DNA of 64,000 bases from Candidatus Poribacteria bacterium (GTDB lineage Bacteria; Poribacteria; WGA-4E; PCPOR2b): the NCBI GenBank assembly GCA_028819845.1, contig JAPPKS010000033.1, forward strand, positions 1 through 64,000, given 5' to 3'. A program made the position numbers and the translations under genes. Positions 1 through 64,000 of this stretch are shown here, piece by piece; the stretch's first letter is position 1; each line of letters opens with the position of its first letter. The notes under the pieces were generated by a model. It made no database searches, had not been told where the DNA came from, and saw nothing but the letters and a program-made list of their open reading frames with translations.

Positions 1-311
1 TAGGCGCGGCATCTTTCCGCGCGTATGCCACCATCCTCCGTAGGCGCGGCATCTTGCCGCGCTCAACTGAATAGGACAAACCGATCTAATAACCAAGGCG
101 ATAGCAAATCCCGTGCACTATAAGATCCAATGGTTATACCGCCAACCCTTACATCGGATTCATTTTCTGTAGGGTCACCCCTTGTGGTTGCCCTTATCGC
201 TCAGGTCAACCCAATACTGATTATGACGGAATCGAAACCTTAAAGTTTAGGGCGAAGCCATACCGCGATTACCCCATTCACAACCCCGCATAACGCCGCT
301 GTCACTCATTA
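1..311. repeat. Intergenic repeat field, left edge
   Basis: No gene is seen here. Two copies of a hairpin repeat, GCGCGGCATCTTGCCGCGC (arms GCGCGGCA/TGCCGCGC, loop TCT), lie at about 2-22 (one arm degraded) and 40-62. They are followed by the same 'aggcgatagcaaatcccgtg' stretch and the degenerate GGGCAACC/GGTTGCCC hairpin that recur at 4.5-5.1 kb. The order of elements matches the 306-bp tandem units there, so this is a third, diverged copy of the same composite repeat. It lies 3' of the minus-strand gene that ends at 312. Confidence 0.75.
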
Positions 312-1856
312 TCACAGCCCCCAAGATTTCCAGCCTGACCGGTGATAGCGCATCAAAATCGGCGCCAAGAGTGTATTAATTTTCGTCTCGATCTCCTGCA
401 TGTCTTTGTCAAACGTAAACACGGCGGCAATTGATGCCTCCGAGAGAAATCGCGTCGGTACCGTTATGCTGATTTCGTCCGGATTCGGACGCCATGCAGC
501 GAACATATTGAATCCCCACTCGCCAAAACTTGGTACATAGACATGGTAAGGAATCGCATGCAACCCCGCCGATTCAATCGTCTGATGTATACACCAAAAC
601 GCTTGCCGCGCGAAGAAAGGCGAAGAACTCTGCGTGACAGCCAACCCGTCTCGAGTAAGTCGGCGTTTCACAAGTTCGTAGAACTCCCTTGAGTAAAGCG
701 ATACCAACCCTTCATCATCCGGATCCGGCAAATCGATGACAATAAGGTTGTACCGCTTATCCGTCGTCTGAAGAAACTGCTTGGCATCCCGGTTTATCAC
801 CTGCACCTTCGGATTGTGGAGGGCATCCCGGTTCAGTTGGCGGAATATACTGTCCCGGCGCGCCAGATTCGTAATCATCGGATCAATGTCAACCACCGTT
901 ACAGCATTCACATCGCTGTATTTCAAAATCTCTCGTACCGCAAGCCCGTCGCCGCCGCCGAGTACAAGTATCTCTGACCGCGGCGAAATAAGCGAAGCCG
1001 CAGGATGAACAAGGGCTTCATGATAGCGGTGTTCGTCCATCGCGCTGAATTGCAGCCGTCCGTTGATGAAAAGGCGGATATCATCTCTCCAACGTGTTAG
1101 CACAATCCGCTGATATTTGGACGCTTTCGATAGGATGATTTTATCCGCATAGATGCGCTGCTCAAGATAACCGCCGACTGGATTGCTGACTATCAACCCG
1201 GCCGCTAACCCGATCGCCGTCAATACGCTTATAAACCAGATTAACTTCAGATGTCGGATTTCACGTCGAAACAAAACTAGGTTGACGAACACAACGGCAA
1301 GATTAGCCAACCCCATTACCATAGAAATATCAAAAATACCGACCACCGGCAGCAGCAGCAACGGGAAAGCTAGGGCGCCAATCAATCCGCCCAAGTAGTC
1401 AAAGGTCAAGACGTTCGCTAGTGCAATCCGCAGCGGCGTGTATTCGCGGAAAATTCGTGTCAATAGCGGAAGTTCCAGCCCCGTGAGAGTGCCAATCAGT
1501 ATAATCAAACCCCACATCATCGGCGCGTAGAAAAGTTTAAAGCTGTACGCCGCAAAGAGAAGCGGACACGAAAAACCGCCGATGAATCCGATTGCCAACT
1601 CAACCGAAATAAACGCCGTCATGAGTCGTTGGGTAAAGTATTTGGAGAGGTAGGATCCAATGCCTAAGGCTGTCATGAACAGCCCGATGGTAATCGAAAA
1701 CTGGTAGACGCTGTTGCCGCGCAGGTAGGACGATAAGCTCCCGATGCCTAACTCATAAACGAGCGCACAAATGGCGATGATAGAGGTAGAAAGCAACAGG
1801 ATAACGCTTCGAGACTTCACAGATTGAAGGTTCGGATCGGAAGGGTTGGTGTTCAT
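312..1856 (-). CDS. Membrane-bound spermidine-synthase-like protein (polyamine aminopropyltransferase family)
   Basis: 514 aa. Residues about 17-235 form roughly seven hydrophobic segments. Residues about 250-480 are a spermidine synthase-type Rossmann domain, with the SAM-site glycine motif VLGGGDGLAVREI near residue 300, VVDIDP just after it, and VIDLPDPDD near 377. Soluble SpeE enzymes transfer aminopropyl from decarboxylated SAM to putrescine. In membrane-fused relatives the acceptor is often unknown, so the substrate is not claimed. It starts at ATG 1856, four bases overlapping the stop of the upstream DUF2617-like gene, so the two form an operon. That pairing is also familiar from actinobacterial genomes (from memory). 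It ends next to the repeat field at 1-311. Confidence 0.85.
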   Translation of the reverse strand: MNTNPSDPNLQSVKSRSVILLLSTSIIAICALVYELGIGSLSSYLRGNSVYQFSITIGLFMTALGIGSYLSKYFTQRLMTAFISVELAIGFIGGFSCPLLFAAYSFKLFYAPMMWGLIILIGTLTGLELPLLTRIFREYTPLRIALANVLTFDYLGGLIGALAFPLLLLPVVGIFDISMVMGLANLAVVFVNLVLFRREIRHLKLIWFISVLTAIGLAAGLIVSNPVGGYLEQRIYADKIILSKASKYQRIVLTRWRDDIRLFINGRLQFSAMDEHRYHEALVHPAASLISPRSEILVLGGGDGLAVREILKYSDVNAVTVVDIDPMITNLARRDSIFRQLNRDALHNPKVQVINRDAKQFLQTTDKRYNLIVIDLPDPDDEGLVSLYSREFYELVKRRLTRDGLAVTQSSSPFFARQAFWCIHQTIESAGLHAIPYHVYVPSFGEWGFNMFAAWRPNPDEISITVPTRFLSEASIAAVFTFDKDMQEIETKINTLLAPILMRYHRSGWKSWGL

Positions 1857-2392
1857 GTCATTTCAATCTGTGTTTGCGTCGTAACCACCCCGAATTCGTT
1901 CGGATAAGTATGGCAGGTTTGCGCCCAAATGCGCTTCTCTTGGCAGTCACACTCGATGAGCGTTATGGCAGGGACTTCAAAACCGGCTGATTCCCGTGGA
2001 AATTCATAGTAAATCCCCGCCTTCTTCTGCGAATTTAACTGCCGGCACCGCTGCAAAAAATCGCCGGGTGTGTACCGTTGTATCTCCCAATCAATCGTAT
2101 ACCGCAAATTCGTGCAGCTAAACACCTCGCCGCCGGATTCATGCAGCCGTTTACCACAAATCATAGCCCTTTGCATGTTGTCAATCGTTGAACACGCCAC
2201 TATCTCGGTTATTGCGGCAAACGGCGTGCTGATTGATAGGGCGTGGCTCGTACTCACCACACGCAAATCTAGTTGATAGTCTGATTGGTGAAAACGCTTA
2301 TGTTGCAGCACTTCTATGCCGTCGGGCAGATTTTCTGTTTCCAAGAGATAAAAATTTAGTTCGGACATTGACTGATTCTGATACCGTGTCAT
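1853..2392 (-). CDS. DUF2617-like protein
   Basis: 179 aa, soluble, no signal peptide. The pattern of a mid-protein 'ITEIVACS' stretch, a central WEIQRYTPGDF segment and a C-terminal 'CHTYPNEFGVVTTQTQI' stretch resembles DUF2617 as I remember it (the family ends with a W/C-H-x-YP...T-x-T-x-I/V motif). DUF2617 genes are often beside membrane spermidine-synthase genes, and here the gene overlaps one by ATGA, which supports the call. Biochemical function is unknown. The first ATG (2392) has a weak GGAAAA upstream; the next Met is 8 codons in. The 226-bp gap to the divergent gene at 2658 should hold both promoters. Confidence 0.65.
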   Translation of the reverse strand: MTRYQNQSMSELNFYLLETENLPDGIEVLQHKRFHQSDYQLDLRVVSTSHALSISTPFAAITEIVACSTIDNMQRAMICGKRLHESGGEVFSCTNLRYTIDWEIQRYTPGDFLQRCRQLNSQKKAGIYYEFPRESAGFEVPAITLIECDCQEKRIWAQTCHTYPNEFGVVTTQTQIEMT

Positions 2393-2657
2393 GGAAGATT
2401 TTCCAGCGTCATTTTATCTCGCGGAATAGAAGTGCGCCGTGGTGAATATTAGCTTTGCACATCATACGGCTACATAATATTTTGGCGTTCGATTTTAGCA
2501 TGCGCATTTTTGCCGGTCAACACAAATCGCCGTGAATCATACCTTGACATTGCGCGCTTTACAAGTTAGAATTTATCGCGTTTTTGCTGTATGAGCGATG
2601 TCCGAATCGCATTTGTAAATGTGCGCGTTTTTTTCTGCATGCCATAGGGAGAACTAC

Positions 2658-3512
2658 GTGACCCAAAACAAACTCGTTGATTCATCGCAAGAAGCCGAAA
2701 AACTGTTGGCAATGCCCACGCAGGCGGCGGAGGCGCTGTTTCAAAGCTATTCAACAGGGCAGCAGCTAGAAATTATCTCGTCCACGCGGAACGCCCGGGA
2801 TCGGGAAGAACTGTATTACCTCGCGGAAGATTGTACCGAACTTGTCCAAAATTCCCCAACACAAGATGTGCTGCAAATATTGGACAGGACAATCGGCACG
2901 GGATTGGCATCGATTATGTTACAATGCCTCTCGCCAGAACAGTTTGAAGAACTAATGGATTTGACATTATGGCGGAACGGCAAACTCGATGATAAATCAC
3001 TCAACCTCTGGCTTTATGAATTGTCGGAATGTGACCGGGATGAACTCGGATATTTGCTCGCTCGCGTGGATGTCAGGTTAATTGCCAACATGCTGCACGA
3101 TCGGGTTAATGTTAAAACGAGCTACAAAGCCCTGTTCATTGAAGCAGGTCTAATCGATCCCACATCAAAAGAAATCGTGTATGCCGATGAGCGGACAAGA
3201 GACATCGTAACAGCAATTTGGGAAGCGGATGAAGATCTGTTCACAAGTCTTTTGAATGAAATCTTTACGCTGGAGGCGCGGACGGCAGATCGAGAAAAAT
3301 TAGGTCTAGAACCCGATCGAGTCCTTGACCAAGTTAAGGAGCAGCGCGACGAACGTGTTCAAGCGCGCGATACCGCGGCCGGCATCCATATTACGGAGGA
3401 GGAAGTTTTTGAAAAGGTCGATCTCGATAATCTGAATCTTGAAGGCGGCAATTCGGACGAAACATCTGAGAAATCTAAAATTGAAGATGACGAAGAACAA
3501 AAAAATACCTGA
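2658..3512 (+). CDS. DUF6178-like protein, N-terminal half
   Basis: About 284 aa from GTG 2658, chosen because AGGGAGA lies 6 bases upstream; an ATG at 2619 has no ribosome site. Helical, acidic, no signal peptide. The blocks ILDRTIGTGLASIMLQCLSPEQFEELMDL (residues about 70-100) and LEARTADREKLGLEPDRV (about 205-222) resemble the N-terminal half of DUF6178 proteins (about 550 aa) as I remember them. The next gene resembles the C-terminal half and overlaps by 26 bases, so the two may encode one DUF6178 unit in two chains. Function is unknown. The last 40 residues are a charged tail rich in E, D and K. Confidence 0.6.
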   Translation: MTQNKLVDSSQEAEKLLAMPTQAAEALFQSYSTGQQLEIISSTRNARDREELYYLAEDCTELVQNSPTQDVLQILDRTIGTGLASIMLQCLSPEQFEELMDLTLWRNGKLDDKSLNLWLYELSECDRDELGYLLARVDVRLIANMLHDRVNVKTSYKALFIEAGLIDPTSKEIVYADERTRDIVTAIWEADEDLFTSLLNEIFTLEARTADREKLGLEPDRVLDQVKEQRDERVQARDTAAGIHITEEEVFEKVDLDNLNLEGGNSDETSEKSKIEDDEEQKNT

Positions 3513-4446
3513 AACCGATGCCCTGATTCAATATGACAATCGACTGTTTTTCGCACAAACACTCGCAATCGGGCAAAAGACAGGGGAAATTACGCCCGAG
3601 AGAATAGATGAAATCCACGAGGATACCGCAGTACTCTCTCACAAGCTGATTACGATTAAAGCAGAGGATTTTGCATCGTCTACAGCCATTCGAAATCATA
3701 TTCAGGAGGCATTCGCGCTAACAAGCATAGGGCTGGAGTACGGCAGCAAGGGCGATTTGGAAAAATCCGTCCTTTTGCTGAATAAGAATCGCACAATAAA
3801 ATTTTTTCAAATCGGAAATACGCTCGTTGATGGATTGGTGGCGCGTGCCCAAAACACGCTTGAAGCCGCAATACTCAGGGTTTTGGAGCAGCCCATGCCG
3901 CTGAATATCGCGCCGAAAGAAATCCCCGTTTTCAACGATTGGGAACGCGAATTTCTGGAATCTATTTCTGGGCGGAAGCTGGTCATTGACGCTGCCCAAG
4001 TCGTGCTGGATCACATTTCGATGCCGCATCCCATAACAAACCTTGAGGAAATCGCGGTCGCTAATCGGCAGTTGGATAATTTCGACCTTCGACTGTGCTA
4101 TTTCCAAGCGCTTCCGCAGGAAAAGGTTTTCGCACCCGATTTGCTCTTCCAGATTAGTGACGACCTGCCTCGGCAAATTACGCAGGCATTGATGGTAAAC
4201 TTAATTTTGTATCGTAAGATTGATTTTCAACTCACACCTGAAGACTGGGACACTTTTGACGATATCGCTTATGATCCGGTGGTTCACGCCGTCAAGAAGG
4301 AAATGCGCGGTAAATTGCTTGCATGGATTGGACACTATCTCAATAGCTTGGGACAACCGGAGGAAGTTCAAAAATACGCCGTCAAATACTGGGAATATTG
4401 CTTAGATCGACTGGAAATAGAACTTAACCCCGGCGGTGCCTTGTAG
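3487..4446 (+). CDS. DUF6178-like protein, C-terminal half
   Basis: About 319 aa from ATG 3487, inside the end of the previous gene. A longer reading from 3439 is open, but it would extend the overlap. The block around 'GLEYGSKGDLEKSVLLL' followed by FFQIGNTLVDGLVARAQ resembles the C-terminal part of DUF6178 from memory. There are no membrane segments. It is probably translationally coupled to its upstream partner. Its last two codons and stop (GCC TTG TAG) lie at the start of a repeat element that recurs at 9933, so the present C-terminus (GGAL) seems to have been set by a repeat insertion. Confidence 0.55.
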   Translation: MTKNKKIPETDALIQYDNRLFFAQTLAIGQKTGEITPERIDEIHEDTAVLSHKLITIKAEDFASSTAIRNHIQEAFALTSIGLEYGSKGDLEKSVLLLNKNRTIKFFQIGNTLVDGLVARAQNTLEAAILRVLEQPMPLNIAPKEIPVFNDWEREFLESISGRKLVIDAAQVVLDHISMPHPITNLEEIAVANRQLDNFDLRLCYFQALPQEKVFAPDLLFQISDDLPRQITQALMVNLILYRKIDFQLTPEDWDTFDDIAYDPVVHAVKKEMRGKLLAWIGHYLNSLGQPEEVQKYAVKYWEYCLDRLEIELNPGGAL

Positions 4447-5145
4447 GCGGGGATCAAGCGACTGAATAGAATCAACTGAGCGAATAGCGAAGGCGATAGT
4501 AAATCCCGTGCGATAGAGATCTTCATTGCCCCGCGTGCGCCACCGCCCCCCGTAGGCGCGGCATCTTGCCGCGCTCAACGCTGGAGTGAGGTATTTCGTG
4601 GAATCTAGCCACTGAATAGGACAAACCGATCTAAAAACCAAGGCGATAGCAAATCCCGTGCACTAGAAGATCCAACGGTTATAGTGCCAGCCCTTACATC
4701 GGATTCATTCTCTGTAGGGGCAACCCTTGTGGTTGCCCTCATCGCCGCACTATTAGCCATAACCCAAAGCCCCGGCGGGGCGAAAGGTGTATAGCGTATC
4801 GTACCTCACCATCCTCCGTAGGCGCGGCATCTTGCCGCGCGTGTGCCACCGCCCCCCGTAGGCGCGGCATCTTGCCGCGCTGAACGCTGGAGTGAGGTAT
4901 TTCGTGGAATCTAGCCACAGAATAGGACAAACCGATCTAAAAACCAAGGCGATAGCAAATCCCGTGCACTAGAAGATCCAACGGTTATAGCGCCATCCCT
5001 TACATCGGATTCATTTTCTGTAGGGGTAACCCTTGTGGTTGCCCTCATCGCCGCATTATTAGCCATAACCCAAAGCCCCGGCGGGGCGAAAGGTATATAG
5101 AAAATTCGATTTACCCACATCAAAAGCCCCAGCGGGGCGACAGGT
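4438..5145 (+). repeat. Composite intergenic repeats with 306-bp tandem period
   Basis: Two near-identical units occupy about 4541-4793 and 4847-5099, offset by 306 bases. Each has the same order: the hairpin GCGCGGCATCTTGCCGCGC, an AACGCTGGAGTGAGG stretch, 'aggcgatagcaaatcccgtg', a hairpin with arms GGGCAACC/GGTTGCCC, then AAGCCCCGGCGGGGCG followed by AAAGGT(G/A)TATAG. Extra hairpin copies lie at 4817-4840 and 5123-5143. The left end (4438-4487) is nearly identical to 9933-9982. All copies point the same way. No protein is convincing here; short open frames across the units just follow the repeat. Confidence 0.85.
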
Positions 5146-5273
5146 AATAGTCCACGCCGGCATGTATGCGGATCATCTCTCCCCGCGCGCGGCTGGCATA
5201 TAAAAACGTCAATTCACCATCATTTTTTTCAATCACGTTCTTAAAACAACACGCCGTTCCCGTAGGAAAAATA

Positions 5274-7094
5274 ATGTTAAAATCAGATGAGCTCGAGCAG
5301 GACATACTTTATAAAACCCGGCATAGCGCCGCCCATGTTATGGCCCAAGCCGTAACCGAGTTCTACCCGAACGCTAAACTCGCAATTGGACCTCCCATTG
5401 AAAACGGATTTTACTACGACTTCGATTTGGGAACGGACGACGACGGCAATCCGGTTGCATTTTCAACCGAAAGCCTAAAAAAAATCGAAAAACGTATGCG
5501 GCAAATCATCGCGGGCAACCACAGATTCACCTATCGCGAAGTCAGCGTTGATGAAGCGCGGACGCTGTTCAAGAACGAACCCTATAAATTGGAGCTAATT
5601 GACGGACTCGTACAGGGCGGTACGGATGAATACGGCGCCGCGACCGAGGAAGTTCCCGTCATTAGCACATACCGTCATGATACCTTCGAAGATCTCTGCC
5701 GAGGCCCCCACGTCGAAGATACAAAACACATCCGCCCAGACGCCTTCAAGCTGTTAAACACTGCCGGCGCATACTGGCGCGGCGACGAGAATAAACCCAT
5801 GCTTCAACGCATCTATGGGACGGCTTGGCGCACAAAAGAAGAACTTAAACAGCACCTGCAACGGCTTGAAGAAGCTAAAAAGCGCGACCACCGCAAACTC
5901 GGAAAGGAATTGGAGATTTTCATTTTCGATGAAGAGGTAGGCCCCGGTCTTCCGCTGTGGTTGCCGAACGGCGGAATCATTATCGAAGAACTGGAAAAAC
6001 TCGCAAAAGAATTTGAACTCAGAGCGGGTTACGACCGCGTTCGCACACCCCACTTGGCAAAGGATGCGCTTTTTGATCGCAGCGGTCACTTGGCGCACTA
6101 CACGGAGAGCATGTATCCGCCGATGGAGTTGGAAGGCGTGCGTTACTTCGTTAAACCCATGAACTGCCCTTTCCACCACAAAATCTTCGCCAGCAGCCCC
6201 CGCAGCTATCGCAATCTGCCGCTTCGGCTCGCCGAATACGGCACCTGCTATCGCTTTGAAAAAAGCGGCGAACTCTTCGGTCTGATGCGCGTCCGATCCA
6301 TGCAGATGAACGATGCCCACATCTATTGCTCGGAAGAACAGTTTGAAGATGAATTTCTGCGGGTCGTTGACCTCTACCTCGAATATTTTCGGCTGTTCGG
6401 CATCGAAAAATATATTATGCGGTTCAGCACGCACCACAAAAGCGGTCTCGGCAAAAAATATGTCGATAATGAACGGATGTGGCTGAAAACGGAGGAAATG
6501 GTTCGAAACGCAATGAAAAACGGCGGCGTGCCCTTTGTCGAAGTCACCGATGAAGCCGCGTTTTACGGTCCCAAGATTGACGTACAAATCTGGAGTACCA
6601 TCGGCCGCGAATTCACGCTTGCCACCAATCAGGTCGATTTCGCCCAACCTGAACGCTTCGGTTTGCGTTTTATAAACAGTGAAGGGAATCCTGAAGTACC
6701 AATCTGTCTCCACCGCGCGCCGCTCGGTACCCACGAACGTTTTATCGGTTTCTTAATTGAACATTATGCTGGCCGATTCCCGGTATGGCTTTCTCCGGAG
6801 CATGCTCGCGTGATTCCAATCAACGACAATCATAACGGCTACGCACAAAAGTTGGCCGAACAGTTAAATGACGCAGGTCTCCGTGCGAAGGCGGATTTGA
6901 GTAGCGAACGGATGAATGCGAAAATTCGCCAAGCCCAGTTGATGAAAGTGCCTTACATGCTCGTAGTCGGCGACCGGGAAGTCGACGGCGGCACCGTTTC
7001 GCTTCGAAAACGCGACGGCTCTCGTCAAAATGACATGCCCGTGCAGCAGTTCATCGCCCTCGTCCAAGATCAAATAACCGCTCGATCCGATTAA
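5274..7094 (+). CDS. thrS: Threonyl-tRNA synthetase lacking the TGS domain
   Basis: 606 aa from ATG 5274, with TAGGAAA upstream; an upstream ATG at 5166 would add 36 residues that look non-coding. Charges tRNA-Thr in the cytoplasm. The editing domain begins at once with HSAAH (residues 17-21) and carries CRGPH near 142. The class II catalytic core runs about 210-480, with NCPFHH near 297 and RFEKSGELFGLMR in motif 2. The anticodon-binding domain starts near 'PVWLSPEHARVIPI' (about 500) and ends at 606. Most bacterial ThrRS (about 640 aa) carry an N-terminal TGS domain of about 60 residues, which is absent here. Repeats sit immediately upstream, so the promoter must lie within or just after them. 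Confidence 0.95.
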   Translation: MLKSDELEQDILYKTRHSAAHVMAQAVTEFYPNAKLAIGPPIENGFYYDFDLGTDDDGNPVAFSTESLKKIEKRMRQIIAGNHRFTYREVSVDEARTLFKNEPYKLELIDGLVQGGTDEYGAATEEVPVISTYRHDTFEDLCRGPHVEDTKHIRPDAFKLLNTAGAYWRGDENKPMLQRIYGTAWRTKEELKQHLQRLEEAKKRDHRKLGKELEIFIFDEEVGPGLPLWLPNGGIIIEELEKLAKEFELRAGYDRVRTPHLAKDALFDRSGHLAHYTESMYPPMELEGVRYFVKPMNCPFHHKIFASSPRSYRNLPLRLAEYGTCYRFEKSGELFGLMRVRSMQMNDAHIYCSEEQFEDEFLRVVDLYLEYFRLFGIEKYIMRFSTHHKSGLGKKYVDNERMWLKTEEMVRNAMKNGGVPFVEVTDEAAFYGPKIDVQIWSTIGREFTLATNQVDFAQPERFGLRFINSEGNPEVPICLHRAPLGTHERFIGFLIEHYAGRFPVWLSPEHARVIPINDNHNGYAQKLAEQLNDAGLRAKADLSSERMNAKIRQAQLMKVPYMLVVGDREVDGGTVSLRKRDGSRQNDMPVQQFIALVQDQITARSD

Positions 7095-7425
7095 ATGACA
7101 TTCGCGTGTGAAGGGGAAAGCTTTTTTACACGCCGCTGGCAAAATTAACTGAAATCAAAAATCAGGTCGGCTGTCCGCTTTTTTAGGAAATTTTGTGCCA
7201 AAATGAGCATTTTTAAGCGCTCGCCGCGTTATGCACCTCAACCGGCAAACCTGCGCTGGCACTGGCTTAGATCGCCATTAGCTACGATATGCGCGCGCGG
7301 TTTTCGCGCACTTTAATCACATGCTTGTAAATGTCCGCTTAGGGTGTTTTACGTGTCTCTTTTGATGAAAAAAACGGCGATTCGCGGCGAAAATTGTACC
7401 GGAAACTGGTTTTCAAGGAAAATTC
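7095..7425. other. Gap between thrS and the desulfurase gene, nothing assigned
   Basis: About 330 bases. An imperfect inverted repeat GCGTGTGAA...TTTACACGC follows thrS at about 7101-7131, but its T-run is inside the loop arm, so I do not call it a terminator. A 36-codon frame at 7204-7314 has no ribosome site and no recognisable content. The AAGGAA site for the next gene is at about 7417. Confidence 0.4.
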
Positions 7426-8631
7426 ATGCAACGCATCTACTTAGACCATAATGCAACAACCCCGCTCCATTCTGAAGTGCGGGAAGCCATGATGCCCTAC
7501 ATGATGGAGCACTTCGGGAACGGCTCAAGCATCCACGCTTATGGACGCGAGGCGCGCAACGCAATCGATACCGCGCGTGAGCAGGTCGCGGATTTAATTG
7601 GCGCGAAGAGTCCAAGTGAAATCGTTTTCACCAGTTGCGGCACCGAAGCGGACAATTACGCCGTCAAAGGCATCGCCGAGTTCCAAAAAAATCGGTACGG
7701 CAAAAACCACATTATCACCTCCTCAGTTGAACATCACGCCGTGCTCCATACGTGTCAACACCTTGAAAAGCACGGGTTTGAAGTGTCCTACCTGCCGGTT
7801 GACCGGTACGGGCGAATTCAAATCGAGAATCTCTCCGAGGCAATCCGTGACACCACAATTTTGGTTTCGATTATGCATGCGAACAATGAAAACGGAACAA
7901 TTCAACCGATTGAAGACGTTTGCGAAATCGCTGGGTCGCACGGCATCCCCGTTCACACCGACGCCGTACAGTCCGTTGGCAAACTTCCGCTCAATGTCCA
8001 AGAGTTAGGCGTGAACCTGCTCACCCTCTCCGCGCACAAATTTTACGGTCCCAAAGGCATCGGCGCCTTATATACTCGGCGCGGCACCCGTTTGGAAAAC
8101 CTCATTCACGGCGGGACGCATGAGCGCAACCGCCGCGCAGGCTCAGAAAATGTCCCCGCAATCGTCGGTATGGGCGCAGCCGCCGCATTGGCGAAAAAAC
8201 ACCGCGAATCCTATAGCCAACATCTCAACCGGCTAACTAACAAGCTGCGCACTGGGCTCCATGAACGCCTAACTAATATCTACGAGAACAGTCATCCGGA
8301 ATACTGCCTGCCGGGAACCCTAAACATTTCGTTTGAATTCGTCGAAGGGGAGAGCCTGATTCTGAGGTTGGATATGGAAGGCATCTGTGTGTCGACCGGT
8401 TCCGCCTGTACCTCTGGATCGATGGAACCGTCGCATGTGCTGGCGGCGCTCGGTATCTCGCCGCAGTTGGCGCAGGGCACAGTTCGATTCTCGCTCGGTA
8501 AAGATAACACCCAGGGCGAAATCGAGGAAGTCGTCGAAAAAGTGCCCGCCATTGTCGAGCAAATGCGTGCCATATCTCCGGTTTATAAAAAGAAGATGAA
8601 ACGCGATGCGAACCCGCGAAACATTCAATAA
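7426..8631 (+). CDS. Cysteine desulfurase, NifS/IscS family
   Basis: 401 aa PLP enzyme that removes sulfur from cysteine and passes the persulfide to Fe-S cluster or tRNA-thiolation acceptors. It begins with YLDHNATTPLH, the family's N-terminal block. The PLP Schiff-base lysine is K205 in SAHKFYGPKG. The sulfur-carrying cysteine is C328 in STGSACTSG, on a short mobile loop typical of NifS/IscS group I. HVLAALG and RFSLG follow as expected. The start ATG has AAGGAA upstream. No iscU, iscR or mnmA is nearby, so the acceptor is not shown by context. rluD follows 50 bases on. Confidence 0.93.
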   Translation: MQRIYLDHNATTPLHSEVREAMMPYMMEHFGNGSSIHAYGREARNAIDTAREQVADLIGAKSPSEIVFTSCGTEADNYAVKGIAEFQKNRYGKNHIITSSVEHHAVLHTCQHLEKHGFEVSYLPVDRYGRIQIENLSEAIRDTTILVSIMHANNENGTIQPIEDVCEIAGSHGIPVHTDAVQSVGKLPLNVQELGVNLLTLSAHKFYGPKGIGALYTRRGTRLENLIHGGTHERNRRAGSENVPAIVGMGAAAALAKKHRESYSQHLNRLTNKLRTGLHERLTNIYENSHPEYCLPGTLNISFEFVEGESLILRLDMEGICVSTGSACTSGSMEPSHVLAALGISPQLAQGTVRFSLGKDNTQGEIEEVVEKVPAIVEQMRAISPVYKKKMKRDANPRNIQ

Positions 8632-8680
8632 CGCGTACTAGCGTCAAGATTAGCTATAGTAGGCGCGTCCCATCTTTGAT

Positions 8681-9655
8681 ATGTCACGTATCTACAACTA
8701 TCTCGTTGAAACAGAACACGAAAATTTCCGGCTAGATCGGTTTGTAGACGAGCAGCATGTTCCTGGCCAGCCAAATCAGTTGTCCCGGTCAGCTATACAA
8801 AAATTAGTCCGCGGTGGCGCCGTCACAGTCAACGGTAAATCTGCCAAGCCTGGTCATAAACTTCGAGCAGGCGATCAAATCTCCCTCACCATTCCAAATG
8901 GCTCCGTGATGGAGTCTATCCAACCCAATCACATACCGCTCGATATTCTGTACGAAGATTCCGTCCTTATCGTCGTGAACAAACCCGCGGACATGCTTGT
9001 TCACCCTGCCGGCGGCGTCAACACCGGAACGCTTGTCAATGCCTTGCTTGCACACTGCGGGGTTTTGGCTCAAATTGGCGGCGCGGAACGGCCCGGTATT
9101 GTACATCGGCTCGATAAAAATACATCCGGCGTGCTCGTTGCGGCGAAGACCGGCCGTGCCCATCGTCATCTCTCGGCGCAATTTGAAGCCCATACCACCG
9201 TACGGGAGTATCTCGCTGTGGCTTGCGGCGTTCCAAAATCGGAGTCTGGCACAATAAACGCGCCCATCCGCCGCAGTCGCAGAGATCCGCGAAAAATGAC
9301 TGTATCGGTGGAGGCGGGTCGTCATGCCGTTACCCACTATCGTGCCCTCGAAATTTTTGGCAAATTTTCCCTCATTCAGTTGAATTTGGAGACCGGGCGC
9401 CTTCACCAAATCCGCGTGCATCTCAGCCACATCGGTTTTCCGGTTGCGGGTGATGCCGTCTACGGAGGAGGGCGGCGCCGTGCATTGCATAACGCCCATT
9501 CGCCCGCGTTGGCGGAGGCGTTTGCGAAGCTCAATCGCCAAGCCTTGCACGCGCGAACACTTGGCTTTAACCACCCTGAATCCGGCGAGAAATTGACGTT
9601 TTCGGCGCCGATGCCAATCGATATGCAGCGGGTTGTGGATGCACTGAGAACATGA
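8681..9655 (+). CDS. rluD: 23S rRNA pseudouridine synthase, RluD family
   Basis: 324 aa. The N-terminal S4 RNA-binding domain (about 15-75) contains SRSAIQKLVRGGAVTVNG. The catalytic domain has the HRLDKNTSG motif, with the nucleophilic Asp at residue 145, and the late GRLHQIRVHL block. This length and domain order fit RluD/RluC-type enzymes, which isomerise uridines in 23S rRNA; RluD is favoured for the S4 spacing, but RluC is possible. The ATG at 8681 has no strong ribosome site. A terminator hairpin follows the stop. Confidence 0.88.
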   Translation: MSRIYNYLVETEHENFRLDRFVDEQHVPGQPNQLSRSAIQKLVRGGAVTVNGKSAKPGHKLRAGDQISLTIPNGSVMESIQPNHIPLDILYEDSVLIVVNKPADMLVHPAGGVNTGTLVNALLAHCGVLAQIGGAERPGIVHRLDKNTSGVLVAAKTGRAHRHLSAQFEAHTTVREYLAVACGVPKSESGTINAPIRRSRRDPRKMTVSVEAGRHAVTHYRALEIFGKFSLIQLNLETGRLHQIRVHLSHIGFPVAGDAVYGGGRRRALHNAHSPALAEAFAKLNRQALHARTLGFNHPESGEKLTFSAPMPIDMQRVVDALRT

Positions 9656-9656
9656 T

Positions 9657-9694
9657 AAAACACAGGCGGCAAATCGTCGTCATCCGCCTGTTTT
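9657..9694 (+). terminator. Rho-independent terminator after rluD
   Basis: The arms ACAGGCGG and CCGCCTGT are separated by 13 bases and followed by TTTT, starting two bases after the rluD stop. A preceding AAAA pairs with the T-run. Confidence 0.75.
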
Positions 9695-9888
9695 CCGCTT
9701 GACGAAGTTTTGGGAATAAGGTATCATTTTCTGTCCGAATTTAGGCAAATACGCTACCGTAAATGATGAAAAAGTGAACTTGTCCCGTCAACGCAAAATG
9801 TTCTAACTGTGAACTTGCGAAACCCCAATCGCGGCGATTCCGTTCAAAAGGAGAGGAGCAAATCACCGTTATACATAAATCTCTAACA

Positions 9889-10135
9889 GCATTTAGCCCC
9901 GAAAGGACGGCAGGTGTATAGTACCCCACCACGCCTTGTAGGCGGGGATCAAGCGACTGAATAGAATCAACTGAACGAATAGCGAAACCTATTGCAAATC
10001 CCGATCGATAGACATTCTCAGGTGTATATAGTACATAGTAACACCTCAACATTTAGCCCCGGAGGGGCGGCAGGTATATAGAATATTCGATATACCACAT
10101 ATCAAAAGCCCCAGCGGGGCGGCAGGTGTTTAGTA
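9889..10135 (+). repeat. Intergenic repeats before the sigma-54 activator gene
   Basis: The 568-base gap 9656-10223 has no convincing gene. Three copies of the AGCCCC...GGGGCGGCAGGT(G/A)T element lie at about 9894-9915 (degenerate), 10055-10075 and 10104-10127, each followed by TATAG or TTTAG. The stretch 9933-9982 is nearly identical to 4438-4487. These are the same families as the 4.4-5.1 kb field, in the same orientation. Confidence 0.75.
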
Positions 10136-10223
10136 CCCCAACGTAAAGCATGTGAAAACTCACGCCTTACGTTGCGGAAACGCGCGATGTAATCTAATCG
10201 TCCGCAAAAATTGAGCGAAAAAA

Positions 10224-11651
10224 GTGAACAGCAAGACGACTACCCTCGTTGTTGATTCTGACCGAAGACAATGCGAAACCATTTGTCACGCACTTGAAGG
10301 CGAAGGCTTGCAGGTGCATGTCACCGACAATCAATACGCGGCCCTAGATCGCATTCAACGCCTAGAAATTGATGTCCTAATCGCTCCGCTTAAAGCAGAC
10401 CGGATTGACGGCTTAAAACTCCTCGAAGCCGCTTATGGCAAAAACCCGGACGTTGGCGTCATTTTCACAACAGCGGCAAATGTATTGGAAACCGACACCG
10501 GCATCAAAGCCACACTTCACCACAAATCCAGCTTTTTCCTTCCAAAACCGCTCAGGCCCGTACACCTAAAAGCATTTCTACACAAAATACTTGAGACCCG
10601 CCGCCTCACCCTCGAAAACCGCCGATTGCAGTCCCAGATTGACAACAGAGTGGGACCGCTCCAATTAACAGGGCACTCAGCGGGGATGCAAGAAGTTCGG
10701 CAAATCATCTCGCAAGTTGCTCCGACAAAAGCGACCGTCATGATTCGCGGTGAGCGCGGTACCGGAAAAGAACTCGTTGCCCGCGCCATCCATCATCGCA
10801 GTCTGCGGCCCGGGCAACTCGTCGTTTTCAATTGCGCCGCCTTGGCTGAGGGGCTAGCTGAATCAGAGCTGTTTGGACATGAACGCGGTGCATTTACTGG
10901 TGCTCACCGCATGCGCAAAGGCCGGTTTGAGACCGCGCACGGCGGCACCCTATTCCTTGATGAAGTCGGCAAGTTAAGCCTATCCAATCAATCGCGGTTG
11001 CTCCGCGTACTTGAGGAGAGAACGTTTGAGAGAGTAGGCGGCAATGAATCTGTCCAGGTCGATGTTCGCATCGTCTCCGCAACAAACCGCGATCTTGAGG
11101 ACGCCGTAGAGAATGGAGAATTTTTGGCAGATCTCTATGATAGGCTAAACGTAATTCAGATCGCCTTGCCGCCGCTTCGTGAAAGGAGAGAGGACATTCC
11201 GCTGTTAGTCAAGGTTTTTATTGAGGAGTTCAGTAGAGAAAATCGAAAGGCGGTTAAGAACATAACCTCCCGTGCCCTGCGAACCTTAATGAATCACGAC
11301 TGGCCCGGAAATGTGCGCGAGTTGAGAAACTGTATTGAAGGAATGGTCGTTATGTCTAATCGGTCGGAGCTAAATCTCGAAGATCTCCCCGAACACACAT
11401 TAAAAGCAGCTGGCGAAAACTCGCAATTTATTTTTTCTGCGCCAACCGCGCTTGATGCGGCGCAAAGCGAACTTACCGAATCTCATCTCGATCTTGAGGT
11501 TGGACTGTCGCTGGCGGAGATTGAGAAGGAATCTATTCGAGCAACACTCAAGCACGTGGAGAATAATAAAGCCAAGGCAGCACAGATATTGGGCGTTTCA
11601 AAGCGAACTATCTTCAGAAAAATTAAGGAATACGGCTTGAGCGCTGGCTAA
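10224..11651 (+). CDS. Sigma-54-dependent activator, NtrC type, with an atypical receiver
   Basis: 475 aa from GTG 10224. The N-terminal receiver (1-125) keeps the acidic VDSD pocket (residues 10-13), the Thr in VIFTTA and the KP dipeptide (FLPKPLRP). The phosphoacceptor site reads DVLIAPLKADRIDG, with Pro at residue 55 where Asp is expected. The AAA+ domain has Walker A GERGTGKE (from 175), the sigma-54-contacting GAFTGA (222-227) and FLDEVGKL. A Fis-type helix-turn-helix ends the protein (AAQILGVSKRTIFRKIKEYG). It should open sigma-54 promoters, but probably not under ordinary phosphorylation control. No partner kinase is next to it. The following membrane-protein gene starts 61 bases on. 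Confidence 0.92.
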   Translation: MNSKTTTLVVDSDRRQCETICHALEGEGLQVHVTDNQYAALDRIQRLEIDVLIAPLKADRIDGLKLLEAAYGKNPDVGVIFTTAANVLETDTGIKATLHHKSSFFLPKPLRPVHLKAFLHKILETRRLTLENRRLQSQIDNRVGPLQLTGHSAGMQEVRQIISQVAPTKATVMIRGERGTGKELVARAIHHRSLRPGQLVVFNCAALAEGLAESELFGHERGAFTGAHRMRKGRFETAHGGTLFLDEVGKLSLSNQSRLLRVLEERTFERVGGNESVQVDVRIVSATNRDLEDAVENGEFLADLYDRLNVIQIALPPLRERREDIPLLVKVFIEEFSRENRKAVKNITSRALRTLMNHDWPGNVRELRNCIEGMVVMSNRSELNLEDLPEHTLKAAGENSQFIFSAPTALDAAQSELTESHLDLEVGLSLAEIEKESIRATLKHVENNKAKAAQILGVSKRTIFRKIKEYGLSAG

Positions 11652-11712
11652 ACCATTTGGTGCATGCCGCTGCCGTATCCCAATACCGCGGCAATTCAAT
11701 TGTTGGAGAGAT

Positions 11713-12423
11713 GTGATACCGACAACACTCGCAATATTGCTATCAATAACGCTTCCCATGCTTGCCTCAACTGGATTTTCTCAAAGCGTAACGCTGGATG
11801 AAAATCAGGCGAGTTTCTTTGACCTCGTAATTACGGTCGTCTCAATAATTATTCCGGCATTGCTTGTGGTGGGGGTTGTCCTCTGCACCTACGCTTTGCT
11901 CCGCCGAAATAGATCGAACCTGCCTCGCCTATTCCGCCGCCATGAATCCACTGAAGATAATCAAAATTTAAACGACAGAATGCCTCTTATGACGCCCAGG
12001 GCGAATGTCAATCGGTCTGAAATCAAACCTGCAGAAGAAGTCATTCCTTTAGAAACTGAGACCCATTCAATTACGCTTGAGGGCGCAGCATTGAACGCGT
12101 TGGAACAAGCCTTGCGGCTGCGCGATGAAGGTAACATTCCACAATATTACGAATCAATCGCCATGACGACCAAGCGGTATATCAGCGAAAAATATCAAAT
12201 CAAAATCGGCGACACCGGGCAAATCCTAGCAGGTCTGCCCCACGATTTGACGGATAGTGTTGCCGACCACGTCGGCGAAATCCTCCGCACATGTGACATG
12301 GTTCAGTTTGCCCGCCATCGTCCGTCGCGGTCAGATTTGAATCGGATTCATCAAACGGCAAAGGAATTTTTCGAAAGCCAAGACGCTGTATCACCCGCCA
12401 AAGACGAATCTCACGACGATTAA
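11713..12423 (+). CDS. Membrane-anchored protein with a DUF4381/BatD-like C-terminal domain
   Basis: 236 aa from GTG 11713, with GGAGAG upstream. A signal-like segment (1-23) and a second transmembrane helix (about 37-63) are followed by a basic stretch, so the C-terminal domain faces the cytoplasm. Residues about 130-220 (YYESIAMTTKRYISEKYQI...CDMVQFARHRPS) resemble the helical domain found at the end of DUF4381 and BatD-type proteins of MoxR/VWA loci, from memory. No MoxR or VWA gene is adjacent, which is unusual. It is probably cotranscribed with the sigma-54 activator. Confidence 0.5.
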   Translation: MIPTTLAILLSITLPMLASTGFSQSVTLDENQASFFDLVITVVSIIIPALLVVGVVLCTYALLRRNRSNLPRLFRRHESTEDNQNLNDRMPLMTPRANVNRSEIKPAEEVIPLETETHSITLEGAALNALEQALRLRDEGNIPQYYESIAMTTKRYISEKYQIKIGDTGQILAGLPHDLTDSVADHVGEILRTCDMVQFARHRPSRSDLNRIHQTAKEFFESQDAVSPAKDESHDD

Positions 12424-12937
12424 CCGCTAGCACCATCCGATAACCATTCGAATCCGCACGGAGCCGCGCTGTGGGAGGGAAATCCTTTTCCCGATTGTCG
12501 ATTCGTTAGAATAATCATTCTCCTCCTTACCATGATTACACTTACCCACAAATCTTTGGAGTTAGACGCAGTCCATGTTGCGGCTAAGAACGATTGTTCA
12601 ATTCGGTATAGTGTAAACTGTGGGAGGGACATCCTTGTCCCGATAATCAGGGCTAGGAAGCTCTTCCCACGGGAGCTTCACGGCATGGTTACGTCAAGAA
12701 TGAGGTGAGAAAACCCGTACACCATCCGACTTTACGGACTTGTGGGCAATAGTAAGCCTTACCAAAGAGTTTTAACTCATCGAATAGGGAAGGCGATAGT
12801 TTTTTTAGTTCTTCCTAGTTCTTATAGGTTGCGTTGCGCGCTGTTTCTAACACCCTCATTAAGGTGTGGGTATTCGCAAGCTTAACAAAGCGGGTCTAGG
12901 AGGGTTGACAGCCCACCTTTACTGATGCCACGCCCTC
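12424..12937. repeat. Gap with a dispersed TGTGGGAGGGA hairpin repeat
   Basis: There is no convincing gene in 514 bases. Two copies of a repeat starting TGTGGGAGGGA lie at about 12468-12500 (arms GGGAAA/TTTCCC) and 12618-12650 (arms GGGACA/TGTCCC, followed by GATAATC). A third, altered copy is at about 25085-25115. At 12778-12800 a short match to the 'gaatag.gaaggcgatag' part of the 4.4-kb repeats is seen. Confidence 0.6.
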
Positions 12938-14197
12938 TCAATTCCCCGCAACCGGAAGAATTGAACCGCCGTTCGGCATCACAATGATGTCGGATCGCTT
13001 TCCCGCCTCATCAAACGCCGCTTGCATTGCTTCGCGCAGATTAGCAAATGGCACTATACCGCAATTTCGTACCGGCTTGGGCGATAGGGCTGAGACCAGA
13101 TAAACCGTCGCTCGCCGCAGCACCGCCGCAATCGCAGCCGCTTTATGTCCGCCTATCACGAATTTTTGCTGAATTCTGTCTAACACCTCTTCGGGAGAGT
13201 TGGCGTTCGTCATCCAAGTCTCGAAGGTCTGATTGCCGAAGCCCTCACTGCACTCGGCTGACATAACGATGACCCCGCCATCGCGGACGGAGTATTGTGC
13301 GTTGTCCAACGCCTTTTGCGCTTGATACAGGTTCACGTCGCTAGGGTATCCCCCCGCGCCTACCAATACAATGTCCGCCTGTTTGGGAATTGCAACCGTG
13401 CTGCGTTGCGCCGCAATCTCGCACCCGTGTCGATGAGCGGCGGTTACGTCGCCTGCCACTGCGCCGATTATGCGGTGATTGCCGTCCAACACCACGTTAA
13501 ATATAAAGTCGACACCCACCATGGCAACCCCTTCCTCAATGTCGCCGCGCACCGGGTTGCCTTCCAATCGGCCGGCGCACGCCTCGGCGCGTACCATCAT
13601 GGCGTGGTTGGCTGTAATCGTCGCGTCCGAAGCGCATCCGGGCAGAATCGCTTTCGCGCCGCCGGAATAGCCCACGAAATAATGCAGCTCAACGTTGCCT
13701 AAGCAGATGCGTACATCGGATTCAACAACAGGCCGAAAAATCTCGACGGGCGTACCGGCAGCGGTAACGCCTAATCGGACCGTGTCTCTGGGATCGTGGT
13801 TGATTACCGCGACACGGCGGTATACATCTGTACCAACTGTAACCTCCAATTCCTCCGCTGTCATCGGTCGATGCAACCCAAGCGCAATGACCACAGTCAC
13901 ATCCGCATCGGGGATCCCGCTTGCCGCCAGTTCATCAAGGATTAGCGGCAGCAGCCGTTCGGACGGACACGGACGCGTCAGGTCGCTGGTCACAATCGCT
14001 ATCTTTTGCCCAGGTCGAACCAAGTCGCGCAAACGCGGAGAACCGACAGGATTCGCCAACGCTTCGCGCAAAAGCACATCCTCGTCGGAGTCTTGTCCAT
14101 CCGTTTGCGGCCTAAAGATACCGAGAATATTGCCGGTCGGCGCATCAACACTCACCGATGAACGCCCGTACGGCAATTCTATTGTTGTAACATCCAT
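12938..14197 (-). CDS. LarA-family nickel-pincer racemase/epimerase
   Basis: 419 aa. LarA enzymes use a covalently bound nickel pincer nucleotide to racemise or epimerise 2-hydroxyacids. Family features seen are SDLTRP near residue 92, a GLHRPMT block near 128, and the cofactor-anchoring lysine in VGYSGGAKAILPG (about 175-187). A His-containing HAMMVRAE segment and a C-terminal MPNGGSILP stretch follow. AAGGAG lies 11 bases before the ATG. The larB, larC and larE cofactor genes are not in the window, so a remote set is needed if the enzyme is active. Many LarA homologues act on substrates other than lactate; the substrate is not inferred. Confidence 0.85.
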   Translation of the reverse strand: MDVTTIELPYGRSSVSVDAPTGNILGIFRPQTDGQDSDEDVLLREALANPVGSPRLRDLVRPGQKIAIVTSDLTRPCPSERLLPLILDELAASGIPDADVTVVIALGLHRPMTAEELEVTVGTDVYRRVAVINHDPRDTVRLGVTAAGTPVEIFRPVVESDVRICLGNVELHYFVGYSGGAKAILPGCASDATITANHAMMVRAEACAGRLEGNPVRGDIEEGVAMVGVDFIFNVVLDGNHRIIGAVAGDVTAAHRHGCEIAAQRSTVAIPKQADIVLVGAGGYPSDVNLYQAQKALDNAQYSVRDGGVIVMSAECSEGFGNQTFETWMTNANSPEEVLDRIQQKFVIGGHKAAAIAAVLRRATVYLVSALSPKPVRNCGIVPFANLREAMQAAFDEAGKRSDIIVMPNGGSILPVAGN

Positions 14198-14324
14198 TGT
14201 CAGAATAACTCCTTCCCCAATCCCGGTTCTGAATGCATTATTAGTTCACGACATTAAAATGGCTTACACGGCGTGAGATCCTCGCTTTGCAAAGTTAATT
14301 TGGATCACCCGATTTCCAAATCTC

Positions 14325-14786
14325 CTACAACCTCCGCAGCAGCGCGGACAAAAAAATCACGATTAGCCCCAATATCATTGTCAGGTTGATCCACGGCGAG
14401 GGGCGTTTTTGGAAAGGTTCAAAAACCGGGTACGGAAACGTGAGGACGATGCCGAGCGTAAAAATTAGAAAAACGATAAATAGCTTGATGCCGAGGACGA
14501 GAATATAATATGAAAAGTCAGGAGATATGCCCGCCGCAGTTGTTGTGTTTGCGGATCTCAGGAATGAGACAAAGTTATAAATCCCTGACGCCAAGATAGT
14601 TACGAGAGCAATCCAGACGACAACGCTGAATCGGCGCAGCGCCGCTGCCATGAGTTTGGGTTGGTGGCTATTGGGGAGGCTGCGGGAAGCGGGGATAAGC
14701 ACGACGCGAAGGAAGAAAAAACCGCCAATCATCAGGACGACAGATGCGACATGCAGCCACTGTATCAGTGCGGGAAGAAAGGTCAT
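14325..14786 (-). CDS. Four-helix membrane protein, CopD-like
   Basis: 153 aa with about four transmembrane helices: 5-28, 50-72, 93-117 and 133-150. The opening WLHVASVVLMIGGFFFLRVVL resembles the first helix of CopD/DUF4149-type proteins, with a His in helix 1 and a basic, short loop design. CopD proteins have been linked to copper import, but this is a weak family match. It is upstream of larA on the same strand with a 127-base gap, so cotranscription is possible. Confidence 0.45.
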   Translation of the reverse strand: MTFLPALIQWLHVASVVLMIGGFFFLRVVLIPASRSLPNSHQPKLMAAALRRFSVVVWIALVTILASGIYNFVSFLRSANTTTAAGISPDFSYYILVLGIKLFIVFLIFTLGIVLTFPYPVFEPFQKRPSPWINLTMILGLIVIFLSALLRRL

Positions 14787-14927
14787 GTTGACGCGACGTG
14801 TGATACGGAATTCGTTCGATTGGGGGTTAAACGTAGGATGTCAGGATTCACAGAAACCGCACGTGCCAGCGTTCCGCGTATGAAACTAACTAACTCTCTT
14901 GACTTGCGTACGTTCGGATCGAGTCAA

Positions 14928-15167
14928 TTACGCAACAATCTCGCCGCCAATCGGCTCGAAACACCTTCGAGAACGGCTGCATCCCTCCGGTGAAACGAAT
15001 TTATCATCGGGGCCAACCGCTGCCATTGTGCAGTTGCACCAATATTGCGAGTAAGGGTTGGTTTCTACAAGATTCTGCAAACTCCCGCCGGCCACATAAA
15101 GCGCTTTTGTGCGTAGATTTTGGCATATCGGTCGATTCAAGATGGACAAATCTTTTGCCTTTTCCAT
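14928..15167 (-). CDS. Small Cys-rich protein at the end of the PaoABC-like operon
   Basis: 79 aa. The start is firm: TAGGAGAG lies 7 bases before ATG 15167, and the gene begins 17 bases after the FAD subunit stop. There are five cysteines, in ICQN, YWCNCTMAAVG and EGCSRSRRCFEP, which suggests a metal or Fe-S site. It has no signal peptide and no membrane segment. I recognise no Pfam family. Position suggests a role in assembly or electron transfer for the molybdoenzyme, an inference only. Confidence 0.6.
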   Translation of the reverse strand: MEKAKDLSILNRPICQNLRTKALYVAGGSLQNLVETNPYSQYWCNCTMAAVGPDDKFVSPEGCSRSRRCFEPIGGEIVA

Positions 15168-15184
15168 GTCTGCTCTCCTATTCC

Positions 15185-16159
15185 CTAAGACGCCTTCATT
15201 ACTGCACGGCTGACGAGATTTTGGGTTAATGCAACCTTATACCCGTTGTCGTTCAGCGGTTCGGCATGCTTGACGGCTTCACTCCCTGCGCGCTTTGCAA
15301 CCGCTTCCGTGATACGCACGCCGTTCAGTGCGGCTTCTGCCTCCTTCGATCGCCACGGGATTGGTGCGACGCCGCCGAGCACGATGCTTGCTCCACCGCA
15401 GGTTGAACCGTTCATCTCTAACGCGGCAGCGACGCTCGACAACGCAAAGTCGAATGATCCCCTTTCGCGGGCTTTGATATAGAAACTCTTCGTATTCGCC
15501 GACGGTTTTGGAACATGAACCTCGGCGACGACCTCGTTTGGTTCAAGCACGTTTTCACGTTGCGGGTTGATGTCAGGCAAAATGAAAAATTCCTCCAGCG
15601 GCATCGTCTTTTCCCCATCGGGTCCAATAATCTTCACGGTCGCGCCAAGAGCGATTAACGCCGGTGCCGTATCGGAGGGATGAACGATATATACCGGTCC
15701 GCCGCCAAAGATTGCGTGGTACTTGCTCAATCCTTCGACCGCGTAACACATGTCGCCGCCCTTCTTCAAGCAGATTATCTCTGCGTTGCGGTAATACCAG
15801 CAACGCGGGCGCTGGCACAAATTGCCGCCTAGCGTGCCAACGTTGCGAATCTGCGGCGACGCGACCGAGGCGGCGGCTTCCGCGAGGACGGTGTAGTCCT
15901 CTTGGATTGTAGGGTGCGCAGCAATATCTCCTACTGTTGCCAACGCGCCGATTGTCAATCCAGTCGCATCGGCTTTAATCTCATCCAGGCCGGAGATGGT
16001 TTTGAGGTTGACAACTTTCGCGGGAGTTTCAACGTACTCCTTGAGCTCACCGAGAAGATCCGTTCCGCCTGCAATAACCATCGTTTCGCCCCATTCGCCG
16101 CTCAACAAGGAGGAGGCTTGTTCGACGTTTGCTGCATTGACGTAAGCAAAATTTTCCAT
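15185..16159 (-). CDS. PaoB/YagS-like FAD subunit of an aldehyde oxidoreductase
   Basis: 324 aa of the xanthine-dehydrogenase FAD-binding subunit family. The FAD-binding AGGTDLLGELKE is near residue 30, and RNVGTLGGNLCQRPRCWYYR is at about 101-120. The Cys residues here and in IICLKKGGDMC, followed by YHAIFGGGPVYIVHPSD, match E. coli PaoB (YagS), which carries a [4Fe-4S] cluster besides FAD. It passes electrons from the 2Fe-2S subunit to FAD. GAGGAG lies 8 bases before the ATG. It follows the molybdenum subunit by 48 bases. Confidence 0.85.
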   Translation of the reverse strand: MENFAYVNAANVEQASSLLSGEWGETMVIAGGTDLLGELKEYVETPAKVVNLKTISGLDEIKADATGLTIGALATVGDIAAHPTIQEDYTVLAEAAASVASPQIRNVGTLGGNLCQRPRCWYYRNAEIICLKKGGDMCYAVEGLSKYHAIFGGGPVYIVHPSDTAPALIALGATVKIIGPDGEKTMPLEEFFILPDINPQRENVLEPNEVVAEVHVPKPSANTKSFYIKARERGSFDFALSSVAAALEMNGSTCGGASIVLGGVAPIPWRSKEAEAALNGVRITEAVAKRAGSEAVKHAEPLNDNGYKVALTQNLVSRAVMKAS

Positions 16160-16207
16160 ATCACTTTCTCCTCATTCGTTCCATGCGTAGTTTGAAGATG
16201 TATAGAT

Positions 16208-18334
16208 TCATCCGGACGCTGCTGCATTCTCGGCAAGCGCGTTGAGTATCTTATCGGCCGTGATTGGGAGGTCGCGAATCCGGACACCGATTGCGTTATA
16301 GACGGCATTAGCAATCGCGCCCGCAGTCGGGATGGTTGCAGGTTCGCCGACACCTGTCACTTTCCGGTCGGTATCGAAAGCAATGGACTTAATCTCGGGA
16401 ACCTCCATAGCCCCCACAATCTTGTAATCCTCAAGGTTCGGGTTTATCATATAACCTGTCAGTGGATCCATGATGCGGTTCTCAAGCAGGGCATAGCCTA
16501 ATCCCATGATAACGCCGCCGTTGATTTGGCTTTCGCAGGTTAAGCGGTTCATCACCAGGCCGCAGTCCTGTATTGCTGCGATCTTGATGACTTTCACTTC
16601 ACCGGTTTCCGTGTCCACCTCGACTTCCGCAAATTGAGTTCCGGCAGCCCCGGGCTCGCTGAGGCCGTCATGCCAGGCGCCGTTCCCGGAAATCGTCTCC
16701 ATACCGAGATGGCCCGCCGCGCCTTTCCACGACACGCTCTTCGTTGGATCCGAGGCGGCGTATACCTTGCCGTCTGCAGCGCGCAAGTCTTCTGGTTCGG
16801 TTTCAAACTGCGGTGCAATCCGTTCGAAGAGTTTCTCTTTGGCTGCCGTTGCCGCAGTCTTCACCACCGGGGCAACAGAAGGTGTTGTAGTGCTGCCGCC
16901 GCTGCCGCCAGACGGCAGTCCTGGTCCGCTGTCCCCGATTTTTACACTGATGTCTTGCGGTTGTAGACCGAATTCCTCCGCTACGATTATCGCAATGACT
17001 GTTCGGATGCCGGTGCCGAGATCTTGCGTCCCTGTAACCGCTTCGACCGTACCGTCAGCATGGATTGTCACACGTGCTTGTGTTCCGGCGTGTCCGCCGC
17101 CGCCCCAGAGTCCGCTTCCCATGCCGATGCCGCGCTTCTTGACGCCTTTCCCGCCGCCGGGGACTTCGTTGCGCCGGTGCCAGCCGATTTCTTTGGCGCC
17201 GAGGGTGTATTCCGCTTGACGAATCTCGCTAGGGTCGTTGATTCGGCGGAATTCTAGCGGATCCATGCCCAGTTTTTCGGCGAGTTCATCCATCAGTGAA
17301 TCCATCGCAAATTCGCCTTGAGGGTGTCCCGGCGCGCGCATTGCACGTTCACTTCCTGCGTTGATGGCAACAGCAAACTTCTCGGTCCGAACATTCGGCA
17401 CCTCATAAACATAAGGCCCCGTGAAACTAGCGCCGCCGCTGATTCCGCCAGTCCCATAGCCCCGCAGGTCGTAAGCGATTAAACGGCCGTCGTTTGTCGC
17501 GCCCGCCCGCACGCGCTGCGTCATTGACGGCCGATTTCCAGCGACCAGATGCTCATCTTTACGCGTTAGCATCAACTTCACAGGCGCACCAGCTTTTCGC
17601 GAAAGTTCTGCCGCCGCGCGTCCTTCGACACCGGGGCTAAACTTACTTCCGAAACCGCCCCCCATGTGTTCAGTGATGATGCGGACCTTGTCTTCAGGAA
17701 TTTTAAAGTGTTGGGCAAAATCTCGGCGTGTCCCAAATACCGCCTGTGTCGAAGCCCAAACCGTCAAATTGTCTCCGTCCCATTCCGCAACGTGCCCATG
17801 GGTTTCCAGACAAACATGCGTTTGAACGGGTGCGCTATAAGTCGCCTCTACTTCCACGGCCGCCTCGGCAAAGCCGGCTTCAAGGTTGCCGCGCTCATCA
17901 TTGCCTGGTTGACTCTGATTCCGGTGCCAATCGTCTCGAATTTGCGGCGCACTTTCATCCATGGCTTCTTCGACATCAACCACAAAGGGCAGTTCTTCAA
18001 TTTCGTACTGAATTAACCGTACAGCATCCTTTGCGATGTCATCAGTGATTGCGGCGACTGCGGCGATTTCCTGTCCTTCGTAACGTAGACGTTTGCCGGG
18101 TTCAATCAGCGGAATAACGGCTTTGACACCAGACAACGCTTCCGCCCCGCTGAGATCTATTGCCGTAATCGTCGCATGTGCCACGCGAGAGCGCAGAATA
18201 CGTCCGTAAAGCATCCCAGGCCGGTTAATGTCGAACGTGTATTTCGCTTTCCCCGAGACTTTGTCCGCACCTGACAAACGGGGGATGCGTTTTCCAATCA
18301 GTCGTGTTTCGTGTGCTTCTCCCCACGATGCCAT
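16208..18334 (-). CDS. PaoC-like molybdenum-cofactor subunit
   Basis: 708 aa of the xanthine-dehydrogenase large-subunit family. The N-terminal domain runs 10-115. Cofactor-binding blocks are EHMGGGFGSKFSPG near 215, ERAMRAPGHPQGEF near 330, GTQDLGTGIRT near 440 and SGGSGGSTTTPS near 480. The likely catalytic base is the Glu of GVGEPATIPTAGA (about 663). It oxidises a substrate by hydroxylation at the Mo site; by similarity to PaoABC, aromatic or other aldehydes are candidates. GGGAGGTT inside the end of the upstream subunit gene drives its ATG, so the two are coupled. Order here is A-C-B, unlike E. coli paoABC. Confidence 0.88.
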   Translation of the reverse strand: MASWGEAHETRLIGKRIPRLSGADKVSGKAKYTFDINRPGMLYGRILRSRVAHATITAIDLSGAEALSGVKAVIPLIEPGKRLRYEGQEIAAVAAITDDIAKDAVRLIQYEIEELPFVVDVEEAMDESAPQIRDDWHRNQSQPGNDERGNLEAGFAEAAVEVEATYSAPVQTHVCLETHGHVAEWDGDNLTVWASTQAVFGTRRDFAQHFKIPEDKVRIITEHMGGGFGSKFSPGVEGRAAAELSRKAGAPVKLMLTRKDEHLVAGNRPSMTQRVRAGATNDGRLIAYDLRGYGTGGISGGASFTGPYVYEVPNVRTEKFAVAINAGSERAMRAPGHPQGEFAMDSLMDELAEKLGMDPLEFRRINDPSEIRQAEYTLGAKEIGWHRRNEVPGGGKGVKKRGIGMGSGLWGGGGHAGTQARVTIHADGTVEAVTGTQDLGTGIRTVIAIIVAEEFGLQPQDISVKIGDSGPGLPSGGSGGSTTTPSVAPVVKTAATAAKEKLFERIAPQFETEPEDLRAADGKVYAASDPTKSVSWKGAAGHLGMETISGNGAWHDGLSEPGAAGTQFAEVEVDTETGEVKVIKIAAIQDCGLVMNRLTCESQINGGVIMGLGYALLENRIMDPLTGYMINPNLEDYKIVGAMEVPEIKSIAFDTDRKVTGVGEPATIPTAGAIANAVYNAIGVRIRDLPITADKILNALAENAAASG

Positions 18335-18338
18335 TCGT

Positions 18339-18989
18339 CTAACCTCCCATCTTGCCCGAAGCCGTTTTCACTGCCTCAAAGATAAACGGATACGTGCCGC
18401 ATCGGCAAATGTTGCCGGACAACCCGCCCTTAATTTCTTCAAGCGTAGGCGCCGGGTTTTCATCTAGCAACGATTTTGACGCCACAACGAATCCGGGTGT
18501 ACAGAAGCCGCACATCAGGGCGTCGTGTTGAACAAACGCTTCCTGCACCGGGTGCAACTGATCGCCGTTCGCAAGCCCTTCGACCGTCGTAATCTGTTTC
18601 CCCGCGGCATCAATTGCGAGCATCATACAGGAGTAGATTGGCTTCCCGTCTACCTGAACTGTACAACCCCCGCACTCTCCACGGTCGCAGATGGACTTGG
18701 CTCCCGTCAAATCAATACGTTTGCCGCTGGTATCGATCCCATCCCGAAGCACACTCAACAGCGTTGTACGAGGTTCAACTTCAACCTCATGCGTTTCATT
18801 GTTGATATGGAGCTTGATTTTGGCGCGGGTGATCGCATCGCCCATCTTGGCGTCCGCCGATTTCTCAGCACTAACGAGCGCCGTCGGTGCAACCGTCGCC
18901 GCAACCGCTCCGGTACCCATACCCTTCAAGAAACCCCGCCGCGAAATGACGGATCCCTTATTTTTTTCTAAATCCTTTTCTTTTCCCAT
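18339..18989 (-). CDS. PaoA-like 2Fe-2S subunit with a Tat signal
   Basis: 216 aa. The N-terminus has a twin-arginine signal, ISRRGFLKGMGTGAVAATV (about 15-33), so the complex is expected to fold in the cytoplasm and be exported to the periplasm, as for E. coli PaoA. The plant-type ferredoxin cluster is bound by CDRGECGGC plus a later Cys (near 105-125). The helical second cluster is bound by CGFCTPG and CRCGTYPF (near 160-200). GGAGGGG precedes ATG 18989. First gene of the operon. The 245-base divergent gap to 19235 should hold its promoter. No paoD/xdhC-like maturation gene is in the window. Confidence 0.9.
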   Translation of the reverse strand: MGKEKDLEKNKGSVISRRGFLKGMGTGAVAATVAPTALVSAEKSADAKMGDAITRAKIKLHINNETHEVEVEPRTTLLSVLRDGIDTSGKRIDLTGAKSICDRGECGGCTVQVDGKPIYSCMMLAIDAAGKQITTVEGLANGDQLHPVQEAFVQHDALMCGFCTPGFVVASKSLLDENPAPTLEEIKGGLSGNICRCGTYPFIFEAVKTASGKMGG

Positions 18990-19234
18990 GTCCCCCTCCG
19001 TAACCGATAGATTTATAGGGGTGCCGCAAAAAATGGTTTATTCTACGTTGAGATGATAAACTCAATTTATCACAGCTCCTTGTTTCTGTCAAGCGAAAAG
19101 CACACTCAATTCAACTCAAAACACAGACCAGACTCAAGCGTGTTGTCCTGAAATCCATGGTTATGATAGAATACGTCTTACAGACATGACGCTAGCTAAG
19201 CTGAAAACTTAAAATGAATGGCGAGGATTAAATT

Positions 19235-19699
19235 ATGGAACACAACATCCCGTTGCGCATCGTCGTGGTGAGCCCGCCAGCCGGAGTCAATTTCTCGCTG
19301 GAAAACAACGGACATTTGGTTTCGGTTACCCAATCTACAGGCGAAGATATCGCGTTCAATTTTGAGGCAATTGTGAAACCGCAGCGCAATACGGGTTTTC
19401 CTAACTTCACAGGGCCATTCGCACGGGGAACGCCTTCGAAACGATTCTTCTACATCAATATTGGCCAATCGGCGGGTCAGGCGGACTGTGAATGGAGCCG
19501 ACGGGCAAAAATCTGGATTTCATTCGGCTATCCAAAATTCAATGTCCAACAGGAAGTGACTTGGCAAATGGTGAAAGAGGTGTACAAAAATCCGAATAAA
19601 GTGCTCATGGCGAGGTATATGGGTACAGATGACGAAGGCGGGCCTAGTTGCGCCAGCATTGGGCTGATAGATGGTGGATGGATTGTTGCTGATAGGTGA
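19235..19699 (+). CDS. DUF5990-like protein
   Basis: 154 aa, soluble. The opening LRIVVVSPPAGVNFSL, the central FPNFTGPFARGTPSKRFFYI and the GQSAGQADCEWSRRAKIW stretch match DUF5990 as I remember it. That family is small and of unknown function. A GAGG site lies 7 bases before ATG 19235. It is 79 bases before the ankyrin gene on the same strand, and divergent from the molybdoenzyme operon. No catalytic motif is obvious. Confidence 0.65.
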   Translation: MEHNIPLRIVVVSPPAGVNFSLENNGHLVSVTQSTGEDIAFNFEAIVKPQRNTGFPNFTGPFARGTPSKRFFYINIGQSAGQADCEWSRRAKIWISFGYPKFNVQQEVTWQMVKEVYKNPNKVLMARYMGTDDEGGPSCASIGLIDGGWIVADR

Positions 19700-19777
19700 T
19701 TGCCGGCAGTCGCACCGACCGAAACATAAGCAAATATAAGTGGAATTGACTATTAATAAAAATAATAGAAAATTATC

Positions 19778-20392
19778 ATGGAACAGGAAATGGGAATCAA
19801 CGAAGCGCTGATCGAAGCAGCAAAGAACGGCAAATTCAACGACGTCCGCCGGCTAGTGCAACAGGGCGCAGACGTGAACCACAGCGACCTTCCACCATTT
19901 TTTTGGGCGTATTTCAGAGGTCACAAGGATATATGCAAATGGCTGCTCGGTTATGGCGGTAAAATCAATCACGATAGATTCAGTGAAATGACGCTGCTTA
20001 TGAGCGCAACGGTTAGGGGCGATGTGGAATTCGCGTCTTTTCTAATTGATGCGGGGGCGGATGTAAATTTGCAACTCCCTGCCGGCGGGGAAACTGCGCT
20101 GCACAAAGCCGCTCTCCGAAATCAGCCTGAAACATTGAAACTCCTAATTCAACGGGGCGGCGATGTTAATCGGCAAACCAAAGTCGGCGGTCGCACAGAG
20201 ATGGATTTCTTCAGCACAGTTTGGGGAGAAACTCCACTTCACATTGCGGCTGTAGCTGCCGATATAGAAGTAATCAAGATGTTACTTGGTGCTGCTGCCG
20301 ACAAAACCATCAAGACCGCCAAGGGCGATACGCCTTACGACTATGCACTGCGCCGTGACCGGCGCAAGGAAATTATGCTCCTGCTGCAGTAG
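19778..20392 (+). CDS. Ankyrin-repeat protein
   Basis: 204 aa made of about five ankyrin repeats, with typical turns such as VRRLVQQGADVNH, ASFLIDAGADVNL, LKLLIQRGGDVNRQ and IKMLLGAAADKTIK. It has no signal peptide, so it is probably a cytoplasmic protein-binding scaffold. Ankyrin proteins are frequent in sponge symbionts, which fits the suspected host association but does not prove it. ATG 19778; a second in-frame ATG lies 4 codons on. Confidence 0.85.
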   Translation: MEQEMGINEALIEAAKNGKFNDVRRLVQQGADVNHSDLPPFFWAYFRGHKDICKWLLGYGGKINHDRFSEMTLLMSATVRGDVEFASFLIDAGADVNLQLPAGGETALHKAALRNQPETLKLLIQRGGDVNRQTKVGGRTEMDFFSTVWGETPLHIAAVAADIEVIKMLLGAAADKTIKTAKGDTPYDYALRRDRRKEIMLLLQ

Positions 20393-20446
20393 GTAGTCGT
20401 TTACGCGCGTTCACGCATGAAAATATCTACCGGAGACGACATGTTG

Positions 20447-21133
20447 CTACCATCTGCGTGTAAAACTCAACCTTCCTGTCAACCCTGATTGCTCTTCCGT
20501 TTTTTTGGTGTCGTACCCATAAAGTATGCCGAGCGTGTTATTTTCGCCGTAGCCGATGTTGATTCGCGCGCCGAGAATCAGGCTAATGAGTTTCCCGTCA
20601 TCCCCAAGCCCTAACACGGCTTCAACCTGGGGTCCGACCGCAACCGTCCTGTTCAGGGAATAGGTGGCATAATTGCGGGTGTAGAATTCGTTGCTCCTTT
20701 TCTCATCGAACACAGAATAGAATGACCCAATCGACCACGATTTGAGAAATATCTTACCTGCGGGCATGAAAACAAACAGGTGCGGGAAAATTGCGGAGGG
20801 GCCATCCGGCGCCTTATAATCAAACCCAAGTCCAAGCATGGGCAGCACGGTAAGGCTGAAACTGTCGCCCTTAACAGCGGGTATGGAAACACCGAGGTCA
20901 AACTCACCGAGTGTATCATCAATGAATATATTCGACTCAATCGAAACACTGCCGACACAATGTGTAGCCCCAATCAGGAAATGCGTACCTAAACTATCCG
21001 TATCGACTCGGAACCACCCGGGGACGTGGCATTTTTCGGCTGATGCTTCACCTTCATCGCTTACCGCGTAATCTGAAATACTTGTAAAAGTCACAATGCA
21101 AACAACCATCAAAACAGCGAAGAATCTATCCAT
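20447..21133 (-). CDS. Exported outer-membrane-barrel-like protein, unknown
   Basis: 228 aa with a signal peptide (about 1-26, MDRFFAVLMVVCIVTFTS). The rest is rich in alternating hydrophobic strands with Gly and aromatic residues (LSLTVLPMLGLGFDYK, ISLILGARINIGYG) and ends in FTRRW, the aromatic C-terminus seen in beta-barrel outer-membrane proteins. Two cysteines follow the signal. I recognise no specific family. It is divergent from the metal-gene block at 21387 and may share its regulatory region. Confidence 0.5.
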   Translation of the reverse strand: MDRFFAVLMVVCIVTFTSISDYAVSDEGEASAEKCHVPGWFRVDTDSLGTHFLIGATHCVGSVSIESNIFIDDTLGEFDLGVSIPAVKGDSFSLTVLPMLGLGFDYKAPDGPSAIFPHLFVFMPAGKIFLKSWSIGSFYSVFDEKRSNEFYTRNYATYSLNRTVAVGPQVEAVLGLGDDGKLISLILGARINIGYGENNTLGILYGYDTKKTEEQSGLTGRLSFTRRW

Positions 21134-21307
21134 TCTGGATTACAGTCCTTTCTTGTCATCATGAATGAAATCAGTTTCGGTCCATTACATTCCAAGGCCT
21201 CGCTGTAGTTTAGAATAAACGATTATTACCAGTTTTGTCAAGGTGCCTAGCGGCAGTACGATGGATTTGGTTTGATACCCATTCCTGTCGATTTTGAATC
21301 AAAAAAA

Positions 21308-21337
21308 TTGGACAAAGCCAATTGGTTGTGCTAAAAT
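21308..21337 (+). promoter_or_regulatory. Candidate promoter with a dyad in the spacer, block 1
   Basis: A -35-like TTGGAC (21308-21313), an 18-base spacer and a -10-like TAAAAT (21332-21337), 50 bases before the TTG start at 21387. The spacer contains the palindrome CCAATTGG (21318-21325). The same arrangement stands before block 2, where the palindrome has changed at symmetric positions. Confidence 0.5.
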
Positions 21338-21386
21338 ACAATGCTGTGTTGGCGAATTTTTGAACGTTTGAATGAGGTAAGGAGTC

Positions 21387-21689
21387 TTGCAAAAGGTTAA
21401 AATCCATTTTACTCCCATTCGCTGGGGGGTATTGATTGGAATCGTTTATTATCTGATAACGGTTAACCTTGTTGCACTTGTACACGACCATGAGCATGTT
21501 GATGTCAATTCAGAACAATGCTCTGCCTGCTTTTTCAATGCCAACCACGTCGGTATTGAACTCAACGCCGTTGACGTCACCAATCTTGCTGCCTGCATCT
21601 CAATTCATCAACCTATCACCGTATCTTTCATTTCTGCGATTCTTGACAAGGGCGTCCGGAGTCGTGCCCCGCCGACTATCCCCGTTTAA
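21387..21689 (+). CDS. Small membrane protein with His and Cys motifs, copy 1
   Basis: 100 aa from TTG 21387, with AAGGAG 6 bases upstream; copy 2 (43930) also starts with TTG in the same context. There is one transmembrane helix (about 12-30), then a periplasmic HDHEHVDV, an EQCSACFF pair and further His residues. The arrangement suggests metal binding, probably zinc or copper. I recognise no family. It is the first gene of a metal operon. The 3' part from 21576 on is identical to copy 2, while the 5' part has diverged. Confidence 0.65.
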   Translation: MQKVKIHFTPIRWGVLIGIVYYLITVNLVALVHDHEHVDVNSEQCSACFFNANHVGIELNAVDVTNLAACISIHQPITVSFISAILDKGVRSRAPPTIPV

Positions 21690-22663
21690 GTTGCTCAATA
21701 ATCTCATATCTCTGTTTTTTTGACCAAATCTTTATCTGTCTTTCCCGGCTGAGTTTTATACAGTCTCGGCAGTAGTCTGCTTGTTTTACGTTGTTTCGTC
21801 AGTCTTGATGCTTGGGAAATACAGTCTATCTATATCTGGAGGAAATAATGTTTAGGCCTGTTTTACGTTTTACGTTGTTGTTACTTGTATCGGTTGCACT
21901 GTTCGCCGCGTGCGGCGAAGACGACAATCCCATTGTCGAAAATGGCCATGACGATGAACCCTTTCATGCCGATGCAGACGGTTTTGTCCTCAAGGTTGAC
22001 GGAAACGAGATTTACCGTCAATTCGAGGGGACGCATACGGGAGGTATCACGCTCAAAGTCGGAGAGGAACTCGACGTTCTGACGGCGTTCCTTGACCACG
22101 ACAGCCATGAATTTTTTCCTGAGAATCCGGAAGAGGAAGACGACCACGACCATGAACATGGCGAGGAAGAGGTGTTTGCTTTAGCGCTCAGCGGATATGA
22201 TTCATCAATCATTGAGGTACACCTTTACCACGACGATCACGGTGAGCATGATGAACACGATGACGATCACGACGATGATGACGATCACGATGAGGGCGAT
22301 GATCACGACGATGACGATGAGCATGAGGAACACGATGAACACGGCGATGAGCTTGCCGAGCAATTCACCTTTGAGGTGGCGGGGCTTAAAGCCGGTCAAA
22401 CGGAAATTAAGCTCCAACTCATGCACGGCGACCATCCCGATTTCACGGCGGCGCTCTTGATTCCCGTAACGGTTACACCGTAACCGAAAACTTTGGTTTT
22501 GTCAGTCAGCGTGCCAAATCCAACGATAAATCCGGATTTGGCGCGCCGGACCGGCAAAGCGGATACCGGTAAAAGTAACGTATGACGTTAGGAGCCAATA
22601 ATTGAACAGATATCTGAATCACACAGTCGTGGACAATGTAGGCGCATGCTTGTCGTTTGCGTG
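21576..22663 (+). repeat. 1,088-bp exact duplicate, copy 1 (partner 44122-45209)
   Basis: Every base appears identical to 44122-45209 (constant offset 22,546). The tract begins inside the 100-aa gene, spans the whole His/Asp-rich lipoprotein gene, and ends 62 bases into the MerC-like gene. On both sides the two copies are related but clearly diverged. Confidence 0.9.
21848..22483 (+). CDS. His/Asp-rich metal-binding lipoprotein, copy 1
   Basis: 211 aa from ATG 21848, with GGAGG 7 bases upstream; an in-frame ATG at 21812 lacks a site. The lipoprotein signal ends in LFAAC (Cys about 19). A first His cluster (DDHDHEHGEE, near 98-107) and a long acidic/His stretch (about 127-168) interrupt a beta-rich domain, which resumes at EQFTFEVAGLKAGQTEIKLQL. 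It is probably a periplasmic zinc buffer or zinc-delivery protein, in the position held by ZrgA (DUF2796) in the Vibrio zrg operon. Sequence identity to that family is not established. The protein is identical to copy 2. Confidence 0.75.
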   Translation: MFRPVLRFTLLLLVSVALFAACGEDDNPIVENGHDDEPFHADADGFVLKVDGNEIYRQFEGTHTGGITLKVGEELDVLTAFLDHDSHEFFPENPEEEDDHDHEHGEEEVFALALSGYDSSIIEVHLYHDDHGEHDEHDDDHDDDDDHDEGDDHDDDDEHEEHDEHGDELAEQFTFEVAGLKAGQTEIKLQLMHGDHPDFTAALLIPVTVTP

Positions 22664-23000
22664 TGCCGTCCACTGTATGGCAGCCCCGCTCTTGATGACC
22701 GTATTGCCGCTGGTTGGGCTTGGGTTTATTCTCAGCGAGTCAGCGGAGTTGGCGCTGGTATTCGGCGCAGTGGGAGTTGCTGTGGGCAGTTTCACATGGG
22801 GCTATAGAAACCACCGAAAATGGCGAGTGTTTCTAATGCTCGGTGGCGCATTAACACTCATCTACATTGCACGGTTTCACGCATCAGAGGGGAGCGAAGT
22901 AATCTTCATGGCTATGGGCGGACTTCTGCTAGCAGTTGTTCACCTCATCAATCGCCGCCTCTGCCGTATGTGTCAACACTGCGAAACGTCGAACAACTAA
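22602..23000 (+). CDS. MerC-domain membrane protein
   Basis: 132 aa from TTG 22602, with TAGGAG upstream. Four transmembrane helices (about 15-35, 40-62, 68-88, 92-112). The CAVHCMAAP motif in helix 1 is the metal-site pattern of MerC-family transporters, and CRMCQHC near the C-terminus adds more cysteines. MerC was described for mercury uptake, but many relatives stand in zinc or iron loci. It ends with a stop 12 bases before the ABC ATPase start. Copy 2 of this gene has lost its stop and runs into a TonB-dependent receptor. Confidence 0.8.
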   Translation: MNRYLNHTVVDNVGACLSFACAVHCMAAPLLMTVLPLVGLGFILSESAELALVFGAVGVAVGSFTWGYRNHRKWRVFLMLGGALTLIYIARFHASEGSEVIFMAMGGLLLAVVHLINRRLCRMCQHCETSNN

Positions 23001-23012
23001 TCACGGTGTGTT

Positions 23013-23675
23013 ATGCCGCTCTTGACAGTCGCTAATCTCGAAAAAGCCTATTGCTCGCCTGAAGGCACGCAGACTCGAGTCGTTGATGTGCCTCATTTCG
23101 AGCTGGAGGCAGGTTCGCAGACGGCGCTCAAGGGAAGCAGCGGCACCGGAAAAACCACGTTTCTCAATCTCATCGCTGGAATTCTGCACGCCGATAGCGG
23201 ACAGATCGTTATTGATGGTGAGGAGATGACCGGCCTCTCCGAGTCTGGGCGTGATTCACTGCGCGCCAGCCATATAGGCTACATCTTCCAGACCTTCAAT
23301 CTGCTCCACGGTTACACCGCATTGGAAAATGTCGTGCTCGGAATGATGTTTGGGAAGGGTGTTGATGTAGAGTTCGCCCAACACCTGCTTGAACGGGTCG
23401 GATTGGGCGATCGAATGGGATATCCGCCGTCGCAATTATCCGTCGGGCAACAGCAGCGTGTTGCGGTTGCCCGAGCTATCGCCAACCGTCCGCGCTTGGT
23501 GCTTGCCGACGAACCGACTGGAAATCTGGATTATCACCGCGCTAACGAAGCGATAGCGCTTGTCCGCGCGATTTGCCATGAAAACAACGCCGCGTTGCTC
23601 ACCGTTAGCCACGATGTCGGAATATTGGAGCAGTTTGAGGAGACAGCAGATTTCGCGCATGTGAATCGTGCGTGA
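23013..23675 (+). CDS. ABC transporter ATPase, LolD/MacB type
   Basis: 220 aa. Walker A GSSGTGKTT (about 42-50), Q-loop IFQTFNLL, signature LSVGQQQR (about 141), Walker B LVLADEP (about 160) and H-loop SHD. The short, single-domain form and the FtsX-type permease next to it place it in the MacB/LolD group, which transduces force to periplasmic partners rather than moving solutes through the membrane. In zrg-like operons a pair of this type is needed for growth under zinc limitation in Vibrio (from memory). Confidence 0.88.
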   Translation: MPLLTVANLEKAYCSPEGTQTRVVDVPHFELEAGSQTALKGSSGTGKTTFLNLIAGILHADSGQIVIDGEEMTGLSESGRDSLRASHIGYIFQTFNLLHGYTALENVVLGMMFGKGVDVEFAQHLLERVGLGDRMGYPPSQLSVGQQQRVAVARAIANRPRLVLADEPTGNLDYHRANEAIALVRAICHENNAALLTVSHDVGILEQFEETADFAHVNRA

Positions 23676-23793
23676 TCGCATAAAAAATGCGCCCGCCGCA
23701 TCAGCCGGCGAGTGTGCATATCCGAATCCCGCATTGAGCACGAACATGTGACACCGTACTGAAAATCCTGCGGCACAATATTCACGTGGAAAA

Positions 23794-25047
23794 ATGAAAA
23801 AGCGCATGAGTTTGTTATTCATCGTTCGACGCAGCCTGCGGCAACACGCCCTATCGACGCTTATCGCTGCGCTGTCGATAGCGCTCGGAACCGGACTCGT
23901 CATGGCAGTCATCGGCATCAAGGCGCAATCTGTAGCCGCATTCACGGGCGGTCAGATCGGCTTTGATGCGGTTCTCGGTGCGCGCGGCAGTCCGCTGCAA
24001 CTGGTATTGAACACTGTCTTTCATCTCGAAACCTCACCCGGCAATATACCATGGGCGATGTATCAGGCGATGAGAGACGACCCTCGCGTCGAACTCGCCG
24101 TGCCTTACGCACTCGGAGACAACTATCACGGATTCCGCATCGTCGGCACGACGCGGACGTTATTCACAGAGTTTGAGTACCGTGATGGCGTTCGGTTTCA
24201 AACTCAAGGCGGCGGACGTTTTTTCAATCCGGCTCGGCAAGAAGCGGTTTTGGGCAGCTACACCGCGGATAAGTTAGGCTTGAAGGTAGGCGATAACTTT
24301 AACCCCTATCACGGATTAGTATTTGATGAGTCAATGCGGCATGACGAGCAATATACCGTCGTCGGTGTGCTTAAACCGACCAATTCTCCGTCTGACCGCG
24401 TCATCTGGATTCCGATTGAAGGGATTTACCGGATGGAGGGGCATGTGTTGCGCGGAAGTGGGGAGGATTATGTGGCTGAACCAGGACGAGAGATTCCCGA
24501 CGAGCACAAAGAGGTCAGCGCCGTTATGTTGAAGTTTCGCAATCCGCAAATCGGATTCCTGATGGACGCCACAATAAATAAACAGGGTAAGGCGGCAACT
24601 CTCGCATGGCCGATAGGCGCGGTGATGGCGAGACTGTTTGATAAAATTGGTTGGATGAATCAAATTTTGGCGCTGGTTTCCTATATTGTTGTTGTGGTGG
24701 CGGCAGGCTCAATTCTCGCAAGCGTGTATAATTCGATTAACGAACGGCGGCGTGAGTTCGCCATTTTGCGATCGCTCGGTGCGCGTCGGAAAACGGTTTT
24801 TTCCGTAATCGTTCTGGAAGCCGCATCAATCTCGGCAATGGGCGTCGTCATTGGTTTCATCGTTTACGGCGTAATCTTCACGGCAGCGTCGGCGATTGTT
24901 CGTGCACAAACCGGAATCGTATTAGACCTGTTGAGTTTTCATCCTGCGTTTATCATCGCGCCAGTTTGTGTTATAATCTTAGGGGCAGTCGCGGGCGTTT
25001 TGCCCGCCGTCAAAGCGTATCGGACGGATGTTGCAGCAAACTTATAG
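23794..25047 (+). CDS. FtsX/MacB-type ABC permease
   Basis: 417 aa. The N-terminal helix is at about 18-38, followed by a large periplasmic domain (about 45-280) and three C-terminal helices. The cytoplasmic coupling loop NERRREFAILRSLGARRKTVF near 315-335 is diagnostic of the FtsX-like family. It pairs with the ATPase 118 bases upstream. It has no fused periplasmic peptidase or other domain. The cargo or partner is not visible, but all neighbours on this strand are metal-related. Confidence 0.85.
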   Translation: MKKRMSLLFIVRRSLRQHALSTLIAALSIALGTGLVMAVIGIKAQSVAAFTGGQIGFDAVLGARGSPLQLVLNTVFHLETSPGNIPWAMYQAMRDDPRVELAVPYALGDNYHGFRIVGTTRTLFTEFEYRDGVRFQTQGGGRFFNPARQEAVLGSYTADKLGLKVGDNFNPYHGLVFDESMRHDEQYTVVGVLKPTNSPSDRVIWIPIEGIYRMEGHVLRGSGEDYVAEPGREIPDEHKEVSAVMLKFRNPQIGFLMDATINKQGKAATLAWPIGAVMARLFDKIGWMNQILALVSYIVVVVAAGSILASVYNSINERRREFAILRSLGARRKTVFSVIVLEAASISAMGVVIGFIVYGVIFTAASAIVRAQTGIVLDLLSFHPAFIIAPVCVIILGAVAGVLPAVKAYRTDVAANL

Positions 25048-25225
25048 TCATTGCAACTAAAAATTATACATTTACGCATTTGTTTGTGGGAGAGGCTTCC
25101 TAGCCTCGATTATCAATCAGTCAATCTCTCCTTGTGCAAATATGAACCCAAATGACGATAACGCCAATTAGCTAACCCTCGCCGTTCGTATCCTGTGCCT
25201 CATTCGGTGGGGATTCCGGCCGTAG

Positions 25226-25360
25226 TTACACGAGGTCCGTTTGCCCCGTTGTTCCCTTTGTCAAGTAGTAAATATATTTATCCACATCACGGTCAAATTG
25301 CGCCGAAAGGGCACACCTGATGCGGCGAATTTCTTCAACCATGGGCGAGTCCTTAATCAT
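25226..25360 (-). CDS. Small 44-aa protein with a PMVEEIRRIR motif
   Basis: MIKDSPMVEEIRRIRCALSA opens the protein, followed by QFDRDVDKYIYYLTKG and a short tail. AAAGGAG lies 7 bases before ATG 25360, so the start is convincing. The 'P-x-V-EEIRRIR...F..D' pattern is common in very short antitoxin-like proteins of cyanobacteria and similar genomes. No toxin gene is beside it. It is antisense within the 437-base gap between the permease and the next lipoprotein. The rest of that gap holds only a TGTGGGAGAGG repeat at 25085-25115. Confidence 0.6.
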   Translation of the reverse strand: MIKDSPMVEEIRRIRCALSAQFDRDVDKYIYYLTKGTTGQTDLV

Positions 25361-25484
25361 TGGGTTCTCCTTTGGACGCATTTTCATACGCTATTGATAC
25401 CATATAAACGTGTTGAAACGTCTGAATTTTAGCGAAGCGTTTGACTTTCCCCATTAACACATTTTTGTAAAAGGAGGAATTCTC

Positions 25485-26006
25485 ATGAAACTCCAAAACG
25501 CAATCGCGGCATTGATGTCGATTTTAGCAATTGCCGTCGTCCAATCCGGTTGCGAGAAAAAAGGAACGCACGACGGTAAACAGAAGCCAGATGCCCACCA
25601 TCATCATACGGCGCCGCACGGTGGAGCACTCGTGGTGTTGGGCAAAGAGTTCGCGCACCTCGAATTTGTGCTGGAAGAATCAACCGGAAAACTCACTGGT
25701 TATGTCCTAGATAGCGAGGCGGAAAAACCGGTGCGCCTCACGCAGAACACCATCGAACTCAAATTAAATCGGTTGAAATCTGGGCAGTCAATTACTTTGC
25801 AACTCAAAGCCGCTGCAAACGTTTTAACAGGAGAAACCGAAGGTGATACCTCTCAATATGAGGGACAATCCGACGTGCTCAAGGGCATGACAGAATTTCA
25901 TGCGCAAATCGCATCAATTGCGGTGAAGGGTCAGCACTTCACTAAAGTTGATTTTGATTTTCCCGAAGGCAACGAGGGTGAGCACGGTGAACATCACGAA
26001 CATTAG
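25485..26006 (+). CDS. His-rich lipoprotein of the metal operon
   Basis: 173 aa. The signal ends in VVQSGC (Cys 23). A His cluster follows (DAHHHHTAPHGGALVVLG, about 34-52), then a beta-rich domain, and the protein ends in EGEHGEHHEH. The HTAPHGG motif is familiar from small metal-binding domains near heavy-metal transporters. Likely a periplasmic metal chaperone. AAGGAGGAA is upstream of the ATG. It is 16 bases before the DUF3299 gene. Confidence 0.75.
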   Translation: MKLQNAIAALMSILAIAVVQSGCEKKGTHDGKQKPDAHHHHTAPHGGALVVLGKEFAHLEFVLEESTGKLTGYVLDSEAEKPVRLTQNTIELKLNRLKSGQSITLQLKAAANVLTGETEGDTSQYEGQSDVLKGMTEFHAQIASIAVKGQHFTKVDFDFPEGNEGEHGEHHEH

Positions 26007-26022
26007 TTAGGAGGCGAATGCG

Positions 26023-26796
26023 ATGAAGCGGCTCAAAACGAAGGAACAAAGTGGCTCTTGGCTTCCTTTTGCAATTACAAGTGTAGTTGTTGTTGCGCTG
26101 GCACTCGGTCTTTCTCAAATGTTACCTGAACCACATCCAATTCGCGCCCTTAGGAAGGTAAGCGAGCAGTCAGCGTTGAACGCTAAACGTGTTGAGGTGC
26201 AGGGTGCCCCGCTCGCTGTCGCAGGATCTCGCGAGCCCAAAACGCAAGACCCGGCGAACCCCGTACCCGAGATTAGCGTGGATGCGCAGCCTAGCGCGGC
26301 GCCAGTCGCCAAACCGCCAAATGTCGGCAGCGAAAGGAGCGGCAAGCGCACTGGCGAATATGAATCACTGACCTTTGACACCCTCACTAGCTATCGAATC
26401 AGAGAGCCGAATTGGGCTAGATTGGACGATCCGGATTACGTCGCCGCGCTGAACCTCGACGAGGAAATTCCGACGCAAATCAGAGCGTTGAATGGGTCGA
26501 AAATTGAGATTGAAGGGTTCATGTTGCCGCTCGAGGGTGAATTCGATAACGTTCGAACTTTCGTGTTGCTCAAAGACCAAATGGCATGCTGTTTCGGCGC
26601 AATCCCGCTCCTTAACGAATGGGTGTATGTAGAGGTGCCGCAAAAAAAGAAAATCCGCAGTTATCAAGATGTGCCAATTTCGCTTCGCGGCACCTTTCGT
26701 GTTGGGCAAAAGTTTGAGGGCGATATACTTGTCGGCATCTACCATCTTGAGCTCGATCGTTTAAAAGCAGATTCACTCAAACTTCGTAAATCCTAA
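26023..26796 (+). CDS. DUF3299 protein, ZrgD-like
   Basis: 257 aa. It has one N-terminal membrane helix (about 15-33), a Pro/Ala-rich linker (60-110), then a DUF3299 domain (about 150-250) containing IEGFMLPLEGEFDNVRTFVL, the ACCFG motif and WVYVEV. DUF3299 is the ZrgD component of the Vibrio zinc-regulated zrg operon (from memory), and here it also sits with an ABC ATPase/FtsX pair. Periplasmic, anchored. AGGAGG precedes the ATG. Last gene of block 1. Confidence 0.8.
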   Translation: MKRLKTKEQSGSWLPFAITSVVVVALALGLSQMLPEPHPIRALRKVSEQSALNAKRVEVQGAPLAVAGSREPKTQDPANPVPEISVDAQPSAAPVAKPPNVGSERSGKRTGEYESLTFDTLTSYRIREPNWARLDDPDYVAALNLDEEIPTQIRALNGSKIEIEGFMLPLEGEFDNVRTFVLLKDQMACCFGAIPLLNEWVYVEVPQKKKIRSYQDVPISLRGTFRVGQKFEGDILVGIYHLELDRLKADSLKLRKS

Positions 26797-27028
26797 AGTC
26801 GCCTAATTCATTGTGTGCTACGATACGGACGTCTTGAAGGAGTTTGAAGTGAGGATTGATTTCGTAAGGCGGAATTGTGCATGTGCAGAAGGAATCATTG
26901 ACAACCGGGGGTAAATCTGATGTAATATATTCAGGGATGAAGCAACCCGCTAAACCCTTTAATGGGTTCAACTGTAACCAGATTGGGAAACTGCCTGGTA
27001 TGCAAATTTCAGAATTGGATAGACACAC
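26777..27028 (-). CDS. Doubtful small ORF, possibly a gene remnant
   Basis: Up to 83 aa with a GTG immediately after a stop codon and no ribosome site, so the true start is unclear. The composition looks protein-like (IPEYITSDLPP, CTCTIPPYEINPHFKLL, VRIVAHNELGDFRIYEV). It overlaps the DUF3299 stop by 20 bases, tail to tail. It may be the 3' end of a decayed gene. No family recognised. Confidence 0.3.
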   Translation of the reverse strand: MCLSNSEICIPGSFPIWLQLNPLKGLAGCFIPEYITSDLPPVVNDSFCTCTIPPYEINPHFKLLQDVRIVAHNELGDFRIYEV

Positions 27029-27120
27029 TCATTTCAGAGTCGCGCCTTTATTTGAGGAAGTAGGTGTGTATATAATCAATGGAGACACTTGTCAACCCGA
27101 TCTGTTTACAGGAGAATTTA

Positions 27121-27210
27121 ATGGCCTACGTAGTCGAGGTGCACATTAATCGGCGAATTGGTGTTGGAATTGACTACGGTCATTATGAATTAGCTCGGAA
27201 TTGGCTTTAG
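27121..27210 (+). CDS. Possible 29-aa ORF upstream of the restriction-modification genes
   Basis: ATG 27121 is preceded by CAGGAG at 6-7 bases, a good site. The product begins MAYVVEVHINRRIGVG and ends at a TAG 96 bases before the endonuclease start. It could be a leader peptide, a small regulator or a remnant. The other open frame across this point (26877-27149) has no ribosome site. The rest of the gap 26797-27305 shows nothing else. Confidence 0.3.
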   Translation: MAYVVEVHINRRIGVGIDYGHYELARNWL

Positions 27211-27305
27211 GATTAAAGCGATTGAACAAGTTTCAAACAGGTTTTCCCTATTCTGCAGTTAGCTATGTCAGTTAAACGAATACAAAAACTCGCATTGAGG
27301 ATGAT

Positions 27306-28109
27306 GTGACGAGAGACGAAGGACGATACCTTGATACATTTTTGGACCCAATTCAGAGGTGCAAACGATACCGACCAAAATTCGGTCATGCGAACAAAGA
27401 AGAAGGATTTTCTCTGAACGAGTTCAAGACACTTTACAGTTCAGATCCTTTCTATTCATGGACCGGCCTTGATACCGATCTTATGTATGCCGCCCACCGC
27501 CTTGCGGGTGGGATGACTTCTGTGTACCGCCAGATTGGGATTGGCTGCGAACGGTTATTTCGCGCAGTGCTGGTGGATACGACTGGTTACAAAAATGCTG
27601 AGTTCGCCACATGGTCGTACACTGCCAAAACACCTTCCGGGAAATTGAAGAAGTTATCTCTAGATGGCAGATTAGAACTTTCAGAGATCCAAAATAAACG
27701 GGTACTGACCAACGTTAAGCAGTGGACAGAGCGGTATTGCTCGGAATTGGGTGAAGTTTCCGAACCCACTAGCGGAATTGTTTTTGAAGTTCGACAGGGC
27801 TACAAGAGCAAAGATTCTAAACGTCAAAATGCGGACATTGACAACGCTACAGTCGCATGGGCAAACAATTACTTACCTGTGTTTGCAGTTTTTTCTTCTC
27901 AAATTGACGCTGATATCGTTTTAAGATACCGTAACAATCGTTGCGGGATTCTCATCGGTACGACTTGCGGAAACAATAACGTATCCTTGTATGCATTCTG
28001 TGAACAAGTTTTAACGTACGACTTAGCGGGTTTCTTCAAACATCACACAACGAGAATCAAGAAAGAAATACATGATGTATTAGACACACTACGGAATGCT
28101 GAGAAATGA
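27306..28109 (+). CDS. Putative type II restriction endonuclease
   Basis: 267 aa from GTG 27306 with GAGG upstream. No membrane segment. The block GIVFEVRQGYKSKDSKRQNADI (about 158-179) looks like the active-site region of a PD-(D/E)xK nuclease (E-x-R-x-G-Y-K-S-K), though the first acidic residue of the motif cannot be fixed by eye. It overlaps a DNA methyltransferase gene by ATGA, the standard layout for a type II system. It is visibly more AT-rich than the flanking metal genes, which suggests horizontal transfer. Confidence 0.7.
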   Translation: MTRDEGRYLDTFLDPIQRCKRYRPKFGHANKEEGFSLNEFKTLYSSDPFYSWTGLDTDLMYAAHRLAGGMTSVYRQIGIGCERLFRAVLVDTTGYKNAEFATWSYTAKTPSGKLKKLSLDGRLELSEIQNKRVLTNVKQWTERYCSELGEVSEPTSGIVFEVRQGYKSKDSKRQNADIDNATVAWANNYLPVFAVFSSQIDADIVLRYRNNRCGILIGTTCGNNNVSLYAFCEQVLTYDLAGFFKHHTTRIKKEIHDVLDTLRNAEK

Positions 28110-29413
28110 ACGAGAGATTTCAGCAACGGTCAGACTATACATTCAAATACAACAATAAACTCGGCAGGCATGGGTGGCTACGTTTGACGCCCGCTTATTC
28201 GGTCAAGCTAGTAAAGGAGATTATTGATAGTGTCCCCGAGGATGCGTTTATTCTCGATCCTTTTTCTGGGACAGCTACAAGCGGATTGGTCGCTGCGGAA
28301 CATGGGCTATCTGCACATTGTCTTGATATAAACCCATTTCTCATTTGGTTTGGAAATGCCAAATGCCGGAACTACTCAAGTGCTGAGTTGGAATGGCTGA
28401 AATTAGAAAACATTAAAGTCCTTGCCGATTGCAAAAAGATTGCGAACGGAGACAACTGGATACCCGAAATACATAATATTACGCGGTGGTGGTGCGGCCA
28501 TACTTTGTCAGCGCTTGCTGCATTTCGTGAGGCGCTTGTTAATCAGTTTGGAGAACCGAAAGAAAACCATGTTGCTAATTTGGCGTGGATTGCATTTTGT
28601 CGCTTAATAATTGAAACATCTTCGGCGGCATTCAACCATGTTTCCATGTCGTTTCAAAATGAAGTAGTGACTTATAAAATTGAGCAAATTGGGGCATTGT
28701 ATGGAAAAATATCAAAATCAATCATCGAAAGTGCTGGTGATGAAATATCTGGTTCTGCGTCTGTGCATTTTGAGGATTCACGGGCGCCAGTATCAATCAA
28801 TAATGTGAGATATTCATACGTTATCACATCTCCGCCATATCCCAACCGCATAAGTTATATTCGTGAACTTCGCCCGTACATGTACTGGACGAAGTTTCTT
28901 GACTCCGCTAGGGAAGCAGGTGAATTGGATTGGAAGGCAATTGGCGGAACCTGGGGTGTTGCAACTAGCAGGCTTCAAGATTGGACATCAAAAGAACGTG
29001 AACTCCCGAAATCATTGGACATTGTTGTTTGCCAAATTTTGGAAACGAAAAAAAAGAATGCCTTACTAATGGCAAATTATGTTTGGAAATATTTCCATGA
29101 CATGCACCTGCATCTACAGAATTTGCGAAAAAGCCTGAAGAAAGGCGCAGTTTTGGCATACATTGTGGGAAACTCTAGCTTCTACGGTGTGCAAGTTCAT
29201 ACGGAGAAGCTACTTGAGGATTCTTTGAGATCTCTTGGATTCACGAATATTGGTAGCAAGGTCGTTAGGAAACGCAATAGCAAAAAAGAGCTTTTTGAAT
29301 ACTGTGTTTATGCCACATGGAACGAAACCCGAAATTACGAACCACAATATTTCCCTCAAGCTGAGTGTTTGGATCGGCAGCTTAAGCTCTTTGAACGCTT
29401 ACAAAGATGCTAA
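28106..29413 (+). CDS. DNA methyltransferase with an SPPY motif (m4C type likely)
   Basis: 435 aa. The SAM-binding motif DPFSGTATSGLVAAEHG (about 49-65) comes first, followed by HCLDINP. The catalytic motif is TSPPYPNRISY (about 241-251); SPPY usually marks N4-cytosine methyltransferases. The order (SAM motif before catalytic motif) fits the beta/gamma arrangement. It would protect the host from the endonuclease encoded just upstream. No specificity subunit and no control gene are seen. Confidence 0.85.
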   Translation: MNERFQQRSDYTFKYNNKLGRHGWLRLTPAYSVKLVKEIIDSVPEDAFILDPFSGTATSGLVAAEHGLSAHCLDINPFLIWFGNAKCRNYSSAELEWLKLENIKVLADCKKIANGDNWIPEIHNITRWWCGHTLSALAAFREALVNQFGEPKENHVANLAWIAFCRLIIETSSAAFNHVSMSFQNEVVTYKIEQIGALYGKISKSIIESAGDEISGSASVHFEDSRAPVSINNVRYSYVITSPPYPNRISYIRELRPYMYWTKFLDSAREAGELDWKAIGGTWGVATSRLQDWTSKERELPKSLDIVVCQILETKKKNALLMANYVWKYFHDMHLHLQNLRKSLKKGAVLAYIVGNSSFYGVQVHTEKLLEDSLRSLGFTNIGSKVVRKRNSKKELFEYCVYATWNETRNYEPQYFPQAECLDRQLKLFERLQRC

Positions 29414-29814
29414 CTTTAATTGTGAACATAAAAACCGGAACTGCTTGTATTCGTAGCCTTCAAAACCACGAGTATTCCAAATTTTTTACTAACCTGTCAA
29501 CCTCCATCGGGAGTGGGTTGTCATGTGGCCATCAGCGCCAATCCGCGATCCGTTACAGCTGTGTTCAACACCGTTGCTCATGTAACGTTTACATTGAAAC
29601 GAGCGGAAATCCATGAAAATGCACACAAGCGGGATTTAGAGATTTCATTCCGAGCCCTGTGTACTTGTTGTTCTTGACCAATGACGACATTGATCTATAA
29701 TTCAAGATAAACACGACTTGTGCGTCCAGCCGCGCCTTCAACAACCGCCGTCGAAATGAGTATCACAGAATCTTTAGCCATTTACCAAGTCAACCAGAAT
29801 GGAGTCTTTTTCTT
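29414..29814. other. Gap after the restriction-modification pair, nothing assigned
   Basis: 401 bases. Short frames exist but none has a ribosome site or recognisable content. No terminator hairpin was found. It separates the AT-rich restriction-modification genes from the efflux operon. Confidence 0.4.
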
Positions 29815-30258
29815 ATGTTTAAGAAGGGCACGCCCATCCCTCTGATTTGGTTACTTCTTTATATCGTTGCCACACGGTTGTCGCTGTCCAACTATGAGCT
29901 GTGTATCGGTTCGGACGGTCACGTCGAGCTTGAAGTGGGTGCTAACGGGCGGTGTACCGACAACCACCCTTTTGACTCGGAAGAAGATGTTATGCACGCT
30001 GAAGCGGCATCGGAAACTTACCACTGTCATTCATGTGTCGATCTCGCCATCTTTTTCCCCTTGGACAAACAACCACATGTCATTCCCGCCAAAGACATGC
30101 AATCTCTCCACGCGGTTTCCGCTGTCGGTCTAACGGCATCTCAACCGCCTTTCCCTACTATTCCAATCTGCACGCCGTCTTTCCACGACCCGGCGTTTAT
30201 CAATTCAACACTAGTATCCCTTCGTATTTCAACCTCCTCATTTGAACTTATTTCATAA
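29815..30258 (+). CDS. Small exported His/Cys protein heading the RND operon
   Basis: 147 aa with a signal-anchor (about 8-24). The CIGSDGHVELEV motif, a following Cys and the later HCHSCVDLAIFF block are shared by small proteins that I have seen listed as hypothetical next to heavy-metal RND genes. A metal-sensing or metal-binding role in the periplasm is inferred from the motifs and position. GGAG lies about 10 bases before the ATG. It is followed after 204 bases by the outer-membrane channel gene. Confidence 0.6.
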   Translation: MFKKGTPIPLIWLLLYIVATRLSLSNYELCIGSDGHVELEVGANGRCTDNHPFDSEEDVMHAEAASETYHCHSCVDLAIFFPLDKQPHVIPAKDMQSLHAVSAVGLTASQPPFPTIPICTPSFHDPAFINSTLVSLRISTSSFELIS

Positions 30259-30462
30259 AATCTACCCGCCGGTTTCATCGCTTCTGGCTTAATCACAAAT
30301 TGTGCGGTGGGCTGCCTTGATGAGCCTTATTCAACCGTGCGTCGTTCTGTATGTAGGCGCAACAGCGGCGTTCAGTAGAATCCCGCAGCGGTTGACAGCC
30401 CCAAACGTACGGAATAAAATATAGGTCTATCTGTCCATTCCACTTGGAGGAGAACATCACGC

Positions 30463-31743
30463 ATGAAAACCACACCTAGCCGCATTCTCATAATGGTGAG
30501 CATGTACCTATTCATATTAAGCACCGTGAAAATTCCAACTGCCTTTTCGGAGGGGGAAGACAAAATTGCGCTTGATACTGCAATCCAGACGGCGCTGCGT
30601 GACAACCCGGAACTTAGCGCGATTCGTGAGAGACTCAAGGTCGCCCGTGCCCGAATTGATGGCATTGCGTTGCTCGGCAACCCTGAACTGGAAACCGAGT
30701 TTGTTGGGGGGATAGATGGTGATCAGGTATTTGAACTATCAAAACCCTTTGAACTCGGTGGGCAGCACGGACACCGGAAACGAATCGCAAATATTTTACT
30801 TGAAAAGGTGAATGCTGAGCTCGCAGATGCATCCCGGTTGCTTACTACGTCGGTGAAACTCGGTTTTTACGATTTGGCGCTTGTCCAAGAGAAACTAAAA
30901 CTGACCGAAGCAGTCATTCAGCACTACGAACGCATGCGTAACATCGCTCAGGTTCAATTTGAAACAGGAGACATTTCGGTAACACAGCTAAATCTGGCGA
31001 GGGTTCAATTGCAAGCGGCGCTGCGCGGCGCGGCTGCATTAGAGGGCGAATTGCAGCTCGCACAACTTGAAATCAACAATCTGATGGGCGCCTCACTTGA
31101 AGCAGTACCTATCGCAGTCGTGAGTTTGTCAGAAAAGATGCCGCTGAACCAGCTTCAAAGCCTGACACTCGACGCATTAACGGCTCGCGCTCTGGCAAAT
31201 CGAGGCGACCTAAAGTCGCTCCGATTAAACGCGCAGTTGACTGACAGGGTACTTCGCCTGGCAAAATCTGCAAAAATCCCCGACCTGAATATAGCAGGTA
31301 TAGCTCAGCGCAGCCCAAATAAGCGGGCATTCGGTGTAAAGTTTTCATTTCCATTGCCGGTTTTTGACCGAAATCGTGCCAAGATTGATGTTGTAAAAGC
31401 CGAACAGGGGGTCAACGCCATCGAAATTAGTAACAAAGAACGGCAAATTACCCGCGAGGTGATGGGGGCATTCATTTCTTTGAAGGCTGCGCAAAAAAAA
31501 CTCAAGTTTTATGAAGGCGATATGTTGGATTTGCTAAATGAAAATCTTAAACTGACGCGCGCCGCGTACGAATTAGGTCAAACCGGGATTTTAGAGGTTA
31601 TACTAATTCAGAATGAGTTTATCAAGATTCGGTTCGCGCACCTCGACGCGCTGGCGGCGTTCCACAAGGCGTTGATAGAACTTGAAGCCGCAATCGGAAT
31701 TTCCGTAGAAATGTTTCAACAGTCGAACAGCATAGGAGGCTGA
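30463..31743 (+). CDS. Outer-membrane efflux channel, TolC/CusC family
   Basis: 426 aa with a signal peptide (about 1-29). The repeated TolC-like halves are visible: ALRDNPELSAIRERLKVARARIDG near 40-65, and the second half from ALANRGDLKSLRLNAQLTDR near 245. Long helical stretches alternate with short beta segments. It would form the outer-membrane exit of the tripartite pump with the two following gene products. Start with TTGGAGGAG upstream. The family's usual length is 420-460 aa. Confidence 0.87.
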   Translation: MKTTPSRILIMVSMYLFILSTVKIPTAFSEGEDKIALDTAIQTALRDNPELSAIRERLKVARARIDGIALLGNPELETEFVGGIDGDQVFELSKPFELGGQHGHRKRIANILLEKVNAELADASRLLTTSVKLGFYDLALVQEKLKLTEAVIQHYERMRNIAQVQFETGDISVTQLNLARVQLQAALRGAAALEGELQLAQLEINNLMGASLEAVPIAVVSLSEKMPLNQLQSLTLDALTARALANRGDLKSLRLNAQLTDRVLRLAKSAKIPDLNIAGIAQRSPNKRAFGVKFSFPLPVFDRNRAKIDVVKAEQGVNAIEISNKERQITREVMGAFISLKAAQKKLKFYEGDMLDLLNENLKLTRAAYELGQTGILEVILIQNEFIKIRFAHLDALAAFHKALIELEAAIGISVEMFQQSNSIGG

Positions 31744-31829
31744 CAGAATACAGACTGTGCCGGCCGCCGATCATCTTGTGAGTCAATATTGAAGGATTTT
31801 TTTATCCAAAAAGGACAAGGAGAAAGAAA

Positions 31830-33872
31830 ATGCTGCGTAGCTCTCGTCTCGCACGAATTGTGGCAATCACTGGTATCGTGACAGGATGTTTGGTTTCATT
31901 TAATGCCGCTAGAACATTTATTTGGGCGCAAGGTGAAGGTGTCCATGAGGGAAGTGGGGATCACACGCACAACACGTCGGATCATGGACACTCGCACGTG
32001 GAACACGCGAATCGCTCGCATGCAGAAAACGATCATGGCCACTCCCACGATGAACATGCGAATCACGTGCATGACACGGCGGCGCATGGTCACCCTCACG
32101 GCGAAAACGCAGATCATGCGCACAGCCAAGAAAACACGGTAACTCTCACCGAAAAAGCGAAAGCCAATATCGGTTTGAAGACTGCCGAAGTCGAAGTTCG
32201 TTCAATTCAGAAGGGTGTACAGGTTTCCGGCAATGTAATCGCTCACCCCGGCAGGCGGAGCGTTATCACACCTAGAATCGGCGGGATTGTAAAGCGCATC
32301 CATTTTAGTCTCGGTGACTCAATAAAAAAGGGGGATGTATTAGTTGAATTAGAGAGCCTTGACCTGCAGATGGTGCAGATTGAACTCATTGAAGCGGAGG
32401 CTCAACAGAAATCTTTAGTCGATGAATTAGGGAGGTTGACGGCAGTTTTCGCCAAGCAGATTCGGCGCGAATTGCAAACTCGGCAAATTGACTACTTGGA
32501 ATCGCTATCCGAGTTGAAACAGATGAAAACTGTAGTTGATAAACGAAATGTCCTTGCTGTAGCGAAGACCACCTCCGTGTTGGAACAGATGCGTTTCAGA
32601 TTAGTCAAAGCGGACGTTGAACTCAGATTGCTAGAGGCTACACTCAAGAGGACAGAAACCCTTGCTGAAAAGCGTATCTCGGCGCAAAAGGACTTGGTGG
32701 CGCAGCAGGCAGAATTCCGAAAAGGGAAAATTGAACTGGCAGACGCGAAGCGGCAATTCCAAATCCTCGGCTTAAGCGGGCAGTCAGTGAAAAATATCCT
32801 TATGGACGCAGGAGAAACCCCAATCCTTTCGCTGCTTAATTTAGATACATTAGACTCGGATTTGAAGGCGGAGCGTAATGGCGAATTCTTGCTCGAAAAA
32901 TTCGCCATGCTCAGTGAGGAAGGGGCGAAGTTGGTTGATTCAATCGCGGCGTACAACATTGCGGTTATCAAGGTTGCGGCAAACAAACAACGTGCGCTGG
33001 CGGCAGGCTTGCGCGAATCACTACTCAATACCTTGGCTGAGACCGGTTCAATAATGTCGTTCGACGAACCATCCGCCGAAGAACTAATCGAAATTTACCT
33101 CGCCTTCGTGGCTAGTTCGGAAGCATTGGAAGGTATGCTTAACATTGAAGATGAACTGCGCAGTGCTCTAATCACTTTGAAAAAAATTCGCCAAAAACTT
33201 CAAGTGACCGGACTCACACCCGCCGAAATTGAAAAGATTGCACAAACCGGTCAGCCATCACCAACTTTCTACGTCAAGGCGCCGGCTTCTGGACAAATCG
33301 TCAACCAACACGTGACACTCGGCGCCACGGTTGAAAAAAGTGATATACTCTTCTCAATTCTGGACACCGACATCGTCTGGGTTGAAGGCGAGGCGTATGA
33401 AAGCGCGCTCGCAGTCATTCAGGAAAATTTCCAGACGGGCCGCTTGGTACGCATTCGCGTACCGGCGTATCCCGATACGACTTTCACCGGTAAAATCTCC
33501 CACATTTCAGATGAAATGGACCCCGATAAACGCACCGTCCAATTTTGGGCGGAGGTGGAAAATCCTGCCCATCAGCTCAAGCCGGGGATGTTCGCAGAAC
33601 AGACAATCGTCCTCGAAAAAGCGGCGCCGGTTTTGAGCGTTCCGTTGAATGCGGTGATTGAAGAGGCTGGGAGCCGGTTTGTTTTCGTCGAACACGGATC
33701 CACCTACACGAAGCGTGAAATCGCGGCAGGTGCCGCCGATGACCGGTATATTGAGATAAAGGACGGTCTGTCCGCGGGCGAGCGCGTGGTAATTCACGGA
33801 CAGCACCAGTTGTTACGCGCAAACGTAAAGGTTACCGAAGGGGGCCATTCGCACGCAGGGCACTCTCATTAG
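31830..33872 (+). CDS. RND periplasmic adaptor with His-rich ends
   Basis: 680 aa, long for an adaptor (usual 380-520). The N-terminus has a hydrophobic segment ending in VTGC, a possible lipobox. A His-rich region follows (about 31-105, with HGHSHDEHANHVHDT-like runs). The barrel-sandwich (VISPR-like SVITPRIGGIVKRIHF) is at about 145-175, a long helical hairpin insert runs about 190-470, and beta-barrel and membrane-proximal domains end in GGHSHAGHSH. It links the pump and channel; the His ends may collect metal ions. AAGGAG lies before the ATG. Confidence 0.85.
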   Translation: MLRSSRLARIVAITGIVTGCLVSFNAARTFIWAQGEGVHEGSGDHTHNTSDHGHSHVEHANRSHAENDHGHSHDEHANHVHDTAAHGHPHGENADHAHSQENTVTLTEKAKANIGLKTAEVEVRSIQKGVQVSGNVIAHPGRRSVITPRIGGIVKRIHFSLGDSIKKGDVLVELESLDLQMVQIELIEAEAQQKSLVDELGRLTAVFAKQIRRELQTRQIDYLESLSELKQMKTVVDKRNVLAVAKTTSVLEQMRFRLVKADVELRLLEATLKRTETLAEKRISAQKDLVAQQAEFRKGKIELADAKRQFQILGLSGQSVKNILMDAGETPILSLLNLDTLDSDLKAERNGEFLLEKFAMLSEEGAKLVDSIAAYNIAVIKVAANKQRALAAGLRESLLNTLAETGSIMSFDEPSAEELIEIYLAFVASSEALEGMLNIEDELRSALITLKKIRQKLQVTGLTPAEIEKIAQTGQPSPTFYVKAPASGQIVNQHVTLGATVEKSDILFSILDTDIVWVEGEAYESALAVIQENFQTGRLVRIRVPAYPDTTFTGKISHISDEMDPDKRTVQFWAEVENPAHQLKPGMFAEQTIVLEKAAPVLSVPLNAVIEEAGSRFVFVEHGSTYTKREIAAGAADDRYIEIKDGLSAGERVVIHGQHQLLRANVKVTEGGHSHAGHSH

Positions 33873-33893
33873 GTGCACCAAGGAGGCAAATTA

Positions 33894-36800
33894 ATGTGGT
33901 CGAAAATCACGGAGATTTCGCTCAGAAATAGACTCCTAACCATCGCGTGTACCATTGTGATAGTTGTCATCGGCTTTCGGGTATTCCGTTCGGCGCCGAT
34001 TGATGTGTATCCCGACATCAATCCGCCCCGCATTACTATTCTTACCGAGGCGCACGGCTGGTCTCCTGAGGAGATGGAAACCTTAGTCACGTTACCAATC
34101 GAAAGTGCGATGAACGGTGCACCGTATGTCTCGCGAGTTCGGTCTTCCTCCGCCGTTGGTCTGTCGCTAGTATTCGTTGAATTTGATTGGGGAATGGATA
34201 TTTTTCTGGCGCGGCAAATGGTCTCTGAGCGGCTTCAACTCGTTGCCCCGAATCTACCTCACGGCGTGGATGCGCCGATTATCTTGCCGACTTCCTCCCT
34301 TTTGGGCGAAATTTTAGAGTACGCGGTCGTTGATGAAACCGGGGAATTTGACGAAATGGAAATGCGGGATCTCGCAGATTGGGTCATCCGCTATCAACTC
34401 CAGTCCCAGGGCGGTATCGCAAATGTAATTAACATCGGCGGCTACGTGAAGCAATACCAAGTCTTCGTTAATCCTGCCCAGTTGGTAAACTATAATCTTT
34501 CGCTGGAAGATGTTGCAGATGCCCTTGCGAAGAGTAACGAAAATTCGGCAGGCGGATTTCTCATCAAGGATACGCGCGAGTTGATGATTCGCGGGTTGGG
34601 GCGTATCTCTACAGTTGCCGACATCGAAAACGTCGTCATTGATGTGCGGGGGCACAGCACGCCGATTCTGGTCAAAGATATCGGGAGGGTGAAGATAGGC
34701 GAACTGCCGGAAATACGCCGCGGCGCAGGGAGCCGCAATGCGAAAGAGACGGTTTTGGGCAAGGTGGTTAAGCAACCGGGGATCAATACGTTAAGCCTAA
34801 ACGACAAAGTTGTTTCCGTCCTAAAATCGCTGGAAAGGTCGCTGCCGGAAGGCGTAGAGGTTAAAATCGAGTATGCGCAAGCCGATCTGATACGGCGCGC
34901 CGTAGATACTGTTAAAGATGCGTTGCGCGACGGCGCAATTCTCGTCGTTATAATCTTGGCTATCTTTCTATTCAACATTCGCACCGCCTTAATCACACTG
35001 ACAGCCATTCCGCTCTCTCTAATCATAGCTGTCATTGCCCTGATTTCGCAGGGTGGTACTCTCAATATCATGACGCTCGCTGGCTTGGCGATCGCCGTTG
35101 GTATGGTAGTTGACGACGCCATTGTCTACGTAGAAAACATCTACCGCCGGTTGCAGGAGCACTTCCGCCGCCGCGCCCGGGGCGACGCAAACGGCGAGAC
35201 GCCGACGCAGGTTGTAACACGCGCAAGTAATGAGATTCGGTCATCAATTGTGTTCGCGACGCTGATTATCATCCTCGTTTTCGTACCGCTGTTCAACTTA
35301 AGCGGTATGGAGGGCAGTATGTTCCGCCCCCTTGGTTGGGCGGTGGTCATTTCAATGGCGGCATCGCTGCTCGTCGCGCTAACCGTGGTTCCCGTACTAA
35401 GTGACCTGCTGTTGACACGTTTCCGAATGCGGCGTTCGCAAAATGAATCCCAATCAGGAATTCCGGCCGCGAAGGAAAGCCCCGTGGTTGTATGGATTAA
35501 ACTGGCATATCGACCTGTTCTCTCTTGGGTCATGAGGCTACGGTGGCTTGTTGTTGCGTTGGCGTTGTTGCTGATTACCTTGACTATAATGTCGATACCC
35601 CGCTTGGGCCGCGAATTCCTTCCGGTTATGGATGAAGCAACCTTTTCTGTGGCGGTCCACTCGCCGCCGGGAACTTCGTTGCGAGAATCCACGCGCATCG
35701 GTCGTGAGATGGAATCTAGACTCCTGACGCTTCCGGAAGTGACAAGCGTCAGCAGCCGTACCGGGCGGGCAGAAACCGACGAACATGCCCACAGCGTGGA
35801 TACCCACGAAATCGTAGTGAATTTCATTCCCCCGGATGAGCGTGATAAAACACGTGAGGAACTACTTGCCGAAGTGCGTTCTTTGCTATCCGCGGAAAAT
35901 TTCCCCGGTGTGCACGTCTCCATTGGTCAACCCATTCAGCATCGCCTTGACCACCTCCTGTCGGGTGTAAACGCACAAGTAGCGTTGAAACTGTTTGGGC
36001 CAAATCTAAACACACTCAGGCAAAAGGCCGAAGAGATTCGGTCGGTTATCGCGGAAATTCCCGGCGTGGTGGACCTGTGGGTGGAGCAACAGGCGCAAGT
36101 CGAGCAACTCCAAATCAAGGTCAAGCGGCGTGAAGCAGCTCGCTACGGCTTACGCGTTGAAGATGTGACGCATTTCGCCGAGACTGCGTTCAAAGGCGAA
36201 GCGGTGAGTCAAGTCATTCAAGGGCAACGGCAGTATGCGCTCGTGATTCGAATTGACCCGACGCTTGTCAACACTATTGAATCTGTCGGAGACTTAAAAC
36301 TAAGAACGCCTGCCGGAACTTTCGTTCAGTTAAAACAGGTTGCCGATGTCGGATACGGGTTCGGGCCGAATACTATCAACCGCGAAAACGTATCTCGGCG
36401 GATTGTAATTCAGTGTAACGTTCAAAATCGGGACTTAGGCAACTTTATTGCTCAAGTTCAACGGGAGATTAACGAAAGTATTAACCTGCCCGAAGCATAT
36501 TTCCTCACCTACGGCGGACAGTTTGAAAGCCAACAAGCGGCGCAAAAACGAATTCTGGTTCAAACCGGCTTTGTCCTCGTCGGCATCTGTATCCTGTTGT
36601 ATCTTGCGACGGGTTCAATGCGGCTTTCATTGTTGGTGATGCTGAACCTGCCGCTGGCGTTAATCGGCGGCGTCATCAGCGTTTTTCTCACTGGCGGTGT
36701 GTTGAGCATTCCGTCAATGGTGGGATTCATCCTCCTGTTCGGCATCGCTGTGCGAAATGGCATTATATTGGTGACGCACATAAACAGTCTGCGCGCGGAA

Positions 36801-37034
36801 GGCATATCGCTGTACGACGCCGTGTTGAAAGGCGCCGAAGAACGCATCAGCCCAGTGTTGATGACAGCCTTGACCACGGGGCTAGGCATGCTGCCGCTCG
36901 CACTTGCCCACGGTTCAGGCGCAGAACTTCAGAAGCCGCTCGCAATCGTCATCAGCGGCGGCATGATAACCGCAACGCTCTTGACGCTGCTTGTCTTACC
37001 AGTGCTCTACTACGTTGTCGAAAAACGTAGGTAG
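33894..37034 (+). CDS. Heavy-metal RND pump, CusA/CzcA-like
   Basis: 1,046 aa from ATG 33894, with AAGGAGG 7 bases upstream; the open frame extends to a GTG at 33873 that contains the ribosome site itself. Twelve transmembrane helices with two large periplasmic loops. VYPDINPPRITILTEA near 40 and the PxEIE-like EEMETLVTLPIE near 61 match heavy-metal pumps. In helix 4 the motif reads GMVVDDAIVYVENI (about 403-416), with two Asp as in drug pumps rather than the usual D-G-A of CzcA or D-A-A of CusA. It exports a metal ion driven by protons; the ion is not certain. Confidence 0.87.
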   Translation: MWSKITEISLRNRLLTIACTIVIVVIGFRVFRSAPIDVYPDINPPRITILTEAHGWSPEEMETLVTLPIESAMNGAPYVSRVRSSSAVGLSLVFVEFDWGMDIFLARQMVSERLQLVAPNLPHGVDAPIILPTSSLLGEILEYAVVDETGEFDEMEMRDLADWVIRYQLQSQGGIANVINIGGYVKQYQVFVNPAQLVNYNLSLEDVADALAKSNENSAGGFLIKDTRELMIRGLGRISTVADIENVVIDVRGHSTPILVKDIGRVKIGELPEIRRGAGSRNAKETVLGKVVKQPGINTLSLNDKVVSVLKSLERSLPEGVEVKIEYAQADLIRRAVDTVKDALRDGAILVVIILAIFLFNIRTALITLTAIPLSLIIAVIALISQGGTLNIMTLAGLAIAVGMVVDDAIVYVENIYRRLQEHFRRRARGDANGETPTQVVTRASNEIRSSIVFATLIIILVFVPLFNLSGMEGSMFRPLGWAVVISMAASLLVALTVVPVLSDLLLTRFRMRRSQNESQSGIPAAKESPVVVWIKLAYRPVLSWVMRLRWLVVALALLLITLTIMSIPRLGREFLPVMDEATFSVAVHSPPGTSLRESTRIGREMESRLLTLPEVTSVSSRTGRAETDEHAHSVDTHEIVVNFIPPDERDKTREELLAEVRSLLSAENFPGVHVSIGQPIQHRLDHLLSGVNAQVALKLFGPNLNTLRQKAEEIRSVIAEIPGVVDLWVEQQAQVEQLQIKVKRREAARYGLRVEDVTHFAETAFKGEAVSQVIQGQRQYALVIRIDPTLVNTIESVGDLKLRTPAGTFVQLKQVADVGYGFGPNTINRENVSRRIVIQCNVQNRDLGNFIAQVQREINESINLPEAYFLTYGGQFESQQAAQKRILVQTGFVLVGICILLYLATGSMRLSLLVMLNLPLALIGGVISVFLTGGVLSIPSMVGFILLFGIAVRNGIILVTHINSLRAEGISLYDAVLKGAEERISPVLMTALTTGLGMLPLALAHGSGAELQKPLAIVISGGMITATLLTLLVLPVLYYVVEKRR

Positions 37035-37770
37035 TATGCGCGGCGCCCCTCAATTACGATTATAGGAAAATCCTGCTTTTATCTTGACATTGCCGCCTAA
37101 ATCCGTTCTAATTTAATACCGCGCGATGTTCTTTTTCAGGTATCCTCTTACGCAGTTGCCGTAATTCAGGCGAACTGTCCTCGAAGACAAACGGCCATGC
37201 CACAGTCGGTAGCAAAGTGTAATCTATAGGTCGGGAGATTGCGGGTAGCCGTTCTGTAGATAGGGTTCGTAAACTAATACTAGGTGTATCGGCAATAAAA
37301 CAGATGTGCCTAATTTATACCACACTAATACCGCCCGCTTCCGGTAAAACCTTGTCTACATTTCTTAATTGCATCTTGCCAAATTCGAGGGCGAATCAAA
37401 GATCTTTGCAGTGACGGGATAGCACGGCTGCCCTTGATATTACGCTTGTTCTTGTGGTTGAGCCGTTCCGCGGTGAACTTCGTCGTGTAGTCTAACCCTT
37501 GATTCTTGCACACCGGCCGCATAAATCCCGCGTTCAATATCGCTTCGGTTAGCTTTGAGAATGATATTGGCATCACTATTGCTCAGTATCCGGCGAACGT
37601 CTAAAACCGGAGCGTATGGTGCTATGATGGGTTTACGGTCTAATTCGGTTATCCGGATGAGGGCTGGTCAATTAAACCCGCACAGGCTTGTGCGCATGTT
37701 CCGGCTGTCGGCAAATAACTTAATCTATCCATAAGCGAATACGATCCAATAACGAAAACGGGAGACATTC
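37035..37770. other. 736-bp gap, no supported gene
   Basis: A minus-strand frame of 83 codons at 37325-37576 has no ribosome site and no recognisable content; it may be a remnant. No terminator was found after the pump gene. The GGGAGA site for the propeller gene is at about 37761. Confidence 0.4.
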
Positions 37771-40700
37771 ATGACTTTTGCAAGGTCAATCAAATGTGTA
37801 TGCAAAATGATTATTTTGTTGAGCCTACTGTTCACCATGGACGTGCCGGAGACAGAGTCCGATGAAGACGAGATGGGCGAGGTGTTAATTGGCGAGGATG
37901 TGCGCGGGGTCGAGATTGGCGGTGATTATCTGTGGCTTTCAACCGGTGCCGGCGTCAGCAGGTACAATTTTGACGCGAAAACATGGGATTATTTCACAAC
38001 GAAGGATGGGCTCGTCAGCAATAAGGTGAATTGCATCGCTATTGAGTGGAAGCAGGGCGTGTTCGATCGAAAGCCGTCCGGGCGCGTGTGGTTCGGGACA
38101 GATTCCGGGCTATCGGTTTTTGACATGAACCGAGACGAATGGAGAAGCTATACCGTCAAGGACGGGCTGGTTGCAAACAAGATTCGGTGTATTTCAGCGC
38201 GCGGCGACTGGATCTGGGTGGGCACTGAAAAGGGGGCGAGTGCGTTTCAATTGAAGAAGAATCGGTGGCGTTCATACACAGACTTTTTGGGAATTAAAAC
38301 TCCATCCGTAACAGCGATTCATCACGATTCAAAGTACGTGTGGCTGGGAACCCCCGGCGGACTATCGAGATATAACGTTAAGTATGATAAGTGGGAGTAT
38401 TTCACCAAACAGAGTGCCTTTTGGGTGAGCACCCGGGGCGGCAATCGCTCGGTCCCGCGCCCCGGCCGGGAGATAGTGCCTAATTCGATTATGGACATTC
38501 TGGGCGATTCAATTACGGACATTGAAGCGAGTGGCGATAGTGTCTATATTGCGACGAAATCGGGGCTTGTCCGCACTATCAGCAAGAAATTTATGAACAC
38601 CACCGACCTCGCCAATGAGGATAAAGCCTATAGCAAACTGAAAGAACCGCAACATTTCTCGGCCTCTGTGCGGGCAAGAAATCGGCAATTTTCGCGGAAT
38701 CCAACGCGGGCTCAGGCGCGCGCTGCCGATTCGGAGTATGAACGCGCTATGCGTGCTTTCAACAAACGGGAGGTCGACACATGGAAAACGCTCGGCTGGG
38801 AGGTCTTCGTCCCGTCGAACGCCGTACAGAATCGTGATACCCAGGAGTTGATACCGAATCAGATTGCAGCCCTGGCAATCTCGGCGGGCCGAGTCTGGAT
38901 GGCGACGGGAAACGGACTCCTCAATTTCGACACAAAACTCGGAACCATGCAGTGGTTCCATCAAGATATGGGATTGGCATCAAACGAAATTAATTCTCTC
39001 GCGATCAAGGGAAACACCATCTGGATTGGAACTATACACGGACTTTCACAGTTTCACTCGGTTTCCGGCCGGTGGAAAACGTACCGTAAAGAGAAAGCGC
39101 TTCCCTCCGCGTATGTGCTGGCAATCGGTGAGGACACCGACGGCGTTTGGCTGGCGACTCAGAAAGCAATAAGTCGGTTTAATCCAAAAACCGAACGGTG
39201 GAAATCCTATACTAACGAAGATGGCTTGGGCGCCGGGGCTATCACCTGTCTTGATGTCGTGGGCAACTACGTATGGATAGGCAGCGACCGTGGAATTTCG
39301 CGGTTCGATAAATTCAACAAAACGTGGGATTACTTTCGCGCGGCGAAAAGTGGATTGGTTGCCGATGAAATTACGAAAATCCGGGTTGATGGTAAGTCGA
39401 TTTGGGTCGGCACCACACGCGGCTTAAACCGATACGACAATTCGACGCAAGAGTGGACCGCGTTCTCAAGTCGGTTAGGGTTATCCAATGACAAAATCAC
39501 AGACCTCGCCGCGGGTTCGCAATACCTCTGGGTTGGCACAGGTAGTGGGCTGTCTCGGTACGAAAAATCGGCGCAGAAATGGCGCACCACGCATGCCTTT
39601 GAAGGCATGCCTATTCTGGCTTTAGATCAATCCGGCGGTACCACCTGTGTCGCCACTGAAACAGGCGTTTATCTACACGACGATAAATCAGATGAAAACT
39701 GGCAAAAGCTGGAAATCGGCCGCGAAGCGAGTATTGATGTCGTCGCCCTGGACGACAGGGAAATTTGGGGCGGTGGTTGGCGAAATCTGATACGGTACGA
39801 CTTGGCATCCGGGCAAACGCGGGAGTTCACGGACGATGATGCGCCGGGTCTTTCAACAGTACGCATTCATGATATTCACCCGTCGCATGAATACGTCTGG
39901 GTTGCGACGGATGGCGGTATCTACCGGTACAACAAGCCCAACGATTCGTGGTGGGCATACGCCCCAAGCCGCGAGCGCGGTCATGAAGAAGTGCTTGTCG
40001 CCAAAGATATTCGCGCCATCGTCATCAACGATGATTACGCTTTTTTCGGCACGCCGCGGGGAATCAGCCGGTACGATAAAACGGCGGATACTTGGCTCAA
40101 CTATACAAATCGAGATGGGCTTCAACACAATTACGTGTCGAGTCTGTTGCTGTTGGAAAACGAACTGTGGGTCGGAACGCACGGCGGTGTCAGCCGATAC
40201 AACTGGGTCATAGACAGGTGGACATCCCTAACCACTGCCGATGGGCTTTGCGATAATCGCGTAAACGCGCTCGCGCGAGACGGAAACAGCGTGTGGATAA
40301 CCACACAGAGCGGTGTCTCTCGATTCGACACCAAGGCGGGGACCTGGCAAACGTTGACAAAAAAAGACGGGCTTCCCGATGATGTTGTTTGGTCGGTCGC
40401 GGTTGATGGGGATTACGTCTGGTTCGGCACAAATCAGGGAGCGGCGCAATACACACCCGGTAAGAGTCAGTGGGCGGTCTACACCACCGATGACGGCTTG
40501 ATCAACAACATCGTCACTTCAATAAATGTCGAAGAGAAGTACATCTTCCTCGCCACGCCGGGCGGTGTCACCATGTACGACAAGGAGGTCGAATCCCTGA
40601 CGCCGTATTCACAGGCGGATGGCCTCGCTGCCAACGACGCCAAAAGCATCGGTTCAATGGAGAAATATCACTGGATCGGCACCTCCGACGGCATAACGCT

Positions 40701-42120
40701 TTACAATCAGATCACTGACCTGTCCAGCGATTTCACCGAGGTGCATGGGCTCCCCTCCAACCACGTACAGGTCGTCGAGATTGACGGCGATGAAATCTGG
40801 TTCGGTACGAATGCCGGATTAGCGCGGCATCACTGGGTTAAGGGCGATTGGACAACCTATTCGGAAGCCCTCGAAGACATCGAATCAAATGCCTCGGCTT
40901 TGATTAGCAACAACATCAAAGCCGTTGCGTCGGATGGCGATTTTCTGTGGGTGGGTACTCGTCTCGGTTTAGCCAAATACGACAAGATCTCGCACTCTTG
41001 GCGAATTGCGAATGTAGGTTATCCACTTGATGACGCCGAAAATGAGGAGTTTGCCAATTTACAACGACGTGTAGATGAAAATGCACGGGCGGTTGAATCC
41101 GCTTTGCAAGCTAACAATCCCGCCCGGACGCGCAAGGTTTACGTTGATTACCATCCAGATGTCGCGCGCGAGGAGGCGATTGCAATCATTCAACGAATAG
41201 TTGAAGGTAGAACCCCGCAACCCGGCGACCCGACTGTGCCGTCGCCGCTCATAACAGTAAACGTCGAATTCCCGCCGATGCCGACCGTGCGAGCAATCGC
41301 CCCCGTCCTCGGCCAGCTCTGGCTTGGCACGGACGCGGGCGTCATCATCTACGATAAAGCCGCAAATGCGGCTAGGGAAATCCACCCACTCCTCCCGTGG
41401 GTGCGCCATATTCAGCCGCGAGACGGTAAGGTTTGGGTGCTCAGCGACAACCAAATCGCAATTTATGACCGGAAAGCGGACTCTTGGCTTTTGATAACGA
41501 ACGCTCAAATCGTTGAACATACACGCGTGCAGACCGGGGCTGGATTGACTGAAAGCTTAGAAACCACGCCCGAAGATTTAGGGATTGTAGGCTGCACCGC
41601 GATGGCGTTTCTAAACAATCAACTCTGGCTTGGACGGGAAATCGGATTGAAAGTTTTTGAAATAGATTCTCAACGACTGGCGCCGGCGAACACGTTTGAA
41701 GTGCCTTCATATCTTAAGAATGCCGAAATCACTGCACTGGCTTCTGACCCCGAAAACATGTGGGTCGGCACGAGACAAGGCGTATTCCGGTACAATGCGC
41801 CGCAAGGGCGGTGGGGAACGCTAACAGTGTTAGACGGACTCATCGGAAACGACATCAGTACAATCACTGCAGGCGAAAAATACGTCTGGGTTGGCACCGC
41901 TGGCGAAGGACTCAGCCGATACAACCGCGCCGAAGAACGGTGGGATGGATTCAACATTGATAATGGCTTATCCGACAACAACATCCGCAGCATTAGCCTG
42001 GACGGCAAATACGTGTGGGTAGGTACGTTTTCTGCTGGTGTGTGTCGTTATGATCTGTCTACAGAACTGTGGACAATATTCCGCACCGAGGATTATCGCG
42101 CGTACGCAAGCGAAAGATAG
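37771..42120 (+). CDS. Giant exported beta-propeller protein with 28 Reg_prop-like blades
   Basis: 1,449 aa with a signal peptide (about 1-25). I count 28 blades of the two-component-regulator propeller type, each with a W-V/I/L-GT...G-L/V-S-R-Y/F-D signature followed by W...Y/F and DGL. Examples are WVGTTRGLNRYD and WVGTHGGVSRYN. Twenty-eight fits four seven-bladed propellers. Two inserts break the series: a basic stretch (about 270-345) and a helical stretch (about 1090-1165). In Bacteroidetes hybrid sensors such propellers are followed by a membrane helix, kinase and regulator, all absent here. GGGAGA precedes the ATG. Confidence 0.88.
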   Translation: MTFARSIKCVCKMIILLSLLFTMDVPETESDEDEMGEVLIGEDVRGVEIGGDYLWLSTGAGVSRYNFDAKTWDYFTTKDGLVSNKVNCIAIEWKQGVFDRKPSGRVWFGTDSGLSVFDMNRDEWRSYTVKDGLVANKIRCISARGDWIWVGTEKGASAFQLKKNRWRSYTDFLGIKTPSVTAIHHDSKYVWLGTPGGLSRYNVKYDKWEYFTKQSAFWVSTRGGNRSVPRPGREIVPNSIMDILGDSITDIEASGDSVYIATKSGLVRTISKKFMNTTDLANEDKAYSKLKEPQHFSASVRARNRQFSRNPTRAQARAADSEYERAMRAFNKREVDTWKTLGWEVFVPSNAVQNRDTQELIPNQIAALAISAGRVWMATGNGLLNFDTKLGTMQWFHQDMGLASNEINSLAIKGNTIWIGTIHGLSQFHSVSGRWKTYRKEKALPSAYVLAIGEDTDGVWLATQKAISRFNPKTERWKSYTNEDGLGAGAITCLDVVGNYVWIGSDRGISRFDKFNKTWDYFRAAKSGLVADEITKIRVDGKSIWVGTTRGLNRYDNSTQEWTAFSSRLGLSNDKITDLAAGSQYLWVGTGSGLSRYEKSAQKWRTTHAFEGMPILALDQSGGTTCVATETGVYLHDDKSDENWQKLEIGREASIDVVALDDREIWGGGWRNLIRYDLASGQTREFTDDDAPGLSTVRIHDIHPSHEYVWVATDGGIYRYNKPNDSWWAYAPSRERGHEEVLVAKDIRAIVINDDYAFFGTPRGISRYDKTADTWLNYTNRDGLQHNYVSSLLLLENELWVGTHGGVSRYNWVIDRWTSLTTADGLCDNRVNALARDGNSVWITTQSGVSRFDTKAGTWQTLTKKDGLPDDVVWSVAVDGDYVWFGTNQGAAQYTPGKSQWAVYTTDDGLINNIVTSINVEEKYIFLATPGGVTMYDKEVESLTPYSQADGLAANDAKSIGSMEKYHWIGTSDGITLYNQITDLSSDFTEVHGLPSNHVQVVEIDGDEIWFGTNAGLARHHWVKGDWTTYSEALEDIESNASALISNNIKAVASDGDFLWVGTRLGLAKYDKISHSWRIANVGYPLDDAENEEFANLQRRVDENARAVESALQANNPARTRKVYVDYHPDVAREEAIAIIQRIVEGRTPQPGDPTVPSPLITVNVEFPPMPTVRAIAPVLGQLWLGTDAGVIIYDKAANAAREIHPLLPWVRHIQPRDGKVWVLSDNQIAIYDRKADSWLLITNAQIVEHTRVQTGAGLTESLETTPEDLGIVGCTAMAFLNNQLWLGREIGLKVFEIDSQRLAPANTFEVPSYLKNAEITALASDPENMWVGTRQGVFRYNAPQGRWGTLTVLDGLIGNDISTITAGEKYVWVGTAGEGLSRYNRAEERWDGFNIDNGLSDNNIRSISLDGKYVWVGTFSAGVCRYDLSTELWTIFRTEDYRAYASER

Positions 42121-42172
42121 TGTCTTGTTCTGTTCGCCGTCTAGATGGACGCAATCAGAATCTGAAGCGTGA

Positions 42173-42198
42173 AAACGGATTGATTTTTCAATCCGTTT
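42173..42198 (+). terminator. Hairpin after the propeller gene
   Basis: A perfect 11-base stem, AAACGGATTGA and TCAATCCGTTT, with loop TTTT, begins 53 bases after the stop. The trailing T-run is short (TTT then CTC), so it may be a weak terminator or an mRNA-end stabiliser. Confidence 0.55.
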
Positions 42199-42384
42199 CT
42201 CAGGGAACAGGATTATACAGCACCGGAAAAGTCTTGACGATGTTTACAAAGGCGATGTCCTTGCACCCAATTCTCGGGACTCGAGTTCCCACCTGGCGGC
42301 GGAACATTACAACCGTTCCTAACATGTTAAACGCGGTACTCACGGCTGGGAACCGAGAAACAGAAGCGTCTTTGGATTTAACTT

Positions 42385-43674
42385 ATGAATCACTCACGTT
42401 ATCGGCAAATTGCTCGCTTGAATTACACTAGGGCAAAGCGTAGACGCCGTAAGGTACGCCAAAATTCCGAATCGCTCCCGTCACGCCCCAAGTTCGCTGC
42501 CGGACGTAAAAAGGAAGTATTAGCCGCGCCGCGCTTACCTACAGTCGCCCGTCGGCGGAGAATTGCCGCAACAGCTTGGCTGTTATCACTTGTGCTGAAC
42601 GCCTTAATCCTTTTATGGGTGGCGATGTTGCCTACTCCGCATCCAGTTGCGGAGTCTGCCATACAAGTGGCGGTTGTGTCGTTGCCGAACCCATCGCCGC
42701 TCAAACGCCGAAAACGGCCGCACCGGCAGATTGCCGCGGTTGACATGGATCGAAAGAATCCAATTAACCGGCGTGTCGCTGCGGCGCCGATTCGCACGGG
42801 ACCCCTGGCAACGCAATCCGCAACAGTCGTGCACTCCCCCGCTCGGGTAAGCTTGAATCCGGTGGCGGAGACCGAATTCCAAACGAACGTTGAGCTAAGT
42901 GCGGATGCGGTTTCCCAACCCAACTTGTCAGTGAGCAGTTCGCCGATAGATGGACGAATGGCTTCTGAGGGAAAGGTAATTGCGCCAAGCCGTGCCGCCG
43001 GCATCCTTGACAAAATTCAAAGTAACGCGGGAAACACGGCTCAGGTGGAGGTACGCGGTTCCGGACGTGCGATTACAGGGTATTACAATATCGTCGTTGT
43101 CCAATACGAGGACGCGGCAGATGCCATTCGTGCCCAAGCTTTGAATCGCTTGGTGTATGCGATGAATAGATGGACGAAGGTACGGACGCAACTTTTGCCT
43201 GAGACGATGCCGCTTGCTTCGCCCGATATTCACCGCATTCCGCTAGTCTACATCGCAGCCAGAGATGCGTTTACCTTCTCCGAAACGGAGCGTACGAATC
43301 TGCGAACCTACCTGCAGAGCGGCGGAACGCTCCTTTTTTCGGACATATCCACCGCATGGGGGACTGAAGGTCCGGTGGCAAACTCCATTCGCTTTGAGGT
43401 CTGGAAGATTGTCGGTCAGAAAGCACATTTCGTGCCGATAAATCGAAAGGATGCCGTCTGCCGCAGCTTTTTTGAATTTAAGAAAGGGGCGCCGCGTGTC
43501 GTCAAAAAGCTCGGCGAATTTTATGCGCTTAGGCTCAATGGACGAACCGCTGTATACTACGACGCCGCTGGAATTGGATTAAAGTGGGGAGAAACTTCCG
43601 AGAATGAAAAGTGGCTAGAATGGGGCGTTAACCTAATCGTCCACACTATCGGCGGCGAAAGACACCCGCAATGA
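42385..43674 (+). CDS. TonB-like N-terminus fused to a DUF4159 domain
   Basis: 429 aa. A very basic cytoplasmic N-terminus (1-65) precedes one membrane helix (AATAWLLSLVLNALILLWVAM, about 72-92), and a Pro/Lys/Arg-rich periplasmic stretch follows (100-200), the plan of a TonB protein. Instead of a TonB C-terminal domain it ends in DUF4159 (about 230-425), with FSETERTNLRTYLQSGGTLLF near 295-315. DUF4159 is a Rossmann-like domain of unknown role. The start ATG 42385 has no clear ribosome site. It lies 265 bases after the propeller gene and before the second metal block. Confidence 0.75.
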   Translation: MNHSRYRQIARLNYTRAKRRRRKVRQNSESLPSRPKFAAGRKKEVLAAPRLPTVARRRRIAATAWLLSLVLNALILLWVAMLPTPHPVAESAIQVAVVSLPNPSPLKRRKRPHRQIAAVDMDRKNPINRRVAAAPIRTGPLATQSATVVHSPARVSLNPVAETEFQTNVELSADAVSQPNLSVSSSPIDGRMASEGKVIAPSRAAGILDKIQSNAGNTAQVEVRGSGRAITGYYNIVVVQYEDAADAIRAQALNRLVYAMNRWTKVRTQLLPETMPLASPDIHRIPLVYIAARDAFTFSETERTNLRTYLQSGGTLLFSDISTAWGTEGPVANSIRFEVWKIVGQKAHFVPINRKDAVCRSFFEFKKGAPRVVKKLGEFYALRLNGRTAVYYDAAGIGLKWGETSENEKWLEWGVNLIVHTIGGERHPQ

Positions 43675-43853
43675 GCCAACGCGCAAGCCAAATCCAAATT
43701 GGAAATAGTACAGCATTTTAGGAGAGACTGGATAGAAATCTTTTAATCTAAACTTTACTACCGATGACGGGTGAATCAACAATATCATTAGCTCAATCAG
43801 TGCGATGAATTGGCGGTCATACCCACTGGGTTCGATTTTTTGAAACAGAAAAA

Positions 43854-43883
43854 TTGGACAAAACCGATCGGTTGTGCTAATAT
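43854..43883 (+). promoter_or_regulatory. Candidate promoter with a dyad in the spacer, block 2
   Basis: TTGGAC (43854-43859), 18-base spacer, TAATAT (43878-43883), 47 bases before the TTG start at 43930. The spacer contains the perfect palindrome AACCGATCGGTT (43862-43873). Compared with block 1 (CCAATTGG), the two changed bases are symmetric, so the dyad has been kept. Confidence 0.55.
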
Positions 43884-43929
43884 ACTGTCCTGTGTTGGCG
43901 AATTTTCGTACGTATGAATGAGGTGAGGA

Positions 43930-44235
43930 GTGTTGCAGAAGATTAGAATCCACCCAAACAGCGTGGCCTGGGCAATAGCGATTGGAATCGTCTATTACCT
44001 GATAACGGTAAACCTTATCTCGCTTGCGCACGACCATGAGCATGTTGATTGCTGTTCAGAACGCTGCTCCGCCTGTTTCTTCAATGCCAACCACGTCGGT
44101 ATCGAACTCACCCCCGTTGATGTCACCAATCTTGCTGCCTGCATCTCAATTCATCAACCTATCACCGTATCTTTCATTTCTGCGATTCTTGACAAGGGCG
44201 TCCGGAGTCGTGCCCCGCCGACTATCCCCGTTTAA
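43930..44235 (+). CDS. Small membrane protein with His and Cys motifs, copy 2
   Basis: 101 aa from TTG 43930 with GAGGAG upstream. Same plan as copy 1 (21387): one helix, HDHEH, and a Cys cluster, here enriched to DCCSERCSACFF. The first 64 residues differ from copy 1 at many positions, while the last third (from base 44122) is identical. First gene of block 2. Role in metal binding inferred. Confidence 0.65.
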   Translation: MLQKIRIHPNSVAWAIAIGIVYYLITVNLISLAHDHEHVDCCSERCSACFFNANHVGIELTPVDVTNLAACISIHQPITVSFISAILDKGVRSRAPPTIPV

Positions 44236-45209
44236 GTTGCTCAATAATCTCATATCTCTGTTTTTTTGACCAAATCTTTATCTGTCTTTCCCGGCTGAGT
44301 TTTATACAGTCTCGGCAGTAGTCTGCTTGTTTTACGTTGTTTCGTCAGTCTTGATGCTTGGGAAATACAGTCTATCTATATCTGGAGGAAATAATGTTTA
44401 GGCCTGTTTTACGTTTTACGTTGTTGTTACTTGTATCGGTTGCACTGTTCGCCGCGTGCGGCGAAGACGACAATCCCATTGTCGAAAATGGCCATGACGA
44501 TGAACCCTTTCATGCCGATGCAGACGGTTTTGTCCTCAAGGTTGACGGAAACGAGATTTACCGTCAATTCGAGGGGACGCATACGGGAGGTATCACGCTC
44601 AAAGTCGGAGAGGAACTCGACGTTCTGACGGCGTTCCTTGACCACGACAGCCATGAATTTTTTCCTGAGAATCCGGAAGAGGAAGACGACCACGACCATG
44701 AACATGGCGAGGAAGAGGTGTTTGCTTTAGCGCTCAGCGGATATGATTCATCAATCATTGAGGTACACCTTTACCACGACGATCACGGTGAGCATGATGA
44801 ACACGATGACGATCACGACGATGATGACGATCACGATGAGGGCGATGATCACGACGATGACGATGAGCATGAGGAACACGATGAACACGGCGATGAGCTT
44901 GCCGAGCAATTCACCTTTGAGGTGGCGGGGCTTAAAGCCGGTCAAACGGAAATTAAGCTCCAACTCATGCACGGCGACCATCCCGATTTCACGGCGGCGC
45001 TCTTGATTCCCGTAACGGTTACACCGTAACCGAAAACTTTGGTTTTGTCAGTCAGCGTGCCAAATCCAACGATAAATCCGGATTTGGCGCGCCGGACCGG
45101 CAAAGCGGATACCGGTAAAAGTAACGTATGACGTTAGGAGCCAATAATTGAACAGATATCTGAATCACACAGTCGTGGACAATGTAGGCGCATGCTTGTC
45201 GTTTGCGTG
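44122..45209 (+). repeat. 1,088-bp exact duplicate, copy 2 (partner 21576-22663)
   Basis: Identical to 21576-22663 in all frames I compared, with sharp edges into diverged homologous sequence on both sides. This pattern is expected from gene conversion between older paralogous blocks. Confidence 0.9.
44394..45029 (+). CDS. His/Asp-rich metal-binding lipoprotein, copy 2
   Basis: 211 aa, identical to the protein from 21848, including the lipobox Cys, both His/Asp clusters and the C-terminal beta domain. GGAGG precedes ATG 44394. It lies between the small His/Cys protein and the MerC-receptor fusion. Two perfect copies of the gene in one window double the dose, with possibly different neighbours to deliver metal to. 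Confidence 0.75.
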   Translation: MFRPVLRFTLLLLVSVALFAACGEDDNPIVENGHDDEPFHADADGFVLKVDGNEIYRQFEGTHTGGITLKVGEELDVLTAFLDHDSHEFFPENPEEEDDHDHEHGEEEVFALALSGYDSSIIEVHLYHDDHGEHDEHDDDHDDDDDHDEGDDHDDDDEHEEHDEHGDELAEQFTFEVAGLKAGQTEIKLQLMHGDHPDFTAALLIPVTVTP

Positions 45210-47766
45210 CGCCGTCCACTGTATGGCAGCCCCGCTCTTGATGACGGTATTGCCGCTGGTTGGGCTTGGATTTATTCTCAGTGAGTTAGCGGCGTTGGCG
45301 TTGGTTGTCGGCGCAGTGGGAGTTGCTGTCGGCAGTCTATGTTGGGGATATTGGCACCACCGAAAATGGCGAGTGTTTCTAATGCTCGGTGGTGCATTAA
45401 CTCTAATCTTTATCGCACGATTTCACCCTTCAGTGGGGACCGAAGTCATCTTCATGGCTATGGGCGGACTGCTGCTAGCAGTTGTTCACCTCATCAATCG
45501 CCATCTCTGCCGTATGTGTCAACTCTGCAAATTGTCGAACAAGGTCAAAGAAATAACTCCAATTAAACTTTTTACGTTCTCTCTTTTTGCCATTCTTTTG
45601 ACGCATAATGTAGACGGATTGTCCGCGCCCCGCACCGTTTCCGTTTCAGGACAAGTGATTGACGCTGAGACGGAGAATCCAATCGCGGAAGTCGAGGTTA
45701 CCCTTATTGCTGCGGGAAGGACTATTCAGTCTCGAACTGATGAAACTGGGCGGTTCCAGTTTGGTCAAATTGCGATGGGGACACATGCGCTGCAATTCGT
45801 GTGCGTTGGCTATGAGGTATTAAATCAGAAAATTGATGTCAACGCGGATCCGATAAGGCTGGACGTAGAATTAAAGCCTAGTACGGTCCAACTCGGTGAA
45901 ATCATCGTCACACCTGACGATGACGAACTCGCTCGGTTTGAGAAAACTACAGACCTCAAACTCTCTGATCGGAAACTAAATCAGCAAATGGGCGCAACTA
46001 TTGCCGAGACCCTTAGTGGAGAGCTGGGTATCGCCCAGCGGACGATGGGGCGATCGACAGCACGTCCGGTCGTTCGGGGCATGGGAGGCGGTCGTCTGCT
46101 TATCCTAGAAGACGGTGGGCGTTCAGGCGATAAATCGGCTTCGTCTGCAGACCATGCGGTTGCGATTGACCCAACTACGGCGGCAAGGATTGAGATCACG
46201 CGCGGTCCGGCGTCGCTGCTTTACGGTTCAAGCACACTCGGCGGCGTCGTCAACGTCAAGCGCGAGACCATCCCGCAAACTCTCCCCAACCAGCCGACGA
46301 TGAACTTCACGTTTCAGAGTGAATCGGTAAACTCAGGGCTGACCGGAACAACAGGAGTAACGATTCCGGTCGGTAACCTCGCGTGGCGGTTGGAGCTGAA
46401 CCGCCGCCGCGCCGGCGATATTCAAACACCTGTCGGTACTTTGGAAAACACGTCGTTATCAAACACCAATTTTTCAACCGGTGCTTCAGTGGTAAAGGAT
46501 TGGGGGCACATCGGGATTTCCGGCGGCCGCTACCGTTCAGACTATGGAATCCCCGGCTCGCCCGAAGGCCACATCCAAGGTGTTACCATTGACCTCGATC
46601 GCCAACGGTATGAGGGCAATCTTGAATACGCGTTTGAGGGATCGTTTCTCGAAAAAATTAAGCTGCACTCGACCTACGCGCGCTACCAACACCAAGAGTA
46701 TGAATCCAACAACACGCTCGGCGTGGAGTTCGGTGTATTGACATACAACACAACCGCACTGCTGCACTTGCGCGGCGATGCAGTTGCAGGAATTTGGAGC
46801 GAGTATCGCGACCATGCCACGGGTGGGTTTTACTGGACACCTCACACCCGGGAGATATCTTTGGCGGGGTTCTTCTTCAAACAGAAGCGATACAACCACT
46901 TCACACTACAGGCAGCGCTTCGTTACGACGCGAAAAGGATTGAGCCGTTTGTCGAAGGTGTCGAAATACGTGCAGGAAAGGTACAGCAGCGCGACTTCGG
47001 AGGCGCGTCAGGTGCAGTCTCAAGCATCTATCAATGGAACGAAAACCTTGGGTTGGGCGCCACGTTCATGAGAACATTCCGCACGCCCGGAATTGAAGAA
47101 CTCTTTTCCGACGGTCCGCATCTCGCGGTATTTTCATATGAAATCGGCAACGCTGAACTCGGTTCGGAGGATGGCTTCGGTACGGAAGCATTTCTGCGCT
47201 ATTCAGGCAACCGTATGAAGTTCAATCTCGCCGTTTTTCGCAACCAGATTTACGGCTATCTGAGCCCGACCCAAACCGGGGAAAAGGAATGGGGTAGCGG
47301 CGCAGCAGGGTGGCTGTGGATATATCAATACCAGGGGCAAGACGCTATCCTCGACGGTGCCGAAATCAGTATTGACGCCGAAATTTTCCCGCGAATTCAT
47401 GTAGAGTCGCACATGAGTTACGTCAAAGGGTCTTTGGCGGCAAGCGGATTGCCGCTCGAACGCATCCCGCCCCTCAACGGAAGAGTGGCATTGCGATACG
47501 TTACCCTACCGTTAAATTTGCATTTTACAACGCGGTATTCGGACGACCAGCAGCGGCTCGGCGAATTTGAAGAAATGACCGGCGGGTACCTCGTCTACGA
47601 CGCCGGCTTGCAGGTGGTGTTCTCAATGTGGCAACTTCAACATCAATTTGTAGCCACTGTCGAGAATATATTCAATACTGAATACCGTCAACACCTTTCT
47701 AGAATCAAATCGGTGATGCCGGAGCCGGGGCGTAACGTCAAGATTCTATATCGGACGTTGTTTTAG
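45148..47766 (+). CDS. MerC domain fused in frame to a ZnuD-like TonB-dependent receptor
   Basis: 872 aa from TTG 45148. Residues 1-131 are the MerC-like four-helix protein of copy 1. The stop seen in copy 1 is missing, and the frame continues into a new signal-like stretch (KLFTFSLFAILLTHNVDGLSA, about 141-160), a carboxypeptidase-regulatory-like domain (about 165-245), a plug (RPVVRGMGGGRLLILEDGG near 307, RGPASLLYGSS near 352) and a beta-barrel ending in RTLF. Plug motifs resemble ZnuD-type zinc receptors. A TTG at 45532 could start a separate receptor with a good signal peptide, but I see no ribosome site there. Confidence 0.75.
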   Translation: MNRYLNHTVVDNVGACLSFACAVHCMAAPLLMTVLPLVGLGFILSELAALALVVGAVGVAVGSLCWGYWHHRKWRVFLMLGGALTLIFIARFHPSVGTEVIFMAMGGLLLAVVHLINRHLCRMCQLCKLSNKVKEITPIKLFTFSLFAILLTHNVDGLSAPRTVSVSGQVIDAETENPIAEVEVTLIAAGRTIQSRTDETGRFQFGQIAMGTHALQFVCVGYEVLNQKIDVNADPIRLDVELKPSTVQLGEIIVTPDDDELARFEKTTDLKLSDRKLNQQMGATIAETLSGELGIAQRTMGRSTARPVVRGMGGGRLLILEDGGRSGDKSASSADHAVAIDPTTAARIEITRGPASLLYGSSTLGGVVNVKRETIPQTLPNQPTMNFTFQSESVNSGLTGTTGVTIPVGNLAWRLELNRRRAGDIQTPVGTLENTSLSNTNFSTGASVVKDWGHIGISGGRYRSDYGIPGSPEGHIQGVTIDLDRQRYEGNLEYAFEGSFLEKIKLHSTYARYQHQEYESNNTLGVEFGVLTYNTTALLHLRGDAVAGIWSEYRDHATGGFYWTPHTREISLAGFFFKQKRYNHFTLQAALRYDAKRIEPFVEGVEIRAGKVQQRDFGGASGAVSSIYQWNENLGLGATFMRTFRTPGIEELFSDGPHLAVFSYEIGNAELGSEDGFGTEAFLRYSGNRMKFNLAVFRNQIYGYLSPTQTGEKEWGSGAAGWLWIYQYQGQDAILDGAEISIDAEIFPRIHVESHMSYVKGSLAASGLPLERIPPLNGRVALRYVTLPLNLHFTTRYSDDQQRLGEFEEMTGGYLVYDAGLQVVFSMWQLQHQFVATVENIFNTEYRQHLSRIKSVMPEPGRNVKILYRTLF

Positions 47767-47796
47767 GAAGGACAAATAGAGCGAGACGGTGTAAAA

Positions 47797-47955
47797 TTAG
47801 TAAACGCTGAACTTCGTTTTCAAATCGTTAACGATTGCAAGGTAATTACCGTCAGCAAAAGTCCCGATAAAAATCTGTTCTCGAATTTCGGTCACAACCT
47901 TCGTGCAAATCCTAATTTCGGTGGTGTTTTGAAGCGTAGCTGGATTGGGTAGCCT
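47797..47955 (-). pseudogene. Remnant of the lipoprotein gene found at 50929-51378
   Basis: About 50 codons remain. Read on the minus strand they give IRICTKVVTEIREQIFIGTF and NYLAIVNDLKTKFSVY before a TAA, against IRMTMKRSEDKICTKVVTDI and NYVVMVNDLKKKFRVD in the intact gene. The frame and stop are kept, but the 5' two-thirds, including the lipoprotein signal, is gone and a stop lies just upstream. It sits after the first receptor exactly as the intact gene sits after the second. Confidence 0.8.
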
Positions 47956-48030
47956 TTACACCTAAATTTCCGTTGATGACAGTCTAAACGATGGGGATAA
48001 GTTCACTGGCAACCAACGAGAATTAAAAAA

Positions 48031-50898
48031 ATGAAACTGATAAATGCGTTTCGCATGATGAAAACAACACCTCCGAATGCAACGTGGTTCTGTACGTTTA
48101 TATTGATAATGTACCTCAATTCATCTCTCATAGAAAGCACTGATGCGCAGGACGGCAATAAACCCGTTATCGCAATCGGCGGCGCCAACTATATTGTGGA
48201 GACGATTGATGTTCCCGGCGTGGAGTTTTTAGAGTTGACTGCGAGTAGCGACCGTGGGGATTTCGCGGGCAACACAAAAAGCGCTGATGGTGAAAAAATA
48301 ATCGGCTTTACCCTCATTGATGGTGAATTTTTGACGCACGATTTCCCCGACTCGCGGAACACCTATTTCTATGCGCTGAGTAATACAGGGATAGCTGCAG
48401 GCCACTACGAGGATAGCGATGGTCGGCTCCACGGTGTAATCTTAGAAAATGGCGTGTTGCGGCAATACGATTTTCCGGGTGCCGTCCAAACGGAGATATA
48501 CGGTATTAGTGATGCGACTGGCGCACTGACGGGTAATTTTATAGATGTTTCCGGGGTTCGCCGCGGATTCTCGGGCGATGAAGCAATTGAGTTCCCCGGG
48601 GCTTCAGAAACATACGCCGATTTCGTGAATTCCAGCGGTGGTATGGTGGGCAGCTACGTAGACGTTGATGGCTTATTTCATCCATACATTCGTACCCCGA
48701 ATGGCGCGTTTGTATCGCTCGACCTTTCACATGCCGAAAGACTGGAATTCTATTTTGTGCACGGTATCAACGATGCAACGGTTGTCGTTTCCCGAGCCAA
48801 ACCGGTGGATGGTGTCACACGTACCTATGTCGGCACGTTTCGCGACGGACTGCGGGAATTCACGGTTCCGAACAGCATTAGCACGGAGGGCTGGAATATC
48901 AATCAGGACGGGTCTATCGTCGGACACTATGATTCTGCGAATGGGCGCAGGCACGGGTTTTTCGCGAGACTCGCACCGAATCTACCGGCATTAACCGTTT
49001 CGATGGAGGGCGGCGTGGTACAACTGCAAGAGATTTTGGTCACGCCTGACGATGATGTCCTCGCTCAGCTTGAAATAACTACTAGCCTCGTACTCTCAGA
49101 GGAACAGCTGGATGCGAAGATGGGAATAACCATCGCCGATGCACTCCGCGATGAGGTGAGTGTCGCACAGCGGTCGATGGGGCGCGCCGTGGCGCGACCG
49201 GTCATCCGGGGTATGGGCGGTGACCGATTGCTCATTCTTGAGGATGGCGAGCGCACCGGCGATAAATCGGCGTCCGCAGCCGACCATGCGGTCGTGATAG
49301 ATCCGAGCACCGCAAAAAATATCAAGGTCATCCGCGGACCCGCATCGCTTATCTACGGTTCAAACACGCTCGGCGGCGTCGTAGATGTCAAACGCGAAAC
49401 CGTCCCGCGGACTTTGCCTCATCACCCTTCCGTAGACCTCAAGTTTCAGGGCGAATCTGTCAATTCTGGAATTACCGCGACAACAGGATTGACGATTCCA
49501 ATCGGGGACCTTGCGTGGCGATTGGCATGGAATCGCCGCTATGCCGACGATACGCGCACTCCCGTTGGTATCTTGGAGAACACCTCACTATCAAACACCA
49601 ATTTTTCAAGCGGCGCTTCCGTGGTCAAGAATTGGGGGCACCTTGGTATTTCGGGTGGGCGAAACCGATCAGATTACGGTATCCCCGGATCGCCGGAAGG
49701 ACACATCTCCGGAGTCAATATCGAACTCGATCGACAACGGTATGAAGGTAACTTTGAGTATTCAATCAATGGCTCGTTCTTTGAGAAGTTGAAAATTCAT
49801 TCAACTCACACGCGATATCAACATCAAGAGTTTGAATCCAACAAGACGCTCGGCGTCGAATTTATTGCGTTGACCACCAATGTGTCCGCGCTGGCTCATC
49901 TGTCTGATGACGCCATAACCGGAGTGTGGAGCGAATATCGCGATCATTCAACCGGCGGATTCTACTGGACGCCGCACACGCGGGAAATGTCTATCGCAGG
50001 CTTCTACTTCAATCAGAAGAAAGTTAGCGATTTCACGCTGCAAGGTGCGGTTCGCTACGACTTCAAGCGAGTTGAACCATTCACGACGGGAACAGTGACC
50101 GCGGCGGGAATAGTCCGTCGCCGAAACTTCGGAGGCGTGTCAGGCGCCGTGTCTAGCATCTACCATTGGACCGGCGGTTTGAAGGCGGGCGCAACGATGA
50201 TGAAAACCTTCCGCGCTCCAGGAATTGAGGAACTTTTCTCGGATGGCCCTCACCTGGCAGCCTACTCCTACGAAATCGGCAACTCTGAACTCGGCACCGA
50301 GAACGGCTGGGGAACAGAGGCGTTTCTGCGCTATAAGGGGAATCGGCTAAAACTGAATCTAGCAATTTTCAGCAACCAGATTTACGGTTACCTGATTCCG
50401 GCAAACACCGGTGAAAAGGAATGGGGCAGCGGTGCCGCGGGCTGGTTGTGGATTTACCAATACCGCGGACTGGATGCCGTCCTTGACGGCGCCGAGTTGA
50501 CCGTTGACGCCGAGATTGTGCCGCGAGTGCACGCGCAAGTGCGCACGAGTTACGTCAGAGGGACTTTAAAAGATAGTGAACTGCCCATTGAACGGATGCC
50601 GCCCCTCAACGGAAAAATAGCGCTCCGATACGCGACAGAGCCGTTGAACCTCCATTTGACAGCAAGATTCGCGGATTCGCAGCATCGGCTAGGCGAATTT
50701 GAGGAGCCTACTGACGGATACATCGCCTATGATATGGGCTGCCAGTATCTATTTTCGATTTGGGGGCTTCAACATCAAGCCGTGTTCGCAATCGAGAACC
50801 TCCTCGACACGGAATACCGTCAACACCTTTCGAGAATCAAATCGGTGATGCCGGAGCCGGGGCGTAACATTAAGCTTCTATATCGGACGTTGTTTTAG
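48031..50898 (+). CDS. ZnuD-like TonB-dependent receptor with an HAF-repeat N-terminal module
   Basis: 955 aa. Signal peptide about 1-38. Residues about 48-322 form repeats of the extracellular HAF type (GHYEDSDGRLHGVILENG, GNFIDVSGVRRGF, GSYVDVDGLFHPY), expected in the periplasm here. The plug starts near 330 with LQEILVTPDDDVLAQLE and contains RPVIRGMGGDRLLILEDG and RGPASLIYGSN. The barrel ends in RTLF. From the plug onward it is closely similar to the receptor at 45148, but the N-terminal domain is unrelated. ATG 48031 and 48055 are both possible; neither has a strong site. Confidence 0.8.
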   Translation: MKLINAFRMMKTTPPNATWFCTFILIMYLNSSLIESTDAQDGNKPVIAIGGANYIVETIDVPGVEFLELTASSDRGDFAGNTKSADGEKIIGFTLIDGEFLTHDFPDSRNTYFYALSNTGIAAGHYEDSDGRLHGVILENGVLRQYDFPGAVQTEIYGISDATGALTGNFIDVSGVRRGFSGDEAIEFPGASETYADFVNSSGGMVGSYVDVDGLFHPYIRTPNGAFVSLDLSHAERLEFYFVHGINDATVVVSRAKPVDGVTRTYVGTFRDGLREFTVPNSISTEGWNINQDGSIVGHYDSANGRRHGFFARLAPNLPALTVSMEGGVVQLQEILVTPDDDVLAQLEITTSLVLSEEQLDAKMGITIADALRDEVSVAQRSMGRAVARPVIRGMGGDRLLILEDGERTGDKSASAADHAVVIDPSTAKNIKVIRGPASLIYGSNTLGGVVDVKRETVPRTLPHHPSVDLKFQGESVNSGITATTGLTIPIGDLAWRLAWNRRYADDTRTPVGILENTSLSNTNFSSGASVVKNWGHLGISGGRNRSDYGIPGSPEGHISGVNIELDRQRYEGNFEYSINGSFFEKLKIHSTHTRYQHQEFESNKTLGVEFIALTTNVSALAHLSDDAITGVWSEYRDHSTGGFYWTPHTREMSIAGFYFNQKKVSDFTLQGAVRYDFKRVEPFTTGTVTAAGIVRRRNFGGVSGAVSSIYHWTGGLKAGATMMKTFRAPGIEELFSDGPHLAAYSYEIGNSELGTENGWGTEAFLRYKGNRLKLNLAIFSNQIYGYLIPANTGEKEWGSGAAGWLWIYQYRGLDAVLDGAELTVDAEIVPRVHAQVRTSYVRGTLKDSELPIERMPPLNGKIALRYATEPLNLHLTARFADSQHRLGEFEEPTDGYIAYDMGCQYLFSIWGLQHQAVFAIENLLDTEYRQHLSRIKSVMPEPGRNIKLLYRTLF

Positions 50899-50928
50899 GA
50901 AGGCAAATAGATCTGGGAAGGCATAAGA

Positions 50929-51378
50929 TTAGTCAACGCGGAACTTCTTTTTCAAATCGTTAACCATGACAACGTAATTGCCGGGCGCAAAAGTCCCGAT
51001 ATAAATCTGCTCCCGAATATCTGTCACGACCTTCGTGCATATCTTATCCTCGCTGCGTTTCATTGTCATCCGAATGGTAACAGTGTTTCCTTCTCTTGAT
51101 TGATGCGTCTCATGGCGTGTGGTACAACCGTCCGGCAGGTACCCAACGACCTCAACAGTAACTTGGACGGGTTGGCTCTCGGAGATTAGCACCGAAACCT
51201 TTCTAACTGGTATATCGGTTATAATCCAGCCATCATCAACGCTGTCTCCGTTTGATGTTTCGTCGCCGCTGTCGAGGATTTTATCAATGACGTTCAGGCA
51301 ACCGATGCAGTGCGTCAGGCTGAGTATTGCGGCGAACCACAAGATATGTTGAGGAATTTGGAAGCGGGTCATTTTCAT
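50929..51378 (-). CDS. Small lipoprotein, unknown
   Basis: 149 aa. The signal peptide runs to a Cys pair region (LSLTHCIGC); the lipidated Cys is probably residue 27. The domain after residue 55 is beta-rich, with VSVLISESQPVQVTVEVVGYL, two later cysteines and a conserved IYIGTFAPGNY stretch. It has no catalytic motif and I recognise no family. It converges on the receptor gene at 50898. A decayed paralogue is at 47797. AGAGGG precedes the ATG. Confidence 0.6.
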   Translation of the reverse strand: MKMTRFQIPQHILWFAAILSLTHCIGCLNVIDKILDSGDETSNGDSVDDGWIITDIPVRKVSVLISESQPVQVTVEVVGYLPDGCTTRHETHQSREGNTVTIRMTMKRSEDKICTKVVTDIREQIYIGTFAPGNYVVMVNDLKKKFRVD

Positions 51379-51436
51379 GGCATGCCCTCTTGATGTGAGA
51401 ACGGTGATGCTGGGTTAAAATTCGCAATGCATTAGA

Positions 51437-51469
51437 AAAAGCCCTGTTGAATTCTCCAGCAGGGCTTTT
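51437..51469 (-). terminator. Terminator for the VIT/VWA gene
   Basis: A 13-pair stem, AAAAGCCCTGTTG and CAGCAGGGCTTTT (one G-U pair), with a 7-base loop. On the minus strand it ends in a T-run, about 93 bases after the stop of the VIT/VWA gene. Confidence 0.8.
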
Positions 51470-51561
51470 CCATTGGCATTGAGCGCTCACACTTCAAGGG
51501 TGCCATCCTATGTGAGTGCTAAATTTTCGAAATTCAGAACCAGTCAAATCTAATACTCCGG

Positions 51562-54500
51562 TCATTTCGAGTTAAACGCCAGCGGCCCTGACTCAAGCCG
51601 ATTGACGAGAACCACTAAATGACCGTTCAACCGCTGTTTTCCAACGATGGATGGCATCTCCTCGCGGAAGGTCTGCCACAACCCGCCGCCGCGGCGTTTG
51701 GCTAGCAGGCTAGTCAAAAGAACATTATCGTCGCCCTCAATTTCATGCGCTGAAATGGCATTCGATAACTTGCGATCTACTTCCGGCGAAGTGCTAAGCC
51801 AACCTTTTGCGATGAGGCGCGTCGTCCCATCCCAGGACCTTTGGCTCATCATCGCTAGAGACTTGACAGCATTACCAACCTGCTTGTTTTGAGCGTCACC
51901 GTCTTGAAGCAACAACGCTGCGTATAGAGGCGTGAGACCGGAGGAGTCATCGATGTGGTTTGGGTTCAACACTTTTTTCGCTTTCACCGTGGATAGGGCT
52001 TTATCGGCAAGAGTTGTCAGTTCAGCATCGTCGGGAATTGCTATCGCTGCCATGCCAATGCACCAAGCAGCGCGGACCAAAAGTTTCGAATCTATTTCTC
52101 CGAGATGCGGGTTGTCCCAAGCCGGTTGGAGAAGAGTGAGTGCCTCAAGGTCAACACTACCCCGAACCGCTTCAGCAAGCAACTGCCAAGGCGTGTCGAC
52201 CATGCTGCTTTCGACGTGCTCACGCGCGCCTTTTGCCGCCGCTTCTTCTCGATCCTTAGCCCCCATTTCCCAACGTTTCGCCGTTAGTTGCTGCAGGGCT
52301 TTCAGTGATGTGCGCTCCTTCTTTGACAGGTTGCGCCCCGCGGTTGCCGCGATGTCTAGTTGATTGTCGCGCAACGCTTCGAGCAACATCTTTACTTTCG
52401 CGTGAATGTGCGGCTCGCCGTAGACGAGCAATCGCGACGTGTCAATCAACACCGCGGACCCCGGATTGAGTCCCGAATCGTCCTTCTGGTCGATGACAAT
52501 TCTGACTCCTTGAAGGAAATCGCTTAGCGCGTTCTCAACGTCTTCCTCGGACTTGAATTTCTTGAATTCAGTTTCCGAAGGTATTGCGAGATGGGCAATT
52601 TCGTATCCCCATGCGGAGGCGGCATGTAGGCGCCGCGATGTGCCGACGGTAATGGTGTCTGCGCCTTTCATTTCCCACGTCAGATGGTACGGCGCGAGCA
52701 GCCAATCAAGGGCTTGAATCACTGTGGCATTGCGCAAGTCTAGATACGTCACCCGAAGGTCTGTCAAATTCAGTAAATCTCCGGCATCTTCGAGGCTGCC
52801 GTCAATGAGCTCAAGTTTGAATCCGCCTTCTTTGACCACCGTGCGAATTGCATCGCCGAGCGGCTGATGCCGAATAACGAGGTCGAGTTTTCGGTTCAAT
52901 CGCGGATGGGTTCCGGCGCGATTGCGGCCTATTTCTTCCGTAATGGCGAAGATGGCTTTGGCAGCGGCGGGGTATATTTCATCCGCATCGTCGATGCCTG
53001 CTAGCAACCCTAACACATGTTGATAACGGAGTCGCGCCGCTTCGAGATTGCCGTGATTCTGAAGTTTTTCAGCGTCTGCGAAAACCACATGCGCATCTTC
53101 ATACAAGCCATCGTTGAGCCACGCGTCCGCATCCGCAATTGTGCGATGTCTTGGTTCATAGTAGTCATCCCTTGCATCAATGACATCGGATTTCGGCGGT
53201 GCATAGTTTGGAGAGTGCAATTCGCTGAAGTCCGCTCGACTGATAGTGTTTGCGGTATTCATGTGTGTGGCTGGCGTGTGCGAAAATCTTGAAGCGTTCA
53301 CTGATGCTTTCCAGGTATTCTTCGCCGCAGCTAATTTTCGCCGTACCGGTTGCTCGAAATGGTGCATGCGGCGTGATTGATGCGGAGCCATGACCGGTTC
53401 GGATAATGGGACATTCATTGGAGCTGACGGCGAAGTGTCCCTAAGGACTGGGCTATTAACCATTTCAAAATCCGCAAAATCCGCTTCGAATCGCACCAAA
53501 CGTCTGCGGCCGAACACGCCCTCAAAATCAGTTCCCGCGGGCATCGGCACGGGGACAACGACCTGCCGGGGCGGATTCGCCTGTCGGCTAACGAGTTGTG
53601 CCTCGCTTTCATCCACCGCGACGAAACTGGTGTATTGGCTAATCAGCCGATGCGTCAGCGCGACCCGCGTAATTTCTTCAACGACTTCAGGTGTATCGGC
53701 ATAATACATCTGCGCCGAGATGTCCTCAATCTTCTTCCGCGCCCACACGGTGGAAAGCACGCCGTGCTCTGAGTTCACGTTCGGAAGCGTTACGTTCAGT
53801 GAAAAAGTCAGCGGCTTTCCCTCCGCGGCACCTGACAACTCAATTTGAGTTTCTCCGCCGCCCGCGTAACGTCCATGCAAGATGACCGGACTTCCCGCCC
53901 ACAGTTCAGGGATGCGGCGAGGAAAGATTTCGTAGACGGACAGATCGTTCCAATCAATCTGTATGTTCGCGAGCTGTGCCCGATGGATTCGGTAAACAAT
54001 CCGCGAAACCAATTCCTTCGGATCGGTGGCCAGATCAAGTACGCCGGACATTCCGCCGCCCAGTTTCGCCACGCCGTCAATTAGGAAGCGGTTGGGTGAC
54101 GAACCGATGCCGATTGTCCAAAAACGAATCTGGTCTCCAGCGCATTTGCCGACCTCTTCAATTATCTCCGCCTCGTTGCCGATTTGGCCATCCGTGAGCA
54201 TTACGACAATTCGCACCCTATTTGGGTCCGCCGGCTCGTTGAGCACTTTTCGGATACCCGTGAGCATCTCCGTTCCGCCGCTAGCTCGAATCTGCTGTGT
54301 GAAGTTCAGGGCGCGTTCGACGTTGTCTTGAGTCGCCGGCAGCGGTTTTTCAAACAAATTCTCAGCGCGGTTGGCAAAGGTGATGACCTGCACAGTGTCG
54401 CTCGGTTTACTGAGGCGGAAAAAGTGGCGCATCGTCTCTTTCGCTTTATCCAAAGGTTCCCCGCTCATCGAACCGGAAGCATCAACAAGAAAAACAAGGT

Positions 54501-55530
54501 CGCGCGGCGGAGCTTGGGCGAGTTCTGCGTCCAGTTTTGGCTGGATCATGAGCATGAAATAACCTTGGCCAGTGCCTTTGGAGTGCGTCAATACCGCCAT
54601 TTCCGGCTTTTCACCGGCGACAGCGTATTTCATCACAAAATCCTTGTTTGGAATTGAATCCGAAGGCGAAATTTCCGCCGTGGCGCTTGATGCTCCCGTG
54701 CGCTTAATCGTTGCTTCATGATTGATAATATTTATGTCCCCAACCGGCACACCCGCTTCGAGCAACAGTGAAAGACTAATATCATGTCCGGTTCGGTAGC
54801 CCGGCTTGAGCGTCGGCGGAGTTATTCGCGAGGCGTCAGTCACCCGCGTTGTGTCCGGCGACCATCCTGTGCCGGACGGGTCTCCCTCTTCTGCGGGGCT
54901 CAATGTTTCTTCTATTTCGCCAACCTTGCCCTTCAATTCGCTCGGCAACTCCGGTTTCTTGGAAATCGGCGCACCCGGGATATAACGGGGGCCGACCACC
55001 ATCGGGAAATGAAATTCGTAAGTTCCCATGTCGTAGTTGAGAACATCAACATAGGAAATTTCGATGTGGATTTCTTTGCCCGGCTTAATGTTGCCGACCG
55101 ACTGGGTAAAGATGTTAGGGCGTTCCTGTTCTAGCAGGCTTGCTGTCGATCCCTGCTTAATTGCCTGTTCATACATCGCACGAGCTTCATCTCGACGCTT
55201 GATCAAGCCCACGATCCGCCGTTCGCCGATGACCATTGTCATATCATCCACGGCGGCGGTATGCGGCAGCGGGAACACATAAACTGCCTCGATATTTTCG
55301 TCGAACGGGTTGTCGAACGTTTGTGTCACTGTCACGCGGGCAATGAAGCCAGAGATGCTCGCCTTGACATCCGTGTGTTTCAGCGGGCATTCAACGATTC
55401 CATCCTCGGTATCAACGCGCAATGCGCCTTGGGTGACATCCTCTTCCATCGGCTCAATTGGCTGCGGCGCCTGTGCGAAGGCGATGCCGCCGAGTAGACT
55501 CACGGTCATTAACGTATTCAGTCCAGACAT
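51562..55530 (-). CDS. VIT and VWA domain protein with a secretin-like C-terminal region
   Basis: 1,322 aa with a signal peptide (1-19, ending FAQA). The VIT domain (about 40-170) has VTVTQTFDNPFDENIEAVYVFPLP. The VWA domain (about 340-520) has an intact metal site DASGSMSG near 350 and VVMLTDGQIGNEAE. A middle linker is Ser/Pro/His-rich (700-790). Residues about 880-1050 resemble an STN/secretin N-domain pair (LDLVIRHQPLGDAIRTVVKEGG, VIQALDWLLAPYHLTWEMKGA). The last 250 residues are helical. No sortase motif or membrane anchor is seen. GAGGT lies before the ATG. The ligand is unknown. Confidence 0.8.
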   Translation of the reverse strand: MSGLNTLMTVSLLGGIAFAQAPQPIEPMEEDVTQGALRVDTEDGIVECPLKHTDVKASISGFIARVTVTQTFDNPFDENIEAVYVFPLPHTAAVDDMTMVIGERRIVGLIKRRDEARAMYEQAIKQGSTASLLEQERPNIFTQSVGNIKPGKEIHIEISYVDVLNYDMGTYEFHFPMVVGPRYIPGAPISKKPELPSELKGKVGEIEETLSPAEEGDPSGTGWSPDTTRVTDASRITPPTLKPGYRTGHDISLSLLLEAGVPVGDINIINHEATIKRTGASSATAEISPSDSIPNKDFVMKYAVAGEKPEMAVLTHSKGTGQGYFMLMIQPKLDAELAQAPPRDLVFLVDASGSMSGEPLDKAKETMRHFFRLSKPSDTVQVITFANRAENLFEKPLPATQDNVERALNFTQQIRASGGTEMLTGIRKVLNEPADPNRVRIVVMLTDGQIGNEAEIIEEVGKCAGDQIRFWTIGIGSSPNRFLIDGVAKLGGGMSGVLDLATDPKELVSRIVYRIHRAQLANIQIDWNDLSVYEIFPRRIPELWAGSPVILHGRYAGGGETQIELSGAAEGKPLTFSLNVTLPNVNSEHGVLSTVWARKKIEDISAQMYYADTPEVVEEITRVALTHRLISQYTSFVAVDESEAQLVSRQANPPRQVVVPVPMPAGTDFEGVFGRRRLVRFEADFADFEMVNSPVLRDTSPSAPMNVPLSEPVMAPHQSRRMHHFEQPVRRKLAAAKNTWKASVNASRFSHTPATHMNTANTISRADFSELHSPNYAPPKSDVIDARDDYYEPRHRTIADADAWLNDGLYEDAHVVFADAEKLQNHGNLEAARLRYQHVLGLLAGIDDADEIYPAAAKAIFAITEEIGRNRAGTHPRLNRKLDLVIRHQPLGDAIRTVVKEGGFKLELIDGSLEDAGDLLNLTDLRVTYLDLRNATVIQALDWLLAPYHLTWEMKGADTITVGTSRRLHAASAWGYEIAHLAIPSETEFKKFKSEEDVENALSDFLQGVRIVIDQKDDSGLNPGSAVLIDTSRLLVYGEPHIHAKVKMLLEALRDNQLDIAATAGRNLSKKERTSLKALQQLTAKRWEMGAKDREEAAAKGAREHVESSMVDTPWQLLAEAVRGSVDLEALTLLQPAWDNPHLGEIDSKLLVRAAWCIGMAAIAIPDDAELTTLADKALSTVKAKKVLNPNHIDDSSGLTPLYAALLLQDGDAQNKQVGNAVKSLAMMSQRSWDGTTRLIAKGWLSTSPEVDRKLSNAISAHEIEGDDNVLLTSLLAKRRGGGLWQTFREEMPSIVGKQRLNGHLVVLVNRLESGPLAFNSK

Positions 55531-55822
55531 TTTTTCTACCTCATTGTGTTTTTTGTTGTGGTTTGGCGAATCGTGCCAAATTTTGGGCGAGAATCCAACC
55601 GCGGATTTTACAGTTACAAATCCTTGAATTAGGACTATTAGGCGGGACTGCGCTTAGCGCGCGCGGCTTCCTTGCAGTGAACTGCTAATTCCGTCTGGTT
55701 GAACTGGTGTTATTAACATGGACGATTGGGAGGGTAGAGAGTTTAATCTGAATTGGTCCACGCGAAAATTAATTTGCCGCACAACAAAAAACGCGGACGA
55801 AGTAATAGATTTTCCGACTATC

Positions 55823-57103
55823 TTATCGTTCCTGCCACAGGCCTGGTTCCGGACACTTTTGCACTCGCTGGAACAAATCTGCCCACTCACTTGAGCCATC
55901 GTCGTACCACACCTCCAAACGCGCACCCTCTACTTGGGCTTCTCCTTCGCCGCTATTGAAATATTCTAGGCGGTCGCCCTCCATATGGATACAACTGCCA
56001 TCTGAATATACGGCCGTCTTGATAATCCGAGGCTCGGGGTGTATGTAAAGCCCCTCGGCGTCAAGTTTTTCATCGGGCACGCGGTACCTTTCAACGGCAT
56101 CTTCGTCAACTTCGACGCCCAGACCGGGAGTGTCCGGAATTCTGTGGCATCCGTCGACGACTTCAACAGGCTTTGTCAGCAAATGATGGTTGTAGATGTT
56201 TAAGCACGTAATCGCAGGCCAAGTGGCGTGGGTGAGAACTGCGCCCAGATGCCCCGCCCAAGTAGTCGTCAATCCGGTTCCCACTATCTGCAACCAGAAA
56301 GGCAAATCTGCCTCAGCGCTTAACAGCCCTTGCCGCACGACATCGGATTTTCCGCCACTGATAACAAACCCGTCGCACACGGATTCCCGGACGTTTACGG
56401 TGTACGGCGGCGATCCGAAGTGCATTGCGATCGGTCGGTCTGTCTCCGCACGAATTCGCTTATTGTCTGCTATATGTTCCTGCGGTATCGGTGTTTCAAA
56501 CATGGCTACGTTGTCGTATTTAGCCAACTTCTCCATGATAGGTATGGCGGTCGCTGCATCTCGGAAAGAAGCGTTTGGATCTAAATCGAGTTTGAAATCC
56601 GGCGGGACAACATTGCAAATTGCATCAACCTGCTCGACGATGTCCCACCATGGACGCACTTTATTCTTGAAGTTGGTATAACCGCACGCCACGGCATCTT
56701 TGGCTTCATCCGCCCATTTTTGCGGTGAAGCGTCTATCGACCACCACGAAATTGGCACCGTATCCCTAACTTTCGTCCCAATCAGTTCGTGGACCGGCAC
56801 TTCCAGGATTTTTCCGACAACATCGAAAAGCGCCATCTGCAAACCTGCGCCAATTGAATCGTCGTTCATCCATTTGGCAGGACTCTCGCCCAAGACACGC
56901 TGTACACTCTCGTCAGTGGTGCGTCCATAGGTGTAGTGAATCACCGTCTCGCCCCATCCAACATGTCCGGTATCGGTGGTTACTTTACACATCTCTAAAA
57001 CAGACCAGTTATAAACTGTCGATACACTCTCTATGGTAATCTGGCTCTGCCGCGGCGTATACGGTACATCGACAATAGTGCGTTCCACATCAATAACTTT
57101 CAT
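55823..57103 (-). CDS. Enolase-superfamily enzyme (mandelate racemase/MLE type)
   Basis: 426 aa. The capping domain (1-130) is followed by a barrel with a KxK-like KNK in GYTNFKNKVRPW (about 150-161), the metal ligands DLDPN (about 173) and FETPIPQE (about 205), and an IVGTGLTTTWAGHLGAVL stretch. These enzymes abstract a proton next to a carboxylate; typical reactions are sugar-acid dehydration, racemisation or cycloisomerisation. The third metal ligand and general base cannot be fixed by eye, so no substrate is proposed. AAAGGGGA precedes the ATG. Many such genes occur in Poribacteria (from memory). Confidence 0.85.
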   Translation of the reverse strand: MKVIDVERTIVDVPYTPRQSQITIESVSTVYNWSVLEMCKVTTDTGHVGWGETVIHYTYGRTTDESVQRVLGESPAKWMNDDSIGAGLQMALFDVVGKILEVPVHELIGTKVRDTVPISWWSIDASPQKWADEAKDAVACGYTNFKNKVRPWWDIVEQVDAICNVVPPDFKLDLDPNASFRDAATAIPIMEKLAKYDNVAMFETPIPQEHIADNKRIRAETDRPIAMHFGSPPYTVNVRESVCDGFVISGGKSDVVRQGLLSAEADLPFWLQIVGTGLTTTWAGHLGAVLTHATWPAITCLNIYNHHLLTKPVEVVDGCHRIPDTPGLGVEVDEDAVERYRVPDEKLDAEGLYIHPEPRIIKTAVYSDGSCIHMEGDRLEYFNSGEGEAQVEGARLEVWYDDGSSEWADLFQRVQKCPEPGLWQER

Positions 57104-57253
57104 GAGTTCCCCTTTCTACATTTGACCGTTAGGATTATTTGAATTGGGAAAATTGGCGAAAATTGCCGGCGGGTTGTTTGCATGAAAAACCTTTTCGGTG
57201 TGTTCCCGATGGATTCAGATTTAGCAATTCAGAATACTTCAGTAGAAAAAGTA

Positions 57254-57366
57254 TGTCAAGGTATATTAAAGGGCAAAGCGAAAAAGCAGGCGCCGGTTCC
57301 GGAATCGGAGACATGGTCAATCTGTTCGAAGGCGCATCGAACTTGTTGATTAAGGCGTTCGGCTAG
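57254..57366 (+). CDS. Doubtful 37-aa ORF
   Basis: MSRYIKGQSEKAGAGSGIGD opens it, and it ends LLIKAFG. It has no ribosome site, though codon content is even. It lies in the 380-base gap between the enolase-family gene and the phosphatase; nothing else is seen in that gap. Confidence 0.22.
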
Positions 57367-57482
57367 GCTATAATTTACCAGGGAACAACGGTATTGAGCA
57401 CAAGTCGATCGCATTACGTTGCGTCGCTAGTCGTGCCGAAAAACTCATCCCCTGTTCAATTGGCGCAAAGGAGAACAATTCG

Positions 57483-58520
57483 ATGAAATCTGCGGCGCTT
57501 CGATTCCATCTATCCACTTGGATGGCGCTCTGCTGCCTATTAGCAATGGGATTGAGCGCTTCCACCAAAGTTTTGGAATCAAACCCGTCACAACGTACAA
57601 AGCAGCTAGCCGATTACCCAAATCAACTGGTGCGCGATGGCGATTTGATAATCCTCCCGGATCACGGAACGGTGTACATCGCGGCAGATTTTCATGCGCA
57701 TTGGCGTGACTTTAATCAGTGGCTTGACCGAACGGACTTAATTTCGCGCATTGAATCAGGGGCGGATGTCTACGGACTGATTATCGGTGATGTTGTAGAC
57801 CACAAACCGGGCGATCCGGTTTTTGAACCGCACGGCGATACGAAAATTGTTGACAAGTTGATGCAACTCAAGAAACAGCTTGGCGCATTAGGAGAGCGGT
57901 TGATTTGCCTCAAAGGCAATCACGAGTTCGAAGCCGCGAACACTTATGCGCTGCTCAAGAAACACGGATTGACCGCAGCCAACCGTGAACAACTGATTGA
58001 TGCGCTTTATCGAAGTCCGCAAGGCGCATATTTCCGGCAGTTCAATTTTATCGAGCGGATGACGGACGAACATTATGAATTCCTATTTAATCTACCAACC
58101 GCTGTGGTCGGGAAAAACGGCGTTGTTGGCGTCCATGCTGGAGTTTCGCGCGCCGTAAAAAACCTTTCTAGCCTTGTGCAACCGAGTTCAAAGGTGCTTG
58201 AAGAATTGCTTTGGGGCCGCTCTATCGTTGTTCAGGCTGGCGGGCACACGCCTACAGAAACGGACACCTTTCTTAAACACATCGGCGGCGGCGTGTTGAT
58301 TGTTGGGCATACACCGCTGAGGAATTTTCCAAAAGAATTTGTCCAAGACGGCGTGGCGAAACTTGGCGGGCGTCAACTGATTTTCACTACCGGGTACGGT
58401 GCATCGCCCGGTGTGCCGACCTATCTTGTCATCGATCTCTCTAAACGCTATCGATCGGTCTCAGAACTGCAATTTGGGACCGAGATTCAACCGTTATATC
58501 CGGAAATGCGGAAGCGATAA
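57483..58520 (+). CDS. Exported PPP-like metallophosphatase
   Basis: 345 aa with a signal peptide (about 1-27). The metal-site motifs of the calcineurin/PPP fold appear in order: AADFHAHW (about 65-72), GLIIGDVVDH (about 99-108), LKGNHEFEAA (about 143-152), VGVHAGVSR (about 217) and IVGHTPLRNF (about 277). Probably a periplasmic protein or small-molecule phosphatase; the substrate is not shown. AAAGGAG lies before the ATG. A decayed fragment of a related gene follows at about 58700. Confidence 0.83.
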   Translation: MKSAALRFHLSTWMALCCLLAMGLSASTKVLESNPSQRTKQLADYPNQLVRDGDLIILPDHGTVYIAADFHAHWRDFNQWLDRTDLISRIESGADVYGLIIGDVVDHKPGDPVFEPHGDTKIVDKLMQLKKQLGALGERLICLKGNHEFEAANTYALLKKHGLTAANREQLIDALYRSPQGAYFRQFNFIERMTDEHYEFLFNLPTAVVGKNGVVGVHAGVSRAVKNLSSLVQPSSKVLEELLWGRSIVVQAGGHTPTETDTFLKHIGGGVLIVGHTPLRNFPKEFVQDGVAKLGGRQLIFTTGYGASPGVPTYLVIDLSKRYRSVSELQFGTEIQPLYPEMRKR

Positions 58521-58696
58521 AGCAAGAGGATAGAAAGGATTCTGGTTTCTGATGAGGACAGAATCACAAGATACAGACGGATTGCACTGTTTCGAAAAGA
58601 ACTAGTCGATGTCACCATGCCGTTCGGCATAACAATACAGCGAGGACGCCAGCATGCAACACTTCAGTCAACGTGGCTTTGTCGAGTCGCTGCACG

Positions 58697-58838
58697 CCAA
58701 CCATTCGGAAACAGAAGAGGAGTGGGCGGACTGTTCCAAGGCCAAGAACAACTCTCGGCATTACTTGCGCGATTTATTTTTCTCACGGACGGTCATGAGT
58801 ATGAAACCGCGAACACCCATGCCAAGCGGCAAAAATAG
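58697..58838 (+). pseudogene. Remnant of a second metallophosphatase gene
   Basis: The frame ending at 58838 reads QLSALLARFIFLTDGHEYET followed by ANTHAKRQK. It aligns with QLGALGERLICLKGNHEFEA and ANTYALLKK of the intact phosphatase just upstream; the catalytic GNHE has become DGHE. Only about 45 codons can be matched. The rest of the 58521-58971 gap shows no gene. Confidence 0.7.
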
Positions 58839-58971
58839 GTATATTGGTGACTAGGGCAGAGGTTTTAGTCGGCAAGTAAGGAGCTACATCAGGGCGCCAT
58901 CCCCTATGCAGCGTCACAATCTGGTTTATTCGCCGCACTCACCGCTATCCGAATTTGTACACCGTATCGCG

Positions 58972-59768
58972 TCATTCACTTCTCTCCATTATATCAATTA
59001 AATCCTTTGCTAAATTAGTTAGCTTTAAAGCAAGCTCGGGCGCTTTTTTTTCCTCTTCAGGCACGCAGGAAAGTGATGCGGACGCTCCACTTACGTCACC
59101 TTGGCTTGCCAAATTATACAACAGGATTTCATGATTGCGGTCCAAACCAACCCAAGAATTATTGGCGTCATACTTGGTTGCCTCAGCATCTGTCAATTTG
59201 CCGTCTGGGATCGGTTCCCCGCGTTCATTGCCGCTGTCGGTACCCCTATGGCTTACCGAAATTCGAATAGAGTTTATCACCGGTCCGCCAACTACGTAAT
59301 CGTAATCACCGGGTCTCCCGTAACTGCTTATTGCTAACGCGCCGTATTCGCCGTTCGACAGCAAGACATTGCCTGAGTCATCAGGGAAATAGAAGAAAGC
59401 AGATTTCCCTTTCCAATCCGTATCTAAATGCGGAATTGGGCATGTATCAAAGGTTAACTGAGGTACCTCATGATCGTGAGTGTTTATCCGTGAGTGTAAA
59501 TCGGTGTGGGTATGGTTGCGGTTTAACTCAAGCCGATTTAGCCTGAACGAACTGCGGGGTGAGTGTGTTCAATCAGGGCTGATTCATGTTTATGGGAAAT
59601 CGAGGCATAGTCGTGATTGTGTTCAGTTAAATCGTGTTCATGACCTATTGACGCATAATCATGTGTGTGTTCAATTAAGTCGCGATCCTGATCAGTCAAA
59701 ATATATTCAGGATGTTCATGTCCGCAACCTAATAGACAAATTGCCAAGACGACAAATACACATTTCAT
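58972..59768 (-). pseudogene. His-repeat lipoprotein gene broken by a frameshift
   Basis: The 5' part (59768-59538) encodes a lipoprotein signal (CLLGC) and His repeats such as IEHTHDYASIGHEHD and SHKHESALIEHTH, with AAAGGAG before the ATG. It hits a TAA after HPAVRSG. In another frame the text continues without a stop as RLNRLELNRNHTHTDLHSRI, NTHDHEVP, DWKGKSAFFYFPDDSGNVLL and on to the end at 58972 (about 190 more residues). So one base indel near 59540 splits a gene of about 265 aa. It may be a mutation, a sequencing error or programmed frameshifting. Confidence 0.75.
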
Positions 59769-60317
59769 CGTATTCTCCTTTCATTACGTGCAGCTATGTG
59801 ATTGGGCCAAAGAATGTAACCATGGCGTTTTGCTTGCTCATAGTACATTTTTCACGCGCCCCGTCATGTGTACAAGGGTGATTCTGAACTGGAAACGCGG
59901 CGTCCCGCTAATTTAAATGGTTTAAATTGCACGGTTGCCTAAGCTGTCGAAACTGAATCAGGTGCTCGAATAGGATTGAACGCAAATTATATGCCAAAAC
60001 CAACAAGTTCCTTCAAACTGGTGCCGGCTAGCGATTGAAAGGCATGATCTAACAAGGCATGCGGGCAGAATTATGTTTTTCAGCGCTGGGAGTAGCCTTC
60101 AAGCGGTATGATAAGCATATCCACGCTCTCCGTGGATCTTGCACTAAACGGTGCACTTTTGAAGAATCGATGTTCTTTTTTGTGCACCCAGAAAACCAAT
60201 CAGTCTCCTTTCTCGCCGTGCACGGACACACGCGGAAAAACCCCGGAGGCAATACGATGCGCGGTGTACTACCGGATAGTTGACGTCTAAAGTGCGATGT
60301 GTTATCATTTATGCAGC
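59769..60317. other. 549-bp gap, nothing assigned
   Basis: Short frames on both strands (for example 60059-60283) lack ribosome sites and recognisable content. The 3' part must hold the promoter of the RNase P RNA; a TTGACG at 60280-60285 with TTATCAT about 15 bases on is a possible match. Confidence 0.35.
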
Positions 60318-60690
60318 CTGAGTTGGGTAGATGGTCGCGTTCCGAGCAATTCGGGATGAGGAAAGTCCGGGCTCCGCAGGGCGAGGCGCTGGGTAACACC
60401 CAGGAGCGGTGACGCTATGGAAAGTGCAACAGAGAGTAGACTACAACGCACTATGCGTTGTACAGGTGAAACGGTGCGGTAAAAGCGCACCAGTCCCGGT
60501 GGCGACATCGGGAGCTAGGTAAACCCCGCCTGGAGCAAGGCCAAGTAGAAGGACGTAAATGGGTGCGCCCGCCTAGTCCTCGGGTGAGCCGCAAGAGGTT
60601 GATGGAAACATCAATCCCAGATGAATGATCATCACCCTGATGCGCGAAAGCAAATTAGGGGACAGAACCCGGCTTATTCCCAACTCAAGC
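60318..60690 (+). ncRNA. rnpB: RNase P RNA, bacterial type A
   Basis: The conserved 5' core GAGGAAAGTCCGGGCTCC lies at 60358-60375, and the 3' core ACAGAACCCGGCTTA at about 60662-60676. The ends pair to form P1: GAGTTGGG (about 60320) with CCCAACTC (about 60679). GGTGAAACGGTGCGGTAAAA and GAGCAAGGCCAAGTAGAAGG stretches fit the expected middle. Length of about 370 bases is normal. It is the catalytic RNA that trims tRNA 5' ends. Exact ends are approximate. Confidence 0.95.
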
Positions 60691-60782
60691 GCTTTTATAA
60701 GCCATAAATCCTTAGCAGGTTAACGAGGATACTCTAGGTCCGGTCTGCACAATCCCCAATCACGTAATAAATAAGGTTTGAC

Positions 60783-61532
60783 ATGAAACCGAGGCACGCT
60801 ATCTACATCTTTTTTCTGCTTGGCTGTTCTCTATTTGCCGCCATACCGCAACTCAGCATTGGCGATCGCGGCGAAGCGTATTACAAAGCCAAGCGCGAAA
60901 ATATGGTTGCGACACAAATCGACCAACGCGGCGTCCGGGGTACCCGAAAAGGTGTGACGGACGAGCGGGTTCTAGACGCCATGCGGCGTGTACTTCGCCA
61001 TGAATTTGTCCGTGAGGTGGACAAACCCCGCGCCTATGCAGATCACCCACTGCCGATCGGATACGATCAGACTATATCGCAGCCATACATAGTTGCATTT
61101 ATGACCGAGCTTCTCAACCCCAAGAAGGAGCACAAGGTGCTCGAAATTGGAACGGGGTCGGGGTATCAAGCGGCGGTTTTGGCAGAGTTGGTCGACCACG
61201 TTTACACCATTGAGATAATTGAAAAATTGGGTCAAAAAGCAAAAAAACGGCTGGAAGGACTCGGATATAAAAACCTGACGGTAAAGATTGGAGACGGCTA
61301 CTACGGTTGGGAAAAACATGCGCCGTTCGACGCCATTATCGTCACTGCGGCTGCGGATCACATCCCTCCTCCCCTCGTGCGCCAACTCAAGCCGGGCGGG
61401 ATAATGTGCATCCCCGTCGGCGGGCGGTTTCAGGTGCAATCCCTGATGCTCGTGCAAAAAAAAGCCGACGGTTCCGTCGTGACTAAACAGATTATGCACG
61501 TCCGGTTTGTTCCATTGACGGGGAAGCGTTAG
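60783..61532 (+). CDS. Exported protein-L-isoaspartate methyltransferase-like protein
   Basis: 249 aa. A signal peptide (about 1-20; it could be a lipoprotein, LLGCSLFA) precedes a PCMT domain. HPLPIGYDQTISQPYIVAFM (about 82-101) is the substrate-site block, VLEIGTGSGYQAAVLAELV (about 119-137) the SAM site, and PFDAIIVTAAADHIPPPLVRQL follows. PCMT repairs isoaspartate in aged proteins using SAM. Export is unusual because SAM is cytoplasmic, though exported PCMT-like proteins are known from other genomes. The symbol pcm is plausible but not certain. Confidence 0.85.
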   Translation: MKPRHAIYIFFLLGCSLFAAIPQLSIGDRGEAYYKAKRENMVATQIDQRGVRGTRKGVTDERVLDAMRRVLRHEFVREVDKPRAYADHPLPIGYDQTISQPYIVAFMTELLNPKKEHKVLEIGTGSGYQAAVLAELVDHVYTIEIIEKLGQKAKKRLEGLGYKNLTVKIGDGYYGWEKHAPFDAIIVTAAADHIPPPLVRQLKPGGIMCIPVGGRFQVQSLMLVQKKADGSVVTKQIMHVRFVPLTGKR

Positions 61533-61597
61533 ACAATTTCGCCGCATCGTTGAATAGGAAATCAGGATTCTTGAAATGAACCCTCCCCCAATCCGCA

Positions 61598-62566
61598 ATG
61601 AAAGAGAATAGGAATTGGAAGCCTGTTAATCTCGACGACGTAAAGACTTATCCCATTCGCGATCGAATCAACAAGGTGTCAGTCCGCGATTTTGCCGCTC
61701 CTCTTTCGTCGCACACGGGAATTCGCGAGCATTTATCGTGCTTGCCCAAAATCCTTAAAGCTGCCGATTTCTTGGAATTAGTCGATCAAATCGCCGCGGC
61801 TTATCGGCGGCAAAAGCCGATTATTGTCATGGCGGGCGGGCATGTGGTCAAGTGTGGATTGAGCAGAATTCTAATCAATTTGATGGAGCGCGGCATTATC
61901 ACTGCCCTTGTATTCAACGGCGCAACGAGCATCCACGATTTTGAAATCGCCCTCATCGGAGAGACATCGGAAGATGTCGGTCGATACCTTCAGTCCGGCG
62001 AGTTTGGCATGGTTGAAGAAACCGGGCGATTCATGAATGAAGCCATCTGCGACGCAGCCGCCAAGGGTAGCGGTATGGGAGAAGGTCTGGGACGAAAATT
62101 GATTGAACTGGACGCACAATTTCAGGATACGAGCCTTCTCGCCGCAGCTTGCCGGCTCGGCATTCCCGTTACGGTGCATGTCGCAATTGGGTCAGATATT
62201 ATTCATCAACACCCGTTGGCAAATGGTGCAGCTATCGGAGAGACTAGTTTCACAGATTTTCGAATATTGACTGCGGTCGTCGCTGAACTCGGGGATGGCG
62301 GGGTAATCCTGAACCTCGGTTCTGCAGTGATACTGCCCGAAGTCTTTCTCAAGGCGTTAACGATCGCTCGAAATCTCGGACATCAAGTCACCCACTTTAC
62401 CACTGCGGATTTCGATATGATTCAGCAGTACCGTCCCCTAGAAAACGTCGTCAAACGCCCGACAGTCATCGGCGGAAAGGGGTTTACCTTTACCGGACAC
62501 CACGAAATCATGATTCCGCTTTTGGCTGGCGCCATAGTTGAAAGAATAGAAGAAGGCACAGAGTAA
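61598..62566 (+). CDS. Conserved protein of unknown function
   Basis: 322 aa, soluble, no signal. Well-defined blocks are MAGGHVVKCGLSRILINLMERG (about 76-97), FNGATSIHDFEIALIGETSEDV (about 107-128), LNLGSAVILPEVFLKAL (about 238-254) and TGHHEIMIPLL (about 302-312). Proteins with these blocks are widespread in deltaproteobacteria-like genomes as hypotheticals, as I remember. A nucleotide or sugar-phosphate role is possible from the Gly-rich AGGH start, but I do not claim it. ATG 61598 has no clear ribosome site. Confidence 0.6.
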   Translation: MKENRNWKPVNLDDVKTYPIRDRINKVSVRDFAAPLSSHTGIREHLSCLPKILKAADFLELVDQIAAAYRRQKPIIVMAGGHVVKCGLSRILINLMERGIITALVFNGATSIHDFEIALIGETSEDVGRYLQSGEFGMVEETGRFMNEAICDAAAKGSGMGEGLGRKLIELDAQFQDTSLLAAACRLGIPVTVHVAIGSDIIHQHPLANGAAIGETSFTDFRILTAVVAELGDGGVILNLGSAVILPEVFLKALTIARNLGHQVTHFTTADFDMIQQYRPLENVVKRPTVIGGKGFTFTGHHEIMIPLLAGAIVERIEEGTE

Positions 62567-62633
62567 CCGGCGCCGCAATGTGCTAAAAGGGCAACTAGCA
62601 AACTTGGAGAGGTCGAAGATTTAACATAAATGA

Positions 62634-63692
62634 TTACTCCGCTTGCGCATCAACGGCAATTTTTATGACCGTTTCGCCGCCTAACCGATACTTTCCATCC
62701 AGCGCATCAAAACCCTCCCGGACGCGGGAAAGCGGTAGTTTATGACTCACCATGTCGGCGAAAGGAAATTCATTTTTCTCAAGTATTGGGAACCCGCGTA
62801 CAAAATGTTCATCCCAGCTTCCCCATACTGCCTCTAAACGGATATTATTAACCATCAGCAATTGGTTCGGATTGAAGTCTATCGAGCCGACATCGACAAA
62901 GTGGCCGACCTCACAAAAAGTGCCGCTGTGCTTGACGTAGCCCAATCCCTCCGGGATAGCTGGTAGGAACCCGGCGCACTCAAAGACAACATCTGCGCCG
63001 GCGTTTTTGGGAGTATGTGATTTGACTAGCTCGGTGCGCTCAGCCACCGACGTTACCTTCTCGATGTCAATAGTAACATCGGCACCCATCCGGCTGGCGA
63101 GTTCAAGCCGCTCTGCGGGTCCGCCAACCATAATCAGCTTTGCAGCACCGCTGACCTTTGCGCACGCCAACGTCACCAACCCGATTGCGCCGGAACCCTG
63201 AATAACAACCGTATCTCCAAACTGCAGTTTGGCGCGCATCACGGCATGTACGCCGATGGTGAACGGCTCCGTCATCACGGCTGCTTCTTGCGGCAGGTCT
63301 GTTTTGATGAAACAGGTACGCGGACAACAGAGGTAAATGTAATCGGCGAACCCGCCGCGAAAATGCGGCGGTTTATCCGGATTATATTGGAAACCGTACC
63401 CGCCGTCGTCGGCTGCCGGTGCGAATATGACTCGATCTCCTTCACGGATGGGATTGCCGACGTAGTCAGACTTTACGTCCTTCCCAAGTGCCTCCACAAT
63501 CCCTACATTCTCATGCCCCAATAAAACCTCTTCGTCGAACCCTTTTTGCCAGAAGTGTAGGTCAGTACCGCAAATGCCCGCCAATTCCTGTCGGAGTAGA
63601 ACCGTATCCGGTTCCGGATCTGGCACGGGATACTCGCGAACCTCGAAATCTTGTCCCTGTGCTATAACTGCTCTGCCTGTTCGCCCCATCAT
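62634..63692 (-). CDS. Medium-chain zinc-type dehydrogenase
   Basis: 352 aa from the first of two adjacent ATG codons at 63692, with AAGGAG upstream; an upstream start at 63806 lacks a site. The catalytic zinc region has GICGTDLHFW and LLGHENVG. The NAD(P)-binding fold has VVIQGSGAIGLVTLACAKVSG. The four-Cys structural zinc loop of classical alcohol dehydrogenases is missing; that stretch reads ADDGGYGFQYNPDKPP instead. Likely a sugar, polyol or alcohol dehydrogenase; substrate unknown. Divergent from the partial gene at the window edge. Confidence 0.83.
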   Translation of the reverse strand: MMGRTGRAVIAQGQDFEVREYPVPDPEPDTVLLRQELAGICGTDLHFWQKGFDEEVLLGHENVGIVEALGKDVKSDYVGNPIREGDRVIFAPAADDGGYGFQYNPDKPPHFRGGFADYIYLCCPRTCFIKTDLPQEAAVMTEPFTIGVHAVMRAKLQFGDTVVIQGSGAIGLVTLACAKVSGAAKLIMVGGPAERLELASRMGADVTIDIEKVTSVAERTELVKSHTPKNAGADVVFECAGFLPAIPEGLGYVKHSGTFCEVGHFVDVGSIDFNPNQLLMVNNIRLEAVWGSWDEHFVRGFPILEKNEFPFADMVSHKLPLSRVREGFDALDGKYRLGGETVIKIAVDAQAE

Positions 63693-63853
63693 TTTTCTCC
63701 TTGTTTCATTATCGTTAAAAGGTTTATAATACGTAACGGCAATCACGATTATACTCGAATCCCGACCCTGAATCAAAAGAAAATCCGCGCTAACGATTTG
63801 AGGCATGACTTGCGTCCGAAAGAAAAAATGTGAGTGGATTCGAGTGCCATTTC

Positions 63854-64000
63854 ATGACAAGGTTATCCCGAATGAGATCAAAACACAAATCAGGCAGAGC
63901 GTTCGCTGTATCGATCTTTGTGCATATTATCGCCGGTATCGTTGGGTTCTTTTTCTGGCCCAACTCTGACCTGCGATTGGATGAAGGGGCAGTGAACGCT
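63854..64000 (+). CDS. TonB-like protein, N-terminus only (cut by window edge)
   Basis: ATG 63854 or 63872. The visible part is a basic start (RSKHKSGR), one membrane helix (FAVSIFVHIIAGIVGFFFW) and the beginning of a periplasmic stretch. This is the plan of a TonB-type protein. Whether it ends in TonB or DUF4159, like the gene at 42385, lies beyond the window. Confidence 0.5.
   Translation, partial: MTRLSRMRSKHKSGRAFAVSIFVHIIAGIVGFFFWPNSDLRLDEGAVNA

Follow-up and report, generated by a model that had tools for sequence, protein, structure and literature searches.

The closest described systems to the locus discussed here are of several kinds. In Bradyrhizobium, the cytochrome b/c1 precursor fbcH is a polyprotein with an internal signal, and is cut into two proteins. 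ZnuD-type receptors and the MerC family (PF03203) provide named relatives for the two parts that are joined here, and the Zur-regulated genes PA4063-PA4066 of Pseudomonas aeruginosa have a reported role in pyochelin-cobalt export at zinc shortage (PMC11481552). In the window examined in this work (the whole stretch of 64,000 nucleotides that was analysed, from a Candidatus Poribacteria genome whose assembly comprises 4.6 Mb on 35 contigs), a MerC gene reads in frame into a TonB-dependent receptor, and this fusion is a real feature of the sequence at hand.

The fused gene occupies 45148-47766 of the forward strand as a single open frame of 872 aa, with a TTG start and no internal stop. As the original prediction had described, the MerC frame runs on through an embedded signal-like segment, a CarboxypepD_reg-like domain, plug and barrel, and Pfam bears out this order with matches that are all above cut-off: MerC (PF03203) at residues 11-118 (E 1e-19, 71.6 bits against a cut-off of 27.6), CarbopepD_reg_2 at 166-254 (E 1e-14), Plug (PF07715) at 273-367 (E 3e-15) and the TonB_dep_Rec barrel (PF00593) at 441-823 (E 1e-25), the last two together identifying a TonB-dependent receptor. 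ZnuD is the best named match of the plug and barrel, both by profile search and by PDB sequence search (4rdr), at 184 bits versus an NCBIfam cut-off (NF038289) of 950, and hence the label ZnuD-like is used throughout. The named records nearest to the receptor are from Candidatus Poribacteria. The parts of the fused frame are as follows.

45148..45543, + strand: MerC domain with four hydrophobic segments (PF03203; hydropathy)
45562..45627, + strand: putative embedded receptor signal sequence IKLFTFSLFAILLTHNVDGLSA, matching the signal peptides of orthologues
45640..45909, + strand: CarboxypepD_reg-like domain (PF13715, PF13620)
45964..46248, + strand: TonB plug domain (PF07715)
46249..47763, + strand: TonB-dependent receptor barrel (Pfam, PF00593 match 46468-47616; ZnuD is the best named relative)

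The MerC portion belongs to a leader module that is present twice in the window, and the two blocks align free of gaps over 1705 bp at 94.5% identity (blastn self-comparison, 21292-22996 and 43838-45542).

21292..22996, + strand: block 1, copy 1 of the leader module (blastn self-comparison)
22602..23000, + strand: stand-alone MerC, 132 aa, with a TAA stop (block-1 ORF)
23013..26796, + strand: MacB-type ABC ATPase, MacB permease, His-rich protein and DUF3299, 3' of block 1
43838..45542, + strand: block 2, the duplicated leader module, comprising upstream region, small protein, His-rich lipoprotein and MerC (blastn self-comparison)
43930..44235, + strand: small protein (101 aa) that opens the module (ORF; no Pfam match)
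44122..45209, + strand: 1088-bp run identical to block 1, taking in the ribosome site and start codon of MerC and extending over its first 20 codons (identity profile)
44394..45029, + strand: His/Asp-rich putative lipoprotein, its ATG at 44394 preceded by GGAGG (ORF)
45542..45543, no strand: breakpoint, where the duplicated block gives way to receptor DNA (blastn self-comparison; identity profile)

Block homology stops at ...TCGAACAA, within the last MerC codon. After TCGAACAA, block 1 has C-TAA, which is the MerC stop, then the ABC ATPase, and continues into the MacB/His-rich/DUF3299 set; block 2 passes in frame into receptor DNA. The MerC of block 1 does end with a stop (TAA, 22602-23000), as predicted. 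The further statement that this stop had been lost in block 2 needs correction, as what lies there is the breakpoint of the duplicated block. A stop-codon mutation as the origin of the fusion is likewise ruled out, given that homology ends at the join and the stop was left behind.

An identity profile across the two copies reveals a run of 1088 bp that is 100% identical (21576-22663 / 44122-45209), flanked by block ends that have diverged to 80% and 89% identity. The profile suggests an older duplication that was partly homogenised later by recent gene conversion. For an identity of this length between otherwise diverged copies, assembly collapse appears a less likely source than gene conversion. 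The Asp/His repeat region of the lipoprotein (44740-44905 and 22194-22359) is the same in both copies and varies in length among relatives. Elsewhere in the window, upstream of block 2, 37771-42120 encodes a 1449-aa protein with many beta-propeller-like repeats, and near the start of the window lie several copies of DNA repeats 88-269 bp long (4526-5100, 66-200).

An exact repeat of 1088 bp in an incomplete assembly, together with the absence of the fusion from every other genome compared, is what one might expect if a sequencing or assembly error were at work, with MerC really ending or shifting frame near 45540 and the receptor forming a separate gene. We regard such an error as improbable. 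The exact repeat ends before the join, which falls within unique sequence; both parts are intact through 872 codons; and, with the native ATG of the receptor now ATT, a receptor split off by an indel would still lack a normal start. Mis-assembly at the identical 1088 bp is ruled out as the source of the join, because the 3' part of MerC beside the join differs between the two copies, although such mis-assembly could still swap sequence upstream of that point. Agreement of frame alone is weak evidence, because the prior for an in-frame join of two coding ends is about 1 in 3; more telling are the loss of the receptor's own start codon and the lack of ribosome sites at the internal starts.

The start codons that bear on the translation of the fused gene, and its ribosome site, are these.

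45135..45140, + strand: Shine-Dalgarno TAGGAG of the fused gene (anti-SD energy -6.5)
45514..45516, + strand: internal in-frame ATG (M123) with no Shine-Dalgarno, also in the block-1 MerC
45532..45534, + strand: internal in-frame TTG (L129) with no Shine-Dalgarno, ACG in block 1
45562..45564, + strand: ATT (I139) where the ancestral start of the receptor stood, ATG in the genomes G005, G011 and G010

Among the candidate starts of the frame, only the MerC TTG at 45148 has a good Shine-Dalgarno, with an anti-SD energy of -6.5 versus +1.4 at ATG 45514, -1.6 at TTG 45532 and -3.2 at ATT 45562 (background mean -2.8, s.d. 2.7). The MerC start and its ribosome site are identical between the two blocks, and 29 relatives conserve both the start (TTG, ATG in some) and a purine-rich site, in most cases AAGGAG or TAGGAG. 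In the Poribacteria genomes that were read, MerC mostly begins with TTG (22602, 45148 and the MerC loci L004-L031), with a strong ribosome site, and this use of TTG is conserved. The receptor's ancestral ATG-Lys has become ATT-Lys in the fused gene, as would be expected had the start shifted upstream; in the sister genus it is GTG-Lys, with a new start upstream. A promoter check upstream of the module found no conserved Zur-box-type palindrome; a putative -35/-10-like stretch is shared.

An internal start at TTG 45532, or else cleavage at the embedded signal, had been put forward in the original prediction as alternatives to a single chain. Both are sensible, but cleavage does not compete with a single chain, and the two in combination make up the best reading; the TTG exists as stated, the ATG at 45514 had been overlooked, and neither codon has a Shine-Dalgarno. 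An internal start would imply same-frame overlapping genes, in which the receptor mainly begins at TTG 45532 or ATG 45514 with an ordinary N-terminal signal peptide and the long chain is a by-product. That M-SNKVKEITPIKLFTFSLFAILL.. resembles a normal signal peptide, that the codon TTG 45532 arose only in the fused copy (it is ACG in block 1 and mostly Thr in relatives) and that TTG starts are usual in this lineage all lend this arrangement some credit. It nonetheless seems to us rather unlikely, as besides the lack of ribosome sites, ATG 45514 is older than the duplication, standing also in the block-1 MerC with no receptor behind it, and is not conserved in relatives, and coupling through MerC termination is impossible with no stop before either codon.

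Simple hydropathy places the four segments of MerC near residues 26-44, 47-65, 76-94 and 98-116, and a Lys/Arg-rich tail follows them, such that by the positive-inside rule the MerC C-terminus would lie in the cytoplasm. The topology rests on hydropathy because confidence in the AlphaFold model is too low: for the 872-aa chain with five sequences, mean pLDDT is 31, and only the CarboxypepD domain (about 163-243) is folded. The reading we favour, with a confidence that is evenly balanced, is that translation from the MerC start is followed by internal signal cleavage, which releases an ordinary receptor. Under this reading, the three-gene leader module would have been copied and its end fused in frame to a ZnuD-like receptor gene, whose own start the MerC start of the module would have displaced. 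The gene would be translated from the MerC TTG as one precursor, computed at 96 kDa, the MerC part would insert with its C-terminus in the cytoplasm, and the old receptor signal would serve as a fifth, outward-going segment. Signal peptidase would then cut on the periplasmic side, yielding MerC with a short tail (computed at about 17 kDa) and a mature receptor of about 79 kDa bound for the outer membrane. If the gene is translated as read, targeting of the receptor would begin with an inner-membrane part, and an outer-membrane receptor would be using a signal buried behind a four-segment inner-membrane protein. Some points weigh against this reading, namely the occurrence of the fusion in one genome, the changes in the MerC of the fused copy, which are few in number, and a proline at the likely -1 site. 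Pro161 stands where relatives carry a likely -1 Ala, and cleavage would therefore be pushed to another site (between VDG and L, or between GLS and A).

Were the chain to remain uncleaved, an inner-membrane metal carrier, MerC, would be covalently tied to an outer-membrane receptor, and metal uptake might be coupled across both membranes. A permanent chain of this type had been raised at the outset and has gained no positive support. The one open frame would accommodate it, and Pro161 weakens the cleavage site known from relatives, but other cleavage sites adjoin that residue, and the few residues between signal and CarboxypepD domain leave little loose chain to span the periplasm. Given also that the MerC part bears signs of relaxed constraint, and that no homologue among 85 genomes has this architecture, we hold a two-membrane protein to be very improbable.

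The two parts of the fused gene have distinct substitution patterns. The receptor, compared with that of G005, has diverged by 0.18/0.12/0.46 at codon positions 1/2/3; it is under purifying selection and, because of this, is presumably made. In MerC, the fused copy has 10 non-synonymous against 4 synonymous changes, and copy 1 has 2 against 4. The fused copy also carries E49A at a residue that is invariant in 29 homologues, with cysteines kept and no damage to the frame. These changes, small in number, hint that the MerC function of the fused copy may be weakened, and that this part is perhaps becoming a mere leader.

The comparison set comprised 85 genomes of the phylum, with the fusion's own genus represented by one genome. 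The Pfam model gave 52 MerC matches, of which the one at 45178, in the long frame, is fused; the proposed search for the same fusion in relatives thus returned no other instance. One scan of genome contigs found two receptor relatives, neither of them fused. Relatives in the family and the order carry MerC as a gene of its own, with 132-136 codons where read and open frames up to 172. Full-length receptor orthologues have frames of about 756-816 codons, and the frames beyond this range are those of the fused gene (872), the second receptor of the window (965) and a receptor of the genome G012 (1003), the latter two with another extension. In the sister genus, the small protein, lipoprotein and MerC come first; the MacB-type ATPase, the permease, the His-rich protein and DUF3299 follow, and beyond one more gene lie a second small protein and the receptor; in another family the receptor is followed by MerC and then by a ZnuA-like gene.

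Receptors of related genomes have also acquired new 5' ends. In the four sister-genus genomes checked, the receptor leader is a copy of the MerC leader, at 70-86% identity, and a copied lipoprotein start in that genus, MFTCFFR.. (ATG, with GAGG upstream), reads in frame into the receptor signal. In G012, a copied start of the lipoprotein leads into a second receptor type, and in G005 the receptor has its own ATG, after a complete lipoprotein gene. In light of the sister-genus and G012 captures, the fusion in the window is seen as one of several ways in which receptors of a zinc-starvation cluster, as read from sequence, have undergone recurrent 5'-end capture. It clearly illustrates an evolutionary route that recurs, on which receptor genes of one zinc-type cluster repeatedly gained 5' ends from copies of the same leader module and the old start codon decayed afterwards.

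The G012 receptor (L052, reverse complement, 6613-9552) opens with a copy of the neighbouring lipoprotein's start codon and the codons just after it. The window itself holds a further receptor.

48031..50898, + strand: second ZnuD-like receptor, with a different, apparently captured N-terminal part (Pfam)

Residues 18-312 of this second receptor align at 48% (E 8e-81) with the N-terminal half of a G005 protein (L051, 2267-4078), which is a separate secreted protein of 603 aa with a C-terminal sorting-type domain. The extension of the second receptor (48031-50898) would be another in-frame 5' capture, shared with G012.

Zinc shortage is the likely setting of the locus, because of the ZnuD relationship of the receptor and the set resembling PA4063-PA4066, and zinc would then be the probable substrate of the receptor. 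We saw nothing that points to mercury, and the surroundings suggest zinc. Like ZnuD-type receptors, the receptor has a zinc association, in that an orthologue in a relative adjoins zinc genes (at L033 it lies directly 5' of ZnuA, which is followed by CobW); unlike them, the fused protein carries a CarboxypepD_reg domain and MerC in front. The MerC part is akin to its family in having a domain above cut-off, four hydrophobic segments and retained cysteines, whereas its position in a zinc-type cluster, with no mer operon, and its joining at the C-terminus set it apart. The set after block 1 appears comparable to PA4063-PA4066 (PMC11481552), with a His-rich metal protein, a MacB exporter in split form and one more periplasmic protein; the Poribacteria set differs in having MerC and a small protein in front, the comparison being at the level of the operon. 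The fused gene departs from the fbcH precursor in that its exported part is an outer-membrane receptor and its cleavage is putative; it resembles that precursor in that a polytopic inner-membrane protein, whose end would be cytoplasmic, precedes an exported protein that brings a signal of its own, and in that one open frame, seen in the MerC-receptor gene, runs through both parts.
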